Assembly: GCA_018240745.1 (NCBI GenBank)
Contig: JAFEFF010000184.1
Coordinates: forward strand, 1-64,000
DNA: 64,000 nucleotides
Reading direction: 5' to 3'
Source: Pseudomonadota bacterium
Lineage (GTDB): Bacteria; Pseudomonadota; Alphaproteobacteria; Reyranellales; Reyranellaceae
The notes under the pieces were generated by a model. The model saw nothing but the letters and a program-made list of their open reading frames with translations. It did no database searches and was not told the origin of the DNA. The translations under genes and the position numbers were made by a program. Below, one piece after another: positions 1 through 64,000 of the stretch; position 1 is the stretch's first letter, and every line of letters begins with the position of its first letter.

Positions 1-1
1 G

Positions 2-331
2 AACAAGGGAGCAGAGCGGATCTTCGGCTTTTCGGCGGCCGAAGCCCTGGGCAAGTCACTCGACATCATCATTCCCCAGGGTCTTCGCTCGCGTCACTGG
101 GCCGGTTATCGCGAGGTCGTACGAAGCGGTGAGAGCCGCTACGGGGCGGGCGATGTTCTCGCCGTCCCTGCCCTGCGGAAGGACGGTACGCGCATCTCCG
201 TGGAATTCACCATTCTGCCGTTCCACGACAAAGGCGGCCGCACACTGGGAATGGCAGCGACGCTGCGCGACGTCACCAAGCGGTTCGAGGAGATGAAGGC
301 GTTGCGAAGTGCAGCAACCGTCAAATCCTAG
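2..331 (+). CDS. PAS domain protein, C-terminal part (5' end outside window)
   Basis: The gene is already open at the window edge, so only its last 109 residues are visible. They read as one PAS sensor domain: it opens with NKGAERIFGFSAAEALGKSL, continues through DIIIP and a KDGTRISVEF strand, and ends with a TLRDVTKRFEE exit helix. PAS domains bind small ligands or cofactors and pass a signal to an attached or partner output domain. The stop comes about ten residues after the PAS exit helix, so no kinase or GGDEF domain follows on the C-terminal side; any output domain must lie upstream. The stop is only 8 bases before an IS630-type insertion, but the gene appears intact at this end. Confidence 0.8.
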   Translation, partial: NKGAERIFGFSAAEALGKSLDIIIPQGLRSRHWAGYREVVRSGESRYGAGDVLAVPALRKDGTRISVEFTILPFHDKGGRTLGMAATLRDVTKRFEEMKALRSAATVKS

Positions 332-339
332 ACTTAGAC

Positions 340-372
340 TAGTACCGCTGCACAGGGATTATGACTCTTTGG
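340..372 (+). repeat. IS630-type element, left terminal inverted repeat
   Basis: Begins TAGTACCGCTGCACAG. It pairs with the reverse complement of 1790-1822 at 21 of 33 positions, including the outermost five bases, CACAG and TGAC. The first two bases are the presumed TA target copy. Confidence 0.65.
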
Positions 373-1477
373 GGTCGGGATAGGCGCGAAGTAGTTTGAT
401 GCGGGCGCGCTGGGTTGTGAACATCCATTTGATACGCGCGCGGGCGGCGTTGCGCTGACGCTCCCAGGCAGCGATCTCGGTTTCGAGTGTCTTGCGATCA
501 CCGATGCGCCGGTCGAGGCACTGGCTCTGCAGGACGCCGATCTCGATCTCGACCATGTTGAGCCACGAGGCGTGTTTTGGGGTGTAATGGAACTCCAGGC
601 GGCGCAGGATGCGATGCGCCTCGGGCGCCGGGAAGGTCTCGTAAAGAGCGCCCGGGGAATGGGTCGACAGGTTGTCGAGCACGACCCGGATCTTGTCGGC
701 CTTGGGATAGTGCAGGTCGGCCAAGTCGCGCATGCATTGGGCGAAGTCGCGGGCGGTCCGAGTGTCGGTGACCTTGACGGTGCGCCAGGGTTGGTGGGCA
801 TCGAGGAAGACGAACAGGTTGGCCGTGCCGTTGCGACGGTACTCGCAGTCGTAGCGCTCGAGCTGGCCCGGCGCGGCGGGGATGGGCTGGCGGGCCTCGC
901 CGATCAGCTGGGTCGGGCTCTCGTCGAAGCACACCACCGGCCGCTTCGGATCGGCGGTCTCGGCGTAGAGATCGAGCACGTCCTCCAGGCGGGCGACATA
1001 GGTGCCGTCGACCTCGGGGATGCACCACATGTCCTTTCGCCAGGGCTTCAGATCGTTCTCCGCCAGGCGGCGGCGCACTGTCTCGCGGGATAGCTCGGCA
1101 TGCTCGGTCAGCCTGACCATCTCGCCGGCCAGCAGCTCCAGGGTCCAGCGCGCCCGTCCGGCCGGCGGCTTGGTGCAGGCGGTCGCCACCAGCAGCGCCT
1201 CCTCCTTGCCGGTCAGCTTGCGCTGAGCCCCGGGACGCGGCTCCTCGCTCAGCGCCGCCTCCAGGTTGCCCAGCACGAAGCGGCGCTTGGTGCGGTACAC
1301 CGTCGAGCCGCCGACGCTCACCGTCCTGGCGATCTCCTCGTCACCGGCTCCGGCATCGGCCGCCAGCAGGATCTGGGCCCGCTTCAGCTTGCGCGCCGCA
1401 TGTTTGCCGCCGCTCAGCAGCGTCTCGAGCTCGCGGCGTTCCGCGTCGCTCAGCTCGACCCGATACCGTATATTCAT
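359..1477 (-). CDS. IS630 family transposase
   Basis: A 372-residue transposase with an N-terminal helix-turn-helix region (LKRAQILLAADAG to VYRTKRRF) and a C-terminal DDE/RNase H-like catalytic domain. The presumed catalytic triad is visible: Asp in VVCFDES (about residue 185), Asp in VVLDNLSTHS (about 268) and Glu in WLNMVEIEIG (about 310). It would cut and join the element ends at TA targets. An upstream start at 1525 is open, but ATG at 1477 has a good GAGGAG ribosome site just before it and gives the usual MNIRYRVEL-type start. No frameshift or internal stop is seen, so the enzyme may be active. It diverges from the accessory HTH gene. Confidence 0.93.
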   Translation of the reverse strand: MNIRYRVELSDAERRELETLLSGGKHAARKLKRAQILLAADAGAGDEEIARTVSVGGSTVYRTKRRFVLGNLEAALSEEPRPGAQRKLTGKEEALLVATACTKPPAGRARWTLELLAGEMVRLTEHAELSRETVRRRLAENDLKPWRKDMWCIPEVDGTYVARLEDVLDLYAETADPKRPVVCFDESPTQLIGEARQPIPAAPGQLERYDCEYRRNGTANLFVFLDAHQPWRTVKVTDTRTARDFAQCMRDLADLHYPKADKIRVVLDNLSTHSPGALYETFPAPEAHRILRRLEFHYTPKHASWLNMVEIEIGVLQSQCLDRRIGDRKTLETEIAAWERQRNAARARIKWMFTTQRARIKLLRAYPDPKES

Positions 1478-1515
1478 TCCGATCTCCTCGAGGGGGAGAC
1501 CAGACGAATCGAACG

Positions 1516-1812
1516 ATGAGTCCAAAATCAGGCACCGCGCGCCACATCGGACCGCACCGCTTCACCGACAAGCAAGGCCACTACCTGGCCTTCATCTGCG
1601 TCTACAAGCGCTTGTTCGGGCAGGCGCCCGCTGAGGTCGACATGCAACGGCATTTCCGCGTCGCCCCGCCGTCGGTCCACCAGATGGTCCTCGGCCTCGA
1701 ACGTAACGGCCTCATCCGTCGACAACCCGGCGTCGCCCGAAGCATTGAAGTCCTCGTCCCACCTCAGGACCTGCCAATCCTCGATTGGCTCAACTCGTCA
1801 AATCCTCTGTGA
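1516..1812 (+). CDS. LexA-like winged-helix protein carried by the IS630-type element
   Basis: A 98-residue protein resembling the DNA-binding domain of LexA: FTDKQGHYLAFI, then a recognition region APPSVHQMVLGLERNGLI, then a wing ending RQPGVARSIEVLV. There is no LexA protease domain. It lies within the IS boundaries, divergent from the transposase, and its C-terminus runs into the right inverted repeat, so it travels with the element. By position it could regulate transposase expression or help bind the ends; neither is shown by the sequence. No strong ribosome site precedes the ATG. Fold assignment is by motif recognition only. Confidence 0.7.
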   Translation: MSPKSGTARHIGPHRFTDKQGHYLAFICVYKRLFGQAPAEVDMQRHFRVAPPSVHQMVLGLERNGLIRRQPGVARSIEVLVPPQDLPILDWLNSSNPL

Positions 1813-1822
1813 CGAGCTACTA
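1790..1822 (-). repeat. IS630-type element, right terminal inverted repeat
   Basis: On the minus strand it begins TAGTAGCTCGTCACAG, matching the left end imperfectly. Its TA (1821-1822) is also part of the TAG stop codon of the Crp-family gene. The last codons of the accessory HTH gene lie inside this repeat. Confidence 0.65.
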
Positions 1823-2584
1823 GGGAGCCGGCCTGTGAACAGGTGTGCGGCTCAGATACGCTGGATGAAACTCCCCGAGAATCTGCAGCGCTGCGCGGTC
1901 GAGAATCCTGATCTCATGCCCGCTCATGGCGATCAGGCCATCGCGTCTCAGCTCGGCAAGCATGCGATTGACATGGGGCGCGCTCAACCCGATGACGTCG
2001 CCAATCCCCTCTTGAGACAACGGCATGGTGAACGAATCCTCCGACGCAGCGCCGATGCCCTGGAGGCGGGTAAGGGTCTCCAGGAGAAAGTGGGCGAGCC
2101 GCTCGAGCGGCTCACGGCGTCCAGCATCGACGATGTGCTCGGCATATATGGCCGTCTCGCGGGCCGCGAACCAGAGAAGCGCCGTGGCAACCTTGGCCCT
2201 CGCCATGCAGAGGGCGGTGAAGTCCTCGATCGGTACGTGATTCAGTTTCATATCGCTGATGGCTGTGACCGAGAAGACAGCATGCTCATAAAAACATGCC
2301 GGAAAGCCGATGATGTCTCCTGGCATGATGACATTCATGATTTGTCGTTTTCCGCTGTGCAGGAGCTTGTAGCGGACGGCAAAGCCGCTCTCGACAATGT
2401 GCAGGACCTTGTACTCGTAGCCTTCGACGATGATGTCCTTCGCCTTCCTGACGATGACCTGCCGGTTCAGTATGTCCGCGAGTGCCGACAGGTCGGCTTC
2501 GTCGAGCGCGATCGAATGATTGAGTCTGGCCACAAGAGGATGGCTCTTGATGGGACTCGCCATAGGCTTTCGCAAGATAACCAC
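1820..2584 (-). CDS. Crp/Fnr family transcriptional regulator
   Basis: A 254-residue one-component regulator. An N-terminal cyclic-nucleotide-binding-type beta-barrel (about residues 20-140, with VEGYEYKVLHIVESGFAVRY and MPGDIIGFPA) leads through a dimer helix to a C-terminal winged helix (MPLSQEGIGDVIGLSAPHVNRMLAELRRDGLI). Only two cysteines are present, so it lacks the FNR-type iron-sulphur set; the ligand cannot be named. The start is uncertain: GTG at 2584 has a GGAAGCGAGG stretch before it, while ATG at 2563 has no clear ribosome site. The TAG stop (1820-1822) overlaps the TA target of the IS630-type insertion, but reading is unchanged because the target restores TAG. The gene converges on the PAS gene. 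Confidence 0.9.
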   Translation of the reverse strand: MVILRKPMASPIKSHPLVARLNHSIALDEADLSALADILNRQVIVRKAKDIIVEGYEYKVLHIVESGFAVRYKLLHSGKRQIMNVIMPGDIIGFPACFYEHAVFSVTAISDMKLNHVPIEDFTALCMARAKVATALLWFAARETAIYAEHIVDAGRREPLERLAHFLLETLTRLQGIGAASEDSFTMPLSQEGIGDVIGLSAPHVNRMLAELRRDGLIAMSGHEIRILDRAALQILGEFHPAYLSRTPVHRPAP

Positions 2585-2720
2585 CCTCGCTTCCCGCCAG
2601 TCGGGATGGCACGCGAACCGTAGCTGTCAGACTGTAGCAGGCTTGGCTGGCTGGTTCGCCCCATCTGCACTCGGGTTGTATCAGGCGATCCCAGCGAGGG
2701 CCATGGACCGTACTTCCTGG

Positions 2721-2888
2721 TCAGTCGTCGTTTGCAGGACGCGGCAGCACCCGGGAAACCCGGAAGCCCATAGCCATGATGTGATTGACAGAATACGCGC
2801 CCTGCTCGGGCGCCTCGGGAGCGCCGGGCCGGCAGGCCGACACCGGCTCCATCGCCGATTGTCCCTGGCAAATCTCGTCGCCGCTCAT
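2721..2888 (-). CDS. small hypothetical protein (55 aa)
   Basis: A short open frame beginning MSGDEICQGQSAMEPV and ending LPRPANDD. It is proposed mainly because a textbook ribosome site, GGAGGAG, sits six bases before its ATG. It lies upstream of the Crp-family gene on the same strand, with about 135 bases between them, and diverges from the PRC-barrel gene. It has no signal peptide, no clear domain and only two cysteines. I do not recognise a family. It could be a real small protein or a leader peptide; conservation data would decide. Confidence 0.4.
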   Translation of the reverse strand: MSGDEICQGQSAMEPVSACRPGAPEAPEQGAYSVNHIMAMGFRVSRVLPRPANDD

Positions 2889-3039
2889 TGATCACTCCTC
2901 CGGTCCCCGACGGCCTCCATCGCTGGTGCAGGCTAGCAACTCATAGCCACGCCGATCTTGCTCAGGCGCAATGACCGGAAGAAACGTAACCCTCCGTTCG
3001 GGTCTGGTACAAATTGCTCGCTGCGAACCGGAGATCGAC

Positions 3040-3639
3040 ATGCTGTGGGACGCTTCAACGATCATTGGATGCACGATACGGGGGCGTGACGGCGACGGCG
3101 GGACCGTGACCGACCTGCTGTTCGAGGATGCCTCCTGGCACATGCGCTGGATCGTCGTGAACGTACATCACTGGTCCTGTCGCGAGGTGCTTCTGTCCGT
3201 CTCGTATGTACAGCAGCCCGACGTAGTCGGTCGCCGGATTGTCGTCGACCTCACGATCCAGGAGATTTCAGACAGCCTCGCCGCAGATCTCAGGCCTCCC
3301 GTTTCACGGCCGTCGGGCCACGGCGGCGGCGATCCTCATCTGCGCAGTGTCGATGCCGTGATCGGCCACCGGGTCCATTTGACTGACGGCGTTATCGGCC
3401 ATGTCGAGGACTTGCTGGTGCAAGATGCCGACTGGGGTATCCGCTTTCTGCGGGTCGATACCTGCAAGTGGCGGCCAGGCGAGCGGCTGCTGCTCGCCCC
3501 GGGCTCCATTCGGGAGATAGACTGGGATGGCCGGCTGGTGCGCTTCGCTCTCGGCCGCGGCGAGATCGAGGCCGATCGCGCGCACCGCGATGTCATTTGG
3601 ATGAGAAATCGTGCCGAAGGGAGCCGACTGGATGCATAG
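3040..3639 (+). CDS. tandem PRC-barrel domain protein
   Basis: About 199 residues with two PRC-barrel-like units. The first starts MLWDASTIIGCTIRG and contains DLLFEDASWHMRWIVV; the second starts SVDAVIGHRVHLTDG and contains DLLVQDADWGIRFLRVD. PRC-barrels are small beta-barrels found in the photosynthetic reaction centre H subunit and RimM, and in many alphaproteobacterial stress-type proteins. No signal peptide or membrane segment is present, so it is probably cytoplasmic. An open frame extends upstream to 2971, but ATG at 3040 fits the family start and follows CCGGAG. The final codons overlap the start of the DUF488 gene, so the two are translationally linked. Its specific role is unknown. 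Confidence 0.85.
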   Translation: MLWDASTIIGCTIRGRDGDGGTVTDLLFEDASWHMRWIVVNVHHWSCREVLLSVSYVQQPDVVGRRIVVDLTIQEISDSLAADLRPPVSRPSGHGGGDPHLRSVDAVIGHRVHLTDGVIGHVEDLLVQDADWGIRFLRVDTCKWRPGERLLLAPGSIREIDWDGRLVRFALGRGEIEADRAHRDVIWMRNRAEGSRLDA

Positions 3640-4006
3640 TCGACCCCCGGCTCACCGAATCAAAATCAAGCGAGCCTATCTCCCGGCCGCCCGTTCCGAT
3701 GGCACGCGGATACTGATCGATCGGCTGTGGCCACGTGGGCTGAAGAAATCCGAGGCTGCGATAGATCGTTGGCTCAAGGAACTCGCGCCCAGTACAGCCT
3801 TGCGTCGCTGGTTCGGTCATGACCCGGCGCGATGGCAGGAGTTCCGTCGTCGCTACGCGGCGGAGCTTCACGAACAGCGTGAGCCGCTCGCGGCCATCCG
3901 GCGCCTGGCCTTGGGCGGAACGGTGACGCTCGTCTTCGCTGCTCGCGACGAGCGCCACAACGATGCGGTGGTTTTGCGCAGCGTCCTGCTTGGTCGCCCG
4001 CGCTAG
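3632..4006 (+). CDS. DUF488 family protein
   Basis: A 124-residue protein of the DUF488 family, recognised from ARSDGTRILIDRLWPRGL near the N-terminus, the WFGHDPARWQEFRRRYAAEL centre and the TLVFAARDERHNDAVVL end. The family is widespread in bacteria, cytosolic and of unsettled biochemical function. The ATG at 3632 overlaps the stop of the tandem PRC-barrel gene, which indicates co-expression. Its own TAG stop shares a CTAG tetramer with the stop of the convergent glycine-zipper gene. Length is normal for the family. Confidence 0.9.
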   Translation: MHSRPPAHRIKIKRAYLPAARSDGTRILIDRLWPRGLKKSEAAIDRWLKELAPSTALRRWFGHDPARWQEFRRRYAAELHEQREPLAAIRRLALGGTVTLVFAARDERHNDAVVLRSVLLGRPR

Positions 4007-4569
4007 CTTGTCGCCGGCAGGGCGTGCACGTGGACGTGCTCGCCCGAATGCGCCTTGAGAATGCGCACAGCGCGCTCCTCGTCCGCGGCATCCCAAGTCC
4101 GCACCCAGAGCAACAAGCCGCCACGATCCACCTGATCCTGGAGCGCGCGGCCGTGCTCTTCGCCCAGCCAGTCCGCGAGCAGCGACCCGATCATTCCGCC
4201 AACGCCACCCGACAGGGCTGCACCGACGATGGCGGCAGTGAGGGTGCCGCCCGACGCCACGATACCGCCTGCGGCCGCCATGGCTCCGACATACATCAGG
4301 ACGCCGATCAGGCCTCCTTCGGCTCCCGCGACCGCTTCGGGCGATACGTATGCCGCGCGAGGAATCGCGGGATCGTCCTCGAGAGAGCTTACCTTGCGAT
4401 AGCGATGGCCCAGCTTCTGGCTCACCGCATGATCGCTCGCCAGCAAGCTGAGCTCAGCACGATGAAAGCCCGATTGGAGCAGCTCGTCGACCGCAGCTTG
4501 CAGATGGTCCGGCTGATGGAAGACGCCCACTGCCTCCCGGACGGTTTTCTTTCTGTGCCGAATGGACAT
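4003..4569 (-). CDS. glycine-zipper stress-type protein
   Basis: A 188-residue protein in two parts. The N-terminal 60 residues (TVREAVGVFHQPDHLQAAVD...) resemble the small domain found in general-stress proteins of the YflT type. The centre (about residues 80-145) is a Gly/Ala-rich hydrophobic region, AMAAAGGIVASGGTLTAAIV followed by GAALSGGVGGMIG, consistent with a glycine zipper in or on a membrane. A short C-terminal alpha/beta stretch follows (GGLLLWVRTWDAADEERAV). The ATG at 4569 has GGAGTG before it. Its leader contains the perfect hairpin CTCCCGC-GAAGT-GCGGGAG (4590-4608). It diverges from the small acidic and membrane proteins. Function is inferred only. Confidence 0.75.
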   Translation of the reverse strand: MSIRHRKKTVREAVGVFHQPDHLQAAVDELLQSGFHRAELSLLASDHAVSQKLGHRYRKVSSLEDDPAIPRAAYVSPEAVAGAEGGLIGVLMYVGAMAAAGGIVASGGTLTAAIVGAALSGGVGGMIGSLLADWLGEEHGRALQDQVDRGGLLLWVRTWDAADEERAVRILKAHSGEHVHVHALPATS

Positions 4570-4733
4570 GAGGACACTCCATGCCTGGGCTCCCGCGAAG
4601 TGCGGGAGGCTGTCCTCGATGTTGCACTGCCGGTGCCGGGCGGCCTTTCGCTCCGACATTGCGCCGACGCAAAGCGGCCCCCGCCGGTTCGTGGGACGAT
4701 TGTTAGAGCCTCCCGTCAGAACAGGAGAATGAG

Positions 4734-4898
4734 ATGCGCAACAAACCCCGTCCGCCGACCGATCCTTCGGATGGATCGGGCCATCTCGACCAGTTGCTCG
4801 ACGAGGCTCTCGAGGAGAGTTTTCCGGCGTCCGATCCGGTCGCGATCCAATTCGATGAGCCATCCCGCGAGATCGCAGACGAGGAGGACAGGAGATGA
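4734..4898 (+). CDS. small acidic conserved-type protein (54 aa)
   Basis: A 54-residue acidic protein with the hallmark LDEALEESFPASDPVAI. This motif is familiar from short bacterial proteins and from the N-terminal tails of some short-chain dehydrogenases; its function is not known to me. AGGAG lies before the ATG. The end overlaps the next start in an ATGA arrangement (4895-4898), so the two small proteins are translationally coupled. No signal peptide or membrane helix is present. Confidence 0.75.
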   Translation: MRNKPRPPTDPSDGSGHLDQLLDEALEESFPASDPVAIQFDEPSREIADEEDRR

Positions 4899-5128
4899 CT
4901 TCCAAGAATGGCATTGGCTCGTGGGTCGCGCTCGCCATCCTGATCTTGCTGCTGGTGCTCGCGATCATTTTCATGATGGTCGGATGGACGTCTGGAGACA
5001 TGGACGCCGGCCAGCAGATGTCCGGCGCAGGTTATGTTGCGATGACGTTTGGAATTGTCGTGACCCTCGCCTTGGGCATAGGCCTCATGACGCTGGTGTT
5101 CTATAGCAGCCGCAAGGGTCACGACTAG
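4895..5128 (+). CDS. small two-helix membrane protein (77 aa)
   Basis: A 77-residue protein with two predicted membrane helices: WVALAILILLLVLAIIFMMV (about residues 10-30) and VAMTFGIVVTLALGIGLMTL (about 48-68), joined by a short acidic loop GDMDAGQQ. The tail YSSRKGHD is positively charged. It overlaps the preceding acidic small gene by four bases. The family is not recognised. The context of other small stress-type proteins suggests an envelope role, which is inference only. Confidence 0.7.
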   Translation: MTSKNGIGSWVALAILILLLVLAIIFMMVGWTSGDMDAGQQMSGAGYVAMTFGIVVTLALGIGLMTLVFYSSRKGHD

Positions 5129-5168
5129 GTCTTCCTGGTGACGCGCCCGAGTGAGAAATGGAAGAACC

Positions 5169-5339
5169 ATGAGGAGAAGAGAAAGCGATCTGGAGGAGTG
5201 TCCAGAAGAGTTGCGAGACTTGGCGCGCCGCGTTCGCATTCTAGCTTCTTGGCTAACCGAACCGACCCCTGACAAGGCACGTATCCTCGCCTACGCCAAC
5301 GAGCTCGAGACGTTGGCAACGAAGCGGAATCGCGGATGA
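5169..5339 (+). CDS. small hypothetical helical protein (56 aa)
   Basis: A 56-residue charged, mostly helical protein (MRRRESDLEECPEELRDLAR and onward, ending TLATKRNRG). An in-frame GTG exists at 5151, but the ATG at 5169 has GGAAG just upstream and is preferred. It follows the small membrane protein by 40 bases on the same strand. The pattern of alternating acidic and hydrophobic residues suggests a short helical hairpin. No family is recognised. Confidence 0.5.
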   Translation: MRRRESDLEECPEELRDLARRVRILASWLTEPTPDKARILAYANELETLATKRNRG

Positions 5340-5395
5340 GGGCACTTTGGGGAGTGCCGATCGAACTTGGCCCTGATCCGAAGTATCGCCTGCCA

Positions 5396-6379
5396 TCAGA
5401 ACCAGGACGCCTTGTCGACCTGGTTGCGCAGCGGGCGTCCGGCCGCGAAGGCGCGACAGTTGTCGGCCATGATCTCGAACCGGCGCTCGTCGAGGTATGG
5501 CCCGTGTCCTGCCATGTGGGGGGTGAGCAGCACGTTGGGCAATGTCCAAAGCGGGTGTGCGCTCGGCAGCGGCTCCTGCTCATAGACGTCGAGCGCGGCG
5601 CCGGCGATCTCGCCGGCCTGCAGGGCTGCGACCAGGTCATCCAGCCTGGTCGTCATGCCGCGGCCGATGTTGATGAAGAACGCCATCCGCCTCATGCGCT
5701 GGAAGCGGGCGCGGTCGAAGAAGCCCTCGGTCGCCGGCGTATGCGGCACCGTCAGGATCACGAAATCCGCGCGCGGCAGCAGGTCGTCCAGTGCATCCGC
5801 CGGATGCAGCTCGGCCACCCCGTCGGGCGCCGCCGTGCGGCGCGCATCGGTTGCCAGCACCGTCACGCCGAAAGCGGCGAGCAGGCGGGCCGCCTCGGCG
5901 CCGATGCCGCCCAGGCCGACGATCAGGGCGGTCGCTTCCGGCAAATGGACGACGTCGCCCGTCTCCAGCGGGCTCTTCTTCCATTCGCGGCGCAGCTGCT
6001 GCGGAATGAACATGTGCAAGCCGCGGGCAAAGGCCAGCACGAAGGCGAGGATGTGCGCGCCGATGTGGTCGTTGTAGATCTCCCGGAAGTTCGTCACGCT
6101 CACCGGGTGGCGGACCAGCTCGGGATAATAGTAGCCGGCTGCCGGCGCCGCCTGAGGCGCCTGCAGCCAGCGCAATCTCGTGGCCTTCGACAGGAGCTCC
6201 TTGCCGAGCCAGCCGAACGCCGCTTCTGCGTCGACGATCTCGCGCGCCGCCGTGTCCGCATCCTCGGCGACGACCACGCGGACCTCCGGCACCGCTGCGG
6301 CCAGTCGCCGCGCCCAGCCCCGGGTCGTGTCGGTCTGCGGCGGCAGCATGACGAACTTGAAGGAATTGCTGCTGACCAC
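5396..6379 (-). CDS. D-2-hydroxyacid dehydrogenase family protein
   Basis: A 327-residue NAD(P)-dependent oxidoreductase of the D-isomer-specific 2-hydroxyacid dehydrogenase family, interconverting 2-hydroxy and 2-oxo acids. The dinucleotide-binding fold is marked by ALIVGLGGIGAEAARLL at mid-protein. Candidate catalytic residues are the Arg of NIGRG, the Glu of YEQEP and the His of LLTPHMAGHGP. Length is normal for the family. The substrate cannot be told from sequence; glyoxylate/hydroxypyruvate-type activity is one possibility. It diverges from the FlK-like thioesterase gene across a 62-base gap that must hold both promoters. Confidence 0.9.
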   Translation of the reverse strand: MVSSNSFKFVMLPPQTDTTRGWARRLAAAVPEVRVVVAEDADTAAREIVDAEAAFGWLGKELLSKATRLRWLQAPQAAPAAGYYYPELVRHPVSVTNFREIYNDHIGAHILAFVLAFARGLHMFIPQQLRREWKKSPLETGDVVHLPEATALIVGLGGIGAEAARLLAAFGVTVLATDARRTAAPDGVAELHPADALDDLLPRADFVILTVPHTPATEGFFDRARFQRMRRMAFFINIGRGMTTRLDDLVAALQAGEIAGAALDVYEQEPLPSAHPLWTLPNVLLTPHMAGHGPYLDERRFEIMADNCRAFAAGRPLRNQVDKASWF

Positions 6380-6441
6380 GGTGGTTCCTCTTCTGCAGGG
6401 GTGGACGTAGTGTAGACGGGTTCAACGTCGGCGACGAACAG

Positions 6442-6840
6442 ATGAAGCAGATTCCACTGGGAGCCACAGGAACGTCGACGCTGCGTGTGCAACCCGAGCA
6501 CCTGGCCAATCGCTTCAAGGACGCGATCCTGCCACAAGTGCTGGCAACGCCCGTGATGATCCTGATCATGGAGAATGCCGCGCTCAATGCCATCAGGCCG
6601 TTTCTGGACGCCGGAGAGAGCGCCGTCGGTGTTGCGGTGGATGTGAAGCACCTCGCCGCCACGCCGGTCGGCCACGAGGTGCAGGCGATGGCGGAGGTCG
6701 TCGCCGTGAACGGAAAGCGAATCGACTTCAAGGTGTCGGCAAGCGACGGGCAGGAGGAGATCGGCAGGGGAAGCCATCAACGGGTCGTGATCGATCTTCG
6801 CTCGTTCAACGAGCGCCTCGCCCGGAAGAGCAGGGCCTGA
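6442..6840 (+). CDS. FlK-like hotdog thioesterase
   Basis: A 132-residue hotdog-fold thioesterase resembling fluoroacetyl-CoA thioesterase FlK. The residues recalled for FlK (Thr42, Glu50, Gly69, His76, Arg120) appear here at Thr36, Glu44, Gly63, His70 and Arg114, a constant offset of six. They lie in LATPVMILIMENAAL, AVGVAVDVKHLAATP and SHQRVVIDLR. It should hydrolyse a short acyl-CoA in the cytoplasm. True fluoroacetyl-CoA specificity is not implied, since many bacteria carry relatives of unknown substrate. It diverges from the hydroxyacid dehydrogenase gene. Confidence 0.85.
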   Translation: MKQIPLGATGTSTLRVQPEHLANRFKDAILPQVLATPVMILIMENAALNAIRPFLDAGESAVGVAVDVKHLAATPVGHEVQAMAEVVAVNGKRIDFKVSASDGQEEIGRGSHQRVVIDLRSFNERLARKSRA

Positions 6841-7014
6841 CCAAGCGGGCAGTCCGAGGCCTTGCCGGTTCCTGATTTCTCCAGGCACGGCAGGGCTTCT
6901 TCACTTCACCTTGAATTGTTGCCCGTACGCCCCCTTGGTAGTTTGCGTCGCCGGACGCGCAAATGATGGGCTGGCTGCGAGACTTGCCGGCTTCAACCGC
7001 GCAGGGAGGTCAGG

Positions 7015-7809
7015 ATGCGAACGATAGTGCTGGGCGCACTTTGCGCGATCGCGATGGCCGCGACCGCAAACGCCGAGATCCAGGAAAAGCCGGTCACCTA
7101 CTCGGACGGCACGACCACCATGAAAGGCTTCGTCGTCTACGACGATGCGATCAAGACCAAGCAACCTGGAATCGTGATGATCCACGAGTGGTGGGGCATC
7201 ACTCCGCACATCCATAACGAAGCGAAGAAGTTCGCCCAGCAGGGCTACACCGCCTTCATCGCCGACATGTACGGCGAAGCCAAGACCGCCGACAACCCGA
7301 AGGACGCCGGCGCGCTGTCGAGCTCCGTCATGAAGGACCCGAAGGCGATGGAGTCGCGCTTCAATGCAGCAAAGGCCGAGCTCGCCAAGCAGGCCTGGGT
7401 CAATCCGCAGCGCATTGGCGCGGTCGGCTACTGCTTCGGCGGCGCGGTCGTGCTGAACATGGCACGCGCCGGCGACGACCTTCGCGCCGTCGCCGGATTT
7501 CACGCCTCGCTCGGCCTCAACACCCCGGCGCCGGCGCCGGGAACCGTCAAGGCGAGGGTTCTCATCCTCAATGGCGCGGACGATCCTTTCGTGAAGAAGG
7601 AGCAGTACGAGGCGCTCCGCAAGGATTTCGACGCGGCGAAGGCGGACTATCGCATCGTCACCTATCCCGGCGCTGTGCACGCGTTCACCAATCCCGAGGC
7701 GACCGCGCTCGGCGAGAAGTTCAACCTGCCGCTGAAGTACGACGCCAAGGCCGATCAGGAATCGAAGGCGGAAGCGGCCAAGCTGTTTGCCGCCACTCTC
7801 AAGAACTGA
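7015..7809 (+). CDS. secreted dienelactone hydrolase family protein
   Basis: A 264-residue alpha/beta hydrolase. The N-terminus MRTIVLGALCAIAMAATANA is a typical Sec signal peptide, so the enzyme should be periplasmic. The dienelactone-hydrolase-type triad is visible: nucleophile Cys in GAVGYCFGGAVV (about residue 142), Asp in LNGADDPF and His in PGAVHAFT. The early HEWWGITPHI stretch is also typical. GGGAGGTCAGG precedes the ATG. The substrate is unknown; periplasmic members are often annotated simply as DLH family. A weak hairpin, TGCCGC-GAATT-GCGGCA, follows the stop (from about 7819) without a T-tract. Confidence 0.9.
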   Translation: MRTIVLGALCAIAMAATANAEIQEKPVTYSDGTTTMKGFVVYDDAIKTKQPGIVMIHEWWGITPHIHNEAKKFAQQGYTAFIADMYGEAKTADNPKDAGALSSSVMKDPKAMESRFNAAKAELAKQAWVNPQRIGAVGYCFGGAVVLNMARAGDDLRAVAGFHASLGLNTPAPAPGTVKARVLILNGADDPFVKKEQYEALRKDFDAAKADYRIVTYPGAVHAFTNPEATALGEKFNLPLKYDAKADQESKAEAAKLFAATLKN

Positions 7810-8051
7810 GTGTTCGTGATGCCGCGAATTGCGGCACAACTGGTGGCCGACCCGCCGGTCAATGACGAGGAGGAAAATGCGGATCGGCCACCGATCCCAG
7901 ACGTCACCTCGATGACATCCGCACTCTGCCACCGGGGAACGCAGACCACCCGTGTTCTGCCGGTGATATCCGCGAGCCGTCCGGACGCCTGCGCTGCTGT
8001 TCCGGGTATCGTTCGACTTGTCGTGTCCGTTGAACGCCCTAAAGTCGAAGA

Positions 8052-8864
8052 ATGATCTCTCGCAGGAGCGTCCTCTCGAGCCTGGCAGCTTCAGCTACGG
8101 CGGCATGCGCCGCACGTCAGACAGCCCGATCGTCCTATCAGCATCCGACCGCACCACCGCCGCCCGATCGTGAGTCGCTGGGACTGGATGCGGTGATCGA
8201 CATCAGCCGAGGCGTATCCGTTTCCGACTTCCGGTTGGTGCGTCAAAGCAACATTCTCGCCGTCATCCACAAGGCGAGCGAAGGCGGCGACTATGCCGAT
8301 CCGGCATGTGCCGCGAGACGCCGGCAGGCCGAGGCAGCGGGACTACTGTGGGGCACCTATCATTTCGGCACCGGACAATTCCCGGGCGCGCAGCAGGCAC
8401 AGTTCTTCCTGGCGGCGTCACGGCCGGGCCCCAGGACGCTGCTCGCCCTCGACCTCGAGGCCAACGAGAACGATCCGTCGAACTCCATGACGCTCGACCA
8501 GGCCGAGGAATTCGTCAGGACGGTTGCCGCCGCGACGGGCCGGCTGCCGGTGATCTACGTACATCCGATCTGGGCCAACGGCGATCCGTTGCCCGTGTCG
8601 GGCCTCAGCTTCGGCGCCCGTATCACGCCCGACTCGGTCCTCGCGCGCTGCGGCCTGTGGGTCGCCGACTACCACGACTCGCCCGAACTCCCGCTGGCGT
8701 GGGCGGCGACCGGCTGGCGGCTCTGGCAGTATGCGGCCGACGAGAACTCCGCCCATCCCGCCTACAATCAGACGCGCATCGTGCAGGGCGTCAGCCACTG
8801 CGATCGCAACCTGTTCAACGGCGACGCGGCGACGCTGCGCGAGTTCTGGGGCTCCGCCGCCTGA
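8052..8864 (+). CDS. GH25-type lysozyme-like secreted protein
   Basis: A 270-residue protein with an exported N-terminus (MISRRSVLSSLAASATAACA, twin-arginine-like and with a possible lipobox Cys) and then a Pro-rich spacer. The rest resembles glycoside hydrolase family 25 muramidases. Markers are VIDISRGVS at the first strand, AVIHKASEGGDYADP, GTYHFGTG, and the acidic pair region ALDLEANEND that holds the expected catalytic residues, then WQYAADE near the end. It would cleave peptidoglycan in the periplasm or on the outer membrane. It converges on the debranching-enzyme gene, with a 9-base gap. Confidence 0.82.
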   Translation: MISRRSVLSSLAASATAACAARQTARSSYQHPTAPPPPDRESLGLDAVIDISRGVSVSDFRLVRQSNILAVIHKASEGGDYADPACAARRRQAEAAGLLWGTYHFGTGQFPGAQQAQFFLAASRPGPRTLLALDLEANENDPSNSMTLDQAEEFVRTVAAATGRLPVIYVHPIWANGDPLPVSGLSFGARITPDSVLARCGLWVADYHDSPELPLAWAATGWRLWQYAADENSAHPAYNQTRIVQGVSHCDRNLFNGDAATLREFWGSAA

Positions 8865-8873
8865 GCTCGCGGA

Positions 8874-11054
8874 TCAGATCGTGCTCGTGACGATCCGTCC
8901 TTCCCTTCGGCCGATCGTCGCATCGATTGAACGCGAGCCGACGGACAATCGCCGCAACGTCACGTCATCGACAAAGTCCGGCAGGACCGGCTGGTCGAAC
9001 AGGACCTGCGCTGCCGCCTGATCGAAGGTGAGCCCGAGGCAGGACTGGAGCAGCGAGAGCGGCGTTGCGGCCGCCCAGGCCTGCGGTACGCAGGCCACGG
9101 GGTAGAATGTAGGGCTGCGCCCGTGCTGCCGCGCGAAGCCACAGAACAGCTCGGGAAGGCGCTGGAGATCGAAGTAGGTCGAAGCTGCGAACAAGCCTTC
9201 GATGATGAGCGCGGCCTCGCGGCGGAAGCCGTAGCGCGCAAAGCCTGCGGCAATGATGGCATTGTCGTGCGGCCAGACCGAGCCGTTGTGGTAGCTCATC
9301 GGATTGTATCGGGCTTCGGTCGTGGCGATGGTGCGCACGCCCCAGCCGGAGAACGACGTGCGGTTCATCAGCGTCCGAACGACCGAAGCGGCGCGCTCGC
9401 GATAAGCGAGGCCGGCGAACAGGACGTGACCCGCGTTCGAACTCCGCACCCGGCAGGGTCTCTTGTCCCCGTCGAGGGCCAGTACGTAGGTGCCGAGCTC
9501 GCGATCGAAGAATTCATCATCGAAGCGCCTCTGCAGCTCATCGCCCCTGGCGGCCTGCTCCGCCGCACGATCGGGCGCCCCGAGTTGCCCATATATCTCG
9601 GCCATGGCGCGCCGCGCGCCATAGACATAGGCCTGCACCTCGGCGAGCGCGATCGAACCGCGGGCCAGCGTGCCGTCGGCATGGAAGATCGAATCGTGGC
9701 TGTCCTTCCAGCCCTGGTTGGCCAGCCCGTCGGCGGATCGGCGGCCGTACTCCACGAAGCCGTCGCCGTCGCGGTCGCCATAGCGATCGAGCCAGATGCA
9801 GGCCGCGTCGAGATGCGGCTGCAGCCTTCGGACGAAATCGAGATCCGCGGTTCGCTGCAGGTAGGCGCCGGCCAGCAGCAGGAAGAGCGGCGTCGAGTCG
9901 ACGCTGCCGTAATAGCGACGGAAAGGCACCTCGCCGAGCGCCGCCATCTCGCCGCCGCGAGCCTCATGCAGGATCTTGCCGGGCTCGGCATCGGCGGCGG
10001 CGTCCTCCTCGGTGGCCTGGTTGTCGGCGAGGTGACGCAGGACTCCCCGGGCGATGCTCGGGTCGAACCACAGCGTTTGCCAGGCGGTGATCAGGGCATC
10101 GCGGCCGAAGACGGTGCTGAACCAGGGAATGCCGGCATAGGGATAGGGACCGGAAGGCAGGCTGGTCACGAGCATGTAGAGGTCGGCAACGCTGCGGTGC
10201 AGGGTCTCGTTGAAGACGTCGTTGGACGTCGTGATCGCAGCGCCGCGTCCGGTCCTCCGTCGCAGCATGCGCTTGCCGTCGCGCAAGGCGAAGAAGAAGC
10301 CGTCCGGCAGGGGGTGCTTGCCGAGTTCCGGACCGCAGGCGATCTCGATGAAGACAAGACTCGTCGCGTGAGCCGCCAGATCGAGCTCGAACGTCGCGGC
10401 AGTGCCGGTAAGACGCCGGGGCACTGGATAGAAGCCCAACGTCGTCTGGCGCGTTTGCCGGTCGAGCCCGGTATAGCCGAGCGTCACGCGGTCGGCTGCG
10501 AGCTTGGGCGCATGGTCACGGCCGCGATGGGCGCGTTTGGCGCCGCGGACCTCGAACAAATCGGCGTAATCGGCGCCAAAGGCGATTTCGATGCGAAAGT
10601 TCAGGGACCGGTCGCTGAAGTTCGTGACCGCCAGGCGCTCGAGGAGGCCGGATCGGCTGAGCAGCCGGGAGCGGCGGAAGTGAAGAAGGCCCTGCGCCAG
10701 CAGCAGCCGGTCCTCCGGGTCGAAGAGGTCGGGATTCGTCAGATCGCAGGTGAGCGTGGCGTTGTCATCGCTGATCGTCGAGCTGAGCAATTTCGGCTGA
10801 GCGTTCTCGATCGCCAGACAGAAATGCGACAGGTAACGCGTGTCACGGTTGTAGATTCCTTCGGGGCTTCCGCGCGCGGCGATCGCATCGCCCGAATGGT
10901 TGAAGATCGCGAACGTGTCGTCCTTCTTCAAGGTGCGAAGTTGCCCGTCCTGCAGCGCCGTCGTCGCCGAGCCGTGCAGCTCGGCGTCCTTCGCCGATGC
11001 GGCATACAACGACTCGGACTCGAGCCTGGAAGGCTGCGCTTGGGCCGGCTGCAT
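8874..11054 (-). CDS. glycogen-debranching-type amylo-alpha-1,6-glucosidase family protein
   Basis: A 726-residue protein with an N-terminal beta-rich domain (about residues 40-300, from LKKDDTFAIFNHSGDAIA, GDE_N_bis-like) and a C-terminal six-hairpin alpha/alpha barrel (about 310-690). The barrel shows the landmarks GIPWFSTVFGRDALITAWQT, NQGWKDSHDSIFHADG, NSVWPHDNAI-like YHNGSVWPHDNA, and ELFCGFAR. Such enzymes hydrolyse alpha-1,6 branches or related oligosaccharides; the exact substrate is not known. No signal peptide is seen. It follows the ABC exporter gene by 22 bases, so the two form an operon. It may work alongside the alpha-glucan operon at 55-64 kb. Confidence 0.88.
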   Translation of the reverse strand: MQPAQAQPSRLESESLYAASAKDAELHGSATTALQDGQLRTLKKDDTFAIFNHSGDAIAARGSPEGIYNRDTRYLSHFCLAIENAQPKLLSSTISDDNATLTCDLTNPDLFDPEDRLLLAQGLLHFRRSRLLSRSGLLERLAVTNFSDRSLNFRIEIAFGADYADLFEVRGAKRAHRGRDHAPKLAADRVTLGYTGLDRQTRQTTLGFYPVPRRLTGTAATFELDLAAHATSLVFIEIACGPELGKHPLPDGFFFALRDGKRMLRRRTGRGAAITTSNDVFNETLHRSVADLYMLVTSLPSGPYPYAGIPWFSTVFGRDALITAWQTLWFDPSIARGVLRHLADNQATEEDAAADAEPGKILHEARGGEMAALGEVPFRRYYGSVDSTPLFLLLAGAYLQRTADLDFVRRLQPHLDAACIWLDRYGDRDGDGFVEYGRRSADGLANQGWKDSHDSIFHADGTLARGSIALAEVQAYVYGARRAMAEIYGQLGAPDRAAEQAARGDELQRRFDDEFFDRELGTYVLALDGDKRPCRVRSSNAGHVLFAGLAYRERAASVVRTLMNRTSFSGWGVRTIATTEARYNPMSYHNGSVWPHDNAIIAAGFARYGFRREAALIIEGLFAASTYFDLQRLPELFCGFARQHGRSPTFYPVACVPQAWAAATPLSLLQSCLGLTFDQAAAQVLFDQPVLPDFVDDVTLRRLSVGSRSIDATIGRREGRIVTSTI

Positions 11055-11076
11055 CGATCCGGTTGCTCTCTTTCGG

Positions 11077-12855
11077 TTACGCGGCTCGCTTGGCCAGCCG
11101 GTTCAGTTCGCGATCGACCAACTGATAATAGGCACCGCGGCGGCGCATCAACACTTCTGGCGCCCCGTCTTCTATCAGCCGGCCCTTCTGGAGCAACAGG
11201 ATGCGATCGAAATTGCGCAAGGTCGATAGACGGTGGGCGATGGCGATCACGGTGCGCCCCCTCATGAGGTCTTCCAGGGCCTCGCGAATGGTCTCCTCGG
11301 CATCCCCGTCTAGAGAAGATGTTGCTTCGTCGAGAATGAGCAAGGGGGCGTTCTTGAGGAACGCGCGCGCAATGGCGATCCGCTGGCGCTGGCCGCCCGA
11401 CAGGCGCACGCCACGGTCGCCGATCATGGTGTCGAGCCCGCGCGGCAGGTTGTCGATGAACCCCCGGCAATGCGCCGCGGTGGCCGCCTTCCAGACCTCT
11501 TCGTCGGTGGCGTCCGGCCGGCCGTAGCGGATGTTCTCCAGCAGCGTGCGATTGAGCAGGGTCGTGTCCTGCGGAACGACGGCAATGGCCTTGCGCAGGC
11601 TATTGTCGGTGACCCGCGCAATATCGTACCCGTCGATCAGGATGCGGCCGCTATCGACCGGGTAGAAGCGCTGCATCAGGGCGACGAAGGTCGACTTGCC
11701 CCCGCCCGAGGGTCCGACCAGACCGACGCGCTGCCCCGATTCGATGTTAACGCAGAAATCGTCGAAGATCCTGCTCTCACCGGGGTAGCTGAACGAAACC
11801 TTGTCGAACGCGACACGCGCGCCGTTCGGCACCAGCGATGCGGCTTCCGGTGGATCGCGCAGGTCGTGCGGCGACAGCAGCGTCGCCACGGCCTCGGACA
11901 GTCGCGCTACATGCTGGGTGACGTCGACCAGAGCTACCGCCAAGTCTCGCGTCGCGCTCAACACCGAGATGCCGAGCGTGCAGACAAGAACGACGTCGCC
12001 GACGGTGGCCTGCTGTTGCCGCCAAAGCTCGATCGCCCAGGCGAGCATCGCCAGCGTCATGACGACAACGACGAGCGCATGAGAGAGGCGCAGGATTTCG
12101 AGATAGCGAAGGCTGCGCTGCCGCGCGGTCATCTCCTTGGCAACCGTCTCGTCGAAGCGCTCATGTTCGCGGGCCGTTCCGCCGAAGGCGCGAACCAGTG
12201 ACAGGTTGCCGATCACGTCGACCATCTCGCCATCGACCCGTGCGGCCTTCTTGGCAAAGTCATGATGCAGGGGCCGACCGGCAGCCGCGAAGCGGAACAT
12301 CGCGAGCACCACGACGACAGAGGCAGCGACCATCACCGCCGCCATTGCAGGGCTGACCGCGGCCAGGAAGCCGATGGCAGCAATGGTGGCGACGCACGGT
12401 GGCAGCACGTTCCACATCAGCATGTTCTCGATCTGGAACGCAGCGTTCGAGGTCGCGGTGATGCGACCGGTAAGCATGCCCGGGAGGCGGTTGGCAAAGA
12501 ATAGCGGTGCATGGCCCGTGAGATGACGGAAGAGTTCCGATCTCACGTCTCCCGTTACCTTGACAAAAGTCTTGCTCGCGACCCAGCTGGCGATCCGCCA
12601 GAGGAAATTGTCGGCGGCCACGCACAACACAAGAACCGAAAAGGCAAGCCATGGGCTGCCGGCGCGCTCGGGGCCCTCCGACAGGACGTCGACGAGGAAC
12701 TTGACGCCATATTGTGTGCTGACCGAGCAGGCGACGGCGCCGAGGACGGCCAGCAGGATCACCGCGTGCGCTATCGGACGGCGGCGCGCATGTCGCCAAA
12801 GAAACCGCAAGGGCTGGCCCCGGTAGCGGCAGATGTCGTCATCCGTCGTTGACAT
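11077..12855 (-). CDS. ABC exporter, fused permease and ATPase
   Basis: A 592-residue half-transporter. An N-terminal domain with about six membrane helices (residues 25-310; for example AHAVILLAVLGAVACSV and VVVVMTLAMLAWAIEL) is followed by an ATPase with Walker A GPSGGGKST, signature LSGGQRQRIAIARAF, Walker B PLLILDEA and the switch His in IAIAHRLS. It should dimerise and export a lipid, glycan or peptide. The open frame extends to 12966, but ATG at 12855 follows GGGGGACGAG and is preferred. It is co-transcribed with the debranching enzyme and diverges from a glycosyltransferase, so a sugar-linked substrate is a reasonable guess. Confidence 0.93.
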   Translation of the reverse strand: MSTTDDDICRYRGQPLRFLWRHARRRPIAHAVILLAVLGAVACSVSTQYGVKFLVDVLSEGPERAGSPWLAFSVLVLCVAADNFLWRIASWVASKTFVKVTGDVRSELFRHLTGHAPLFFANRLPGMLTGRITATSNAAFQIENMLMWNVLPPCVATIAAIGFLAAVSPAMAAVMVAASVVVVLAMFRFAAAGRPLHHDFAKKAARVDGEMVDVIGNLSLVRAFGGTAREHERFDETVAKEMTARQRSLRYLEILRLSHALVVVVMTLAMLAWAIELWRQQQATVGDVVLVCTLGISVLSATRDLAVALVDVTQHVARLSEAVATLLSPHDLRDPPEAASLVPNGARVAFDKVSFSYPGESRIFDDFCVNIESGQRVGLVGPSGGGKSTFVALMQRFYPVDSGRILIDGYDIARVTDNSLRKAIAVVPQDTTLLNRTLLENIRYGRPDATDEEVWKAATAAHCRGFIDNLPRGLDTMIGDRGVRLSGGQRQRIAIARAFLKNAPLLILDEATSSLDGDAEETIREALEDLMRGRTVIAIAHRLSTLRNFDRILLLQKGRLIEDGAPEVLMRRRGAYYQLVDRELNRLAKRAA

Positions 12856-13020
12856 GTCCGCTCGTCCCCCTTCGTTGAAACCGGCCTTTGAGAAATTCTG
12901 TCGCATTTGCTCAAAAAAACTGTGACCGCCGAGCGGCGCAGCCGTTGTCACAGGTTGTCGTCTCAAACTCGCCGAAAAATGGGTTTCCGTTCAAAACGAC
13001 AAGTAGAGGAGTTTCGTTCC

Positions 13021-14076
13021 ATGCGGATTGCGCAGGTTGCACCTCTCACCGAGGCCGTACCTCCCACGCTGTACGGCGGCACCGAACGGGTCATCTCATG
13101 GCTCACGGAGGAGCTCGTCGCTCTTGGTCACGATGTGACGCTCTTCGCAAGTGGCGATTCGGTGACTTCTGCGAAGCTCGAGCCGATGTGGCCGCGGGCG
13201 CTGCGGCTCGATGGCACCGTGCGCGATCCAAATGCACTCAATATGACGACGATCGAAAAGGTCTATCGTCGTGCGCGCGAGTTCGACCTCATTCATTTTC
13301 ATCTCGACTACTACCCCTTCTCGCTGATGTCGCGGCAGGCGACGCCGTTCCTGACGACCCTCCATGGCCGCCTCGACCTGCCTGAACACCATCCGACATT
13401 CGAGGTGTTCTCCGACGTTCCCATCGTCTCGATCTCGAACGCACAGCGCCGGCCGATCCCGAAAGCCAGGTGGATGGCGACAGTGCCGCACGGCCTGCCG
13501 GCGGACCTGCTTCAGCCGCTGCCGACCCAGCCGCGCTACCTCGCTTTCCTCGGAAGGATCTCGCCCGAAAAGCGGGTCGATCGCGCCATCGGCATCGCCG
13601 AGCGATGTGGCCTGCCGATCAGGATCGCCGCCAAGGTCGATCGAGCGGACCAGGACTATTTCGACGAGACGATCAAGCCGCTGCTGTCGAAGGCCAGTGT
13701 CGAATACATCGGCGAGATCGGCGACGAGCAGAAGTCGGAATTCCTGAGCGGCGCGATCGCCCTGCTGGTGCCGATCGATTGGCCCGAACCGTTCGGGCTC
13801 GTCATGATCGAGGCGATGGCATGCGGCGCGCCGGTGATCGCCTTCAACCGGGGATCGGTCTCGGAGATCGTCGAGGATGGGGTGACAGGCTTCGTGGTGG
13901 AGGACGAGACGAGCGCCGCAGGCGCCGTGCGCGAGATCGGCTCGCTTTCCCGCAGGGCGGTCCGCCGGCGGTTCGAAGAGCGCTTCACGGCTCGACGCAT
14001 GGCGGAAGACTATGTTCGTCTCTACCGGTCGATGATCGAGGATGAGCACACCACGCGCCGGGCAGCCGCCGACTAG
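13021..14076 (+). CDS. family 4 glycosyltransferase
   Basis: A 351-residue retaining GT-B glycosyltransferase. The N-terminal acceptor domain begins MRIAQVAPLTEAVPPTLYGG with the usual GGTERV loop; the C-terminal donor domain has AFLGRISPEKRVDRAI and the E-x7-E motif in WPEPFGLVMIEAMACGAPVI. It would transfer a sugar from a nucleotide donor in the cytoplasm. The frame is open from 12907, but ATG at 13021 follows TAGAGGAG at good spacing. It diverges from the ABC exporter gene over a 165-base promoter region. Its stop shares a CTAG with the stop of the convergent MFS gene. The acceptor is unknown. Confidence 0.92.
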   Translation: MRIAQVAPLTEAVPPTLYGGTERVISWLTEELVALGHDVTLFASGDSVTSAKLEPMWPRALRLDGTVRDPNALNMTTIEKVYRRAREFDLIHFHLDYYPFSLMSRQATPFLTTLHGRLDLPEHHPTFEVFSDVPIVSISNAQRRPIPKARWMATVPHGLPADLLQPLPTQPRYLAFLGRISPEKRVDRAIGIAERCGLPIRIAAKVDRADQDYFDETIKPLLSKASVEYIGEIGDEQKSEFLSGAIALLVPIDWPEPFGLVMIEAMACGAPVIAFNRGSVSEIVEDGVTGFVVEDETSAAGAVREIGSLSRRAVRRRFEERFTARRMAEDYVRLYRSMIEDEHTTRRAAAD

Positions 14077-15311
14077 GACCGTGGCTTGGTCTCGGGCATC
14101 GCCAGCGCCAGGATGACGACGCTGACCGCAGCCAGCACCGCCAGCATGGCGAAAGCGGTGTGACTGCCGAGATCGTCGGTGACATAGCCGGCCAACGTCG
14201 AGCTCGCGGCTGCGCCGATGGCCATGGTGCAGCCGATAACACCCTGCGCCAGGTTGAAATGCCCGTTCCGGCGGGTGACGTCGACGGCGGTCAGCGGCAC
14301 GAGTACGCCGAGCACGGCGGCCGACACACCATCGAGCGCCTGGACGAGCGTCAACAGGGCGGGATCGCCCGTAGAGGCGAACAGGAATCCCCGCAACGCC
14401 AGCGCGCCGAAGCCCAGCAGCAGGATGGGCTTGCGTCCGATGCGCTGCGCCCAGTGTCCGACCCACGGCGAAAGCAGCGTCACGATGAATTGCGGCACGA
14501 CGATCGAGGCGGCGACCATGAGAGTCGCGGCCTTGCTCGACTTGAGCGTCATCATGCTCGCCGCCAGCGGCAGCATGGCGCCGTTGGCGAGATAGAACAG
14601 CAGGATGCACACCAGGAAGATCGCGAAGGCCCGGTTGCGCGCAAATGCCGGCAAGGCTGCGGCGACGGAGCCGCCGGTCGTCGGCGCATCGCGAGCAACC
14701 GTCGAAGTCGGGCCGATCTCCTCGCGCCGGATGCGCAGCAGGGCGTACAGGGCGGGCAGAGCGAGCGCGCCGGCAAGCAGAAACACCGCGCGAGCCGACA
14801 GGTAGTAGCCGATTGCCCCCATTGCCGCCGCCGCAAGGCCGGTGCCCGCCGAAGCGAAGGCGACGTTGCGGCCGAGGCGCTCGCTCATTCGCTCGGCGCC
14901 GACGAGGCCAAGGCTGATGGACGCCACCGCGAGACCCAGCATGCAGCTCGCACCGGCGTGGAGGACGCGCGCGGCCAGGACGACGGGAAAGATCGGCCAG
15001 GCCGCGAAGGCGAAGGCACTGGCACCGATCGCGACCAGGGTGACGGCCGCGATGGCGCGCAGCGAAGGCGCGGCATCGACGATCGCGCCGAACGGAACCT
15101 GGCCGATCAGTCCGACCAGGCCGCTCACCGTGAGCACGAGGCCGATGTCGAACTGCGTCCACTTTTCGCCGGTCAGGAATACGGCGACGAACGGGCCGAA
15201 GCCGGTCTGGATATCGGCGACGAAGAACACGAGCCAGTCGAGGGCGCGGCGACTCCGCCGGGAAGGCACTTCGTCGGGCAAGCAAGCCGGCGGAACCGCG
15301 TTCGGCCGCAT
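14073..15311 (-). CDS. MFS transporter
   Basis: A 412-residue major facilitator protein with about 12 predicted membrane helices, beginning at WLVFFVADIQTGFGPFVAVF. A loop in the first half has RMSERLGRN, and a central cytoplasmic loop (about residues 195-215) separates the two six-helix halves; the second half has WAQRIGRKPILLLGFG. It resembles drug- or metabolite-export members. The start at 15311 is chosen at the beginning of the transporter; the longer frame upstream covers the PRC-barrel gene in another frame. It is 12 bases after the PRC-barrel gene and downstream of the polyketide synthase, so it could export that product. That link is inferred from position only. Confidence 0.9.
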   Translation of the reverse strand: MRPNAVPPACLPDEVPSRRSRRALDWLVFFVADIQTGFGPFVAVFLTGEKWTQFDIGLVLTVSGLVGLIGQVPFGAIVDAAPSLRAIAAVTLVAIGASAFAFAAWPIFPVVLAARVLHAGASCMLGLAVASISLGLVGAERMSERLGRNVAFASAGTGLAAAAMGAIGYYLSARAVFLLAGALALPALYALLRIRREEIGPTSTVARDAPTTGGSVAAALPAFARNRAFAIFLVCILLFYLANGAMLPLAASMMTLKSSKAATLMVAASIVVPQFIVTLLSPWVGHWAQRIGRKPILLLGFGALALRGFLFASTGDPALLTLVQALDGVSAAVLGVLVPLTAVDVTRRNGHFNLAQGVIGCTMAIGAAASSTLAGYVTDDLGSHTAFAMLAVLAAVSVVILALAMPETKPRS

Positions 15312-15322
15312 GGCGCGGTGCC

Positions 15323-15955
15323 CTATGGCTTCGGCGTGGGCTGTTCCGTCTTCGGCGGCGGCGCCGGAGTATCGGGAGGCGGTGCCGGCGCCGGCGACGG
15401 TGACGCCGGAGCGGCAGCCGGCGGAGCGACAGCTGGCGGAGCGGCGGGCGCCGGAGCAGCGGGTGGCGCCGGCGCCGTTCGGCCCATGATGACGATCGGC
15501 TCGCCCTCCTTGTAGACCGGCGCCTTGCGCAACTGCTCGCGGGGCAAATCGGCAATCAGCCTGTCGGGAGGACCGCTGTCGGGAAAGTGCAGGATGTGCC
15601 AGTCGACGGCGATCTTGCGGCTCCCCACTCCGAGGAACCCGCCGAAGTCGATGATCGCCGCTTGCACCACGCCGCCGCGATCGACGATGACGTCGACGAC
15701 ACGGCCCAGATCCTCGCCCTTTGCGGTCCGCACCGGCTTGCCGAGCAGGGTTTGGGCCTGATTGTTGTCGACGACCACGGCCGGGGTTTCGGTAGCAGAA
15801 GGCAGAGGCTTTGCCGGGCTCGGGGCTTCCGCGGGTTTGACTGGAGCTGCAGGAGCCGGCGGCGTCGCCTGCTGGGCGAGGATCGCCTTTGCCGGGGTCG
15901 CCAGCGCGATGATCAGGCAAAGACGCAGAAAGAAAGCGGGCGCTGGTCGGGACAA
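15323..15955 (-). CDS. exported PRC-barrel protein with Pro/Ala-rich tail
   Basis: A 210-residue protein with a signal peptide (FFLRLCLIIALATPAKAILA), then a Pro/Ala-rich spacer, then a PRC-barrel (about residues 65-150: LLGKPVRTAKGEDLGRVVDV and FGGFLGVGSRKIAVDW), then a low-complexity tail of Ala, Pro and a few Ser (about 160-210). It should be periplasmic or envelope-attached. The tail could span or bind peptidoglycan, but this is inference. It sits 72 bases after the polyketide synthase and 12 bases before the MFS gene, all on the same strand. Confidence 0.82.
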   Translation of the reverse strand: MSRPAPAFFLRLCLIIALATPAKAILAQQATPPAPAAPVKPAEAPSPAKPLPSATETPAVVVDNNQAQTLLGKPVRTAKGEDLGRVVDVIVDRGGVVQAAIIDFGGFLGVGSRKIAVDWHILHFPDSGPPDRLIADLPREQLRKAPVYKEGEPIVIMGRTAPAPPAAPAPAAPPAVAPPAAAPASPSPAPAPPPDTPAPPPKTEQPTPKP

Positions 15956-16027
15956 GGGCGTTCTTCTTCTCCAACACGAGCAACGCGCCCGGGCGAAATG
16001 CGTTGCATCGACCTTTTCGAGCGAGGC

Positions 16028-19000
16028 CTAGTCTTTCACAGGTGCCTTCGCGCGGCAGCGCAGGATGCGGTACTGCCACGCCGCAGAGCGCATCTGCTCA
16101 TAGACTGTCGACCCGGGCACGGCGAGGAAGTTGTCGATGCTGGCATCGGCTGCACCGAAGGCCTTCGCCCGCGTCGCGGCCACCAGATCGCACGAGGCCA
16201 GGACGTTGGCTGTGATTTCCCTGTCGTCCCGCAACTCGAAGCGCAGAGATGCCAGCAGCACGCGGACCTCCGCCCAGCGCTGAACCGGCAACAGGTCGGT
16301 GTAGAGGAAGAGCCCGCCGGGCTTCAGCACGCGTCGAACCTCCACGAAGAAGCCGCGGAGGTTCGGATATGTGTGTGAGGATTCCACGTTCGTCACGACA
16401 TCGAACGACTTCTCCTTGCAAGGGAGCTGCTCGGCATCCCCGACTTCGAAGCGCAGATTCGGGCTACGATGAACCCGCCGGCAGAACGCAACCGCTTCCG
16501 GCGCCAGATCGACACCGGTCGCCTTGGCGCCGAACTGTTCGGCCAGCAGCGCAGCAGTGCCGCCACGGCCGGAGCCGACGTCCAGGACGCGCTTGCCCTT
16601 CAGCCTGGTCTTGCCCAGCAGCTCATAGACCAGCCGCACCGAACTCGCGTTCAGCAGGCCCTCGGCGACGTCGTACTGGGCGTCGTCTTCCCCGCCAGTG
16701 CTGACATAGCCGTAGTTGAGGAAGAACGACGCGTCACCGACGCCCGACTCCTCCAGCCGACGCGTGATGCCGTTGTAGAATTCGCGGAAGCTTGCCTTGG
16801 CAAGGGCACCCGGCGTGGTGTCGTCGGCTTCGCTCGCCGCTCGCGCGGATGACGCCTCGACGGCCGGCGCCAGCGCAGCGGACTGCTGCGCGGGCGTTGC
16901 CATCGCAGCCGCTGTCACCTTGCCTCTGTTCTGGTCGATGATCTCCGCGAGCTGTCGAACGGTCGGCGCCTGGAACAGACGCAGCACCGGCAGCTCGACC
17001 TGGAAGGTGTCGCGGATTTCCGAGCAGACCTGCACGGCAAGCAGCGAATGACCGCCGAGGTCGAGGAAGCGGTCATGCACGCCAACGGTTTCGAGGCCCA
17101 ACTGCTCGGCCCAGATCGCGGCAAGGCCGCGCTCGGTATCGCTGTTCGGCTCGACGAACGGCGTCGACAGATTCGGGCGGGGATGGCGCATCGCGCCGGC
17201 TCGCTTCGATTGGGCCGCCCCGTCTCCCCGGCGCACCCAGTCGCGCAACCGATCGTTCAGGTCGTTGACGACGACCAGCCCGCGCGGCCCGATCTCGGAA
17301 CCCAGCAGACGCAGGAATGCCTCGGCCCCTTCGACCGGAAAGATTGGCGTCGGCATACCTTCCGTCGCCGCCTCCAGCGCATTGTCCCAGGCATCCCATC
17401 CGATGCTCAGCCAGCGTTCGCCGCCTGCCACGGCGTATGCATCGAGCACTGCGTTGGCCCCCGCGTAAGCGCCGAGCCCCAGACCGCCGAGCACGCTCGA
17501 GATCGATGAATGCAGGATCCATCGTTTGGGCTCACGGCCCTTCATCGCCTCGAACAGATAGAGCATGCCCCGCAGCTTGGGCGAGAGATGGGCCTCGACC
17601 ACCGCCGGTCCCGTCTCCGCCACCGAGGCGAAGGCGTCTGCATCGACCCGGCCTGCGCCATGCACGACCACGTCGATGGCACCGAACCGCGCGATCGCCG
17701 CATCGACCGCCGCTTTCACCTGTTCGGGCCGGTTGAGGTCGGCGTTGATCACCATGATCTCGTCCCGTGTTTCGCGCATACGGGCAAGGCGTCCCAGGAG
17801 GCCGCGTCGGTCGGCCGGCAAGTTCGTGTCATCGGCCCGTTCGGCCCATTGTGCCGGCTCGGGCAGCGCGCCGCGTCCCAGCAACACCACACGGGCATGA
17901 AGTCGCGCGAACATCTGTTCCGCGAGATTGAGGCCGATATGTCCCAAGCCGCCGGTGATCAGCACGACCGGCTGCGGTGGCATTGCGACCGGGACGCCGA
18001 CCGCGTCGATCGGCGTCTGTTCATAGGCTTCGACGTAGCGCGTGCCATTCCGTAGCGCCACGACAGGCTCGAGCGCGCCGGCCGCCAGTTCGTCGACAAG
18101 CTGCATGCCAATGCCGTCGCTCCCGTCGACATCGACATGCGCCAGGCGCAGCCCGGGATGCTCCTGAGGGATCACCTTCGCCACGCCGAGACCGAAGGCG
18201 CGCACCGGATCCATCCGGTCGCCGGAATCGACCTGTGCCGTACCGCGCGCGACCAACAGCACTGGCAGCGGGCGCCGGGTGGGCTGGCCGCTGAGCGCAT
18301 GCGCAAAACGCATCGGAGCCAGACAAGAAATCGTCGCCGAGGTGTCGAGGTCCGTGTCGCCCGGTGATGCGGCGCTCCAGCAGTCGACCAGGCCGGCGAG
18401 CTGGCTGTCGCCCTGGCAGACCTCGGCACAGAGCCGGCCAAAGTGATCCGATTGCGCCGCATCGATCGTGAACACATCGTCCTGGAGGCGCGCGAAGTCC
18501 GCCGCACGGCGCACGACGATGGGCAAGCCGCCACGCTTCTTCAAAGCCGCCGCCACTGCGGCCGCCACGCCGGTTCCCTCGTCGAGGATCAGTATACGGC
18601 TTTGTGACAAGTCGGCCGCGGCCTCCTGCTCGAGCGGCGCGGCCCGCCAGCCGGGCCGATAGAACCACGATTTGGGATCACGCAGCTCGTGGCGAGCGCC
18701 GTCGGGTCGCGGTCCGATCCAGTAGCTGCGACGCTCGAAGGGATAGGTCGGAAGCGGAATGCGACGGCGCCGCTCCGTCGCATGGAAGCCCTTCCAGTCG
18801 ATCGCGACGCCGTTCGCCCACAGGGTACCCAGCATACCGAACGCGGCCTGCCCGGCGGACCGGCCGTCGTCGGCGCCCGGCAGCGAGGCGACGCAGGTCG
18901 TCTTCGGCTCGCCTTTCTTGCCCAGGGTTATGCCAGCGAATGTGGTCAAGGCACGACCTGGTCCGACCTCGAGAAACAAGGGATTGGCGCCGGCCGGACT

Positions 19001-21391
19001 TTCTTTCGCCGAGACGCAGCGCACGGCATCGGCAAAGCGCACGGCGGACCGAAGCTGCTTGCTCCAGTAGACCGGATGTGTGACGGCCCCGTCCGCCCAC
19101 CGGCCGCTCAGGGTGGACACGAACGGAATCGAGGGTTCGTGCAGGCGAATCGATGCAACGCACTCCTCGAAGTCGGCCAGGATCGGATCCATCATCGACG
19201 AGTGGAAAGCGTGCGAAGTGTGCAGCCGCCGCGTCGCAAACTTCTTCTCGGCCAACGTCGCGTCGATCTTCGCGATCGCCTCCGAAGGACCCGAGAGAAC
19301 GGTGAAGCCCGGCGCATTCACCGCGGCAAGCGAGACATCCTTGTCGAGGAAACGCTCGACGGCCTCGGCCTGCGCCATGACGGTCAGCATCGACCCGCGG
19401 GGCATGGAGCCGATCAGTCGACCGCGACGTGCGATCAGGAACAGAGCGTCATCGAGCGACATCACGCCGGCCAGCGTGGCGGCGACGAACTCTCCGACGC
19501 TGTGCCCGATCATGGCCGAGGGGCTGATGCCCCATGAGCGCAGCAACTCGGCGGTGGCGTATTCGACGACGAAGATCGCCGGCTGTGCCCATTCGGTATT
19601 GAGCAGCCGGTCGGCCGCCTCGGCGCGCTTGCGCTGCGACGGGAAGAGCAGGCCGCGCAGATCGACCCCGACATGGTGCTTCAGTACCTTCGCGCAGTGG
19701 TCGATCGACCGCCGGACGACCGGCTCCGTCTCGTAGAGCTCCGCGGCCATGCCCGGATATTGAGAACCTTGGCCCGGGAAAGTGAACACGATCGGCCGGG
19801 CCGTCTCGGCGACCGCAGAGATCGCCTGGGCGGGATCGCGCAGACCGGCGATCGCGGCTGCGCGATCGTCCGAACGCACGACCAGGCTTCGCCGGTAGCG
19901 GAACGCTCGTCGGCCGACATGCTGAGTGAAGGCCACATCCGCGAGATCCGACGTCGGATGACCTTCGAGATGGTCCGCCAGACGGCCGCAGGCCTGGTCG
20001 AGCGCATCGGCGCTGCGGGCGGAAACCGTGAGAAGCTGGTAGGGGCGGCGTTCCGTCGGCGGGTCTACTGCCGGCGCTTCCTCCACGACGAGATGGGCGT
20101 TGGTGCCGCCAACGCCGAACGAACTCACCCCGGCCCGCCTCGGATGGCCGTTGCGTTCCCATGGATAGAGGTGCTGCGTCACGAAGAACGGGGTCGACAC
20201 GAAGTCGATCGCCGGATTGGGCTGCCGATAGTGGACGGTCGGCGGGATGGCGCCGTGCTCCAGCACCAGCGCCGTCTTGATCAGGCCGGCGACACCGGCC
20301 GCGCATGACAGGTGGCCGAAATTGGACTTCACCGATCCGATCGCGCAGAAGCCGCGCTCTCGCGTGTGTTCTCGGTAGACATCGGTCAGCGCCGACAGCT
20401 CGATCGGATCGCCGATGATCGTGCCCGTGCCGTGCGCCTCGACATAGCCGATGGTCGCCGGCGAGATGCCCGCAGCGGCGAGCGCCGAACGCACTGCGCT
20501 TGCCTGCCCCGGCATACCGGGTGCCGTGTAGCCGGCCTTGTCGCTGCCGTCGTTGTTCAGGCCGACGCCCAGGATCACGGCCCGCACGTTGTCGCCGTCT
20601 GCCAGCGCCGCGGCCAACGGCTTCAGCACGACCAAGCCGACGCCGCTGCCCACGATCGTGCCCTGCGCCTCGGCGTCGAACGGCCGGCAATGGCCGTCCG
20701 GCGAAAGGATCGAGCCCGGTGTGTAGAAGTAGCCGCCCCGTTGCGGCACGCGCACCGTCACCCCGCCGGCCAGCGCCATGTCGCAGCGTCCGGCATGCAG
20801 CGCATCGCAGGCCATCGAGACGGCGACCAGGGAAGTCGAGCAGGTCGTCTGCACCACCACGCTCGGCCCGCGCAGATTGAGCCGATAGGAGACCTGCATG
20901 CAGAGATGGTCTTTGTCATTGGTGACCATCAGCTGCATGCCGTCGAGGTAGCCGAGCGTCTCGCGGTTGAGGAAGAGCTGGTACTGATAGGTACTCTGCT
21001 CGCATCCCCCGAACACGCCGATCGAGCCGGGAAACACCGACGGGTCGTAGCCTGCATCCTCCAGCGCCTCCCAGCTTGCCTCCAGGAACAGGCGATGCTG
21101 CGGGTCGGTCAGGGCCGCGTCGCGGGCCGAGAAGCCGAAGAACTCGGCATCGAATTCATCGACGCGTTCGAGGACGGGCGATGCCCTCACATAGCCGGGG
21201 AGTCGCCAGACGTCGGGCGCGACGCCGCAGGCCCGCATGTCCTCCTCGCTGAGCGAGGCGATCGACTCGACGCCGCGCGCCAGGTTGTTCCAGAAGGAGT
21301 CGAGGGTGTCGGCGCCGGGGAAGCGCCCGCGCATGCCGATGATCGCGATCGGCTCGAACTTCCTCGGCAGGTGTCCGTTCCCCCGCGGCAT
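16028..21391 (-). CDS. single-module type I polyketide synthase, KS-AT-KR-ACP-methyltransferase
   Basis: A 1787-residue multidomain enzyme. The ketosynthase (about 13-438) has active Cys184 in TTCSTSL, His320 in EAHGTGT and His360 in SNFGHL. The acyltransferase (about 535-840) has Ser631 in GHSVG and HAFH at 727-730, the signature of malonyl-CoA selection. The ketoreductase region (about 920-1385) has TGGLGHIG for NADPH and Tyr1309 in GAYAGANAVLDAY. The carrier protein has Ser1449 in DLGGHSL. A SAM-dependent methyltransferase ends the protein (about 1540-1787; VLDVGSGRG). There is no dehydratase, enoylreductase, loading domain or thioesterase. One round would give a beta-hydroxyacyl thioester. 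It is the fifth gene of a compact operon. The product is unknown. Confidence 0.95.
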   Translation of the reverse strand: MPRGNGHLPRKFEPIAIIGMRGRFPGADTLDSFWNNLARGVESIASLSEEDMRACGVAPDVWRLPGYVRASPVLERVDEFDAEFFGFSARDAALTDPQHRLFLEASWEALEDAGYDPSVFPGSIGVFGGCEQSTYQYQLFLNRETLGYLDGMQLMVTNDKDHLCMQVSYRLNLRGPSVVVQTTCSTSLVAVSMACDALHAGRCDMALAGGVTVRVPQRGGYFYTPGSILSPDGHCRPFDAEAQGTIVGSGVGLVVLKPLAAALADGDNVRAVILGVGLNNDGSDKAGYTAPGMPGQASAVRSALAAAGISPATIGYVEAHGTGTIIGDPIELSALTDVYREHTRERGFCAIGSVKSNFGHLSCAAGVAGLIKTALVLEHGAIPPTVHYRQPNPAIDFVSTPFFVTQHLYPWERNGHPRRAGVSSFGVGGTNAHLVVEEAPAVDPPTERRPYQLLTVSARSADALDQACGRLADHLEGHPTSDLADVAFTQHVGRRAFRYRRSLVVRSDDRAAAIAGLRDPAQAISAVAETARPIVFTFPGQGSQYPGMAAELYETEPVVRRSIDHCAKVLKHHVGVDLRGLLFPSQRKRAEAADRLLNTEWAQPAIFVVEYATAELLRSWGISPSAMIGHSVGEFVAATLAGVMSLDDALFLIARRGRLIGSMPRGSMLTVMAQAEAVERFLDKDVSLAAVNAPGFTVLSGPSEAIAKIDATLAEKKFATRRLHTSHAFHSSMMDPILADFEECVASIRLHEPSIPFVSTLSGRWADGAVTHPVYWSKQLRSAVRFADAVRCVSAKESPAGANPLFLEVGPGRALTTFAGITLGKKGEPKTTCVASLPGADDGRSAGQAAFGMLGTLWANGVAIDWKGFHATERRRRIPLPTYPFERRSYWIGPRPDGARHELRDPKSWFYRPGWRAAPLEQEAAADLSQSRILILDEGTGVAAAVAAALKKRGGLPIVVRRAADFARLQDDVFTIDAAQSDHFGRLCAEVCQGDSQLAGLVDCWSAASPGDTDLDTSATISCLAPMRFAHALSGQPTRRPLPVLLVARGTAQVDSGDRMDPVRAFGLGVAKVIPQEHPGLRLAHVDVDGSDGIGMQLVDELAAGALEPVVALRNGTRYVEAYEQTPIDAVGVPVAMPPQPVVLITGGLGHIGLNLAEQMFARLHARVVLLGRGALPEPAQWAERADDTNLPADRRGLLGRLARMRETRDEIMVINADLNRPEQVKAAVDAAIARFGAIDVVVHGAGRVDADAFASVAETGPAVVEAHLSPKLRGMLYLFEAMKGREPKRWILHSSISSVLGGLGLGAYAGANAVLDAYAVAGGERWLSIGWDAWDNALEAATEGMPTPIFPVEGAEAFLRLLGSEIGPRGLVVVNDLNDRLRDWVRRGDGAAQSKRAGAMRHPRPNLSTPFVEPNSDTERGLAAIWAEQLGLETVGVHDRFLDLGGHSLLAVQVCSEIRDTFQVELPVLRLFQAPTVRQLAEIIDQNRGKVTAAAMATPAQQSAALAPAVEASSARAASEADDTTPGALAKASFREFYNGITRRLEESGVGDASFFLNYGYVSTGGEDDAQYDVAEGLLNASSVRLVYELLGKTRLKGKRVLDVGSGRGGTAALLAEQFGAKATGVDLAPEAVAFCRRVHRSPNLRFEVGDAEQLPCKEKSFDVVTNVESSHTYPNLRGFFVEVRRVLKPGGLFLYTDLLPVQRWAEVRVLLASLRFELRDDREITANVLASCDLVAATRAKAFGAADASIDNFLAVPGSTVYEQMRSAAWQYRILRCRAKAPVKD

Positions 21392-21400
21392 GACCTCACC

Positions 21401-22423
21401 CTATGCAAACGACTGGCGATCCGGTTCGGTTGGGCGATCGGTCGCCAGGACTCGAAGAGGGATGTCGAGCGGCGTCTCGCCATGGCCGACGACCCGCAAC
21501 GTTCCGACATGAAGCTTTCCGGGAGCGAGCGCATCGTCGAGGTCGACCGTTACGGTGAGACGACCAACCTGCGCCGGCGCCAGCTCCAACGGATCGGGCG
21601 AGACCGAAATGCGCGCCGGAAAGGCGCCATCGATCCCGTCTGCCCGGCGAAGGTTGCCAGCCTGACAGCGGATCGTGGCCGGTTCGTCGCGGACGTTGTC
21701 GATCGACAGCGTGGCCTGCGCCACGCTGCCCGACGGACCGCTCAGAGTGAGAACGAAGGCTTCTTCGGCAGCCGGCCGCTCGGCCGTGGCGACCACACCC
21801 GACAGATAGTCGTGCTCGATTTCCGCGCGCAGATCGTTCAACTCGGAGAGCAGGTCGAAGTAGAGCATGCCGAGCTGGCGCAGATATTCCGGGAAGCGGC
21901 GCTCGAGATAGCGCCCTGCCAGATCCTTCACCTCCTCCGAGTCGATCCTGCCGCTGGCGACGCGGTCGAGGAAGGATTTGTAGGACGATGAAATGTGCTC
22001 GCCGAGGCTATGGCTGTACTCCGATATCTGGCGAAACCACGCATTCGGCTCCGACGCATCGAGCCTCGGCAACGCCGGAGGCGACGGCATGCCGGGCATC
22101 ACCGCGTCGGCCATCTCCCGGGAATAGGCGGCAGAAATCTCGACGATCCGCGAGAAGAAACGCGTCGTCAGGGTCGTGAAGCGCTCGGCATAGCGGGCGC
22201 CACGCGCCTTGTAGAACGCGCCGAGCGCGTCCTGCATGGCGGTCGGCGGAAGCCGGCCGCGCGACATGGCGTCCGCCACCTTCTGGTAGAGCGCCACCGT
22301 CCGCTCGGATTGCTCCGCGGCGCGGGCGCTGTAGCGCCCATACCAGCTCGACCAATCCGCCGCCCAGGCCGCGGCGTCGGCGGAATTTGCCGCGTAATCG
22401 CGGTCAGCAGCACTCGCAGCCAC
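21401..22423 (-). CDS. hypothetical protein: helical N-terminus plus Ig-like C-terminus
   Basis: About 340 residues with no signal peptide or membrane segment. Residues 20-215 are strongly helical and amphipathic (WAADWSSWYGRYSARAAEQS, then YKARGARYAERFTTLTTRFF), reminiscent of phasins or PhaE-type polymer-synthase subunits. Residues 225-330 form a probable Ig-like beta-sandwich (SPDPLELAPAQVGRLTVTVD). A GTG at 22423 preceded by AGGA is the preferred start, overlapping the upstream gene by 20 bases; the frame is open to a TTG at 22465. The stop is 9 bases before the polyketide synthase start, so translation is probably coupled. I know no named family for it; the phasin comparison is a pattern impression. 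Confidence 0.8.
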   Translation of the reverse strand: MAASAADRDYAANSADAAAWAADWSSWYGRYSARAAEQSERTVALYQKVADAMSRGRLPPTAMQDALGAFYKARGARYAERFTTLTTRFFSRIVEISAAYSREMADAVMPGMPSPPALPRLDASEPNAWFRQISEYSHSLGEHISSSYKSFLDRVASGRIDSEEVKDLAGRYLERRFPEYLRQLGMLYFDLLSELNDLRAEIEHDYLSGVVATAERPAAEEAFVLTLSGPSGSVAQATLSIDNVRDEPATIRCQAGNLRRADGIDGAFPARISVSPDPLELAPAQVGRLTVTVDLDDALAPGKLHVGTLRVVGHGETPLDIPLRVLATDRPTEPDRQSFA

Positions 22424-23126
22424 AGCGGATCCTGAAGGGGTCGCAGTCGCGGGGCAGGATCGCAATGGCGATCCGCAACGGGCGGTGGTCGCATCCGACG
22501 ACCGTGAGATCGGCGATCGCCACGAGACATTCGTCGAGGTCGACGGGTTGACGGCCTTCGCCGGCAGCCTGTGGCGCCCTTACGCGCACGGAAATCGTGG
22601 CCTCCTTCTCGCCGCACGGTGGGATGGTGAAGGCCTTGGGTTCCACGTCGACGGTCTCCACCGGTGCGGCGCTCCCGCCTCTGGTGCGCCACGCACCGAG
22701 CTCGAGGGTGATTTCCTTCTCGCGCCGACGGGGATTGAAAATGGAGATGGGAATCACGCGCTGCTCGCCCGCCCGGGCGTAGACCACGAGGTCGACGTCG
22801 CCGATGCAACACTGGCAGTGGCAATCGCACTCCGGCTCGCACGAACGGCATTCGCGTTCGTGCCAATGGCGATGGTGCCGGTCGCGGTAATGCCAAGGCC
22901 GCGGGATCTCATGCCAGTGCCTGCCGGTCCCGGGTGGGCGGGCGAACATCCCGCCGGGCTGGCCGTATTGCGGGTAGATCATCGCCATCCAGTCGGCAGG
23001 GCGCGTGTCGAGCAGGTTCTGGTAGCTCTGGTAACTCTGCCGCCAGGTCGGATAGTACCGATCCAGGTAGTCGGACGGGGTCAGGTTCATCCAATCAGGG
23101 GAATCAGTCCGCGCGGAAGGCATCAT
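22404..23126 (-). CDS. hypothetical His/Cys-rich protein with Ig-like domain
   Basis: 240 residues, no signal peptide. The N-terminus is rich in Tyr and Trp (YLDRYYPTWRQSYQSYQ). Residues 70-89 are His-rich (RHWHEIPRPWHYRDRHHRHW), and residues 93-107 hold seven cysteines, CRSCEPECDCHCQCC. A beta-sandwich-like segment follows (VVYARAGEQRVIPISIFNPR, VEPKAFTIPPCGEKEATISV), and the chain ends CGCECC. The clustered Cys and His suggest metal binding or disulfide cross-links; which is unknown. GAGAGGAG precedes the paired ATG-ATG start. It is the third gene of the operon leading to the polyketide synthase. No family is recognised. Confidence 0.8.
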   Translation of the reverse strand: MMPSARTDSPDWMNLTPSDYLDRYYPTWRQSYQSYQNLLDTRPADWMAMIYPQYGQPGGMFARPPGTGRHWHEIPRPWHYRDRHHRHWHERECRSCEPECDCHCQCCIGDVDLVVYARAGEQRVIPISIFNPRRREKEITLELGAWRTRGGSAAPVETVDVEPKAFTIPPCGEKEATISVRVRAPQAAGEGRQPVDLDECLVAIADLTVVGCDHRPLRIAIAILPRDCDPFRIRCGCECC

Positions 23127-23159
23127 GGTCCCGGCTCCTCTCGAAGGCTCTGTATTCGT

Positions 23160-23993
23160 CTATCGCTTTCCCGACTTCCTTGCTGGCGTGTGCCTGCGTT
23201 CGCTTTGGGGCGCCCGCGCCGGGCGATGCGCGCCCTGCGGAGCAACGATGAAATCGAGATCGGCGGCGAGAATGGCGGTGCGGCCGGAAAAGCGTCGGTG
23301 AGGCGCCAGGCCATCGGGGATCGTGATAGCGAGCTCGAGGCTCGCGGTTTGGCCGGGCGCGAGGCGGAACGCTCCGTCCGTCATGTGTATCCGAAGGTGC
23401 CCGACCACAGGCCCTCGCGAGCCCACGGCGAGGAGTGCCGCAACGATGCCATCGCCGCTCTTCGGCAGTTCCTCGAGCAGCGGGCCGATCACGCGGCCGA
23501 CCGTCCGGGCCTCGGCGAGGTCGTCGTGCAACTCGACGTCAGCGATCCCGTCGATCTCGAAGGGCACGTTGCCGTCGTTGCTCACGTCGACGTGCTTCCT
23601 GATCGTCTCGCCGGGCCGGCCCATCAGCACGAGCGACTTCGGCGCCAGCCGCAAGGCGACGGTTTCCTCGACGTTGAGCACAGCCTCACGCGTCTGGCCC
23701 TCAACCGCCAGGTCGACGGTATATTCGCCCGGCGGCGTGAACCGGTCGAGCGCGATGGCCAGGGGAGCAACGCGCTCCTCCAGCCCGCGAACGACGATCG
23801 GCCGGAAGGCATGGCGCCCGGCAAGGCCCACGAGCTTGCCGGACCTGTCCGACAACGCCATGTGGCGCAGCACGCGGCTCCTAGGGTGAGAGTTGCGCAG
23901 CCGCACGAAACCCGAAAGGGCCGATGGTGGGCCAGACAGCCGGATCGGCTCGTTCGACGCCGACAACAAGGTGACTGACGCGGCGGTGCTCAT
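23160..23993 (-). CDS. hypothetical Ig-like protein
   Basis: 277 residues, no signal peptide and no membrane helix. It looks all-beta: a first segment (about 10-125, with RFTPPGEYTVDLAVEGQTRE) and a second (about 128-245, with APKSLVLMGRPGETIRKHVD and FRLAPGQTASLELAITIPDG). Both have the spacing of Ig-like or NPCBM/COG1470-style sandwich domains. The last 30 residues are basic (RPARAPQSERRHTPARKSGK). GAGGAG lies ten bases before the ATG. It is the second gene of the polyketide synthase operon, 14 bases after the first gene and 33 before the third. The function is unknown. Confidence 0.78.
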   Translation of the reverse strand: MSTAASVTLLSASNEPIRLSGPPSALSGFVRLRNSHPRSRVLRHMALSDRSGKLVGLAGRHAFRPIVVRGLEERVAPLAIALDRFTPPGEYTVDLAVEGQTREAVLNVEETVALRLAPKSLVLMGRPGETIRKHVDVSNDGNVPFEIDGIADVELHDDLAEARTVGRVIGPLLEELPKSGDGIVAALLAVGSRGPVVGHLRIHMTDGAFRLAPGQTASLELAITIPDGLAPHRRFSGRTAILAADLDFIVAPQGAHRPARAPQSERRHTPARKSGKR

Positions 23994-24007
23994 GGCCCCG
24001 CTCTCCT

Positions 24008-24544
24008 CTACGGCTCGAGACGGATTCGCAATCCAGCCCCGCTGGCGGTGCCCGGTTCGCGACGCTCGTCATGTCCGTGGGCATGATGGACATGCGCTGG
24101 CGGCCACGGTGTCTCTTCGCGGGGCATCGTCTGCGGGCGCGGCCCAAGTTCGCTGATGATGGTCTCCTGTTCGCCGGAGAAACTAAAGCCGAAGACCTCC
24201 ACCCCGTAGAGCGTGAAGCCGATCCGGTGTCGATAGGGCTGCCGGATACAAAGGTTCGGCGACTTGCCCGAATTCAGTGTCAGGCACAGGTCGACGACTG
24301 CCGGCTTCAGGTCCACGGCCAGGCTGGAGTCGGTCTTCAAGGGATCGATCGTGAGGTGTGTCGTCGAGTTCGAATTTGAGTTCGAATCGACGTTGGCCTT
24401 CATGTCCGCTTTCAGATCGACCGAGTTCGTCCCTTCGGTCTTGAACGGCTGGGGCAGTTCGAGTTTGACGTCCGCCTTGATATCGTCGAGACCGACGACG
24501 TCTACCGTGGCCGTTGATGTGGAGGTGACGTCTACATCGGCCAT
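24008..24544 (-). CDS. hypothetical low-complexity protein, first gene of the polyketide synthase operon
   Basis: 178 residues. The first 90 are unusual: alternating Val/Asp/Thr/Lys strands (DVTSTSTATVDVVGLDDIKA) with repeated V-D-L-K/A-D units and a SNSNSNSTT run. A more ordinary beta-rich part follows (RQPYRHRIGFTLYGVEVFGF). The tail has a HVHHAHGHD stretch. There is no signal peptide. The repeated short strands suggest a beta-solenoid-like or sticky structural protein, but nothing here is a known domain to me. It heads a five-gene run with gaps of 14, 33, -20 and 9 bases that ends in the polyketide synthase. Confidence 0.72.
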   Translation of the reverse strand: MADVDVTSTSTATVDVVGLDDIKADVKLELPQPFKTEGTNSVDLKADMKANVDSNSNSNSTTHLTIDPLKTDSSLAVDLKPAVVDLCLTLNSGKSPNLCIRQPYRHRIGFTLYGVEVFGFSFSGEQETIISELGPRPQTMPREETPWPPAHVHHAHGHDERREPGTASGAGLRIRLEP

Positions 24545-24858
24545 GCTTTACCCCGTCTCAGGTGTGTTCAAGCATAGGATTGGCGAATGGTTCGCCGCCA
24601 GACAGCGGCAGGACCCTCGCCGCAGCGACAGCATCCTGCACCGAATCTTTTCATGCCATCGAATTCGGCCGTCGCCGACATCGCCGATACAACTATTGCA
24701 GGGCGCGCTGCATGGCGCTCCATTGCTCGAGCCCCATCGACGATGACTAGAGGCAGGATAGCGCACTCGTGAACGGTCGAGTAGATACTTGAGCGACCCT
24801 GAAGGACTGGGGGAACCTGTGATAACAAGGCTCCCGGAAAGTCCGGAGGAGACGGCCG
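24545..24858. other. divergent intergenic region, no gene supported
   Basis: About 314 bases between the polyketide synthase operon (minus) and the amidohydrolase gene (plus). Short open frames exist on both strands but lack ribosome sites and protein-like composition. The region must hold both promoters; I cannot place them with confidence. The right end has the GGAGGAG ribosome site for the amidohydrolase. Confidence 0.5.
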
Positions 24859-25701
24859 ATGCCCATTATCGATTCGCAGGTCCACGCCTACGAGGCGAAT
24901 ACGCCGAAGCGGCCCTGGCACAGCGTGCCGAACTGGCCGCCTCACGTGACCGGCGACGAGATGGTCGCGGCGATGGACAAGGTCGGCGTCGACGGCGCGA
25001 TCTTCATCTCGGCCTTCTCGCTCTATCAGTACGATGCCAGCTACGCGGTCGAAGTGCAGCGCGCGCATCCCGATCGCATGGCGATCGTCAAGCCGGTCGA
25101 TCCCGACGATCCCAAGGTGGCCGACGTGATCGCCGACTGGAAGAAGACGCCCGGCGCGGTCGGCGTCCGCATTTTCCTGCGGGACGAGAATCCCCGCCCG
25201 CCGACCGATCCCGGCTTCGACCGCATTCTCAAGGCCGCCGTCCAAAACGATCTGCCGGTCAATTTCCTGTGCTGGGGCAAGCTCGACGAGGGCGCGCGGC
25301 TGATCGACCGCCATCCCAACGCCCGCTTCATCATCGACCATCTGGGCATCCTGCAGCCGCGCCTGCCGCCGGCGCCACCGCAGCCCTGGGCCGACCTGCC
25401 AAAGGTGCTGGAGCTCGCCAGGCGCTCCAACGTGGTGATCAAGGTCAGCGGCGCCTGCACGCTCTCCAAGGAGCCCTACCCGTTCCCGGACATCTGGGAT
25501 CCGCTGGCGCGGATTTTCGATGCCTGGGGTTTCGAGCGCTGCCTGTGGGGCACCGACTGGACGCGCGCCTCCGCCGTCGTCAACTACGAGCAGGCGGTCA
25601 AGCCGTTCCTCGAGACCAAGCGGCTGAGCGACAGTGAGCGCGCCATGCTGATGGGCGGCGCCTGCGCCAAGGCCTATGGCTGGTCACCGCGCAAAGGGTA
25701 A
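24859..25701 (+). CDS. amidohydrolase family (Amidohydro_2) TIM-barrel protein
   Basis: A 280-residue metal-dependent hydrolase or decarboxylase of the amidohydrolase-2 type. The first-strand motif appears as IIDSQVHAYE, giving a single His rather than a full H-x-H. A barrel His follows in FIIDHLGI and an Asp in LWGTDWTRA near the C-terminal end. Many relatives act on lactones or aromatic acids (2-pyrone-4,6-dicarboxylate lactonase and decarboxylase types). CGGAGGAGACGGCCG precedes the ATG. It diverges from the polyketide synthase operon. The substrate is not known. Confidence 0.9.
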   Translation: MPIIDSQVHAYEANTPKRPWHSVPNWPPHVTGDEMVAAMDKVGVDGAIFISAFSLYQYDASYAVEVQRAHPDRMAIVKPVDPDDPKVADVIADWKKTPGAVGVRIFLRDENPRPPTDPGFDRILKAAVQNDLPVNFLCWGKLDEGARLIDRHPNARFIIDHLGILQPRLPPAPPQPWADLPKVLELARRSNVVIKVSGACTLSKEPYPFPDIWDPLARIFDAWGFERCLWGTDWTRASAVVNYEQAVKPFLETKRLSDSERAMLMGGACAKAYGWSPRKG

Positions 25702-25704
25702 CCG

Positions 25705-25950
25705 TCAGGGCAGGTATGGAGGTGCCGCCATCATACGCGCCACCTGTTGGAGTGACGGCATGGAGGGCAGCGGCTGGTCGACGGACCATAGCGCCGCGGC
25801 CTGGATCTCGAAGGGCTCCAAACGATTCTCCGGTGACAGGCGCCGGTCCGCATCCGCCACGATCACCGCCATGCTCAGGACGGTGACGAGAAGCAGGGAG
25901 GCCGGCTCGAATCGCGAGCGAATTCTCTGCCAGACACGATATATGCCCAT
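25705..25950 (-). CDS. small putative membrane-anchored protein (80-82 aa)
   Basis: A short frame starting MGIYRVWQRIRSRFEPASLL with one probable membrane helix (SLLLVTVLSMAVIVA, about residues 18-33), then a soluble Pro-containing tail. Good evidence for translation is AGGAG six bases before the ATG at 25950. It converges on the amidohydrolase gene with only three bases between stops. The helix is preceded by several Arg residues, so the tail would face the periplasm. No family is recognised. Confidence 0.55.
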   Translation of the reverse strand: MGIYRVWQRIRSRFEPASLLLVTVLSMAVIVADADRRLSPENRLEPFEIQAAALWSVDQPLPSMPSLQQVARMMAAPPYLP

Positions 25951-26200
25951 GGGCAACTCCTAAGGCGCTACCTGCTCGGCCTAGTGCCGTCTCGACGTGC
26001 GGAGCCAGCAAAAAGACCCGTCAGCGACACGGGCCATACAACATCAGCCGCGCAGGTTTCTGTGCTGTTTCTCACCAAGCATTTTCGCGAGCCATTTTCG
26101 GGGCGGGCCCCGGGGCGTGCTCGCCGTCATCAAGCTCGAATAGAGACGGCGGCACCGGGCTGCGGTATCGTTCGAGGAAAGCCTGTTGCGGAGTCCTGCA

Positions 26201-27364
26201 GTGCCCGACACCAGTGTTCCCCAGCCGCTCAGCGTCGCCGACCATGAGCGCGCCATGAGCGAGTACGGCCAGCGCGCCGAGGCACGCGCCTATGCCCTTG
26301 GCAACCGCAGTCCGATTCGACTCGGCGCCGACGGCAAGCTTCTCCCGGAGATCCTGGAGTCGTACTGGACGAACGGCTTCTACGTCTTCCAGGGGGTGGT
26401 CGGACCGGAAGAGCTCGCCGAGTTGCGCGCCGACATCGACGCGGTTCTGTCGCGCGCACCGGTCGCGCCCGACGCGACAGTCGACTTCCGCGGCCGGCCG
26501 GTGGTCGACCACGGAATCATCAAGCCGCCCTATCGCTGGGCCAGGCCATTGAGCGATCCGGTCGGCGGCACGGACGCCAACAATGGCCGCCATCCCGCCG
26601 AGATGCTGCAGCCCACGCCAGACAAGGATGCGCCCGCCTGGACGGTCGAGCTGCTCGACGGCAACCTCCACCTCAGCGACGCCTGCCTGCGGCTCTACGG
26701 CCATCCCGGCCTGCTGACCGTCGCCGAATCGATCCTCGGCGATGACTTCGTGCCCTACAACGAGGTGACCTTCGTGAAGGAACCGGGCCTCGGCCCATCC
26801 GTCGCCTGGCACCAGGACGGCACGACGCACTGGACCGCACCCGACTGGGATCACGGCGCCCACGGCTTCAACTTCATGACCCAGCTCTATCCCAGCACCG
26901 CGGCGAACTGCGTCTGGGTGCTGCCGGGGAGCCACAAGCGCGGCAAGGCCGACATCAAGAGAATGGTGGCCGACGCGGGCTCCGACCGCATCGACGGCGC
27001 CGTCCCGATGCTGTGCGACGCCGGCGACACGATCGTGACCAACCGCCAACTGGTGCACGGCTCGTTCGCCAACAGCTCGCCCGATCGGCGCATCACCCTC
27101 AATGAAGGCTTCTTCCCGCGCAGGCGCGTGTTGAACGTCACGACCCGCCGCCTCAACGGCAAGATCGAGACCTACGACCAGGCCCGCATCGACGCCCGCA
27201 CGCGCATCCTGCAGATCGCGATCGACGCCCGCCGCCAGCACTTCCCGCAGGAGACGCCCTACACCTACCGCCCGCTCGCCGGCCACGAGGACGAGAACCG
27301 CTGGACCGAGGCGACTCGCGCCACTGTGCTGAAGAACTACAACCAGCTCGACATGTTCATCTGA
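26201..27364 (+). CDS. phytanoyl-CoA dioxygenase (PhyH) family protein
   Basis: A 387-residue Fe(II)/2-oxoglutarate-dependent dioxygenase. The iron ligands are visible as H-x-D in VAWHQDGTTHW and a distal His in RQLVHGSFAN, with a following Arg in SPDRRITLNEG that should bind 2-oxoglutarate. The N-terminal helix region includes LPEILESYWTNGFYVFQGVV. It would hydroxylate a small organic substrate in the cytoplasm. GTG at 26201 preceded by CGGAG is preferred over an upstream TTG at 26186. A small lipoprotein-like gene begins five bases after the stop. The substrate is unknown. Confidence 0.92.
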   Translation: MPDTSVPQPLSVADHERAMSEYGQRAEARAYALGNRSPIRLGADGKLLPEILESYWTNGFYVFQGVVGPEELAELRADIDAVLSRAPVAPDATVDFRGRPVVDHGIIKPPYRWARPLSDPVGGTDANNGRHPAEMLQPTPDKDAPAWTVELLDGNLHLSDACLRLYGHPGLLTVAESILGDDFVPYNEVTFVKEPGLGPSVAWHQDGTTHWTAPDWDHGAHGFNFMTQLYPSTAANCVWVLPGSHKRGKADIKRMVADAGSDRIDGAVPMLCDAGDTIVTNRQLVHGSFANSSPDRRITLNEGFFPRRRVLNVTTRRLNGKIETYDQARIDARTRILQIAIDARRQHFPQETPYTYRPLAGHEDENRWTEATRATVLKNYNQLDMFI

Positions 27365-27368
27365 TGGT

Positions 27369-27671
27369 GTGGGCGTGACTTCCGCGCGCGCCCTGCTCCC
27401 GCTGCTGATCGCGGTCGGCTGTGCGACACAGCCTCCCGGGCCTTGGCAGAAGCCGGGGGTCGACGAGCCGACGTTCGCGCGCGACACCGCGAGCTGCCGC
27501 AGCGCCGCCCAGGCCGCAGCACTCCGAAGTTACCCCTCCAGTGGCGGACCCGCGGGCGTCGGGGCGGCCGGCGCGGTCGCGGCGCAGCAGCGCGACACGG
27601 CCGGTCGCGCCGCGGTCGAAACGGCGCGGTTCAACGCCTGCATGGTCGAGAAGGGATACCATCGCGCCTAG
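27369..27671 (+). CDS. small putative lipoprotein (100 aa)
   Basis: A 100-residue protein with a hydrophobic export signal and a Cys at residue 18 (LLPLLIAVGCATQPPGPW) that resembles a lipoprotein cleavage site, although the -3 position is Ala. The mature part has a Gly/Ala-rich stretch (GGPAGVGAAGAVAAQQ) and two further Cys, in ASCRSAAQ and FNACMVEKGY, which could form a disulfide. The C-terminal FNACMVEKGY motif is common in small proteobacterial envelope proteins. GTG start, five bases after the PhyH stop. Confidence 0.72.
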   Translation: MGVTSARALLPLLIAVGCATQPPGPWQKPGVDEPTFARDTASCRSAAQAAALRSYPSSGGPAGVGAAGAVAAQQRDTAGRAAVETARFNACMVEKGYHRA

Positions 27672-27770
27672 TGCAGGTTCGCCGGCCGTTCTTGCTTGGG
27701 GGATTTCGCTGCGCCGGCCCGCTGTCTTTTGCTAGAACGCTGGCGACGTCTTCTTCACGAGAATTGCCAG

Positions 27771-29636
27771 ATGAAATCGCCCACCGTCCTCATCGACCGC
27801 CATCCCGGCCGCTCCACCCAGACGCTCGGCATCGCGCGGGCGATCGGCACCGACCCGGACCTGATTCACGAGCCGTCGGTCGGCGTCGTCGGCACCAAGG
27901 GCGACAGCCAGTGCTACCTGGGCGTCATGGCCAAGGTCGAAGCGATCCACGACAAGCTCAAGGGCCGGATCGGCACCGGCCAGGGCCAGCTGAAGCTGCG
28001 CCTGGTGCAGCCGGAGTACACGGTCGCGATCTCCGACGGCATCCGCAACGGCACGCGCGAGATGCGCTACTCGCTGATCGGCCGCGAGGTGACCAACGAT
28101 TCGCTGTGCGAGCATCTCAGCGCCACCGGCCTTGCCGGCACGATCGCGGTCGTGGCCTGCGACAAGCCGCCGGTCGGCGCGCTGTCGGCCCTGCTCGAGC
28201 ACAACCGGCCCTCGATCATCATGTCGGACGGCCCGATCCATCCTGGCCACGATCCCAAAACCGGCGAGGCGCTCGACATCGTCAGCGCCTACCAGGTCGC
28301 CGGCAACCCCGATGCCGCCTTTCGCGCGCACATCGCCCTTCATGCCTGCCCCGGCATCGGCAGTTGCGGCGGCATGTTCACCTACAACACCATGCAGACC
28401 TTCATCGGCGTGGTCGGCATGGAGCCATTGCACATGGTGGCGCCGCCGTCCGACGATCCGCGCCGCACCAACGAGTTCGCCGCGGAGCTGGTCGACCTGC
28501 TGTCGAACCTGATCGCCAAGGACCTCAAGCCGCGCGACATCGTCGTGCGCGATTCGATCCGCAACGCGGTGATCGTGGCGATGGCGATCGGCGGCTCGAC
28601 CAACGTCACCCTGCACGCGCCCGAGATCGCCCGCGCCGCGGGCTTCGCCGACTTCTGGAAGGACGTCATCACGCCGGAGGAATTCAATTACCTCTCGCAG
28701 CATGTCGTGCCGGTGCTGACCGACGCACGGCCCTACGGCAAGTACTCGATGGTCGACATCGACCAGGTGGGCGGCGTGCAGGTGATCGTGCGCGAGCTGC
28801 TCGAGGCCGGCCTGCTGAACGGCGACGTGCTGACCTGCACCGGCGAGACGCTCAGCAAGCAGGTCGAGCGTCTCGGCACGAAGAAGGCCGACGGCAAGGT
28901 CGTCTACACGGTCGAGAAGCCCTACAAGCCGACCGGTGGCCTGCGCGTGCTGGGCGGCAACCTGTCGCCGGACTTCTCGGCGATCCTCAAGCTCGCCGGC
29001 GTCGAGGGCGGCCTGGAGAACAACATGTTCCGTGGCAAGGCGCGCGTGTTCGAGGGCGAGCAGGCGCTGCTCGACGCGCTCGACAAGACGCCCGAGCGGT
29101 TCCAGAACCACGACATGGTGATCGTGCGCTACGAGGGCCCGAGCGGGGCGCCCGGCATGCCCGAGATGCTCGATCCGACCTCGCGCATCACCACGCTGTG
29201 CCGCGAGCGCAACATCATCGTCGCGCTGATGACCGACGCACGCTTCTCCGGCGGCTCGGTCGGCCTGGTGATCGGCCATGTCGGCCCCGAGGCGGCGCTG
29301 GGTGGCCCGATCGCCTTCATCGAGGACGGCGACGAGATCGTGGTCGACCTCGACAAGAACGAGCTCTCCTGCACGCCGCTCGCCGATGCGGCGACCTTGG
29401 CGAGGCGCAAGGCGGCGTGGGAGAAGATCGTCGCCAATAACGGCGGCATCCATCCCAACTGCGGCGTGGCCGATACCCGCCTGCTCCACCGCGCGCGCAC
29501 GACCGCCGTGCCGGCGACGCGCGGCGGCGGCCTGCATCCCGACCGCGAGGTCTGGGTGCGCGCGCCGCGCAAGGCGGAGCGGTCGAAGTTCGTGCTCAGG
29601 AACAAGCACCGGCCGCAGGCGAACAAGACTTTCTAG
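27771..29636 (+). CDS. IlvD/Edd family dehydratase
   Basis: A 621-residue iron-sulphur dehydratase of the family that includes dihydroxyacid dehydratase, 6-phosphogluconate dehydratase and sugar-acid dehydratases. Markers are the Cys of TKGDSQCYLG, the HACPGIGSCGGMFTYNTMQT motif carrying cluster cysteines, and RFSGGSVGLVIGHVGPEAAL with EDGDEIVVDL in the C-terminal barrel. It removes water from a 2,3-dihydroxy or sugar acid. The ATG at 27771 matches the family start. Its TAG stop is immediately followed by the ATG of the HpaB-type gene. This pairing makes a catabolic rather than a branched-chain biosynthetic role plausible; the exact substrate is not known. Confidence 0.92.
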   Translation: MKSPTVLIDRHPGRSTQTLGIARAIGTDPDLIHEPSVGVVGTKGDSQCYLGVMAKVEAIHDKLKGRIGTGQGQLKLRLVQPEYTVAISDGIRNGTREMRYSLIGREVTNDSLCEHLSATGLAGTIAVVACDKPPVGALSALLEHNRPSIIMSDGPIHPGHDPKTGEALDIVSAYQVAGNPDAAFRAHIALHACPGIGSCGGMFTYNTMQTFIGVVGMEPLHMVAPPSDDPRRTNEFAAELVDLLSNLIAKDLKPRDIVVRDSIRNAVIVAMAIGGSTNVTLHAPEIARAAGFADFWKDVITPEEFNYLSQHVVPVLTDARPYGKYSMVDIDQVGGVQVIVRELLEAGLLNGDVLTCTGETLSKQVERLGTKKADGKVVYTVEKPYKPTGGLRVLGGNLSPDFSAILKLAGVEGGLENNMFRGKARVFEGEQALLDALDKTPERFQNHDMVIVRYEGPSGAPGMPEMLDPTSRITTLCRERNIIVALMTDARFSGGSVGLVIGHVGPEAALGGPIAFIEDGDEIVVDLDKNELSCTPLADAATLARRKAAWEKIVANNGGIHPNCGVADTRLLHRARTTAVPATRGGGLHPDREVWVRAPRKAERSKFVLRNKHRPQANKTF

Positions 29637-31097
29637 ATGGGCGCGCGGACAGGCTCACAGTTCCTCGAGGGTCTGCGCAAGACCCGGCGGGAGATCTGGG
29701 TCGACGGCGAGAAGGTCGCCGACGTCACCGCGCATCCCAAGCTGAGAGGCGGGGCGCAAAGCGTGGCCGCGATCTACGACCGACAGCACGAATACGCCGG
29801 CGAGTGCCTGTTCGCGGCGCCGCCGTCCGGCGAGCTGACCACCGTCAGCCACATGATCCCGCGTTCCAAGGACGACCTGCGCCGCCGCCATGCCGGGCTC
29901 GTCCGGCTGTCGGAAGGCTCGATGGGCATCATGGGCCGCACGCCCGACTACATGAACATGAAGTTCGCGGCCTTCGCTTCGGCGCCCAAGGTGTGGGCCG
30001 GTGCCGACGGCCGCAACGAGCGCGGTGCCCGCAACATCGTGGCCTACCACCAGTACCTCGCCCACGGCGACATCTCGCTGACGCATACCATCATCCAGCC
30101 GACCATCGACAAGCGCACCGACAGCAAGGTCACCGGCACCACGGCGATGGTGCGCAAGATCGGCGAGACGGCCGATGGCATCATCGTGCGCGGCGCCAAG
30201 GTGCTGGCGACACTGGCGCCGTACGCCGACGAGCAGACCGTCTATCCCGGCCAGCCCCTGCCGGCCGATGCGAAGGAGTTCGCGCTGGCCTTCGCCATCC
30301 CGCTCGACACGCCGGGGCTCAAGTTCATCTGCCGCGACTCGGCGGCGGCACCCGGAGCCGATCCGTTCGACAAACCCCTGTCGTCGCGCTTCGACGAGCA
30401 GGACGCGTTCTGCATCTTCGACGACGTGCTGGTGCCGTGGGATCGCGTATTCATCGACGGCGACGTGCCGATCTACAATTCGATGCGCGAGACCAGCTAC
30501 GCCATCAGCATGACGACGCAGTCGACCATCCGTGCGCTGACCAAGCTCGAGTTCGCCTATGGCCTGGCGACGCGCATGGCCGAATTGATCGGCGACTATT
30601 CTCCGGCGACGACCGAGATGCTGGGCGAGCTGGCGGCCTACGTCCGCCTGACCGCCAATGCGGTCGAGCTGTCGCTCGAGCAGGCGTGGGAGCGCGGCGA
30701 CGGCGTGTGGTTCCCCAACGGCGCCGCGCTCGAGCCGATGCGCTCGATCCTGCCGATGTGGATGCCACGGGTGGCCGAGATCATCACCCTGATCGGCAGC
30801 CATAACCTGCTGACCACGCCCACCCGCAGCGAGCTCGCCGACCCCAGGCTGCGGCCTTTGCTCGACGAGATGCTGCATGGCGCCGACGGCGCCACCGCCG
30901 ACGAGCGGGCCCAGGTGTTTCGCCTCGCCTGGGATTTCGTCGGCTCGGCCCTCGGCGGGCGCGGCTTCCTCTACGAGCGCTTCTACCTGACCTCGGCGTC
31001 ACGCAACAAACAGATGCTGCACACGCGCTTCTTCGACCGGACGCGTTCACAGGCCCTGCTCGAGGACATGCTTTCGCGGGGCCGCCGCGCCGATTGA
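29637..31097 (+). CDS. 4-hydroxyphenylacetate 3-hydroxylase (HpaB) family protein
   Basis: A 486-residue flavin-dependent hydroxylase of the acyl-CoA dehydrogenase fold. Recognised from RTGSQFLEGLRKTRREIWVD at the N-terminus, MGRTPDYMNMKFAAFA, HTIIQPTIDKRTDSKVTGT-type flavin region, and DDVLVPWDRVFIDGDV. Family members add a hydroxyl to phenols using reduced flavin from a partner reductase; no reductase is seen next to it. The ATG directly abuts the preceding TAG stop (TAGATG), so its translation probably depends on the dehydratase gene. The substrate may be aromatic or another cyclic compound. Confidence 0.92.
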   Translation: MGARTGSQFLEGLRKTRREIWVDGEKVADVTAHPKLRGGAQSVAAIYDRQHEYAGECLFAAPPSGELTTVSHMIPRSKDDLRRRHAGLVRLSEGSMGIMGRTPDYMNMKFAAFASAPKVWAGADGRNERGARNIVAYHQYLAHGDISLTHTIIQPTIDKRTDSKVTGTTAMVRKIGETADGIIVRGAKVLATLAPYADEQTVYPGQPLPADAKEFALAFAIPLDTPGLKFICRDSAAAPGADPFDKPLSSRFDEQDAFCIFDDVLVPWDRVFIDGDVPIYNSMRETSYAISMTTQSTIRALTKLEFAYGLATRMAELIGDYSPATTEMLGELAAYVRLTANAVELSLEQAWERGDGVWFPNGAALEPMRSILPMWMPRVAEIITLIGSHNLLTTPTRSELADPRLRPLLDEMLHGADGATADERAQVFRLAWDFVGSALGGRGFLYERFYLTSASRNKQMLHTRFFDRTRSQALLEDMLSRGRRAD

Positions 31098-31173
31098 CTC
31101 ACCCTCCGTGAGGCCGTCGAATACCGGCCGCGACGATCCCGGCCACGACGGCCACGCGCACGGAGGAACATCG

Positions 31174-31935
31174 ATGTCATTCTACCGAGGCATGACCTGC
31201 GAGAACGTGACCCTCACAGGCGACAAGGGCACGCCGATCACGGCCTACGTGGCCAAGCCCGAGGGCTCGGGCAAGTTCCCGGGCGTCGTGCTGATCCATC
31301 ATCTGCCGGGCTGGAGCGAGCTCTACATCGAGACGACCCGCCGCTTCGCCCATCACGGCTATCTCGCGATCTGCGCCAACCTCTACCAGCGTGAGCAGGG
31401 CGGCGGCAGCGACGCCAATCCCGACGACGTCGCGGCCAAGGTGCGCGCCGACGGCGGCATCGCCGATTCACAGATGGTCGGCGACACGGCGGCCGCGGTG
31501 GCGTGGATGCGGGCGCATCCCAACAACAACGGCAAGGTCGGCCTGTTCGGCTCCTGCTCGGGCGGCCGGCACGCCTTCATCTATGCCTGCCAGAAGAAGG
31601 ACGTCGATGCCTGCGTCGAGCTGTGGGGCGGCCGCGTGGTGATGGGCAAGGAGGAGCTCAACGCCAAGACGCCGGTCGCGCCGATCGACATGACCAAGGA
31701 CCTGCAATGCCCGCTGCTCGGCCTGTTCGGCAACGACGACCGCGCACCCAGCCCCGAGCAGGTGAACCAGCACGAGGCCGAGCTCAAGAAGCTGGGCAAG
31801 AACTACGAGTTCCACCGCTACGACGGCGCCGGCCACGGCTTCTTCTACTGGCACCGCCCGCTCTACCGGCCCGAGCAGGCGATGGATGGCTGGAGCAAGG
31901 TGTTCGGCTTCTTCGGCAAGCACCTGGCGAAGTAG
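31174..31935 (+). CDS. dienelactone hydrolase family protein, cytoplasmic
   Basis: A 253-residue alpha/beta hydrolase. Nucleophile Cys is in GLFGSCSGGRHAF, Asp in LFGNDDRAPS and His in GAGHGFFYW, the usual triad. The N-terminus MSFYRGMTCENVTLTGDKGT is not a signal peptide, unlike the copy at 7015. CGGAGGAACATCG precedes the ATG. It lies between the HpaB-type gene and a DUF6295 gene on the same strand, so it could open a lactone from the same pathway. The substrate is not known. Confidence 0.92.
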   Translation: MSFYRGMTCENVTLTGDKGTPITAYVAKPEGSGKFPGVVLIHHLPGWSELYIETTRRFAHHGYLAICANLYQREQGGGSDANPDDVAAKVRADGGIADSQMVGDTAAAVAWMRAHPNNNGKVGLFGSCSGGRHAFIYACQKKDVDACVELWGGRVVMGKEELNAKTPVAPIDMTKDLQCPLLGLFGNDDRAPSPEQVNQHEAELKKLGKNYEFHRYDGAGHGFFYWHRPLYRPEQAMDGWSKVFGFFGKHLAK

Positions 31936-31944
31936 GAGAGACGC

Positions 31945-32250
31945 ATGTGCACCTCCATCATCGAGATCGCCGCCGCCGAAGGCATGGCCAAGCGCGGCGA
32001 CGAATGGTTCCCGCTCACCCAGTCGGTGGTCGCCTATGACCATGCCCGCCATGCGCCGCTGGGCGACGTCATCACGCTCGACTTCTTCAACACCGCGCTC
32101 GATCCCGGCGCGCGCGCCGCGGTCGAGCTGACGCTCGACTCGGCCAAGGCGCTGCGGGCCGCGCTCGACCGGGCGATCGCCGCAGCCGACTACGAGGAAG
32201 CCGAGGTTCGCGGCAAGGGCGCGCCGCTCAGTCTCGTCCGGGCGGCGTGA
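31945..32250 (+). CDS. DUF6295 family protein
   Basis: A 101-residue protein with the start MCTSIIEIAAAEGMAKRGDE, then WFPLTQSVVAYDHARHAPLG and DVITLDFFNTALDPGAR. This pattern matches DUF6295, which I recall from catabolic gene clusters; its biochemical role is unknown. A conserved Cys at residue 2 and several His/Asp residues (AYDHARH) could bind a metal. Its stop overlaps the GTG start of the hydantoinase A gene (GTGA at 32247-32250). Confidence 0.8.
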   Translation: MCTSIIEIAAAEGMAKRGDEWFPLTQSVVAYDHARHAPLGDVITLDFFNTALDPGARAAVELTLDSAKALRAALDRAIAAADYEEAEVRGKGAPLSLVRAA

Positions 32251-34319
32251 CGCAACGCTGGCGTGTCGGGGTCGATTCCGGCGGGACGTTCACCGACGTC
32301 TGCCTGTTCGATGAGGAGCACGGCCGCGTCGAAGTCTGGAAGGTGCCGTCCACACCGGACGACCCTTCGCGCGGCATTGCCGAGGGCGTCGAAGAAGGCC
32401 TGCGCCGGGTCGCGCCCGACGCAGGAGACAAGCCGGCATCGCACGTTGCGTACTTCGGTCACGGCACGACGGTCGCGACCAACGCGCTGATCCAGCATCG
32501 CGGGGTCAAGACGGGGCTGATCACCACCGAGGGCTTTCGCGACCTCCTCGAGATCGGCCGGCAGAAGCGGCCCGACCTCTACGACATCCAGGTCGACAAG
32601 CCGCCCACCCTGGTGCCGCGCGACCTGCGGCTCGAAGTGGCCGAGCGCGTGCTGCACACGGGCCAGGTCGCGACGGCACTCGACGAGAAGGCCGTGCGCG
32701 CAGCCGCGCGCCGGCTCAGGGCAGCCGGCGTGGAGGCCGTCGCGGTGTCCTTTCTCTACGGCTTCGTGCGGCCCGAGCACGAGAAGCGCGCCCTCGCCAT
32801 CCTGCGCGAGGAGCTGCCGGACGCCTTCCTGTCCGCAGGGCACGAGATCGCCCCCGAGTTCCGCGAGTTCGAGCGGCTGTCGACCGTGGTGCTCAACGCC
32901 TATCTCGGTCCGGTGATGGCGCGCTACATCGAGCGGCTGAGCCCCCGCCTCGAGGCGCTCGGCCTACAGACCGCGCCGCACCTCACGCAATCGAATGGCG
33001 GCGTCATCGGCTTCGCCACCGCAGCGGCGATGCCGGTGCGCACCGTGCTGTCGGGGCCCTCGACCGGTGTGGTCGGCGCGCAGGCGATCGGCCGCGCGGC
33101 CGGGATGACGGACCTCATCACCTTCGACATGGGCGGTACCTCGACCGACGTGGCCTTGCTACAGGACGGCCAATGCAAGCTCGCCTCCGAGGCGACGGTG
33201 CACGGCTATCCGATCAAGGCACCGATGCTCGACATCCACACCGTCGGCGCGGGCGGTGGTTCGATCGCCCATATCGACGCCGGCGGCCTGCTGAAGGTCG
33301 GCCCGTGCTCGTGCGGCGCCGATCCCGGACCGGTCTGCTACGACAGGGGCAATCGCGAGCCTGCCGTCACCGATGCCAATGTGGTGCTGCAGATCCTGAA
33401 TCCCGAACACCTGCTGGGCGGCCGCATGAAGATCCGTCGCACCCTCGCGGTCGAAGCGGTGCAAGGGCTCGCCGATCGCCTGAAGCTCGGGCTGATGGAG
33501 ACGGCGCAAGGCGTCCTTTCGGTCGTCACCGCGAACATGGCGCGGGCGATCCGCGTGATCTCGGTGCAGCGCGGCCACGATCCGCGCAACTACACGCTGA
33601 TGGCGTTCGGCGGTGCCGGGCCGCTGCACGCCGCGCGACTGGCCCGCGAGCTCGACATGCGCCGCGTGCTGGTGCCCGCCAATCCAGGCATCCTGTGTGC
33701 CATGGGCCTGCTGCTCACGGACCTGCGCGCCGACTTCGCCGTGACGCGCCTCCTGCCGGCGAACGACGGAGCCGCCGCAGACCTTGCCGAAGGATTTGCA
33801 GCCCTTGCCTCCCAGGCCGAGCGGTGGTTCGAGCAGGAAGGCATCGCAGCCGTCGACCGTCGGCTGGCCCGCACCGTCGACATGCGTTACCGCGGCCAGA
33901 ACTACGAGCTCGGCATCGCGGTGCCCGATGGCGCAACGGGTGGCGCGACCATGGCCGCGCTCGCGGCGCTCTTTGCCGAAGCCCACCGCCAGCGCTACGG
34001 TTTCGCGGCCGACGAAGACCCGGTCGAGATCGTCACCTTGCGGCTGGAAGCGAACGGCGTGGTGCGAAAGGCGGAGCTCGAGGCTCATCCCGAGGCGGGG
34101 GCCGATGCATCCGGCGCCGTCGCGCAGCATCGCGACGTCTGGCTGGCGGAAACCAGGGGCTTCGTGTCGACGCCGATCTATGCCCGCGAGCGACTGCGCC
34201 CGGGCAATCGCTTCCCGGGCCCTGCGATCGTCGAGCAGATGGATGCCACCACCCTGGTGCCGCCCGGCATGGCGGCGCGGGTCGATCGCTGGCTCAACCT
34301 GATCCTGGAGGCGGCATGA
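32247..34319 (+). CDS. hydantoinase/oxoprolinase family protein, subunit A
   Basis: A 690-residue subunit of the ATP-dependent hydantoinase/5-oxoprolinase/acetone-carboxylase superfamily. The N-terminal ATPase landmarks are VGVDSGGTFTDVCLFDEE and GHGTTVATNALIQHRGVKTG; the central part has ITFDMGGTSTDVAL and the TVGAGGGSIAHIDAGGLLKV loop; the C-terminal domain follows about residue 480. It would phosphorylate the substrate carbonyl for ring opening by the B subunit downstream. GTG start overlapping the DUF6295 stop. The substrate (hydantoin, oxoproline or ketone) cannot be told. Confidence 0.94.
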   Translation: MTQRWRVGVDSGGTFTDVCLFDEEHGRVEVWKVPSTPDDPSRGIAEGVEEGLRRVAPDAGDKPASHVAYFGHGTTVATNALIQHRGVKTGLITTEGFRDLLEIGRQKRPDLYDIQVDKPPTLVPRDLRLEVAERVLHTGQVATALDEKAVRAAARRLRAAGVEAVAVSFLYGFVRPEHEKRALAILREELPDAFLSAGHEIAPEFREFERLSTVVLNAYLGPVMARYIERLSPRLEALGLQTAPHLTQSNGGVIGFATAAAMPVRTVLSGPSTGVVGAQAIGRAAGMTDLITFDMGGTSTDVALLQDGQCKLASEATVHGYPIKAPMLDIHTVGAGGGSIAHIDAGGLLKVGPCSCGADPGPVCYDRGNREPAVTDANVVLQILNPEHLLGGRMKIRRTLAVEAVQGLADRLKLGLMETAQGVLSVVTANMARAIRVISVQRGHDPRNYTLMAFGGAGPLHAARLARELDMRRVLVPANPGILCAMGLLLTDLRADFAVTRLLPANDGAAADLAEGFAALASQAERWFEQEGIAAVDRRLARTVDMRYRGQNYELGIAVPDGATGGATMAALAALFAEAHRQRYGFAADEDPVEIVTLRLEANGVVRKAELEAHPEAGADASGAVAQHRDVWLAETRGFVSTPIYARERLRPGNRFPGPAIVEQMDATTLVPPGMAARVDRWLNLILEAA

Positions 34320-34330
34320 GCACCGCATCA

Positions 34331-34460
34331 CTTCCTCCCTGGCGAAGCCGGGGAGGTGGCCGCGCAGCGGCCGGAGGGGTCATGAGCCTCCTCGAGACTG
34401 CGGCTTCTGACCCCTCCGCCGCCTGCGGCGGCACCTCCCCGCGCTGCGCGCAGGGAGGAA
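34331..34460. repeat. long palindromic repeat between the hydantoinase A and B genes
   Basis: The arm TTCCTCCCTGG...GGAGGGGTCA (about 34332-34382) pairs with TGACCCCTCC...CAGGGAGGAA (about 34408-34460), with a 25-base spacer. Each arm itself contains a short GC-rich hairpin, as in GCCGCGCAGCGGC and CCGCCTGCGGCGG. The right arm ends GGGAGGAA and supplies the ribosome site of the hydantoinase B gene. Confidence 0.8.
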
Positions 34461-34464
34461 TCCG

Positions 34465-36102
34465 GTGAGCGTCGATCCCATCACTGTCGAGGTGATCGGC
34501 GCCGCCATGGCGTCGATCGTCGAGGAGACCGGCGAGACGCTGATCCGCGCCTCGCACTCGACCAACATCAAGGAGCGGCGCGACTGCTCGACGGCTTTGT
34601 TCAACGCCCGCGGCGAGACGCTGTGCCAGGCCGAGCACATCCCGATCCATCTCGGCAGCTTCCTCGACCTGGTGCCGCACATCATGCGGCGCTATCCGAC
34701 CCAGGACATAAGGCCGGGCGACGCCTTCATCGGCAACGACGCCTACGAGGGTGGCGGCACCCACCTGCCCGACATCGTCATCGCCGAGCCGATCTTCATC
34801 GACAACCAGCTCGTCGCCTGGACCGTCAACCTCGCCCACCACGCCGACTTCGTCGATCGCGGCCACGCCCATATCTACCAGGAAGGCCTGCGCATCCCGC
34901 CGGTGCGGCTCTATCGCGGCGGCGAGCTGCAGAAGGATGTGCAGGACCTGATCCTGCTCAATTGCCAGGTGCCCAAAGAACGGCTGTCGGACTTGCGCGC
35001 GCAGATGGCGGCCAACCGTGTCGGCGTGCAGCGCTTCCAGGCGCTGTGCGCCAGGCACGGCACGGCGACGATCCTGTCGGCCGGCGCGGCGCTGATGGAC
35101 TATGCCGAGCGCAAGATGCGGGCGGCGATCGCCGCGATCCCCGACGGCACCTGGCGGTTCGAGGACGTGTTCGACAACGAGGAAGTCCCGGAGCCGCTGC
35201 CGCTCGCCGTCGAGGTGACGGTCGAGGGCGACAGGCTGGCACTTTCCTTCGAAGGGCCCGAGCAGCGGCGCGCCGGTATCAACATGACCTACACCGCGCT
35301 GCTCGCCACCGCCTACTACGTGGTCAAGTCGGTGATGGACCCGAGCATCCTGCCCAATGCCGGTCTGGCGCGGCCGCTCTCGATCAGCGCGCCGCTCGGC
35401 AGCATCCTCAATTGCACTGCACCTGCCGCGGTCAACGGCCGACTGCAGACTTGTCAGCGCGTCGCCGACATGATCCTGGGCGCGCTGGCGCAGGTGGTGC
35501 CGGATCGCGTGATGGCCTGCTCCAACTCGGCCTGCACCGTCGCCTATTTCATCGGCAAGCGGCCGCCCTCCGATCCCAACGCCGGCTCGACCTGGGTCTA
35601 TCTCGAGACGATCGGTGGCGGCAGTGGCGCGCGCGCTCTCAAGGACGGGCTCGACGGCGTGCATGTCCACACCACCAATACCTCGAACCTGCCGGTCGAG
35701 GCGCTGGAGATCGAGTATCCGCTGGTGCTGATGCGCTACGAGCTGGTCGCGAACTCCGGTGGCGTCGGCCGCCATCGCGGCGGCATGGGATTGCGGCGCG
35801 TCTATCAGGCGACGCACGACTGCCGCGTGCGGGTCGATCTCACACGCCAGCTCTCGCGGAGCTGGGGCCTGTTCGGCGGCGGGCCGGGCGCGCATGGCAG
35901 CGTCGAAGGCGGGCCCGGCGTCGTGTTCGACGGCGACCAGGCGGTGTTGAAGCCAGGGCAATGGTTCGCCCTGGTGACGCCGGGCGCGGGCGGCTACGGC
36001 CCGCCGGACGAGCGCGCGCCCGCGGCGGTGGCGCGCGATCTCGCCGAGGGCGTGATCACGCCCGAGGTGGCCGCCACCACCTACGGCTATTCCGGCGAGT
36101 AG
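34465..36102 (+). CDS. hydantoinase/oxoprolinase family protein, subunit B
   Basis: A 545-residue partner of the A subunit. Family landmarks are VDPITVEVIGAAMASIVEET near the start, RASHSTNIKERRDCSTALFN, IGNDAYEGGGTHLPDI, DFVDRGHAH and the Gly-rich C-terminal stretch GGPGAHGSVEGGPG. It forms the catalytic part that opens the ring once the substrate is activated. GTG start, with GGGAGGAATCCG before it contributed by the palindromic repeat. The pair is separated by 145 bases, unusual for this couple, which is normally contiguous. Confidence 0.94.
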   Translation: MSVDPITVEVIGAAMASIVEETGETLIRASHSTNIKERRDCSTALFNARGETLCQAEHIPIHLGSFLDLVPHIMRRYPTQDIRPGDAFIGNDAYEGGGTHLPDIVIAEPIFIDNQLVAWTVNLAHHADFVDRGHAHIYQEGLRIPPVRLYRGGELQKDVQDLILLNCQVPKERLSDLRAQMAANRVGVQRFQALCARHGTATILSAGAALMDYAERKMRAAIAAIPDGTWRFEDVFDNEEVPEPLPLAVEVTVEGDRLALSFEGPEQRRAGINMTYTALLATAYYVVKSVMDPSILPNAGLARPLSISAPLGSILNCTAPAAVNGRLQTCQRVADMILGALAQVVPDRVMACSNSACTVAYFIGKRPPSDPNAGSTWVYLETIGGGSGARALKDGLDGVHVHTTNTSNLPVEALEIEYPLVLMRYELVANSGGVGRHRGGMGLRRVYQATHDCRVRVDLTRQLSRSWGLFGGGPGAHGSVEGGPGVVFDGDQAVLKPGQWFALVTPGAGGYGPPDERAPAAVARDLAEGVITPEVAATTYGYSGE

Positions 36103-36152
36103 TCTTTCGCGGCAGGATACGGTATCGCTGGAGCAGTCCGGGGGGATGCGTG

Positions 36153-37310
36153 ATGCCGATTCGCCGCGATGCCGGTTTGCTTGCCTTGTCGTTGCTCGTC
36201 GTGGCGCTCGCCGGCTGCAAGCCCGAGAACAAGTTCGTGGCGCCGCCGCCGTCGGAGGTGAGCGTCGCCAGGCCGCTCCAGCAGACCTTCCGGCCCTTCA
36301 CCGAGCTGACCGGCAACACCGCCGCCATCGCCACCGTCGATCTGGTCGCCCGGGTCGAGGGCTTCCTCGAGAGCATCGATTACAAGGACGGCGCCTTCGT
36401 GAAGAAGGGGACTCCGTTGTTCCAGATCGAGCCCATCACCTATGACGCCAAGGTCAAGCAGGCCGAGGCCGAGCTCGAATCGACCAAGGCCCTGCTGCTT
36501 CAGGCCCAGGCCGAGTTCGTTCGCCAGGAGACCCTGCTGAAGCAGAACGTGTCGGCGCAGAACAGCTACGACCAGGCCAAGGCCAAGCGCGATTCGGCGC
36601 AGGCCAACGTCGATAACAACTCTGCGAACCTCGTCATCGCCCAGACCAACCTCGGCTATACCAAGGTAGCGGCGCCGTTCGACGGAATCGTCACCAACCA
36701 CCTGGTGTCGGTCGGCGAGCTGGTCGGCTCGTCGAACCCGACCAGGCTCGCGACCATCATCCAGCTCGATCCGATCTACGTCACCTTCAACATGAGCGAG
36801 CAGCAGCTTCTGGATATCCGCGGCAAGCTGCGCGCCGCGGGCGTCAGTCCCGACGACATGAAGCGCGTGCCGATCGAGATCGGGCTGATGACCGAGGAGG
36901 GCTACCCGCACAAGGGCCATCTCGACTACGCCTCGCCGTCGGTCGATACGACGACCGGCACGATCCTGGTCCGCGCGATCTTCGACAATCCCGACCGCGC
37001 CCTGCTGCCCGGCTTCTTCGTGCGCGTGCGCGTGCCGACAGACGTCACCGACAAGGCCGCGCTGATCGTGCCCGACCGCATCCTCGCCGAGGACCAGGCG
37101 GGCAAGTACGTCCTGGTCGTCGGCAAGGACGACGTCGTCGAGCAGCGCCGCATCACCCCGGGCATGCTGATGTCCGGCGGGCTGCGGGTGATCGACAGTG
37201 GGTTGAAGGCGGACGATCGGGTCGTGGTGAGCACCAACGGCCGCGCCATTCCGGGACGCAAGGTCGTGCCCAAGGACACCACCATCCAGGCCCCGGCGGC
37301 GGCCAAGTAG
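36153..37310 (+). CDS. RND efflux periplasmic adaptor lipoprotein
   Basis: A 385-residue membrane-fusion protein. The signal ends with LVVALAGCK, a consensus lipobox with Cys22, so it should be anchored to the inner membrane facing the periplasm. A lipoyl half-motif region (ARVEGFLESIDYKDGAFVKK) leads into a coiled-coil hairpin (about residues 90-170, AEAELESTKALLLQAQAEFV), then the second lipoyl half, TKVAAPFDGIVTNHLVSVGE, and beta-barrel. It links the inner-membrane pump downstream to an outer-membrane channel not seen here. ATG at 36153 follows GGGGGGATGCGTG. It is 11 bases before the pump gene. Confidence 0.93.
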   Translation: MPIRRDAGLLALSLLVVALAGCKPENKFVAPPPSEVSVARPLQQTFRPFTELTGNTAAIATVDLVARVEGFLESIDYKDGAFVKKGTPLFQIEPITYDAKVKQAEAELESTKALLLQAQAEFVRQETLLKQNVSAQNSYDQAKAKRDSAQANVDNNSANLVIAQTNLGYTKVAAPFDGIVTNHLVSVGELVGSSNPTRLATIIQLDPIYVTFNMSEQQLLDIRGKLRAAGVSPDDMKRVPIEIGLMTEEGYPHKGHLDYASPSVDTTTGTILVRAIFDNPDRALLPGFFVRVRVPTDVTDKAALIVPDRILAEDQAGKYVLVVGKDDVVEQRRITPGMLMSGGLRVIDSGLKADDRVVVSTNGRAIPGRKVVPKDTTIQAPAAAK

Positions 37311-37321
37311 GCGGCCGGCCA

Positions 37322-40300
37322 ATGATCTCCAAGTTCTTCATCGACCGGCCGGTATTGGCCAACGTGCTGGCGATCGTCATCGTGCTGATCGGCGGCGTCG
37401 CCGCCTTCAGCCTGCCGATCGCGCAGTATCCCAACATCGTGCCGCCGACCGTGTCGGTGACCACCACCTACCCTGGCGCGTCGGCGGCGACGGTCGTGAA
37501 CCAGGTGGCGCTCCCGGTCGAGCTGCAGGTCAACGGCGTCGAGGGCATGATCTACATGCAGTCGACCAGCACCGACACCGGCAGTTACACGCTGACCGTC
37601 ACCTTCCAGATCGGCACCGACCTCGATTTCGCGCAGGTGCTGGTGCAGAACCGGGTGAGCGCGGCGCTCGCCTCGCTGCCGCAGGCCGTGCAGGCGCAGG
37701 GCCTGACGGTGCAGAAGAAGTCGACCTCGATCCTCGAGATCGTGTCGCTGCTCGCCAAGGACGGGCAGTACGACAGCCTGTTCCTCAGCAACTACGCCAC
37801 CATCAACCTGGTCAACGAGCTTTCCCGCGTCCCGGGCGTCGGCAATGTCAACGTGCTGGGCGTCGGCAAGTACTCGATGCGCATCTGGATGGATCCGCAG
37901 AAGCTCTACAGCTACGGCCTGACGACCCAGGACGTGATCAACGTCATCCAGTCGCAGAGCCAGTCCGTGACAGCGGGCCAGGTTGGCACGCCGCCCGCCG
38001 GCAAGGACCAGAGCTTCCAGTACACGGTCGACATCCAGGGGCAGCTCGACGACCCGCAGCAATTCGCCAACATCATCGTCAAGAGCATGCCGGGCAACGG
38101 CGGCCGCATCGTGCGCCTGAAGGACGTCGGCCGCATCGAGCTCGGCGCCCAGACCTACGCCGTGGACTTCAAGGTCGACGGCCGGCCGGCCGCGGGGCTT
38201 GCGATCTACCAGACGCCCGAGGCCAATGCGCTCGGCGTGGCGACCGCCGTCGAGAAGAAGATGCAGGAGCTCAAGAAGGCCTTCCCACCCGGCCTGGAAT
38301 ACAGCACCCCGTTCGACACCACCGCCTTCGTGAAGACCTCGATCAACGAGGTGTTCATGACGCTGTTCGAGGCCGGAATCCTGGTGCTGGTGGTGATCGT
38401 GGTGTTCCTGCAGGACTGGCGCGCGACGCTGGTGCCGGCCACGACGATCCCGGTGACCATCATCGGCGCCTTCGCCGCAATGGCGGCCTTGGGCTTCACC
38501 ATCAACCTGTCGACCCTGTTCGGCATCGTGCTGGCGATCGGCATCGTGGTCGACGACGCGATCGTGATCGTCGAGGGCGTGGCGCGCCATATCGAGCGCG
38601 GCCTGTCGGCGCACGATGCCGCCGTGAAGGCGATGGACGAGCTGTTCGGGCCGGTGATCGGCATCACCCTGGTGCTGATGTCGGTGTTCATCCCGGCCGC
38701 CTTCGTGCCCGGCCTGACCGGCAAGATGTTCGCCCAGTTCGCCCTCGTCATCGCGGCGACGGCCTTCATCAGCGCGGTCAATGCCGCGACGCTGAAGCCG
38801 ACGCAGTGCGCCACCTGGCTGCGCCCTGCGGTGCCGCCGGAGCAGCGCAACTTCTTCTTCCGCGGCTTCAATGGCGGCTACGACCGCTTCGAGCGCGGCT
38901 ATGCCTGGCTGATCCGACACATGGTCGCACGCAGCGGCCTGATGGTCCTGCTGGCGCTGGCCGTCGCCGGGATCGGCGGCTGGGGCATTGCCCGCCTGCC
39001 GGGCGCCTTCATCCCCAACGAGGACCAGGGCTACCTGATGATGGCGGTGCAGTTGCCCGACGGCGCTTCGCTCGGTCGCACCGGCAAGACGCTCGGCGAG
39101 GCGGCGGCGATCGCCGGCCGGACCCCCGGCGTGAAGCAGGTCGTGGCGATCACCGGCCTGTCGCTGCTCGACAACATGTCCCAGCTCGCCAATGCCGGCG
39201 TCGCCTTCGTCACCCTCGATGACTGGAGCGTGCGCGACGGCAAGAACGGCCAGGACATCCGCTCGATCGCCCAGGCCCTGATGCGGTCGACCTCCGGGCT
39301 GCAGGACGGCCGCGTCATCGTGCTCGGGCCGCCGCCGATCCAGGGCATCGGCAATGCCTCGGGCTTCCAGATGCAGATCGAGCAGCGCGACGGCAGCTTC
39401 GACCTCGCCAAGCTGCAGGGCACCGCCGACGAGCTGATCGAGCAGGCGCGCACCCAGACCTCGATCGCCAATCCGGTGACGACCTTCCGCGCCGGTGCGC
39501 CACACATCGAGCTCGAGGTCGATCGCGCCAAGGCGGAGAGCCTGAACGTCGCGGTCGGCGACGTCTTCTCCACCCTCTCGGCGTTCGTCGGCTCGACCTA
39601 TGTCAACCGCTTCAACAAGTTTGGCCAGAGCCTGCAGGTCTACGTCCAGGCCGACTCGCAGTACCGCGCCCGGCCGGAGGACCTGTTGCTGCTGAACGTG
39701 CGCAGCAGCGACAACAAGATGGTGCCGATCGGCGCGCTGGCGACGCTCGAGCCCGCCCGGGGAGCGGCGCTGATCAGCCTCTACAATCTCTACCCCTCGG
39801 CCGCGGTGGTGGGCGCGCCGGCGCCCGGCTTCTCGAGCGGCCAGGCGCTCGATCTGATGGACCAGGTGGCCAGCCGTGCGCTGCCGCCCGGCACGACCTA
39901 CGAATGGACGACGATGTCTTACCAGGAGACGATCGTCGGCAATCAGCTCCTCTACGTCTTCATCCTGGCGATCGTGCTGGTCTATCTCTGCCTCGCCGGA
40001 CAGTATGAAAGCTGGATCGCGCCGCTCGGTGTCATCCTCGCCGTGCCGCTGGCGCTGGGCGGCCCGGCGCTGACGCTCGAGCTGGTCGGGCTGCCGAACA
40101 ACCTCTACACGCAGATCGGCCTGATGCTGCTGATCGCGCTCAGCGCCAAGAACGCCATCCTGATCGTCGAGGTGGCGCGCGAAGTCCGCATGCGCGACGG
40201 CAAGACGATCGAGGAGGCCGCGGTCGAAGCAGCGATCGCCCGGCTGCGGCCGATCCTGATGACCTCGTTCGCCTTCATCCTCGGCGTCGTGCCGCTGGTC

Positions 40301-40483
40301 ACCGCGACCGGTGCCGGCGCCGCGGCGCGCGTCTCGCTCGGCCTCTGCGTGTTCAGCGGCATGATCGCCTCGACCTGCCTCGCCGTGCTGTTCGTGCCGT
40401 CCTTCTTCACGGTGCTGCAGCGCTTCGAGGAGCGCGTCAGGGCACGCAGGGCCAGGAAGGCGGCCGCGGCGAAGCCCGCCTAG
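37322..40483 (+). CDS. RND multidrug efflux pump, HAE1/AcrB type
   Basis: A 1053-residue inner-membrane proton antiporter. N-terminal helix 1 is MISKFFIDRPVLANVLAIVI; the porter domains follow with FSLPIAQYPNIVPPTVSVTT; the proton-relay helix contains FGIVLAIGIVVDDAIVIVEG with paired Asp; the second half mirrors the first, ending MLLIALSAKNAILIVEVARE. It exports hydrophobic or amphiphilic compounds with the adaptor encoded just upstream. No outer-membrane TolC-type gene or TetR-type regulator is adjacent. Length and layout are normal for the family. Confidence 0.95.
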   Translation: MISKFFIDRPVLANVLAIVIVLIGGVAAFSLPIAQYPNIVPPTVSVTTTYPGASAATVVNQVALPVELQVNGVEGMIYMQSTSTDTGSYTLTVTFQIGTDLDFAQVLVQNRVSAALASLPQAVQAQGLTVQKKSTSILEIVSLLAKDGQYDSLFLSNYATINLVNELSRVPGVGNVNVLGVGKYSMRIWMDPQKLYSYGLTTQDVINVIQSQSQSVTAGQVGTPPAGKDQSFQYTVDIQGQLDDPQQFANIIVKSMPGNGGRIVRLKDVGRIELGAQTYAVDFKVDGRPAAGLAIYQTPEANALGVATAVEKKMQELKKAFPPGLEYSTPFDTTAFVKTSINEVFMTLFEAGILVLVVIVVFLQDWRATLVPATTIPVTIIGAFAAMAALGFTINLSTLFGIVLAIGIVVDDAIVIVEGVARHIERGLSAHDAAVKAMDELFGPVIGITLVLMSVFIPAAFVPGLTGKMFAQFALVIAATAFISAVNAATLKPTQCATWLRPAVPPEQRNFFFRGFNGGYDRFERGYAWLIRHMVARSGLMVLLALAVAGIGGWGIARLPGAFIPNEDQGYLMMAVQLPDGASLGRTGKTLGEAAAIAGRTPGVKQVVAITGLSLLDNMSQLANAGVAFVTLDDWSVRDGKNGQDIRSIAQALMRSTSGLQDGRVIVLGPPPIQGIGNASGFQMQIEQRDGSFDLAKLQGTADELIEQARTQTSIANPVTTFRAGAPHIELEVDRAKAESLNVAVGDVFSTLSAFVGSTYVNRFNKFGQSLQVYVQADSQYRARPEDLLLLNVRSSDNKMVPIGALATLEPARGAALISLYNLYPSAAVVGAPAPGFSSGQALDLMDQVASRALPPGTTYEWTTMSYQETIVGNQLLYVFILAIVLVYLCLAGQYESWIAPLGVILAVPLALGGPALTLELVGLPNNLYTQIGLMLLIALSAKNAILIVEVAREVRMRDGKTIEEAAVEAAIARLRPILMTSFAFILGVVPLVTATGAGAAARVSLGLCVFSGMIASTCLAVLFVPSFFTVLQRFEERVRARRARKAAAAKPA

Positions 40484-40550
40484 CCCCGGTGCAAGCTGCG
40501 GCGGTTGCCTGACCGCAGCGTTCATGGCTGACTGACGGTCGGAGGAAACA

Positions 40551-41441
40551 ATGACCGTTTCGCAGCTCGACAGCCTGATCACCCTGCTGCGCTCGCGGCC
40601 CGCGCCCGCGACCCAGGACGTCATCGAGTCCCGCGCGCGCTTCGAGAAGATGGGCGCTTTCCTCGGCGGCGCGCCGGATGCCAAGTGCGAGAAGGTCGAT
40701 GTCGACGGGGTGCCGGCCGAATGGGTCTCGGCGCCTGACGTCGATGGCAGCCGCGCCGTGCTGTACCTGCATGGCGGCGGCTACGCGATCGGCTCGCTCG
40801 ATACCCACCGGCGGCTCGCTTTCGATGTCTCCGCGGCATCGCGTGCGCGCGTGCTGTTGCTCGACTATCGGCTGGCGCCGGAACATCCCTTCCCGGCGGC
40901 GGTCGACGATGCGACCGCGGCGTGGCGCTGGCTGCTGAAGCAGGGCTTCCCGGGCGACAAGCTCGCGATCGCTGGCGACTCGGCGGGCGGCGGCCTCACC
41001 ATCGCGACTCTGGTAAACCTGCGCGACCGGAAGCTCGGCCTGCCGGCTTGCGCCGTCGCCATCTCGCCGTGGGTCGATCTCGAGGGCGTGGGCACCAGCA
41101 TGACCACGCGCTCGGCGCAGGATCCGATGGTGCAGAAGGCGGGCCTCACCTGGATGGCCGACATGTACCTCGCCGGCAAGGACGCGCGCACGCCGCTCGC
41201 CGCGCCCCTGCATGCCGATCTCGAGGGCCTGCCTCCGGTGCTGGTCCAGGTCGGCACGGCCGAAACCCTGCTCGACGACGCGACGCGCATCGCCGAACGG
41301 CTGCATGGCGCCGGCGGCGAGGTAAAGCTCTCGGTCTGGCCCAACATGCTGCATGTCTTCCCGCTGTTCGCGCCGATTCTGTCGGAAGGCATGGATGGGT
41401 GCCGGGAGATCGGCGAGTTCATGCGCGCGCGGATGGCCTAG
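40551..41441 (+). CDS. alpha/beta hydrolase, hormone-sensitive-lipase type
   Basis: A 296-residue esterase. The oxyanion-hole motif is LYLHGGGYAIGSLDTHR, the nucleophile Ser lies in AIAGDSAGGGLTIA, Asp in GTAETLLDDATR and His near the end in WPNMLHVFPLF. This is the HSL/family IV layout acting on short-chain esters. The region SLSQLD-like N-terminal cap has no signal peptide, so it is cytoplasmic. ATG follows CGGAGGAAACA. Its TAG stop is directly followed by the ATG of the flavin oxidoreductase gene (TAGATG). Confidence 0.92.
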   Translation: MTVSQLDSLITLLRSRPAPATQDVIESRARFEKMGAFLGGAPDAKCEKVDVDGVPAEWVSAPDVDGSRAVLYLHGGGYAIGSLDTHRRLAFDVSAASRARVLLLDYRLAPEHPFPAAVDDATAAWRWLLKQGFPGDKLAIAGDSAGGGLTIATLVNLRDRKLGLPACAVAISPWVDLEGVGTSMTTRSAQDPMVQKAGLTWMADMYLAGKDARTPLAAPLHADLEGLPPVLVQVGTAETLLDDATRIAERLHGAGGEVKLSVWPNMLHVFPLFAPILSEGMDGCREIGEFMRARMA

Positions 41442-42524
41442 ATGAAGTTCGGCGTCACCGTCGTCCCGAGCGTCTCCGACTGGCAGCTGTTCGTCGATCT
41501 CGAAACCCTGGGCTACGACTGCGCCTGGGCCGCCGATTCGCAGATGCTCTACTCGGATGCCTATGCCGTCCTGGCGCTCGCCGCCCAGAACACCTCCCGC
41601 ATCCGGCTGGGCACCGGCGTCGCCGTCGCGCCGACGCGGCTCGCGCCGGTGACCGCCCATTCGATTGCCTCGATCAACCAGCTCGCGCCGGGTCGCGTGT
41701 TCCTCGGCATCGGCACCGGCCACACCGCGATGCGCGTGATGGGCCAGGATCCGATGAAGGCCGGCGCCTTCCGCGAATATCTGCGCGTGCTGCGCGCGCT
41801 GCTGCACGGCGAGGAAGTCGACTACGACCTCGATGGCGAGCGCCGGCAGATCCGTTTCCTCCACGCCGACCGCGGCTTCATCGACGTCGAGCATCCGGTG
41901 CCGATCTACGTCGCCGCCGACGGCCCATTGGCGCTCAAGGCGGCCGGCGCCTACGGCGATGGCCGCGTCTGCTCGCACAACCAGACGCGCGCCCGCCTGC
42001 AGAAGAGCCTGGAGACGATGCAGCAGGGTGCGTCCGCGATCGGCCGCAGCTTTCCCGACAGCTTCCATACCGCCGCCCTCACCTACGCCTGTGTCCTGAA
42101 GCCGGGCGAGAAGCCGACCGCCGATAGAGTGGTCGACGCGATCGGCCCGATGGCGGCAGCGACGTTGCACTACTGGTGGGAGCTCTACCAGGAGGACGGC
42201 GACACCAGCACGGTCGCCCAGCGCTGCCGCAACCTGTGGGACGAGTACCTCGCCTTCACCGAGAAGATGGAGACGCCGCTTTCCAGGCGCTACCAGCAGG
42301 TCCATTTCGGCCATTGCGCATTCCTGCCGCCCGAGGAGCGCCGCTTCATCACCGAGGACCTGATCCGCGCCACCGGCGGGCTGGTCGGCACACCCGAGGA
42401 GATCATCGCCATGCTGCGAGAGCGCGAGGCGATGGGCCTCGACGAGGTCACCCTGCTGCCCGCCATGGCCGAGGCGCGCAGCAACCTCGAGGAATTCGCC
42501 GAGCATGTGATCGCGCGCTACTGA
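41442..42524 (+). CDS. LLM class flavin-dependent oxidoreductase
   Basis: A 360-residue luciferase-like TIM-barrel enzyme. Typical segments are DLETLGYDCAWAADSQMLYS, the strand RIRLGTGVAVAPTRLAPVTA, and RVFLGIGTGHTAMRVMG, which form the flavin site. Members use FMN or F420 to oxidise a range of substrates; the cofactor here is not certain. It starts immediately after the esterase stop, so the two are likely co-translated. It overlaps the convergent amidohydrolase gene by seven bases. The substrate is unknown. Confidence 0.9.
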   Translation: MKFGVTVVPSVSDWQLFVDLETLGYDCAWAADSQMLYSDAYAVLALAAQNTSRIRLGTGVAVAPTRLAPVTAHSIASINQLAPGRVFLGIGTGHTAMRVMGQDPMKAGAFREYLRVLRALLHGEEVDYDLDGERRQIRFLHADRGFIDVEHPVPIYVAADGPLALKAAGAYGDGRVCSHNQTRARLQKSLETMQQGASAIGRSFPDSFHTAALTYACVLKPGEKPTADRVVDAIGPMAAATLHYWWELYQEDGDTSTVAQRCRNLWDEYLAFTEKMETPLSRRYQQVHFGHCAFLPPEERRFITEDLIRATGGLVGTPEEIIAMLREREAMGLDEVTLLPAMAEARSNLEEFAEHVIARY

Positions 42525-43831
42525 AGGATCCGGGCGCGCGATTCGCGCACCATCTTCGCGGCGGCTGCCGCATCAAAGTCGAGCAGCTTGCCGCCCTGCA
42601 TCCGGAGCTTGCCGTCGACCATCACCGTGTCGATGTCGCGCGGGCTGGTCTGCAGCAGGACGTGGGCGCAGGCATCGTCGACGACCGAATCGCCGAACGG
42701 CCCCTTGCGCACCAGGACGATATCGGCCCGTTTGCCGGGCGTCAGCGAGCCCACGACCGAGTCGAGCCCCAGCACGCGGGCGGCGGTGACGGTTGCCGTC
42801 TCGATCAGCTTGCGCGGCGTCAGCAGCGGCACGCCCGGGCGCACCGCCGGCCGGCGTCCCAGGACCGTCGAGAAGCTCCGCTCGATGGCGCCGTCGAGAA
42901 AGCCCTGCACGTTGTACATCACCCGCAGCTGGCCCAGCGTGTCCGACGCGATCGAGCAGGGGATGTCGCACCCGAACACCACGTCGACGCCCCGGTCGAA
43001 CGCGCGCCGCACCACGTCGGCCGGCGTCCCTTGCGTGTCGGCGGTCGGCGTGAAGCAGAGCGGCATGCGCGCCTTCGCCATCGTCTCGAGCTCGGGATTG
43101 CCGATCAGGTTGCCGTGGATCGCCAGCAGGTCGGGCCCGAGCAGGCCCATGGCATTGAGCCTGTCGATCGTGCCGGCCTCGTTGACGTGGATGCAGCTCG
43201 GCGCCCCGAGTTTGCGCGCGAACTCGAGCTGCAGCTCGAGGTCACGCCCGAGTCCGCCGATCGAATCGATGCCGAAGCCGATCGTCGTGATGCCGGCCGG
43301 GTCGTGATAGCGATCATGGATGCGCCGCGCGTCTTCGAAGCGGGCGGCGGACGGGAAATCGTCCGGCTCGAAGGTCATGAAGGAATAGGTGAAGAGGTGC
43401 CGGATGCCGGCTGTCTTCAGCGCCTCCAGCGAGCGTGGCGCGTAGTCGGGATTGCCGATGTTGTGGCAGTAGTCGACGACCGTCGTCGTGCCGTAGGACA
43501 GCATCTCGAACGCGCCGATATAGGCCGAGTTGAAGTTGTCGTCCGGCGTGTAGTGGCGGCGCAGCGGCAACAGGCCGGAATAGTATTTGCCGGGCCACAG
43601 GTCGGGCACGTAGCCGCGCAGCACGGTCTGCCACAGGCAGGTGTGTGCATCGATGATGCCCGGCAGGGCGATCATGCCGGTCGCGTCGATGCTCTCTGCC
43701 CCTGCGGCGTCGAGCGACGGGCCGACGGCGCGGATCGCGCCGTCCTCGATCAGGATGTCGCCGATCAGGTCGCCCAGCGCTCCGTCCATGGTGACGATGT
43801 CGGCGCCGCGAATGACGGTTCTCCCGGTCAT
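42518..43831 (-). CDS. amidohydrolase family (cytosine/atrazine deaminase-like) with altered metal motif
   Basis: A 437-residue amidohydrolase of the SsnA/AtzA/chlorohydrolase layout: a composite beta domain (residues 1-60 and 380-437) around a TIM barrel. The first-strand motif reads PGIIDAHTCLWQ, so the second His of the usual H-x-H is Cys. Other metal or catalytic positions look present: SCIHVNEAG, LAIHGNLIG and the Asp of GCDIPCSIASD. The change could alter metal use or mark a divergent subfamily. It starts two bases after the SBF-like transporter gene ends, which suggests that the transporter imports its substrate. Confidence 0.9.
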   Translation of the reverse strand: MTGRTVIRGADIVTMDGALGDLIGDILIEDGAIRAVGPSLDAAGAESIDATGMIALPGIIDAHTCLWQTVLRGYVPDLWPGKYYSGLLPLRRHYTPDDNFNSAYIGAFEMLSYGTTTVVDYCHNIGNPDYAPRSLEALKTAGIRHLFTYSFMTFEPDDFPSAARFEDARRIHDRYHDPAGITTIGFGIDSIGGLGRDLELQLEFARKLGAPSCIHVNEAGTIDRLNAMGLLGPDLLAIHGNLIGNPELETMAKARMPLCFTPTADTQGTPADVVRRAFDRGVDVVFGCDIPCSIASDTLGQLRVMYNVQGFLDGAIERSFSTVLGRRPAVRPGVPLLTPRKLIETATVTAARVLGLDSVVGSLTPGKRADIVLVRKGPFGDSVVDDACAHVLLQTSPRDIDTVMVDGKLRMQGGKLLDFDAAAAAKMVRESRARILQ

Positions 43832-43833
43832 GG

Positions 43834-44826
43834 TCAGACTCCCCTACCGACTTCGAGCACCCGCCGCCGTTCGCTCCGGGCATAGCGCCGGGCAATGTTG
43901 GCGCAGGTCATGAACTGCATCTGGTGATAGACGATCATCGGCAGCACGACGAAGCCCAGCGTGCTGCCGGCAAACAGTGCGTTGGCCATCGGGATGCCCA
44001 TGATCAGGCTCTTCTGCGTGCCGCAGAAGGCGATGGCTATCTCGTCCGGCCGCGCGAAGCCCGCGCAGCGGGCGATGAAGATGTTGGCCGTCAGCACCAC
44101 CGCCAGCAGGACGCCGTCGACCAGCACCAGGGCGAGGAAGCTCTGTACCGGCAGCAGTCGCCACATGCCCGACAGGGTCGCGGCGCTGATCGCGCCATAG
44201 ACCATCAGCAGGACCGAGCCGAGATCGACCCGGCGCACCGTCCGGGCATTGCGCTTGATCCAGGGTTCCAGCCGGTGCTGCAGCACCTGCCCCGCCAGGA
44301 ATGGCACCAGCACCTGCAGGGCGATCGACATCACGCCGCTCAGCGAGCTCTCGCCCCGGGCATGCAGCAGCAGCCCGATCAGCAGCGGCGTCAGCGCCAT
44401 GCCGACGATGCTCGACAGCGAGGCACTGCACAGCGCCGCGGCGACGTTGCCGCCGGCGATGGAGGTGAAGATCACCGAGGCCTGGACGGTCGACGGCAGC
44501 GTGCAGAGGAACAGCAAGCCGACATAGAGCGGTGGCGCGATCACGGTGCCCGACACCGGCTGGAGCGCCAGCCCGAGCAACGGGAAGGCGATGAAGGTCG
44601 AGGAGAAGATCTGCAGATGCAGCCGCCAGTGCAGGATGCCGGCCAGCACGGCAGCCCGCGACAGCCGCGCGCCCTGCAGGAAGAACAGCAGCGAGATCGC
44701 GATCTTGCTGGCGATGCCGACCCAGCGGGCGAACTCACCGCGGCAGGGAAAGAACGCGCCGAGGATCACGATCGCCAGGATGGAGAGGGTGAATCCATCC
44801 GGCAGGAACTGGGCGAGCTTACGCAT
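43834..44826 (-). CDS. SBF-like (bile acid:sodium symporter family) transporter
   Basis: A 330-residue membrane protein with about ten predicted helices (FTLSILAIVILGAFFPCRGE at the start; LVLVDGVLLAVVLTANIFIA later). It has the SBF-like signature regions LCTLPSTVQASVIFTSIAGG and AIAFCGTQKSLIMGIPMAN, where crossing helices meet in the ASBT fold. It likely imports an organic anion with sodium. The amidohydrolase gene follows two bases after its stop. A palindromic repeat begins five bases upstream of its ATG, so its ribosome site is weak or lies within the repeat. Confidence 0.9.
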   Translation of the reverse strand: MRKLAQFLPDGFTLSILAIVILGAFFPCRGEFARWVGIASKIAISLLFFLQGARLSRAAVLAGILHWRLHLQIFSSTFIAFPLLGLALQPVSGTVIAPPLYVGLLFLCTLPSTVQASVIFTSIAGGNVAAALCSASLSSIVGMALTPLLIGLLLHARGESSLSGVMSIALQVLVPFLAGQVLQHRLEPWIKRNARTVRRVDLGSVLLMVYGAISAATLSGMWRLLPVQSFLALVLVDGVLLAVVLTANIFIARCAGFARPDEIAIAFCGTQKSLIMGIPMANALFAGSTLGFVVLPMIVYHQMQFMTCANIARRYARSERRRVLEVGRGV

Positions 44827-44831
44827 CGCTA

Positions 44832-44928
44832 CCCCGTCGTCCCGAGCGTTGCCGAGGGACCTCTTTTGTATCTGCGGCTGACAAAAGAGGTCCCTCCACT
44901 CCGCTTCGCTCCGGTCGGGACGACGGGG
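44832..44928. repeat. palindromic repeat, copy 1 of a two-copy family
   Basis: The arm CCCCGTCGTCCCGAGC...GAGGGACCTCTTTTGT (44832-44869) pairs with ACAAAAGAGGTCCCTC...CGGGACGACGGGG (44881-44928) around an 11-base loop. The same arm, CGTCCCGAGCG plus CCGAGGGACCTCTTTT, recurs at 52314-52345 and 52459-52494. It lies between two minus-strand genes. Confidence 0.85.
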
Positions 44929-44938
44929 GTGTTTGCCA

Positions 44939-45964
44939 TCACGAGAACTTCGCCCTCAATCTCGGCGCGACTTCGCGGGCGAAGCGCTCGAGGCTGGCGT
45001 TGGTCTGGTCGGGGCGCATGCCGGGCGGCACGCCCCAGGTCACGAGATCCGTGAAGCCGTATTCCTCGATGAAGGCCGACAGCTCGGCGACGCAGTGGTC
45101 GACGTTTCCCACCACCCAGGTCTGCGGGATGCGCTTGCCCTCGCTGATGCCGGCGACGCCGCCGTGCCCGCCCGCCTCCTCGCGGAACTTGTTGTAGACC
45201 TCCATGCGCCGCCGCTCGGCGACGCGCACCGCCGCCCAGTCGCGCTCGCGGTCGTCGGTCACCAGGCAGGACTTGATGATGCCGATGCGATGGTCGGCCG
45301 GATGGCGTCCCTCCTCCTCGAGCCTGGCGAGCCACGGATCGAGCGAGCGTTCGCGCTCGCCCTGCGGCAACAGGTTGGCGCCGAACTTCGCGGCGCGCAG
45401 CGCACCCGCTTCCGCCATCGAGGCGATCCAGAGCGGCGGTCCGCCCGGCTGCACGTAGCCCGGCGTGATCTTCACCCGCTCGAACTGGTAGCGCTTGCCG
45501 GCGAAGCTGAAGGTCTCGCCGGTGAAGGCGCGCTTCAGCACCTCGATGCCTTCGTCGGTCAGCGACACGCGGCGCGCCACCGGCATGCCGAAGCCGCGGA
45601 ACTCGTGCGGCGCATAGCCCATGCCGACGCCGATCTCGACCCGGCCGCCGCTGATGTTGTCCAGGACGGCGAGGTCCTCGGCGAGCCGGACCGGATGGTT
45701 GAACGGCAGCAGGCAGACGTCGCAGGAGAAGCGCACCTTCCTGGTGCGCGCCGCCATCGCCGCCGCGACCGGGATCCACGACGGCAGGTAGCCGTCCTCG
45801 ACGAAGTGGTGCTCGGTGAACCAGACGAGGTCGAGGCCGAGCCCGTCGAGCCACACGACCTGCTCCATGATCGCGGCATAGAGCTGCTGGTGGGTCAGGC
45901 CGGACTCCGGCGGATTGCGGAAGTCGTAGGCGACGCCGAGGCGCAGCGGCTTGCGGGCCATCAT
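44939..45964 (-). CDS. LLM class flavin-dependent oxidoreductase
   Basis: A 341-residue luciferase-like enzyme. Landmarks are GLGLDLVWFTEHHFVEDGYL, where the EHH segment is typical of bacterial-luciferase relatives, KVRFSCDVCLLPFNHPVRLA, and RVEIGVGMGYAPHEFRGFGM. A pair of ATGs at 45964 and 45961 gives MMARKPLRLG; the first overlaps the DUF4239 stop by three bases, with GGAG upstream. The first 90 residues follow the F420/FMN fold, but the cofactor is not settled. It ends a four-gene minus-strand run, BKACE-Gfo/Idh-DUF4239-LLM. Confidence 0.9.
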   Translation of the reverse strand: MMARKPLRLGVAYDFRNPPESGLTHQQLYAAIMEQVVWLDGLGLDLVWFTEHHFVEDGYLPSWIPVAAAMAARTRKVRFSCDVCLLPFNHPVRLAEDLAVLDNISGGRVEIGVGMGYAPHEFRGFGMPVARRVSLTDEGIEVLKRAFTGETFSFAGKRYQFERVKITPGYVQPGGPPLWIASMAEAGALRAAKFGANLLPQGERERSLDPWLARLEEEGRHPADHRIGIIKSCLVTDDRERDWAAVRVAERRRMEVYNKFREEAGGHGGVAGISEGKRIPQTWVVGNVDHCVAELSAFIEEYGFTDLVTWGVPPGMRPDQTNASLERFAREVAPRLRAKFS

Positions 45965-46716
45965 TTCAACGACTCCTGCAGGGCGACGAGGTTCTGGGGC
46001 ACGACCATGATGAGACCGCGGCGCGGCGTGTCGATGTCGGTGATCAGCATGAAAGCCAGCGCCACGAACAGCGGCAGGATCGCCAGCAGCCGGCTTTGCA
46101 TCTCCCGGCCGTGTGAGCCGTAGCCGATCAGCATGTTGCACATGAAGGCGATGCCGCCCATCAGCACGATGGCCGAGAACGGCACGCGGTTCCACCAGGC
46201 TGCCTGGGTGTAGCCCTGCGCATTGATCACGTCGTTCATGCCCGCGACCACGAGCGTCGCGACGGGGTCGCGCTGGCGCTTGGCCGGCCCCGCCACGGCC
46301 GACCACATCTCGTTCTGGATGCGGGCCGTCTCGCCATTTATGCCGGCGACGCTGCCGGAGTCTGCCTCGTAGAAGCGGATGCGCAGATCGAGGTACCGCT
46401 TGAGCAGGTCCCGGACCTTGTCCCGATCCGCCTCCGCCAGCAGGTCGGCGCGCAGATACTCGGTGCCGATGGCATTGGCCTCGGCTTCCTCGAGGTTCTT
46501 GCGCTGGTCGTAGCGGCTCGCCGCCATCGAGAAGCTGAAGCCGATCAGCAACCCGAGCAGCGTCAGGGTCGACGCGAGGATCAGCGAGAAGTCGTCCCGC
46601 TGCTTTTCGTCCAGGCTCGCCCTGCTGCGGATCCACGACCCGAGCCAGGCGGCGATCAGCAGGCCGACCAGCGTGATCGCAAAGACCGGCAGGGGCTGAA
46701 GGAGAAGCGCGGCCAT
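45961..46716 (-). CDS. DUF4239 (bestrophin-like) membrane protein
   Basis: A 251-residue membrane protein with two N-terminal helices (FAITLVGLLIAAWLGSWI and LILASTLTLLGLLIGFSFSM), a soluble helical middle (EAEANAIGTEYLRADLLAEA), and two C-terminal helices (FSAIVLMGGIAFMCNMLIGY and LLAILPLFVALAFMLI). The layout and the GFSFSMAASRYDQRKN junction fit DUF4239, also called bestrophin-like, a putative channel family of uncertain role. Its ATG directly follows the Gfo/Idh TAG stop (TAGATG on the coding strand). Confidence 0.85.
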   Translation of the reverse strand: MAALLLQPLPVFAITLVGLLIAAWLGSWIRSRASLDEKQRDDFSLILASTLTLLGLLIGFSFSMAASRYDQRKNLEEAEANAIGTEYLRADLLAEADRDKVRDLLKRYLDLRIRFYEADSGSVAGINGETARIQNEMWSAVAGPAKRQRDPVATLVVAGMNDVINAQGYTQAAWWNRVPFSAIVLMGGIAFMCNMLIGYGSHGREMQSRLLAILPLFVALAFMLITDIDTPRRGLIMVVPQNLVALQESLK

Positions 46717-47862
46717 CTACAGCGTGAGCTCCGGCACGTCGACCCAGCGCCGCTCGGCGACGCTCTTGTAGGCAAGATCGGCGAGCTGCACGGCCTTCGC
46801 GCCCTCGACCAGGGTCGGCACGAGCGGCGCATCTTCCGCGACGTGCCGGAGGAAGTTCTCCCAGAGCTGCCGGAACGGCGGCAGCAGATCGATCGTGTCG
46901 GGCACCTCTTCCCAGTGCGCCTGCAGGTCGACGCCGCCCGGCCGCGCCGCCTTGATGAAGGCCTCCGGCGTGTTGACCGCCGCCTGGGTAAAGCACTGGA
47001 AGCGGCCGGCCGAGGCCGAGCCGTCGGTGCCGTCGATATGGACCATCATGGTGTCGGCCCGCCGCGGCCGCGTCGCCCAACTGTTGGTGATCTGGCCGAT
47101 CGCGCCGTCCTTCGTTCTGAGCAGCGCGTAGACGGTGTCCTCGGCATCGACCTTGTAGCGCTTGCCCTGCTCGTCGACGCGCTCGGGGATGGCGGTGTCC
47201 ATCAGCGCCGACACGGCGGTGATCGGCGACACCAGGCGATCGATCATGTAGCGCCAGTGCGCCATCATATCGAGCGCCAGGCCGCCGCCATCCTTCTTGC
47301 GGTAATTCCAGCTCGGCCGCTGGCATTCCTGCGTCGTGCCGTCGAAGATCCACGAGCCGGCATCGACCCGCACCGACAGGATGCGGCCGAAGAAGCCCGA
47401 GTTCCTGACGAACAGCAGCTTGGCGTAGCCCGGCAGGTAGAGCTTGTCCTGGATCACGCCGTGCTTGAGGCCGGCCTTGTGGGCGAGCCGCGCCAGCTCC
47501 ATCGCCTCCTCGACCGTCGGTGCGGTCGGCTTCTCGATATGGATGTGCTTGCCCGCGGCGATCGCCTTGCGCACCCGCTCGGGCCGGCCGCCGGTGGCCG
47601 AGCAGTCCATGAAGATCTTCTCCGGGCCGGCCAGCGCCTCGTCGAGGTCGGTGGTCGCGCGCTTGATGCCGTGCGCCACCGCCAGCGCCTTGATGCTGTC
47701 GGCGTTGCGGCCGACCAGCGTCAGCTCGGGGATCAGGCGGTCGCCGTTCCCGAGCTTCAGCCCGCCTTCCCTGGCGATCGCCAGCAGGTGCGCCATGTGC
47801 TGCGTCGTGCCCATCCGGCCGGTCGCGCCGTTGATGATGACGCCGATCGGGATGTTGGCCAT
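46717..47862 (-). CDS. Gfo/Idh/MocA family oxidoreductase
   Basis: A 381-residue NAD(P)-dependent dehydrogenase. The N-terminal Rossmann fold starts IPIGVIINGATGRMGTTQHM, and the catalytic Lys lies in the IHIEKPTAPT motif (about residue 110). The C-terminal alpha/beta domain includes KKDGGGLALDMMAHWRYMID, the family's second conserved stretch with a probable substrate His. It oxidises or reduces a sugar, inositol or related polyol. CGGAGGAGACG precedes the ATG. It is 16 bases after the BKACE gene, with the DUF4239 gene touching its end. Confidence 0.92.
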   Translation of the reverse strand: MANIPIGVIINGATGRMGTTQHMAHLLAIAREGGLKLGNGDRLIPELTLVGRNADSIKALAVAHGIKRATTDLDEALAGPEKIFMDCSATGGRPERVRKAIAAGKHIHIEKPTAPTVEEAMELARLAHKAGLKHGVIQDKLYLPGYAKLLFVRNSGFFGRILSVRVDAGSWIFDGTTQECQRPSWNYRKKDGGGLALDMMAHWRYMIDRLVSPITAVSALMDTAIPERVDEQGKRYKVDAEDTVYALLRTKDGAIGQITNSWATRPRRADTMMVHIDGTDGSASAGRFQCFTQAAVNTPEAFIKAARPGGVDLQAHWEEVPDTIDLLPPFRQLWENFLRHVAEDAPLVPTLVEGAKAVQLADLAYKSVAERRWVDVPELTL

Positions 47863-47878
47863 CGTCTCCTCCGAACTC

Positions 47879-48727
47879 CTATTTCAGCGCCGCGCGCACA
47901 TCGGCCGCCGTTGCCGGCTCGCCGCCATTCTCGCGCACCAGCCGCACCGCCTCCTCGACCCATGCGACATTGCCGGTCTGCGTGCCGAGCGGCGCATCCT
48001 CAAGCCCGACCCGCACATGGCCGCCGCGCGTCACCGTCTCGGCGATCAGCGGCCGCACGTCGACCGACAGACCGGCGATCATCCACGGCGCCGAGGCATC
48101 GAGCTCCCGCAGCAGCGCCACGTGCGCGGCGAGCGCATAAGGCCGGGGCGGAAAGCCGAAGGCGAAACTCTGTGAGAACATGAAGCGATAGATTGGCGTC
48201 TTGCCGCCCACGGCGCGCGCAAGCGCGGCGCCGGCGCGCGTGAAGCCCGGCTCGTAGATCGCGAAGGCCGGCGGCAGGCCATGCTTCGCCGCGAAGGCCA
48301 GCGCATGGCGCACATGCGCCTCGGGATTGAGATAGGTGAAGGCGGGCTTCGCCTCGGCCGTGGTGATGGCGGTAGTGAAGTTGACGCTGCCGGGATCGAC
48401 CACGGCGAATTCCAGCAGCCCGCGCTCGACCAGCGCCTCGACATGGGCGAAGCGCTGGGCCGCCGTCATGCCGGGTTCGCTTGCCGGGTAGGACGGATAG
48501 ACCGGCACGTCGATCTCGGCCCGGATGCCCTCGATGATGCGGGCATAGACCTGCCAGTCGAAGGTGTGCCTGCCGTTCTCGTAGGCGTGCGTGTGCACGA
48601 TCGCCGCACCAGCGCGCGCGCAGGCGATGCCGTCGGCGATCGTCGCCTCGACCGTGTCGGGGATACGCGGCTGGAGCTTGCGGCTCCAGGCGCCGTTCAG
48701 CGCCACCTCGATCCAGACCTTGTGCAT
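47879..48727 (-). CDS. BKACE family (3-keto-5-aminohexanoate cleavage type) protein
   Basis: A 282-residue beta-keto acid cleavage enzyme. The zinc-site His pair appears in AAIVHTHAYE (residues about 45-50), with a further metal-site Glu in TRGGHVRVGLEDAP near the C-terminus, and the barrel strand AVVDPGSVNFTT. BKACE enzymes condense a beta-keto acid with acetyl-CoA to give acetoacetate and a CoA ester. AAGGAGG precedes the ATG. As the first gene of a run with a Gfo/Idh dehydrogenase, it may process an oxidised sugar or amino-acid-derived keto acid. It diverges from the GMC gene. Confidence 0.92.
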   Translation of the reverse strand: MHKVWIEVALNGAWSRKLQPRIPDTVEATIADGIACARAGAAIVHTHAYENGRHTFDWQVYARIIEGIRAEIDVPVYPSYPASEPGMTAAQRFAHVEALVERGLLEFAVVDPGSVNFTTAITTAEAKPAFTYLNPEAHVRHALAFAAKHGLPPAFAIYEPGFTRAGAALARAVGGKTPIYRFMFSQSFAFGFPPRPYALAAHVALLRELDASAPWMIAGLSVDVRPLIAETVTRGGHVRVGLEDAPLGTQTGNVAWVEEAVRLVRENGGEPATAADVRAALK

Positions 48728-48771
48728 GCGAGCCTCCTTGCCCGATGGCCCGGCGATAATAGGATGGCGGC

Positions 48772-50328
48772 GTGGAAAACGAGTACGACTTCGTCATCGT
48801 CGGCGGCGGCTCTGCAGGCGCGGTTCTTGCGGCCCGGCTGACCGAAGACCCCGATATCCGTGTGCTGTTGCTCGAGGCGGGCCGCGACTTCCGCACCGCG
48901 GAGACGCCGGAGCACATCCGCATCCCCAATCCGCTGCGGGCCATCGCCGACGACGACTACCGCTATCCCGGGCTGCTGGCGCGCCGCACCGAGCGGCAGG
49001 CGCCGAAGCTGCTGTGGCGCGGCCGGGCGATCGGCGGCAGCTCGACCATCAACGGCCAGATCGCGATCCGCGGCATTCCCGACGACTTCGCCGACTGGGC
49101 GCGCGAGGGTGCGACGGGCTGGGGCTGGGACGACGTGCTGCCGTACTTCCGCAAGCTCGAAAGTGACGGGGAGTTCGGCGACGAGCCCTATCACGGCAAC
49201 AGCGGGCCGATCCCGGTCTATCGCGCGCCGGTCGAGAAGTGGGGCCATGTCGATCGCGCCGTGATGAGGGCCGGCCTGGCCCTGGGCTACGGTTGGTGCG
49301 AGGACCACAACGCGCCCACGGGCACCGGCGTCTCGCCCTACGCGATCAACAGTCGCGAGGGGCTGCGCATCTCGACCAACGACGGCTATCTCGAGCCGGC
49401 GCGCGGACGGCCGAATCTGACGATCGTCGGCAATGCGGTCGTCGACACGCTGTCGTTCGAAGGCAACCGGCCGCAGGCCAGCGGCGTGGTCGTACGCGTG
49501 GGCAACGGCGAGGCGCGGAGCGTCCGGGCGCGGCGCGAGGTGCTGCTGTGCGCCGGCGCGATCCATTCGCCGGCGGTGCTGCAGCGCTCGGGCATCGGCC
49601 CGCGGGCGTGGCTGGAGCCGCTCGGCATCGAGGTCATGGCCGACCGGCCGGTCGGGCAGCACCTGCTCGACCATCCGATCCTCAGCGTCCTGCTCGACCT
49701 GCGTCCCGACTTCCACGCCAGCACGCTCGCCCATCGCCACACCAACTGCTGCATCCGCTATTCGTCCGGCCTCGCGGGCTCCGGCATCAACGACATGATC
49801 GTGATCGCGGGCAACCTGCGCCCACCCGAGGACGGCGGCACGGCGCGGGCGCGCATCGCGGTGTCGGCCTTCCAGGCGCTGAGCGAGGGCACGGTGCGCA
49901 TCACCACGCGCGATCCGGCGATCGATCCGCAGGTCGACGAGCGGATGCTGTCCGACGACAGCGACCTGGTGCGCATGCGCGACGGCGTGCAGCGCCTGCG
50001 CGCCATCGGCCTGCATCCGGAGATCGCGGCGATCGCGACCCGCGTCGAATACGGCGTGACCGGCCGCTCGATCGCCGACGAGCTCACCGGCCGCGGACTC
50101 GACGACTGGATGTTCGCCGAGTGCTCCGACGCGCAGCACGCCAGCGGCACCTGCCGCATGGGCGCGGCGGACGACCCGCGCTCGGTGGTCGATCCGCAGT
50201 GCCGCGTGATCGGCGTCACCGGCCTGCGCGTGATCGACGCCTCGGTGATGCCGACCGTGGTGCGGGCCAACACGCATTTCACGACGATGATGATCGCCGA
50301 GAAGATGGCCGACGCGTTGAAACGCTAG
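48772..50328 (+). CDS. GMC family FAD-dependent oxidoreductase
   Basis: A 518-residue flavoenzyme of the glucose-methanol-choline family. The FAD dinucleotide motif is at the N-terminus, DFVIVGGGSAGAVLAARL; GGSSTINGQIAIRG matches the family's first signature and the second is VLLCAGAIHSPAVLQRSGIG. The C-terminal catalytic region has CRMGAADDPRSVVDPQCRVI followed by the expected His-type residues in VMPTVVRANTHFTTMM. It oxidises an alcohol. GTG start; it diverges from the BKACE gene. The substrate is not known. Confidence 0.94.
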   Translation: MENEYDFVIVGGGSAGAVLAARLTEDPDIRVLLLEAGRDFRTAETPEHIRIPNPLRAIADDDYRYPGLLARRTERQAPKLLWRGRAIGGSSTINGQIAIRGIPDDFADWAREGATGWGWDDVLPYFRKLESDGEFGDEPYHGNSGPIPVYRAPVEKWGHVDRAVMRAGLALGYGWCEDHNAPTGTGVSPYAINSREGLRISTNDGYLEPARGRPNLTIVGNAVVDTLSFEGNRPQASGVVVRVGNGEARSVRARREVLLCAGAIHSPAVLQRSGIGPRAWLEPLGIEVMADRPVGQHLLDHPILSVLLDLRPDFHASTLAHRHTNCCIRYSSGLAGSGINDMIVIAGNLRPPEDGGTARARIAVSAFQALSEGTVRITTRDPAIDPQVDERMLSDDSDLVRMRDGVQRLRAIGLHPEIAAIATRVEYGVTGRSIADELTGRGLDDWMFAECSDAQHASGTCRMGAADDPRSVVDPQCRVIGVTGLRVIDASVMPTVVRANTHFTTMMIAEKMADALKR

Positions 50329-50345
50329 TCCCGAATCCCACCGCT

Positions 50346-50394
50346 TGGGACGCCTAAAACGCCGGCCCGCGTGCATTTTAGGCGATTCGTCCCA
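50346..50394. terminator. hairpin between convergent GMC and deacylase-type genes
   Basis: CGCCTAAAA (50351-50359) pairs perfectly with TTTTAGGCG (50376-50384), and TGGGA pairs with TCCCA outside it around a bulge. There is no long T-tract, so it may be a bidirectional terminator or a small repeat. TTGGGACG recurs at about 50415, nearby. Confidence 0.5.
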
Positions 50395-50486
50395 GATCCT
50401 GCGCCACATACCCGTTGGGACGATTGTCGAATTGGCGGGACGTGGGATGAGTTATCCCCAGATTTATCTCGCGCCGGAGAGAAAAT

Positions 50487-52160
50487 TCACCCTCGCAGGA
50501 CCTTGCCGGCCTTGGCCTCGGTCAGCTTGCCCTGCTCCCAGGTCGGTGCGCCGTTGACGATGGTATACTCGACGCCGGCCGACGGCATGACGATGCGCTT
50601 GGCGCCGCCCGGCAGGTCGTAGCGCCGCTCGCCGTGGTTCTTCGAGCCGATGCGGTCGGGATCGAAGATCGCCACGTCCGCCGGCGCACCCTTGGCGAGG
50701 CGGCCGCGGTCGGAGAGCCCGAACAGATCGGCCGGATCGGAGGTCAGGCGCCGCACGCCCTCTTCGAGCGTGATCGCCTGCTTCTCGCGCACCCAGGTCC
50801 CCAGCAGGTAGGTCGGGTAGCCCGCGTCGCACAGCATGTCGACATGCGCGCCGCCGTCGCCCAGCGCCATCAGGATCGACTTGTTGTTCAGGAGCTCGCG
50901 CATGCGGTCCTCGCGGGTGTTCCACGACGCCATGGTGAGCTCGCATTGGAGATTGTCGGCCAGCACCAGGTCGAGGAAGGTGTCGACGCCGTCCTTGCCC
51001 TGCTGCTGCGCGAGATCGGCGATCGAACGGCCCTCCATCGCCTTCAGCGCCGGATTCTTCACGGCATGGACGCCGATGCGGCCCCAGTTGCTGAAGCCGG
51101 TCGGGTTCTCGAGGTCGCGCCGGAACTGGTCGCGGAAGGTCTTGTCGGCATAGACCTTCTTTTGCGCCTCCTTGTTGGTGTCGGCGAACACCCGCTTCCA
51201 TGACGGGAAGGAAGCGAAGGAGAAGGGGTTGTTCATGTCGACTTCGCGCGTGAGCGGCAGCGGCGAGGTCTGCGGCCGCGCGCCCTTGGCGATCATCGGC
51301 GCGCACATACGCAACGTATTGCGCACCGCCTCGGGAATGTCGTCGCGGTCGAACAGGGCGATGAAGGTGACCGGCCGGCCCGAGGCGTCGAGCAGGAAGT
51401 CGAGCAGGTCGCACTGGTCCTGTTCCAGCACGCCGACCTGGCGGGTGAGCGCAATCTCGATCGCGCCCTTGTTGCGCTTCTTGAGCTCGCCGGCGTAGGC
51501 CTTCAGCTCCTCGCGGCTGGCGTTGCGGCAGGCAAGGGGTTTCGCCTCGTAGCCGATGTGCTGGTTGAGCGTGGTCGAGGAGAAGCCCAGCGCGCCCGCA
51601 TCCATCGCCTCGCCGATCAGGGCCGCGATCTTGGCGGTCTCCTCCGCGGTCGCCGCGCGCTCCATCGACGCCTCGCCCATCACATAGTGCCGGAACGGCG
51701 TAAGCGGCGCGATGAACGCCAGGTTGAGCGACGGCTTGCGCGCCGCGGCCGCGTCCATGAACTGCGGGAAGGTCTCCCAGTCCCAGGTGATGCCCTTGTT
51801 CAGCACGTCGAACGGAATGCCTTCGACGTTGACCAGATCCCTCATCGCGATCTCGCGAGCCGCGGGCTTGCAGGGCGCGATGCCGACGCCGCAATTGCCC
51901 ATCACCACGCTGGTGACGCCGTGCCACGACGAGGGCGTAACGGCGCCGTCCCAGCAGATCTGCGCGTCGTAGTGGGTGTGCGGATCGACGAAGCCCGGCG
52001 CCACCACCAGCCCGTGCGCATCGATGGTGCGCTTGCCGCCTTCAGTGACCTTGCCGATCTCGGCGACCTTGCCGCCGGCGATGGCGACGTCGGCCTGGTA
52101 GCGCTTGGCGCCGGTACCATCGACCACGGTGCCGTTCCTGATGACGAGGTCGTAGCTCAT
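50487..52160 (-). CDS. N-acyl-D-amino-acid deacylase (D-aminoacylase) family protein
   Basis: A 557-residue amidohydrolase-superfamily enzyme of the D-aminoacylase type. The first metal motif is VAPGFVDPHTHYDAQICWDG, and the region SVVMGNCGVGIAPCKPAARE carries the conserved Cys and loops; the late LMALGDGGAHVDMLCDAGYP supplies the Asp/His expected near the end. It would remove an acyl or similar group from a D-amino acid or related amide in the cytoplasm. CGGGAGGAAACG precedes the ATG. The terminal GAPTWEQGKLTEAKAGKVLR is the standard C-terminal beta-domain end. Confidence 0.92.
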   Translation of the reverse strand: MSYDLVIRNGTVVDGTGAKRYQADVAIAGGKVAEIGKVTEGGKRTIDAHGLVVAPGFVDPHTHYDAQICWDGAVTPSSWHGVTSVVMGNCGVGIAPCKPAAREIAMRDLVNVEGIPFDVLNKGITWDWETFPQFMDAAAARKPSLNLAFIAPLTPFRHYVMGEASMERAATAEETAKIAALIGEAMDAGALGFSSTTLNQHIGYEAKPLACRNASREELKAYAGELKKRNKGAIEIALTRQVGVLEQDQCDLLDFLLDASGRPVTFIALFDRDDIPEAVRNTLRMCAPMIAKGARPQTSPLPLTREVDMNNPFSFASFPSWKRVFADTNKEAQKKVYADKTFRDQFRRDLENPTGFSNWGRIGVHAVKNPALKAMEGRSIADLAQQQGKDGVDTFLDLVLADNLQCELTMASWNTREDRMRELLNNKSILMALGDGGAHVDMLCDAGYPTYLLGTWVREKQAITLEEGVRRLTSDPADLFGLSDRGRLAKGAPADVAIFDPDRIGSKNHGERRYDLPGGAKRIVMPSAGVEYTIVNGAPTWEQGKLTEAKAGKVLRG

Positions 52161-52200
52161 CGTTTCCTCCCGGAAATGCGCATCACGTTACTCTCTTCCT

Positions 52201-52290
52201 CCTCTCCCCCGCTAGGGAGAGGTTGGGTGAGGGGATCGCGCACGATCTTCGATGCCCCCTCACCTAGCCTCTGCCCCCCGGCGGGTAGGG
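52201..52290. repeat. palindromic GC-rich repeat upstream of the deacylase gene
   Basis: CCTCTCCCCCGCTAGGGAGA...GTGAGGGG (52201-52234) pairs imperfectly with CCCCCTCACC...CGGCGGGTAGGG (52255-52290). Repeats of the type CCTCTCCC...GTGAGGGG are scattered in many alphaproteobacterial genomes. Its right end overlaps the start of the next, longer inverted repeat. Confidence 0.65.
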
Positions 52291-52535
52291 CCATCGCATA
52301 TGTTATTCCCCATCGTCCCGAGCGAATCCGAGGGACCTCTTTTTGCGGTGCCGAAACAACTGAAGAACCGGACTCGCGGAAAGAAGATCGCGCCAATAAA
52401 TCTCGCTAATCCCGATCGGCGCGACCTAGGCGGCGAAATTCACGATTATGGCTAGCGCGCGAAAAGAGGTCCCTCGGCTTCGCTCGGGACGACGGAAATA
52501 GCTAAATGCGATAGCCCTGCCCTGGCGGGGAAAGG
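52281..52535. repeat. long inverted repeat (MITE-like), copy 2 of the CGTCCCGAGCG family
   Basis: The left arm (about 52281-52347), GGGTAGGGCCATCGCAT...CCGAGGGACCTCTTTTTGCG, pairs with the right arm (about 52458-52535), read on the minus strand as GGCAGGGCTATCGCAT...CCGAGGGACCTCTTTTCGCG, over roughly 65 bases. The core of about 110 bases between them has no gene. The inner part of each arm matches the repeat at 44832-44928. Together with the preceding palindrome it fills the 52161-52543 gap, in which I see no coding sequence. Confidence 0.75.
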
Positions 52536-52543
52536 AACATGAG

Positions 52544-53851
52544 TCAGAACTCCAAAAGGTTGTCGCGCAGATGCTTGTGGGCGTACGCCTTGCGCACCAC
52601 GTCGCGGCGCTGCAGCTCGGGGACCAGGCCGTCGCAGATCTCCATGACGTAGCGCCTGTCGAAATAGGTGTTGAAGATCAGGAAGCCGTCGCCGCCGGTC
52701 TCCTGGATGATCTCCTGCATGCGGCTGGCGACGCTGTCGGCCGAGCCGACCATCTCGTAGCCCTGGCGGCGACTGCCGATGGCGAGCTCGCGTGGCGTCT
52801 TGCCGATCCAGCTCGCCAGCGAGGACTGGTGGCCGTTGGTGGTGAGGCCGGCGGGCAGCGGCTGGTCGAGATCGAACTTCGAGAAGTCGATGTTGGTAAG
52901 CCGCGACAGGCCCGACAGGTTGAGATCGAGGTGCTGGCCGTCCTGCTCCGCCAGCAGCCGCCGCCGCTCGCGCGCCGCCTCGTCGGTGATGTCGACCAGC
53001 GGATAGACGAGATACAGCACCTTGATGCTGTCGGGATCGCGACCGAACCCGGCGGCGAGCCGCCGCACCTCCGCGCGGAACTTCTTCATCGCCTCGACGG
53101 TGGTCGCGTTGGTGATGATGGTGTCCGCCCAGCGGGCTGCGAACGCCTGGCCGCGCGGCGAACCGCCGGCCTGGCAGATCGGCACGCGGCCCTGCGGCGA
53201 GCGCGGTGCGTTCAAGGGCCCGCGGACCTTGAAGTATTTGCCGTCGTGGTGGATCGCATGGACCTTGGCGCCGTCGGCGAACAGATTCCTGTCGCGGTCG
53301 AGCACGACGGCATCGGGCTCCCACGCCTCCCACAGCCGGGTCACCACATCGGCGAACTCGTCGGCGACGTCGTAGCGCTCGTCGTGCGGCCGCTGCGCCT
53401 CGTTGCCGTAGTTCTCCGCCGCGCCGTCGTTGCTGCTGGTGACGCAGTTCCAGCCGATCCGGCCCTCGGTCACGTGGTCGAGGGTGTTGACCAGGCGGGC
53501 CATCAGGTAGGGCGGATACTCGCTGGTCGAGAGCGTCGGCACCAGCCCGAGCGTCCTGGTCGCCGGCGCGAGATAGGAGACCAGCACGGCCGGATCGAGC
53601 TTGGGCGTCGAGGCGGCGTATTTCAGGTAGGTATCGTGGCTGCCCCTGTAGGTGTAGGGCACCATCGAGGAGTCCTCGATGATCATGTAGTCGAAGCAGC
53701 AGCGATCGAGCCCCTTGGCGAGGTCGATGAAGAGGTCCGGCATCATCCAGCGATGCAGGTCGCTGTCGCTGCCCGGCCATTGCGAGCGCCAGGTCTTGGG
53801 TCCGTAGCCCTGCGACAGGAACCAGGCGAGGTGGAAGCGGTCTGTCGCCAA
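52544..53851 (-). CDS. LLM class FMN-dependent monooxygenase, NtaA/SnaA/DszA type (copy 2)
   Basis: A 435-residue flavin monooxygenase, second of two tandem paralogs. Landmarks include DRFHLAWFLSQGYGPKTWRS, the RIGWNCVTSSNDGAAENYGN segment, VPICQAGGSPRGQAFAARWA and the terminal RKAYAHKHLRDNLLEF. Such enzymes take reduced FMN from a reductase and oxidise sulfonates, nitrilotriacetate-like or heterocyclic compounds. The start is a TTG at 53851, three bases after the stop of copy 1, with GGAG upstream; no ATG fits the conserved N-terminus. No reductase gene is next to it. Confidence 0.92.
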   Translation of the reverse strand: MATDRFHLAWFLSQGYGPKTWRSQWPGSDSDLHRWMMPDLFIDLAKGLDRCCFDYMIIEDSSMVPYTYRGSHDTYLKYAASTPKLDPAVLVSYLAPATRTLGLVPTLSTSEYPPYLMARLVNTLDHVTEGRIGWNCVTSSNDGAAENYGNEAQRPHDERYDVADEFADVVTRLWEAWEPDAVVLDRDRNLFADGAKVHAIHHDGKYFKVRGPLNAPRSPQGRVPICQAGGSPRGQAFAARWADTIITNATTVEAMKKFRAEVRRLAAGFGRDPDSIKVLYLVYPLVDITDEAARERRRLLAEQDGQHLDLNLSGLSRLTNIDFSKFDLDQPLPAGLTTNGHQSSLASWIGKTPRELAIGSRRQGYEMVGSADSVASRMQEIIQETGGDGFLIFNTYFDRRYVMEICDGLVPELQRRDVVRKAYAHKHLRDNLLEF

Positions 53852-53854
53852 GGC

Positions 53855-55165
53855 TCAGAACTCCAGCAGGTTGTCGCGCAAATGCTTGTGAGCGTAAGCC
53901 TTGCGCGTCAGGCCGCGGCGCTGCAATTCCGGCACCAGCCCGTCGCACACCTCGACCACGTAGCGGCGGTCGAAGTAGCTGTTGAAGATTAGGAAGCCGT
54001 CGCCGCCGACCTCTTCCATCAGCTCCTGCATCATGCCGGCGACGTGGTCGGCGGTGCCGGTGAAGTCGATGCCGTCCTTGCGGGCATAGGAGCGCACGAG
54101 CGCCCGCGGCGTCTTGCCGATCCACTTGGCGAGCGCCGACTGATGCCCGTTGGTCGTGAGGTGCGCCGGCAACGGCTCGTCGAAGTCGAACTGCGCGAAG
54201 TCGATACCGGTCAGGCGCGACATGCTGGAGAGGATCATGTCGACATGCTCCTCGGCGGCCGCTGCTTCGCGCCGCTGCCGCTCGCGCGCGGCGTCCATGG
54301 TGCTGTCGACGATCGGATGGGCGAGAAACAGGATCTTGATGTCGTCGGGGTTGCGACCGAGCTGTTGCGCGCGTTTGCGGATGCCGTCGCGATAGGCCTT
54401 CATCGACGCCGCGCTGCCGCCGCCCTCGGTGATGATGGTGTCGGCCCAACGCGAGGCGAACTCCAGGCCGCGCGGCGAGCCGCCGGCCTGGCAGATCGGC
54501 ACACGGCCCTGCGGCGAGCGCGGCGCGTTCAGGGGACCGCGTACCTTGAAGTACTTGCCCTGATGGTTGATCGGATGGACCTTGGCGCCATCGGCGAAGA
54601 AGTGGTTCTCGCGGTCGATCACCACGGCATCGGGCTCCCAGGCCTCCCACAAGCGGGTGACGACGTCGGCGAACTCGTCGGCCACATCGTAGCGCTCGTC
54701 GTGCTCGCGGTGCTTGTCGCGGCCGTAGTTCTGCGCGGCGCCGTCGTTGCTGCCGGTGACGCAGTTCCAGCCGACGCGGCCCTCGGTCGTGTGGTCGAGC
54801 GTGTTGACCAGCCGGGCCAGGAGGTAAGGCGGGTACTCGCTGACCGAGAGCGTGGGCACGAGGCCAAGATGCGCCGTTGCCTGCGCGAGCCAGGGCACCA
54901 GCACGGCCGGATCGAGCTTCGGGGTAGATGCTGCGTATTTCAGGTACGTGTCATGCGAGCCCTTGTAGGTGTAGGGCACGTTCGAGCTGTCCTCGATGAT
55001 CATGTAGTCGAAGCAGGCCCGCTCCATGCCCTGCGCCAGGTCGACGAACAGGTCCGGCATCATCCAGCGCGCGACGTCGGTCCCCGGGAAGTCGGTCCGC
55101 CAGCTCTTGGGCCCGTAACCCTGTGACAGGAACCACGCCAGGTGGAACGGCTTCTTGCTGCTCAT
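53855..55165 (-). CDS. LLM class FMN-dependent monooxygenase, NtaA/SnaA/DszA type (copy 1)
   Basis: A 436-residue paralog of the downstream gene, much alike over the full length, with identical ends (RKAYAHKHLRDNLLEF). Landmarks are PFHLAWFLSQGYGPKSWRTD, RVGWNCVTGSNDGAAQNYGR, VPICQAGGSPRGLEFASRWA and FADGAKVHPINHQGKYFKVR. ATG start. It diverges from glgE across 65 bases. The pair probably arose by tandem duplication; whether they form a mixed dimer or act on different substrates is unknown. Confidence 0.92.
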   Translation of the reverse strand: MSSKKPFHLAWFLSQGYGPKSWRTDFPGTDVARWMMPDLFVDLAQGMERACFDYMIIEDSSNVPYTYKGSHDTYLKYAASTPKLDPAVLVPWLAQATAHLGLVPTLSVSEYPPYLLARLVNTLDHTTEGRVGWNCVTGSNDGAAQNYGRDKHREHDERYDVADEFADVVTRLWEAWEPDAVVIDRENHFFADGAKVHPINHQGKYFKVRGPLNAPRSPQGRVPICQAGGSPRGLEFASRWADTIITEGGGSAASMKAYRDGIRKRAQQLGRNPDDIKILFLAHPIVDSTMDAARERQRREAAAAEEHVDMILSSMSRLTGIDFAQFDFDEPLPAHLTTNGHQSALAKWIGKTPRALVRSYARKDGIDFTGTADHVAGMMQELMEEVGGDGFLIFNSYFDRRYVVEVCDGLVPELQRRGLTRKAYAHKHLRDNLLEF

Positions 55166-55230
55166 GACGCCAGCGTAAGCCTTTTTATCGTTTCGACGGA
55201 ACCATTTGGCCGTTTCCGCCTTCTATATGG

Positions 55231-61669
<6,439 letters not shown>

Positions 61670-61670
<1 letters not shown>

Positions 61671-63856
61671 TGGCAAGTGCATTCACCCTTTCGGACTTGC
61701 CGCGCACGGAGGCCGAGGCCCTCGCCTATGGCCGGCATGGCGACCCGTTCAAGGTGCTGGGGCCGCGCGACACTTCGACCGGTCGCGTGATCCGCGCCTT
61801 CCTGCCGGGTGCAAACGGCGTCGAGGTCCTGCGGCGCAGCGATCGCCAGACGATCGGCAAGCTCGACCCGGCACAGCCGGATGGCTTTTTCGAAGGCATC
61901 GTCGGCGACCGCGCAGCGTACCTGCTGCGCATTCGATGGCCGGGTGCGGTGCAGGAGACCGAAGACCCCTATTCCTTCGGCCCGGTGCTGGGCGACCTCG
62001 ATCTGCATCTGTTCAACGAGGGCCGCCACTTCGGGATGGCCAAGGTGCTGGGCGCCAACGCCATGACGGTCCAGGGCGTGCCGGGCGTCGCCTTCGCGGT
62101 CTGGGCGCCCAATGCCGCGCGGGTCGCCGTGGTCGGCGACTTCAACTCCTGGGACTCGCGCCGCCATCCGATGCGGCTGCGCTATCCGGCCGGCGTGTGG
62201 GAGCTGTTCATCCCGCGCGTCTCGCCGGGCGCGCGCTACAAATTCGACATCGTCGGCGCAGGCGGGGTTCCGGTGCCGCAGAAGGCCGATCCGCTCGCCA
62301 AGCAGACCGAGCCACCACCCGCAACCGCATCGGTGGTCGCCTCGCCCCAGCCGTTCGACTGGCACGACGGGGAATGGATGGCGAAGCGTGCCGGGCGGCA
62401 GCGCCCCGACGCGCCGATCGCGATCTACGAGGTGCATGCGGGTTCGTGGATGCGCGCCTGCCACACCTGGGACGACATGGCCGACCGGCTCGTCCCCTAC
62501 GCCGTCGACATGGGCTTCAGCCATCTCGAGCTGCTGCCGGTCACGGAGCATCCGTTCGGCGGTTCCTGGGGTTACCAGCCGCTCAGCCTGTTTGCGCCGA
62601 CTGCCCGTTTCGGCTCGCCCGAAGGGTTCGCCCGCTTCGTCGATCGTGCGCACGCGGCGGGCCTCGGCATCATCCTGGATTGGGTGCCGGCGCACTTCCC
62701 CACCGACGCCCATGGCCTCGCCCGCTTCGACGGCACCGCGCTCTACGAGCATCTGGATCCGCGCGAGGGCTTCCATCGCGACTGGAACACCTTCATCTAC
62801 AACTTCGGCCGGCGCGAGGTGCAGGGCTTCCTGATCGCGAGCGCGCTGCACTGGCTGGAGCACTTCCACGTCGACGGCCTGCGCGTCGATGCCGTGGCCT
62901 CGATGCTCTACCGCGACTACAGCCGCGCAGCCGGCGACTGGATACCCAACATCTATGGCGGCCGCGAGCATCTCGAAGCGATCGACTTCCTGCGGCACCT
63001 CAACGCCGTGGTGCAGGAGCGGCACGCCGGCGCCGTCGTGATAGCCGAAGAGTCGACCGCCTGGCCGGGCGTCACCCAGCCGGTCTCCGAGCTGGGCCTC
63101 GGCTTTTCCTACAAGTGGAACATGGGCTGGATGCACGACACGCTCCATTACATGGCGCGCGACCCGATCTACCGCTCGTACCACCATGACGGCCTGACGT
63201 TCGGCCTGATCTACGCCTTCTCCGAGCGCTTCATCCTGCCGCTCAGCCACGACGAGGTGGTCTACGGCAAGGGCTCGCTGCTTGGCCGCATGCCCGGCGA
63301 CCGCTGGCAGAAGTTCGCGAACCTGCGGGCCTATTTCGGGTTCATGTGGGGCCATCCCGGCAAGAAGCTCCTGTTCATGGGCGGCGAGATCGCCCAGGAG
63401 CGCGAATGGAACCACGACGGCGAGATCGACTGGTTCCTGCTCGACGACGTCAGCCATGCCGGCACGCAGCGCCTGGTGCGCGACCTCAACGGCCTTTATC
63501 GCCGCGAGCCCGCGCTGCACCGCCGCGACGCCAGCGGCGAGGGTTTCCGCTGGGTGATCGGCGACGATCGCTCCAACTCGGTGTTCGCCTTCCTCCGCCT
63601 CGGCGGGGAAGGCGATCCGCCGATCCTGGTCGTGTGCAACATGACGCCCGCGCCGCGCCACCATTATCGCATCGGCGTGCCGCGTCCCGGCTACTGGCGC
63701 GAGATCGCCAACACCGATTCGCGCTTTTACGGCGGCAGCGACATCGGCAACGACGGCGGTGCCGCCACCACGGGCGATGCAGCGCACGGCGAGCCGCAGT
63801 CGCTCGATCTCACCCTGCCGCCCCTCGCAACCATCATGCTTCGGGCCGAAGGCTAA
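61670..63856 (+). CDS. glgB: 1,4-alpha-glucan branching enzyme
   Basis: A 728-residue GH13 branching enzyme. Domain order is an N-terminal CBM48-like beta domain (from about residue 115: [20 protein letters not shown]), the catalytic barrel and a C-terminal beta domain. Catalytic residues are Asp407 in [10 protein letters not shown], Glu460 in VVIAEEST and the HD pair in [14 protein letters not shown]. It introduces alpha-1,6 branches into the glucan made by GlgE. ATG overlaps the treS stop in a TGATG arrangement. Length is normal for the family. Confidence 0.95.
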
Positions 63857-63858
63857 CC

Positions 63859-64000
63859 GTGCCGGCCCCCGATGTACTGCTGCCGGGCAATCCCTACCCG
63901 CTCGGCGCAACCTGGGACGGTCTCGGCATCAACTTCGCCGTCTTTTCCGCCAATGCCCAGCGCATCGACCTCTGCCTGTTCGATCCGGCCGGCCGGCGCG
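63859..64000 (+). CDS. glgX: glycogen debranching enzyme GlgX, N-terminal part (runs off window)
   Basis: The first 47 residues are visible. They read [20 protein letters not shown] then [19 protein letters not shown], the standard N-terminal CBM48-type start of GlgX isoamylases. GlgX hydrolyses alpha-1,6 branches of limit dextrins. A GTG start lies two bases after the glgB stop (TAA at 63854-63856), so it continues the operon. The rest of the gene lies beyond the window. Confidence 0.85.

Follow-up and report, generated by a model that had tools for sequence, protein, structure and literature searches.

The minus strand of the window, the whole 64,000-nucleotide stretch of DNA that was analysed, carries a run of five genes between positions 24544 and 16028, which code in this order for P1, P2, P3, P4 and a polyketide synthase (PKS) (Table 1). 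In the open reading frame list, the P1/P2, P2/P3, P3/P4 and P4/PKS gaps are exactly 14, 33, –20 and 9 bases, respectively. The longest open reading frame of P4 opens at a TTG codon at 22465; alignment places the start of its homologues at the GTG codon at 22423, and so the 20-base overlap with P3 is correct. Five minus-strand genes with just these gaps had been described in the original prediction for this DNA, and both the open reading frames and the start alignment bear this out. The GC content by codon position (1/2/3) is coding-like for all five genes, and purine-rich sequences of the ribosome-binding type precede P2, P3 and the PKS gene. The pN/pS values range from 0.20 to 0.45 across the five genes, indicating that all of them are under purifying selection. 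The promoter of the cassette is likely to lie in the intergenic region upstream of P1, in which no consensus promoter was found. On the other side of this region, a divergent plus-strand run at 24859–36102 of the window codes for an amidohydrolase, a PhyH dioxygenase, a member of the dihydroxy-acid dehydratase family, an HpaB hydroxylase, a dienelactone hydrolase and hydantoinase B, and is catabolic-looking.

Table 1. Positions of the cassette genes and associated features in the window.
Feature	Coordinates	Strand	Remarks
P1	24008–24544	–	178 aa; open reading frame with homologues in L031–L035, L133 and L134; no Pfam family
P2	23160–23993	–	277 aa; open reading frame; weak Pfam hints below cut-off
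P3	22404–23126	–	240 aa; open reading frame, structure model, homologue alignment
P4	21401–22423	–	340 aa from GTG; start set by homologue alignment
PKS	16028–21391	–	1787 aa; Pfam and NCBIfam matches, motif conservation
PKS methyltransferase region	16028–16900	–	in cassette PKSs; missing from the nearest other PKSs
Intergenic region, P1 to divergent amidohydrolase gene	24545–24858		likely promoter site

The single-module synthase

Pfam assigns to the PKS the domain order KS-AT-KR-ACP-MT, in which MT is a C-terminal SAM methyltransferase, the same order as in the original prediction; no DH, ER or thioesterase is found among its Pfam matches. The active-site triad of KS consists of C184, H320 and H360. 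The AT domain has the GHSVGE motif with S631 and the malonyl-type HAFH motif at residues 727–730. An HAFH motif in AT denotes malonyl-CoA. The KR domain has the NADPH motif TGGLGHxG and the S-Y-N residues in ISS..LGGLGLxAYxxxNA, and the ACP domain has a GGHS motif. With the active sites of KS, AT and ACP intact and the NADPH and S-Y-N residues of KR present, the PKS has the features of a type I modular PKS with a single module. The KS triad, the AT, KR and ACP motifs and the SAM motif of MT are kept in the relatives wherever the region is available, with the exception of one KR pattern that has no match in L133.

The PKS MT scores 152.8 bits against NF045823 (phthiotriol dimycocerosate O-methyltransferase; cut-off 300) and 138.5 bits against NF045825 (fatty-acid O-methyltransferase Mtf2; cut-off 400). 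The mycobacterial fatty-acid O-methyltransferase gene fmt provides a precedent, its product methylating the lipid moiety of glycopeptidolipids (PMC1885439). Because these are the best family matches of MT, and in view of the fmt precedent, beta-O-methylation by the PKS MT may reasonably be inferred, methyl-ester formation being the other option. MT relatives also occur in Pantoea and Erwinia (L072, L073 and L085); the one examined, L073, belongs to a separate and unrelated cluster, which also encodes an Irp3-like reductase and a thioesterase.

Within the cassette group, the PKSs are about 60% identical or more; the full-length PKS of the window is 60–61% identical to those of the other cassettes, and its KS-AT part is 73% identical to that of an Anaerolineales copy. 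The nearest PKSs outside the group are 42% identical and lack MT. Judged by sequence identity, the cassette PKSs form a discrete group. A phosphopantetheinyl transferase is encoded elsewhere in every host tested, and therefore a local one is not needed; its absence near the cassette, pointed out in the original prediction, is correct and yet not telling.

Properties of P1–P4

The original prediction recognised no enzyme motif in the four upstream proteins. In agreement with this, none of P1–P4 matches a family over the cut-off in Pfam, NCBIfam, PHROGs or PADLOC, and no library match thus identifies any of them as a known enzyme. Nor do they have a signal-peptide-like or membrane segment, the maximum Kyte–Doolittle average over 19 residues being 1.4, which bears out the earlier claim that signal peptides are lacking; P1–P4 are thus predicted to be cytoplasmic. 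For the proteins tried, plasmid and viral collections contain no relative, P3 giving only BcsB matches with E values of 0.6–0.9.

P1 consists of a low-complexity, beta-rich N-terminal part, a conserved core (D-L-K-P..V-D-x-C ... Q-P-Y ... G-x-E-x-x-G-F-x-x-S-G) and a His-bearing tail. P2 is probably an Ig/Fn3-like beta protein, as Pfam hints at fn3_5 in four of six members (best E value 0.0074, below the cut-off) and also at NEW3. The structural model of P3 shows a confident PapD/ASH-like Ig sandwich at residues 110–229, with Z scores of 8–10 (best 9.8). The N-terminal part of P3 is modelled with low confidence and contains a His/Cys cluster, and its C-terminal end is Cys-rich; with 15 Cys residues, 12 of which are invariant in eight homologues, P3 is the protein to which the previously noted His/Cys cluster belongs. 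The model of P4 (pLDDT 80) consists of four long helices followed by an Ig sandwich, and the helices are two tandem copies of one hairpin (hhalign E value 4.9e-8). The Ig sandwich of P4 matches PapD-type chaperones and MSP domains with Z scores of about 11 over roughly 91–113 residues, the best match being 3q48 (Z 11.3); the fold lists are filled by this domain, and so the search barely probes the helical part. A viral fold search gave weak matches only, mostly of Ig-domain length. In profile–profile comparison, the Ig parts of P3 and P4 are weakly linked (E value 8.7e-4, probability 23%), and P2 is linked to neither. Of the three Ig-like sandwiches originally predicted, those of P3 and P4 are shown by the models, whereas that of P2 is hinted at by the weak Pfam matches.

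Recurrence and distribution of the five genes

When some 85,000 species genomes were scanned with a KS piece, six loci emerged at 78–84% KS identity, below which identity falls to 60% or less; a genome scan with a P3 piece gave no match. All five genes are present in a Proteobacteria MAG (L031), Luteibacter yeojuensis (L032), Luteimonas marina (L033), an Acidobacteria MAG (L034) and a Lysobacterales MAG (L035), all from the KS scan. Together with a further complete cassette (L133, in G842), found when 247 Acidobacteriota genomes were searched by profile, they make up six further loci. Gene-neighbourhood comparison had been named beforehand as a possible refutation of the association, and the genes stay together in these six loci, across phyla. 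In the other full loci, P4 and PKS lie on one strand and are convergent with P2-P1-P3, unlike the tandem order of the window, and thus P4-PKS and P1/P2/P3 are two sub-units, placed in tandem or convergently. The tightest pair of the cassette is P4 and PKS, whose spacing ranges from –4 to +15 bases across all eight loci, one of which is in an Anaerolineales MAG (L030).

Taken as a set, these loci have no gene beyond the five in common with the window. The flanks include a transhydrogenase/alanine-dehydrogenase gene in L035, a phosphoketolase gene in L031 and a DUF2264 gene in L034, and, judging from the appearance of the translations, the DUF2264 and sulfatase-type flanks of L133 correspond to those of L034. 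The L035 cassette appears to be inserted within a pyridine nucleotide transhydrogenase operon (flanks at 7285–8436 and 18881–20537). In L. marina, a phosphopantetheinyl transferase is encoded about 9.5 kb upstream of the cassette (G458:C12:296254–296487), beside an acyl-ligase-like gene; this region is probably a separate pigment cluster.

In the Anaerolineales MAG, P4-PKS runs off the contig end. A separate contig of this genome (L134; G455 contig C287, 1–3570) carries a diverged P1-P2-P3-P4' quartet in the gene order of the window; the quartet immediately follows the part coding for the C-terminal end of an AMP-binding enzyme, with PKS not within reach. P4' is short and has a single hairpin, and P1 and P3 are 50% and 44% identical, respectively, to those of the window, closer than the gammaproteobacterial copies. 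This suggests either that the quartet can serve another acyl enzyme or that contig C287 continues the PKS locus. Both the cassette of the window and the L134 quartet are followed downstream by a gene whose start is PRC-barrel-like (15323–15955 in the window, the copy compared with Pfam, and 5403–6062 in L134); this gene is unseen in the other cassettes, and its presence in both is probably a coincidence.

The distribution of the cassette is sporadic. P4 is found in none of 36 other genomes of the genus, and among 398 genomes of the phylum a convincing match is limited to the window's own genome, single-protein searches of these 398 with P3 and P4 giving noise or one doubtful 36% match. No P3 relative is found in 46 other genomes carrying the next-nearest PKSs. 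Carriers number 2 of 348 genomes in the order of Luteimonas (Lysobacterales), 3 of 197 in the family of the L031 host, 2 of 247 in Acidobacteriota and 1 of 201 in Chloroflexota. Two carriers, Luteibacter yeojuensis SU11 and Luteimonas marina FR1330, are isolates, and therefore mis-binning cannot explain the cassette, which is experimentally accessible in them. The cassette occurs sporadically, keeps its gene content, comes in two arrangements and is flanked by different genes in distant lineages; horizontal movement of the five genes as a unit best accounts for this pattern.

Possible role of the cassette and comparison with known systems

The single-module synthase is inherited with four dedicated non-enzymatic proteins, the five genes forming a conserved, selected and transferable unit. 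The usual reading of a small PKS cluster starts from its enzymes; in this one, four families without a library match accompany a single synthase clade in different phyla, and therefore P1–P4 are very likely to be part of what the synthase does. The PKS would extend an acyl starter with malonyl-CoA, KR would reduce the beta-keto group and MT may O-methylate the beta-hydroxyl group, resulting in a beta-hydroxy or beta-methoxy acyl product. P4 may dock on the PKS or its lipid product through the helical hairpins and present its Ig domain, and the Cys/His-rich Ig protein P3, P2 and P1 would assemble on P4 to form a cytoplasmic scaffold or coat holding the synthase, its product or both. A horizontally spread cassette, in which the PKS would make an acyl product and P1–P4 would form such a scaffold or coat, is the best explanation, with a chance just short of even. 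A more tentative hypothesis is that the cassette represents an undescribed class of protein–lipid assembly, in which a transferable set of genes would combine the lipid of a one-module synthase with a four-protein cytoplasmic coat or organelle-like particle. A coat or scaffold, if it exists, would give bacteria a new means of organising the intracellular synthesis of lipids or polyketides. As for the cytoplasmic assembly or coat of the original prediction, its would-be components are non-enzymatic by all the libraries searched, include two or more Ig-like proteins, have a predicted cytoplasmic location and remain associated with the synthase in different phyla; the coat or particle and the product go beyond these observations. 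Against the coat, MSP/PapD-like Ig domains are found in many unrelated contexts, the PKS has no thioesterase or other release domain, and the Anaerolineales quartet lies on a contig apart from PKS, and so a strict need for PKS is not proven.

P1–P4 may instead be accessory or adaptor proteins for substrate loading, carrier-protein docking or product hand-over, with no coat or particle. P4 always adjoins PKS, the AMP-binding enzyme adjoining the Anaerolineales quartet is perhaps acyl-activating, and the missing release domain is also in keeping with such a role; however, four such proteins, one with 12 invariant Cys residues, are much for docking, and none of P1–P4 resembles a known PKS adaptor. 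An adaptor complex is possible rather than probable, and nearly as likely as a coat or particle. The absence of a thioesterase and the invariant Cys residues of P3 raise the further alternative that P3 or P1 accepts the acyl chain, the ACP-bound product passing to cysteines to give a lipidated protein. This is improbable, since the cassette has no transferase and the P3 cysteines are arranged in C-x-C and C-C clusters, which would be more typical of metal or disulfide sites.

Still less probable, and largely refuted, is the hypothesis that P4 is a phasin and that the cassette decorates polyhydroxyalkanoate (PHA) granules. P4 has helical hairpins as phasins do, and one of seven members matches Phasin_2 (PF09361), at 12.2 bits (E value 0.22) against a cut-off of 24.9, but its hairpin is duplicated and joined to an Ig domain, which is not a phasin feature. 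PhaC_N is over the cut-off in the window's genome (G000), but PhaC gives no match over it in the six other hosts covered by the test (G455–G460). The sub-threshold match and these six hosts make a PHA-granule link unlikely; the helices of the phasin-like part originally predicted are real, whereas the likeness to phasins comes down to that one match. Finally, a chance neighbourhood of four genes unrelated to the synthase, for which the separate contigs in Anaerolineales might speak, is refuted by the six further five-gene loci in two arrangements, with different flanks in distant lineages.

No published account of such a cluster was found in the literature searched; the enzyme is of a known kind, and neither the four partner families nor their constant linkage to it has a description in those papers or in the libraries consulted. 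The PKS MT has its best family matches in the phthiotriol/phenolphthiotriol and fatty-acid O-methyltransferases, but it reaches about half or less of their equivalog cut-offs and is fused to a PKS. P3 and P4 share the Ig sandwich fold with PapD-type chaperones and MSP/VAP domains, but at 20% identity or less and with the Ig domain fused to helical or Cys-rich parts. A chaperone–usher system was rejected: despite the PapD-like fold, there is no export signal, and usher and pilin genes are missing from the conserved set. Encapsulins and bacterial microcompartments resemble the proposed coat in concept, as protein assemblies associated with an enzyme; this identity was rejected as well, as P1–P4 have no HK97 or BMC match in Pfam or PHROGs, P3 and P4 being Ig-like instead. 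The swf clusters, which contain a mono-modular type I PKS/FAS (PMC3908369), are likewise compact and widely shared clusters with a one-module type I PKS and an unknown product. In sponge symbionts, the swfA product has the order KS-AT-DH-ER-KR-ACP and is partnered by a reductase/sulphotransferase together with a radical SAM enzyme (PMC3908369). Identity with swf was rejected because the domain order and partner genes differ: the cassette PKS lacks DH and ER and adds a C-terminal MT, and its partners are four non-enzymatic proteins.
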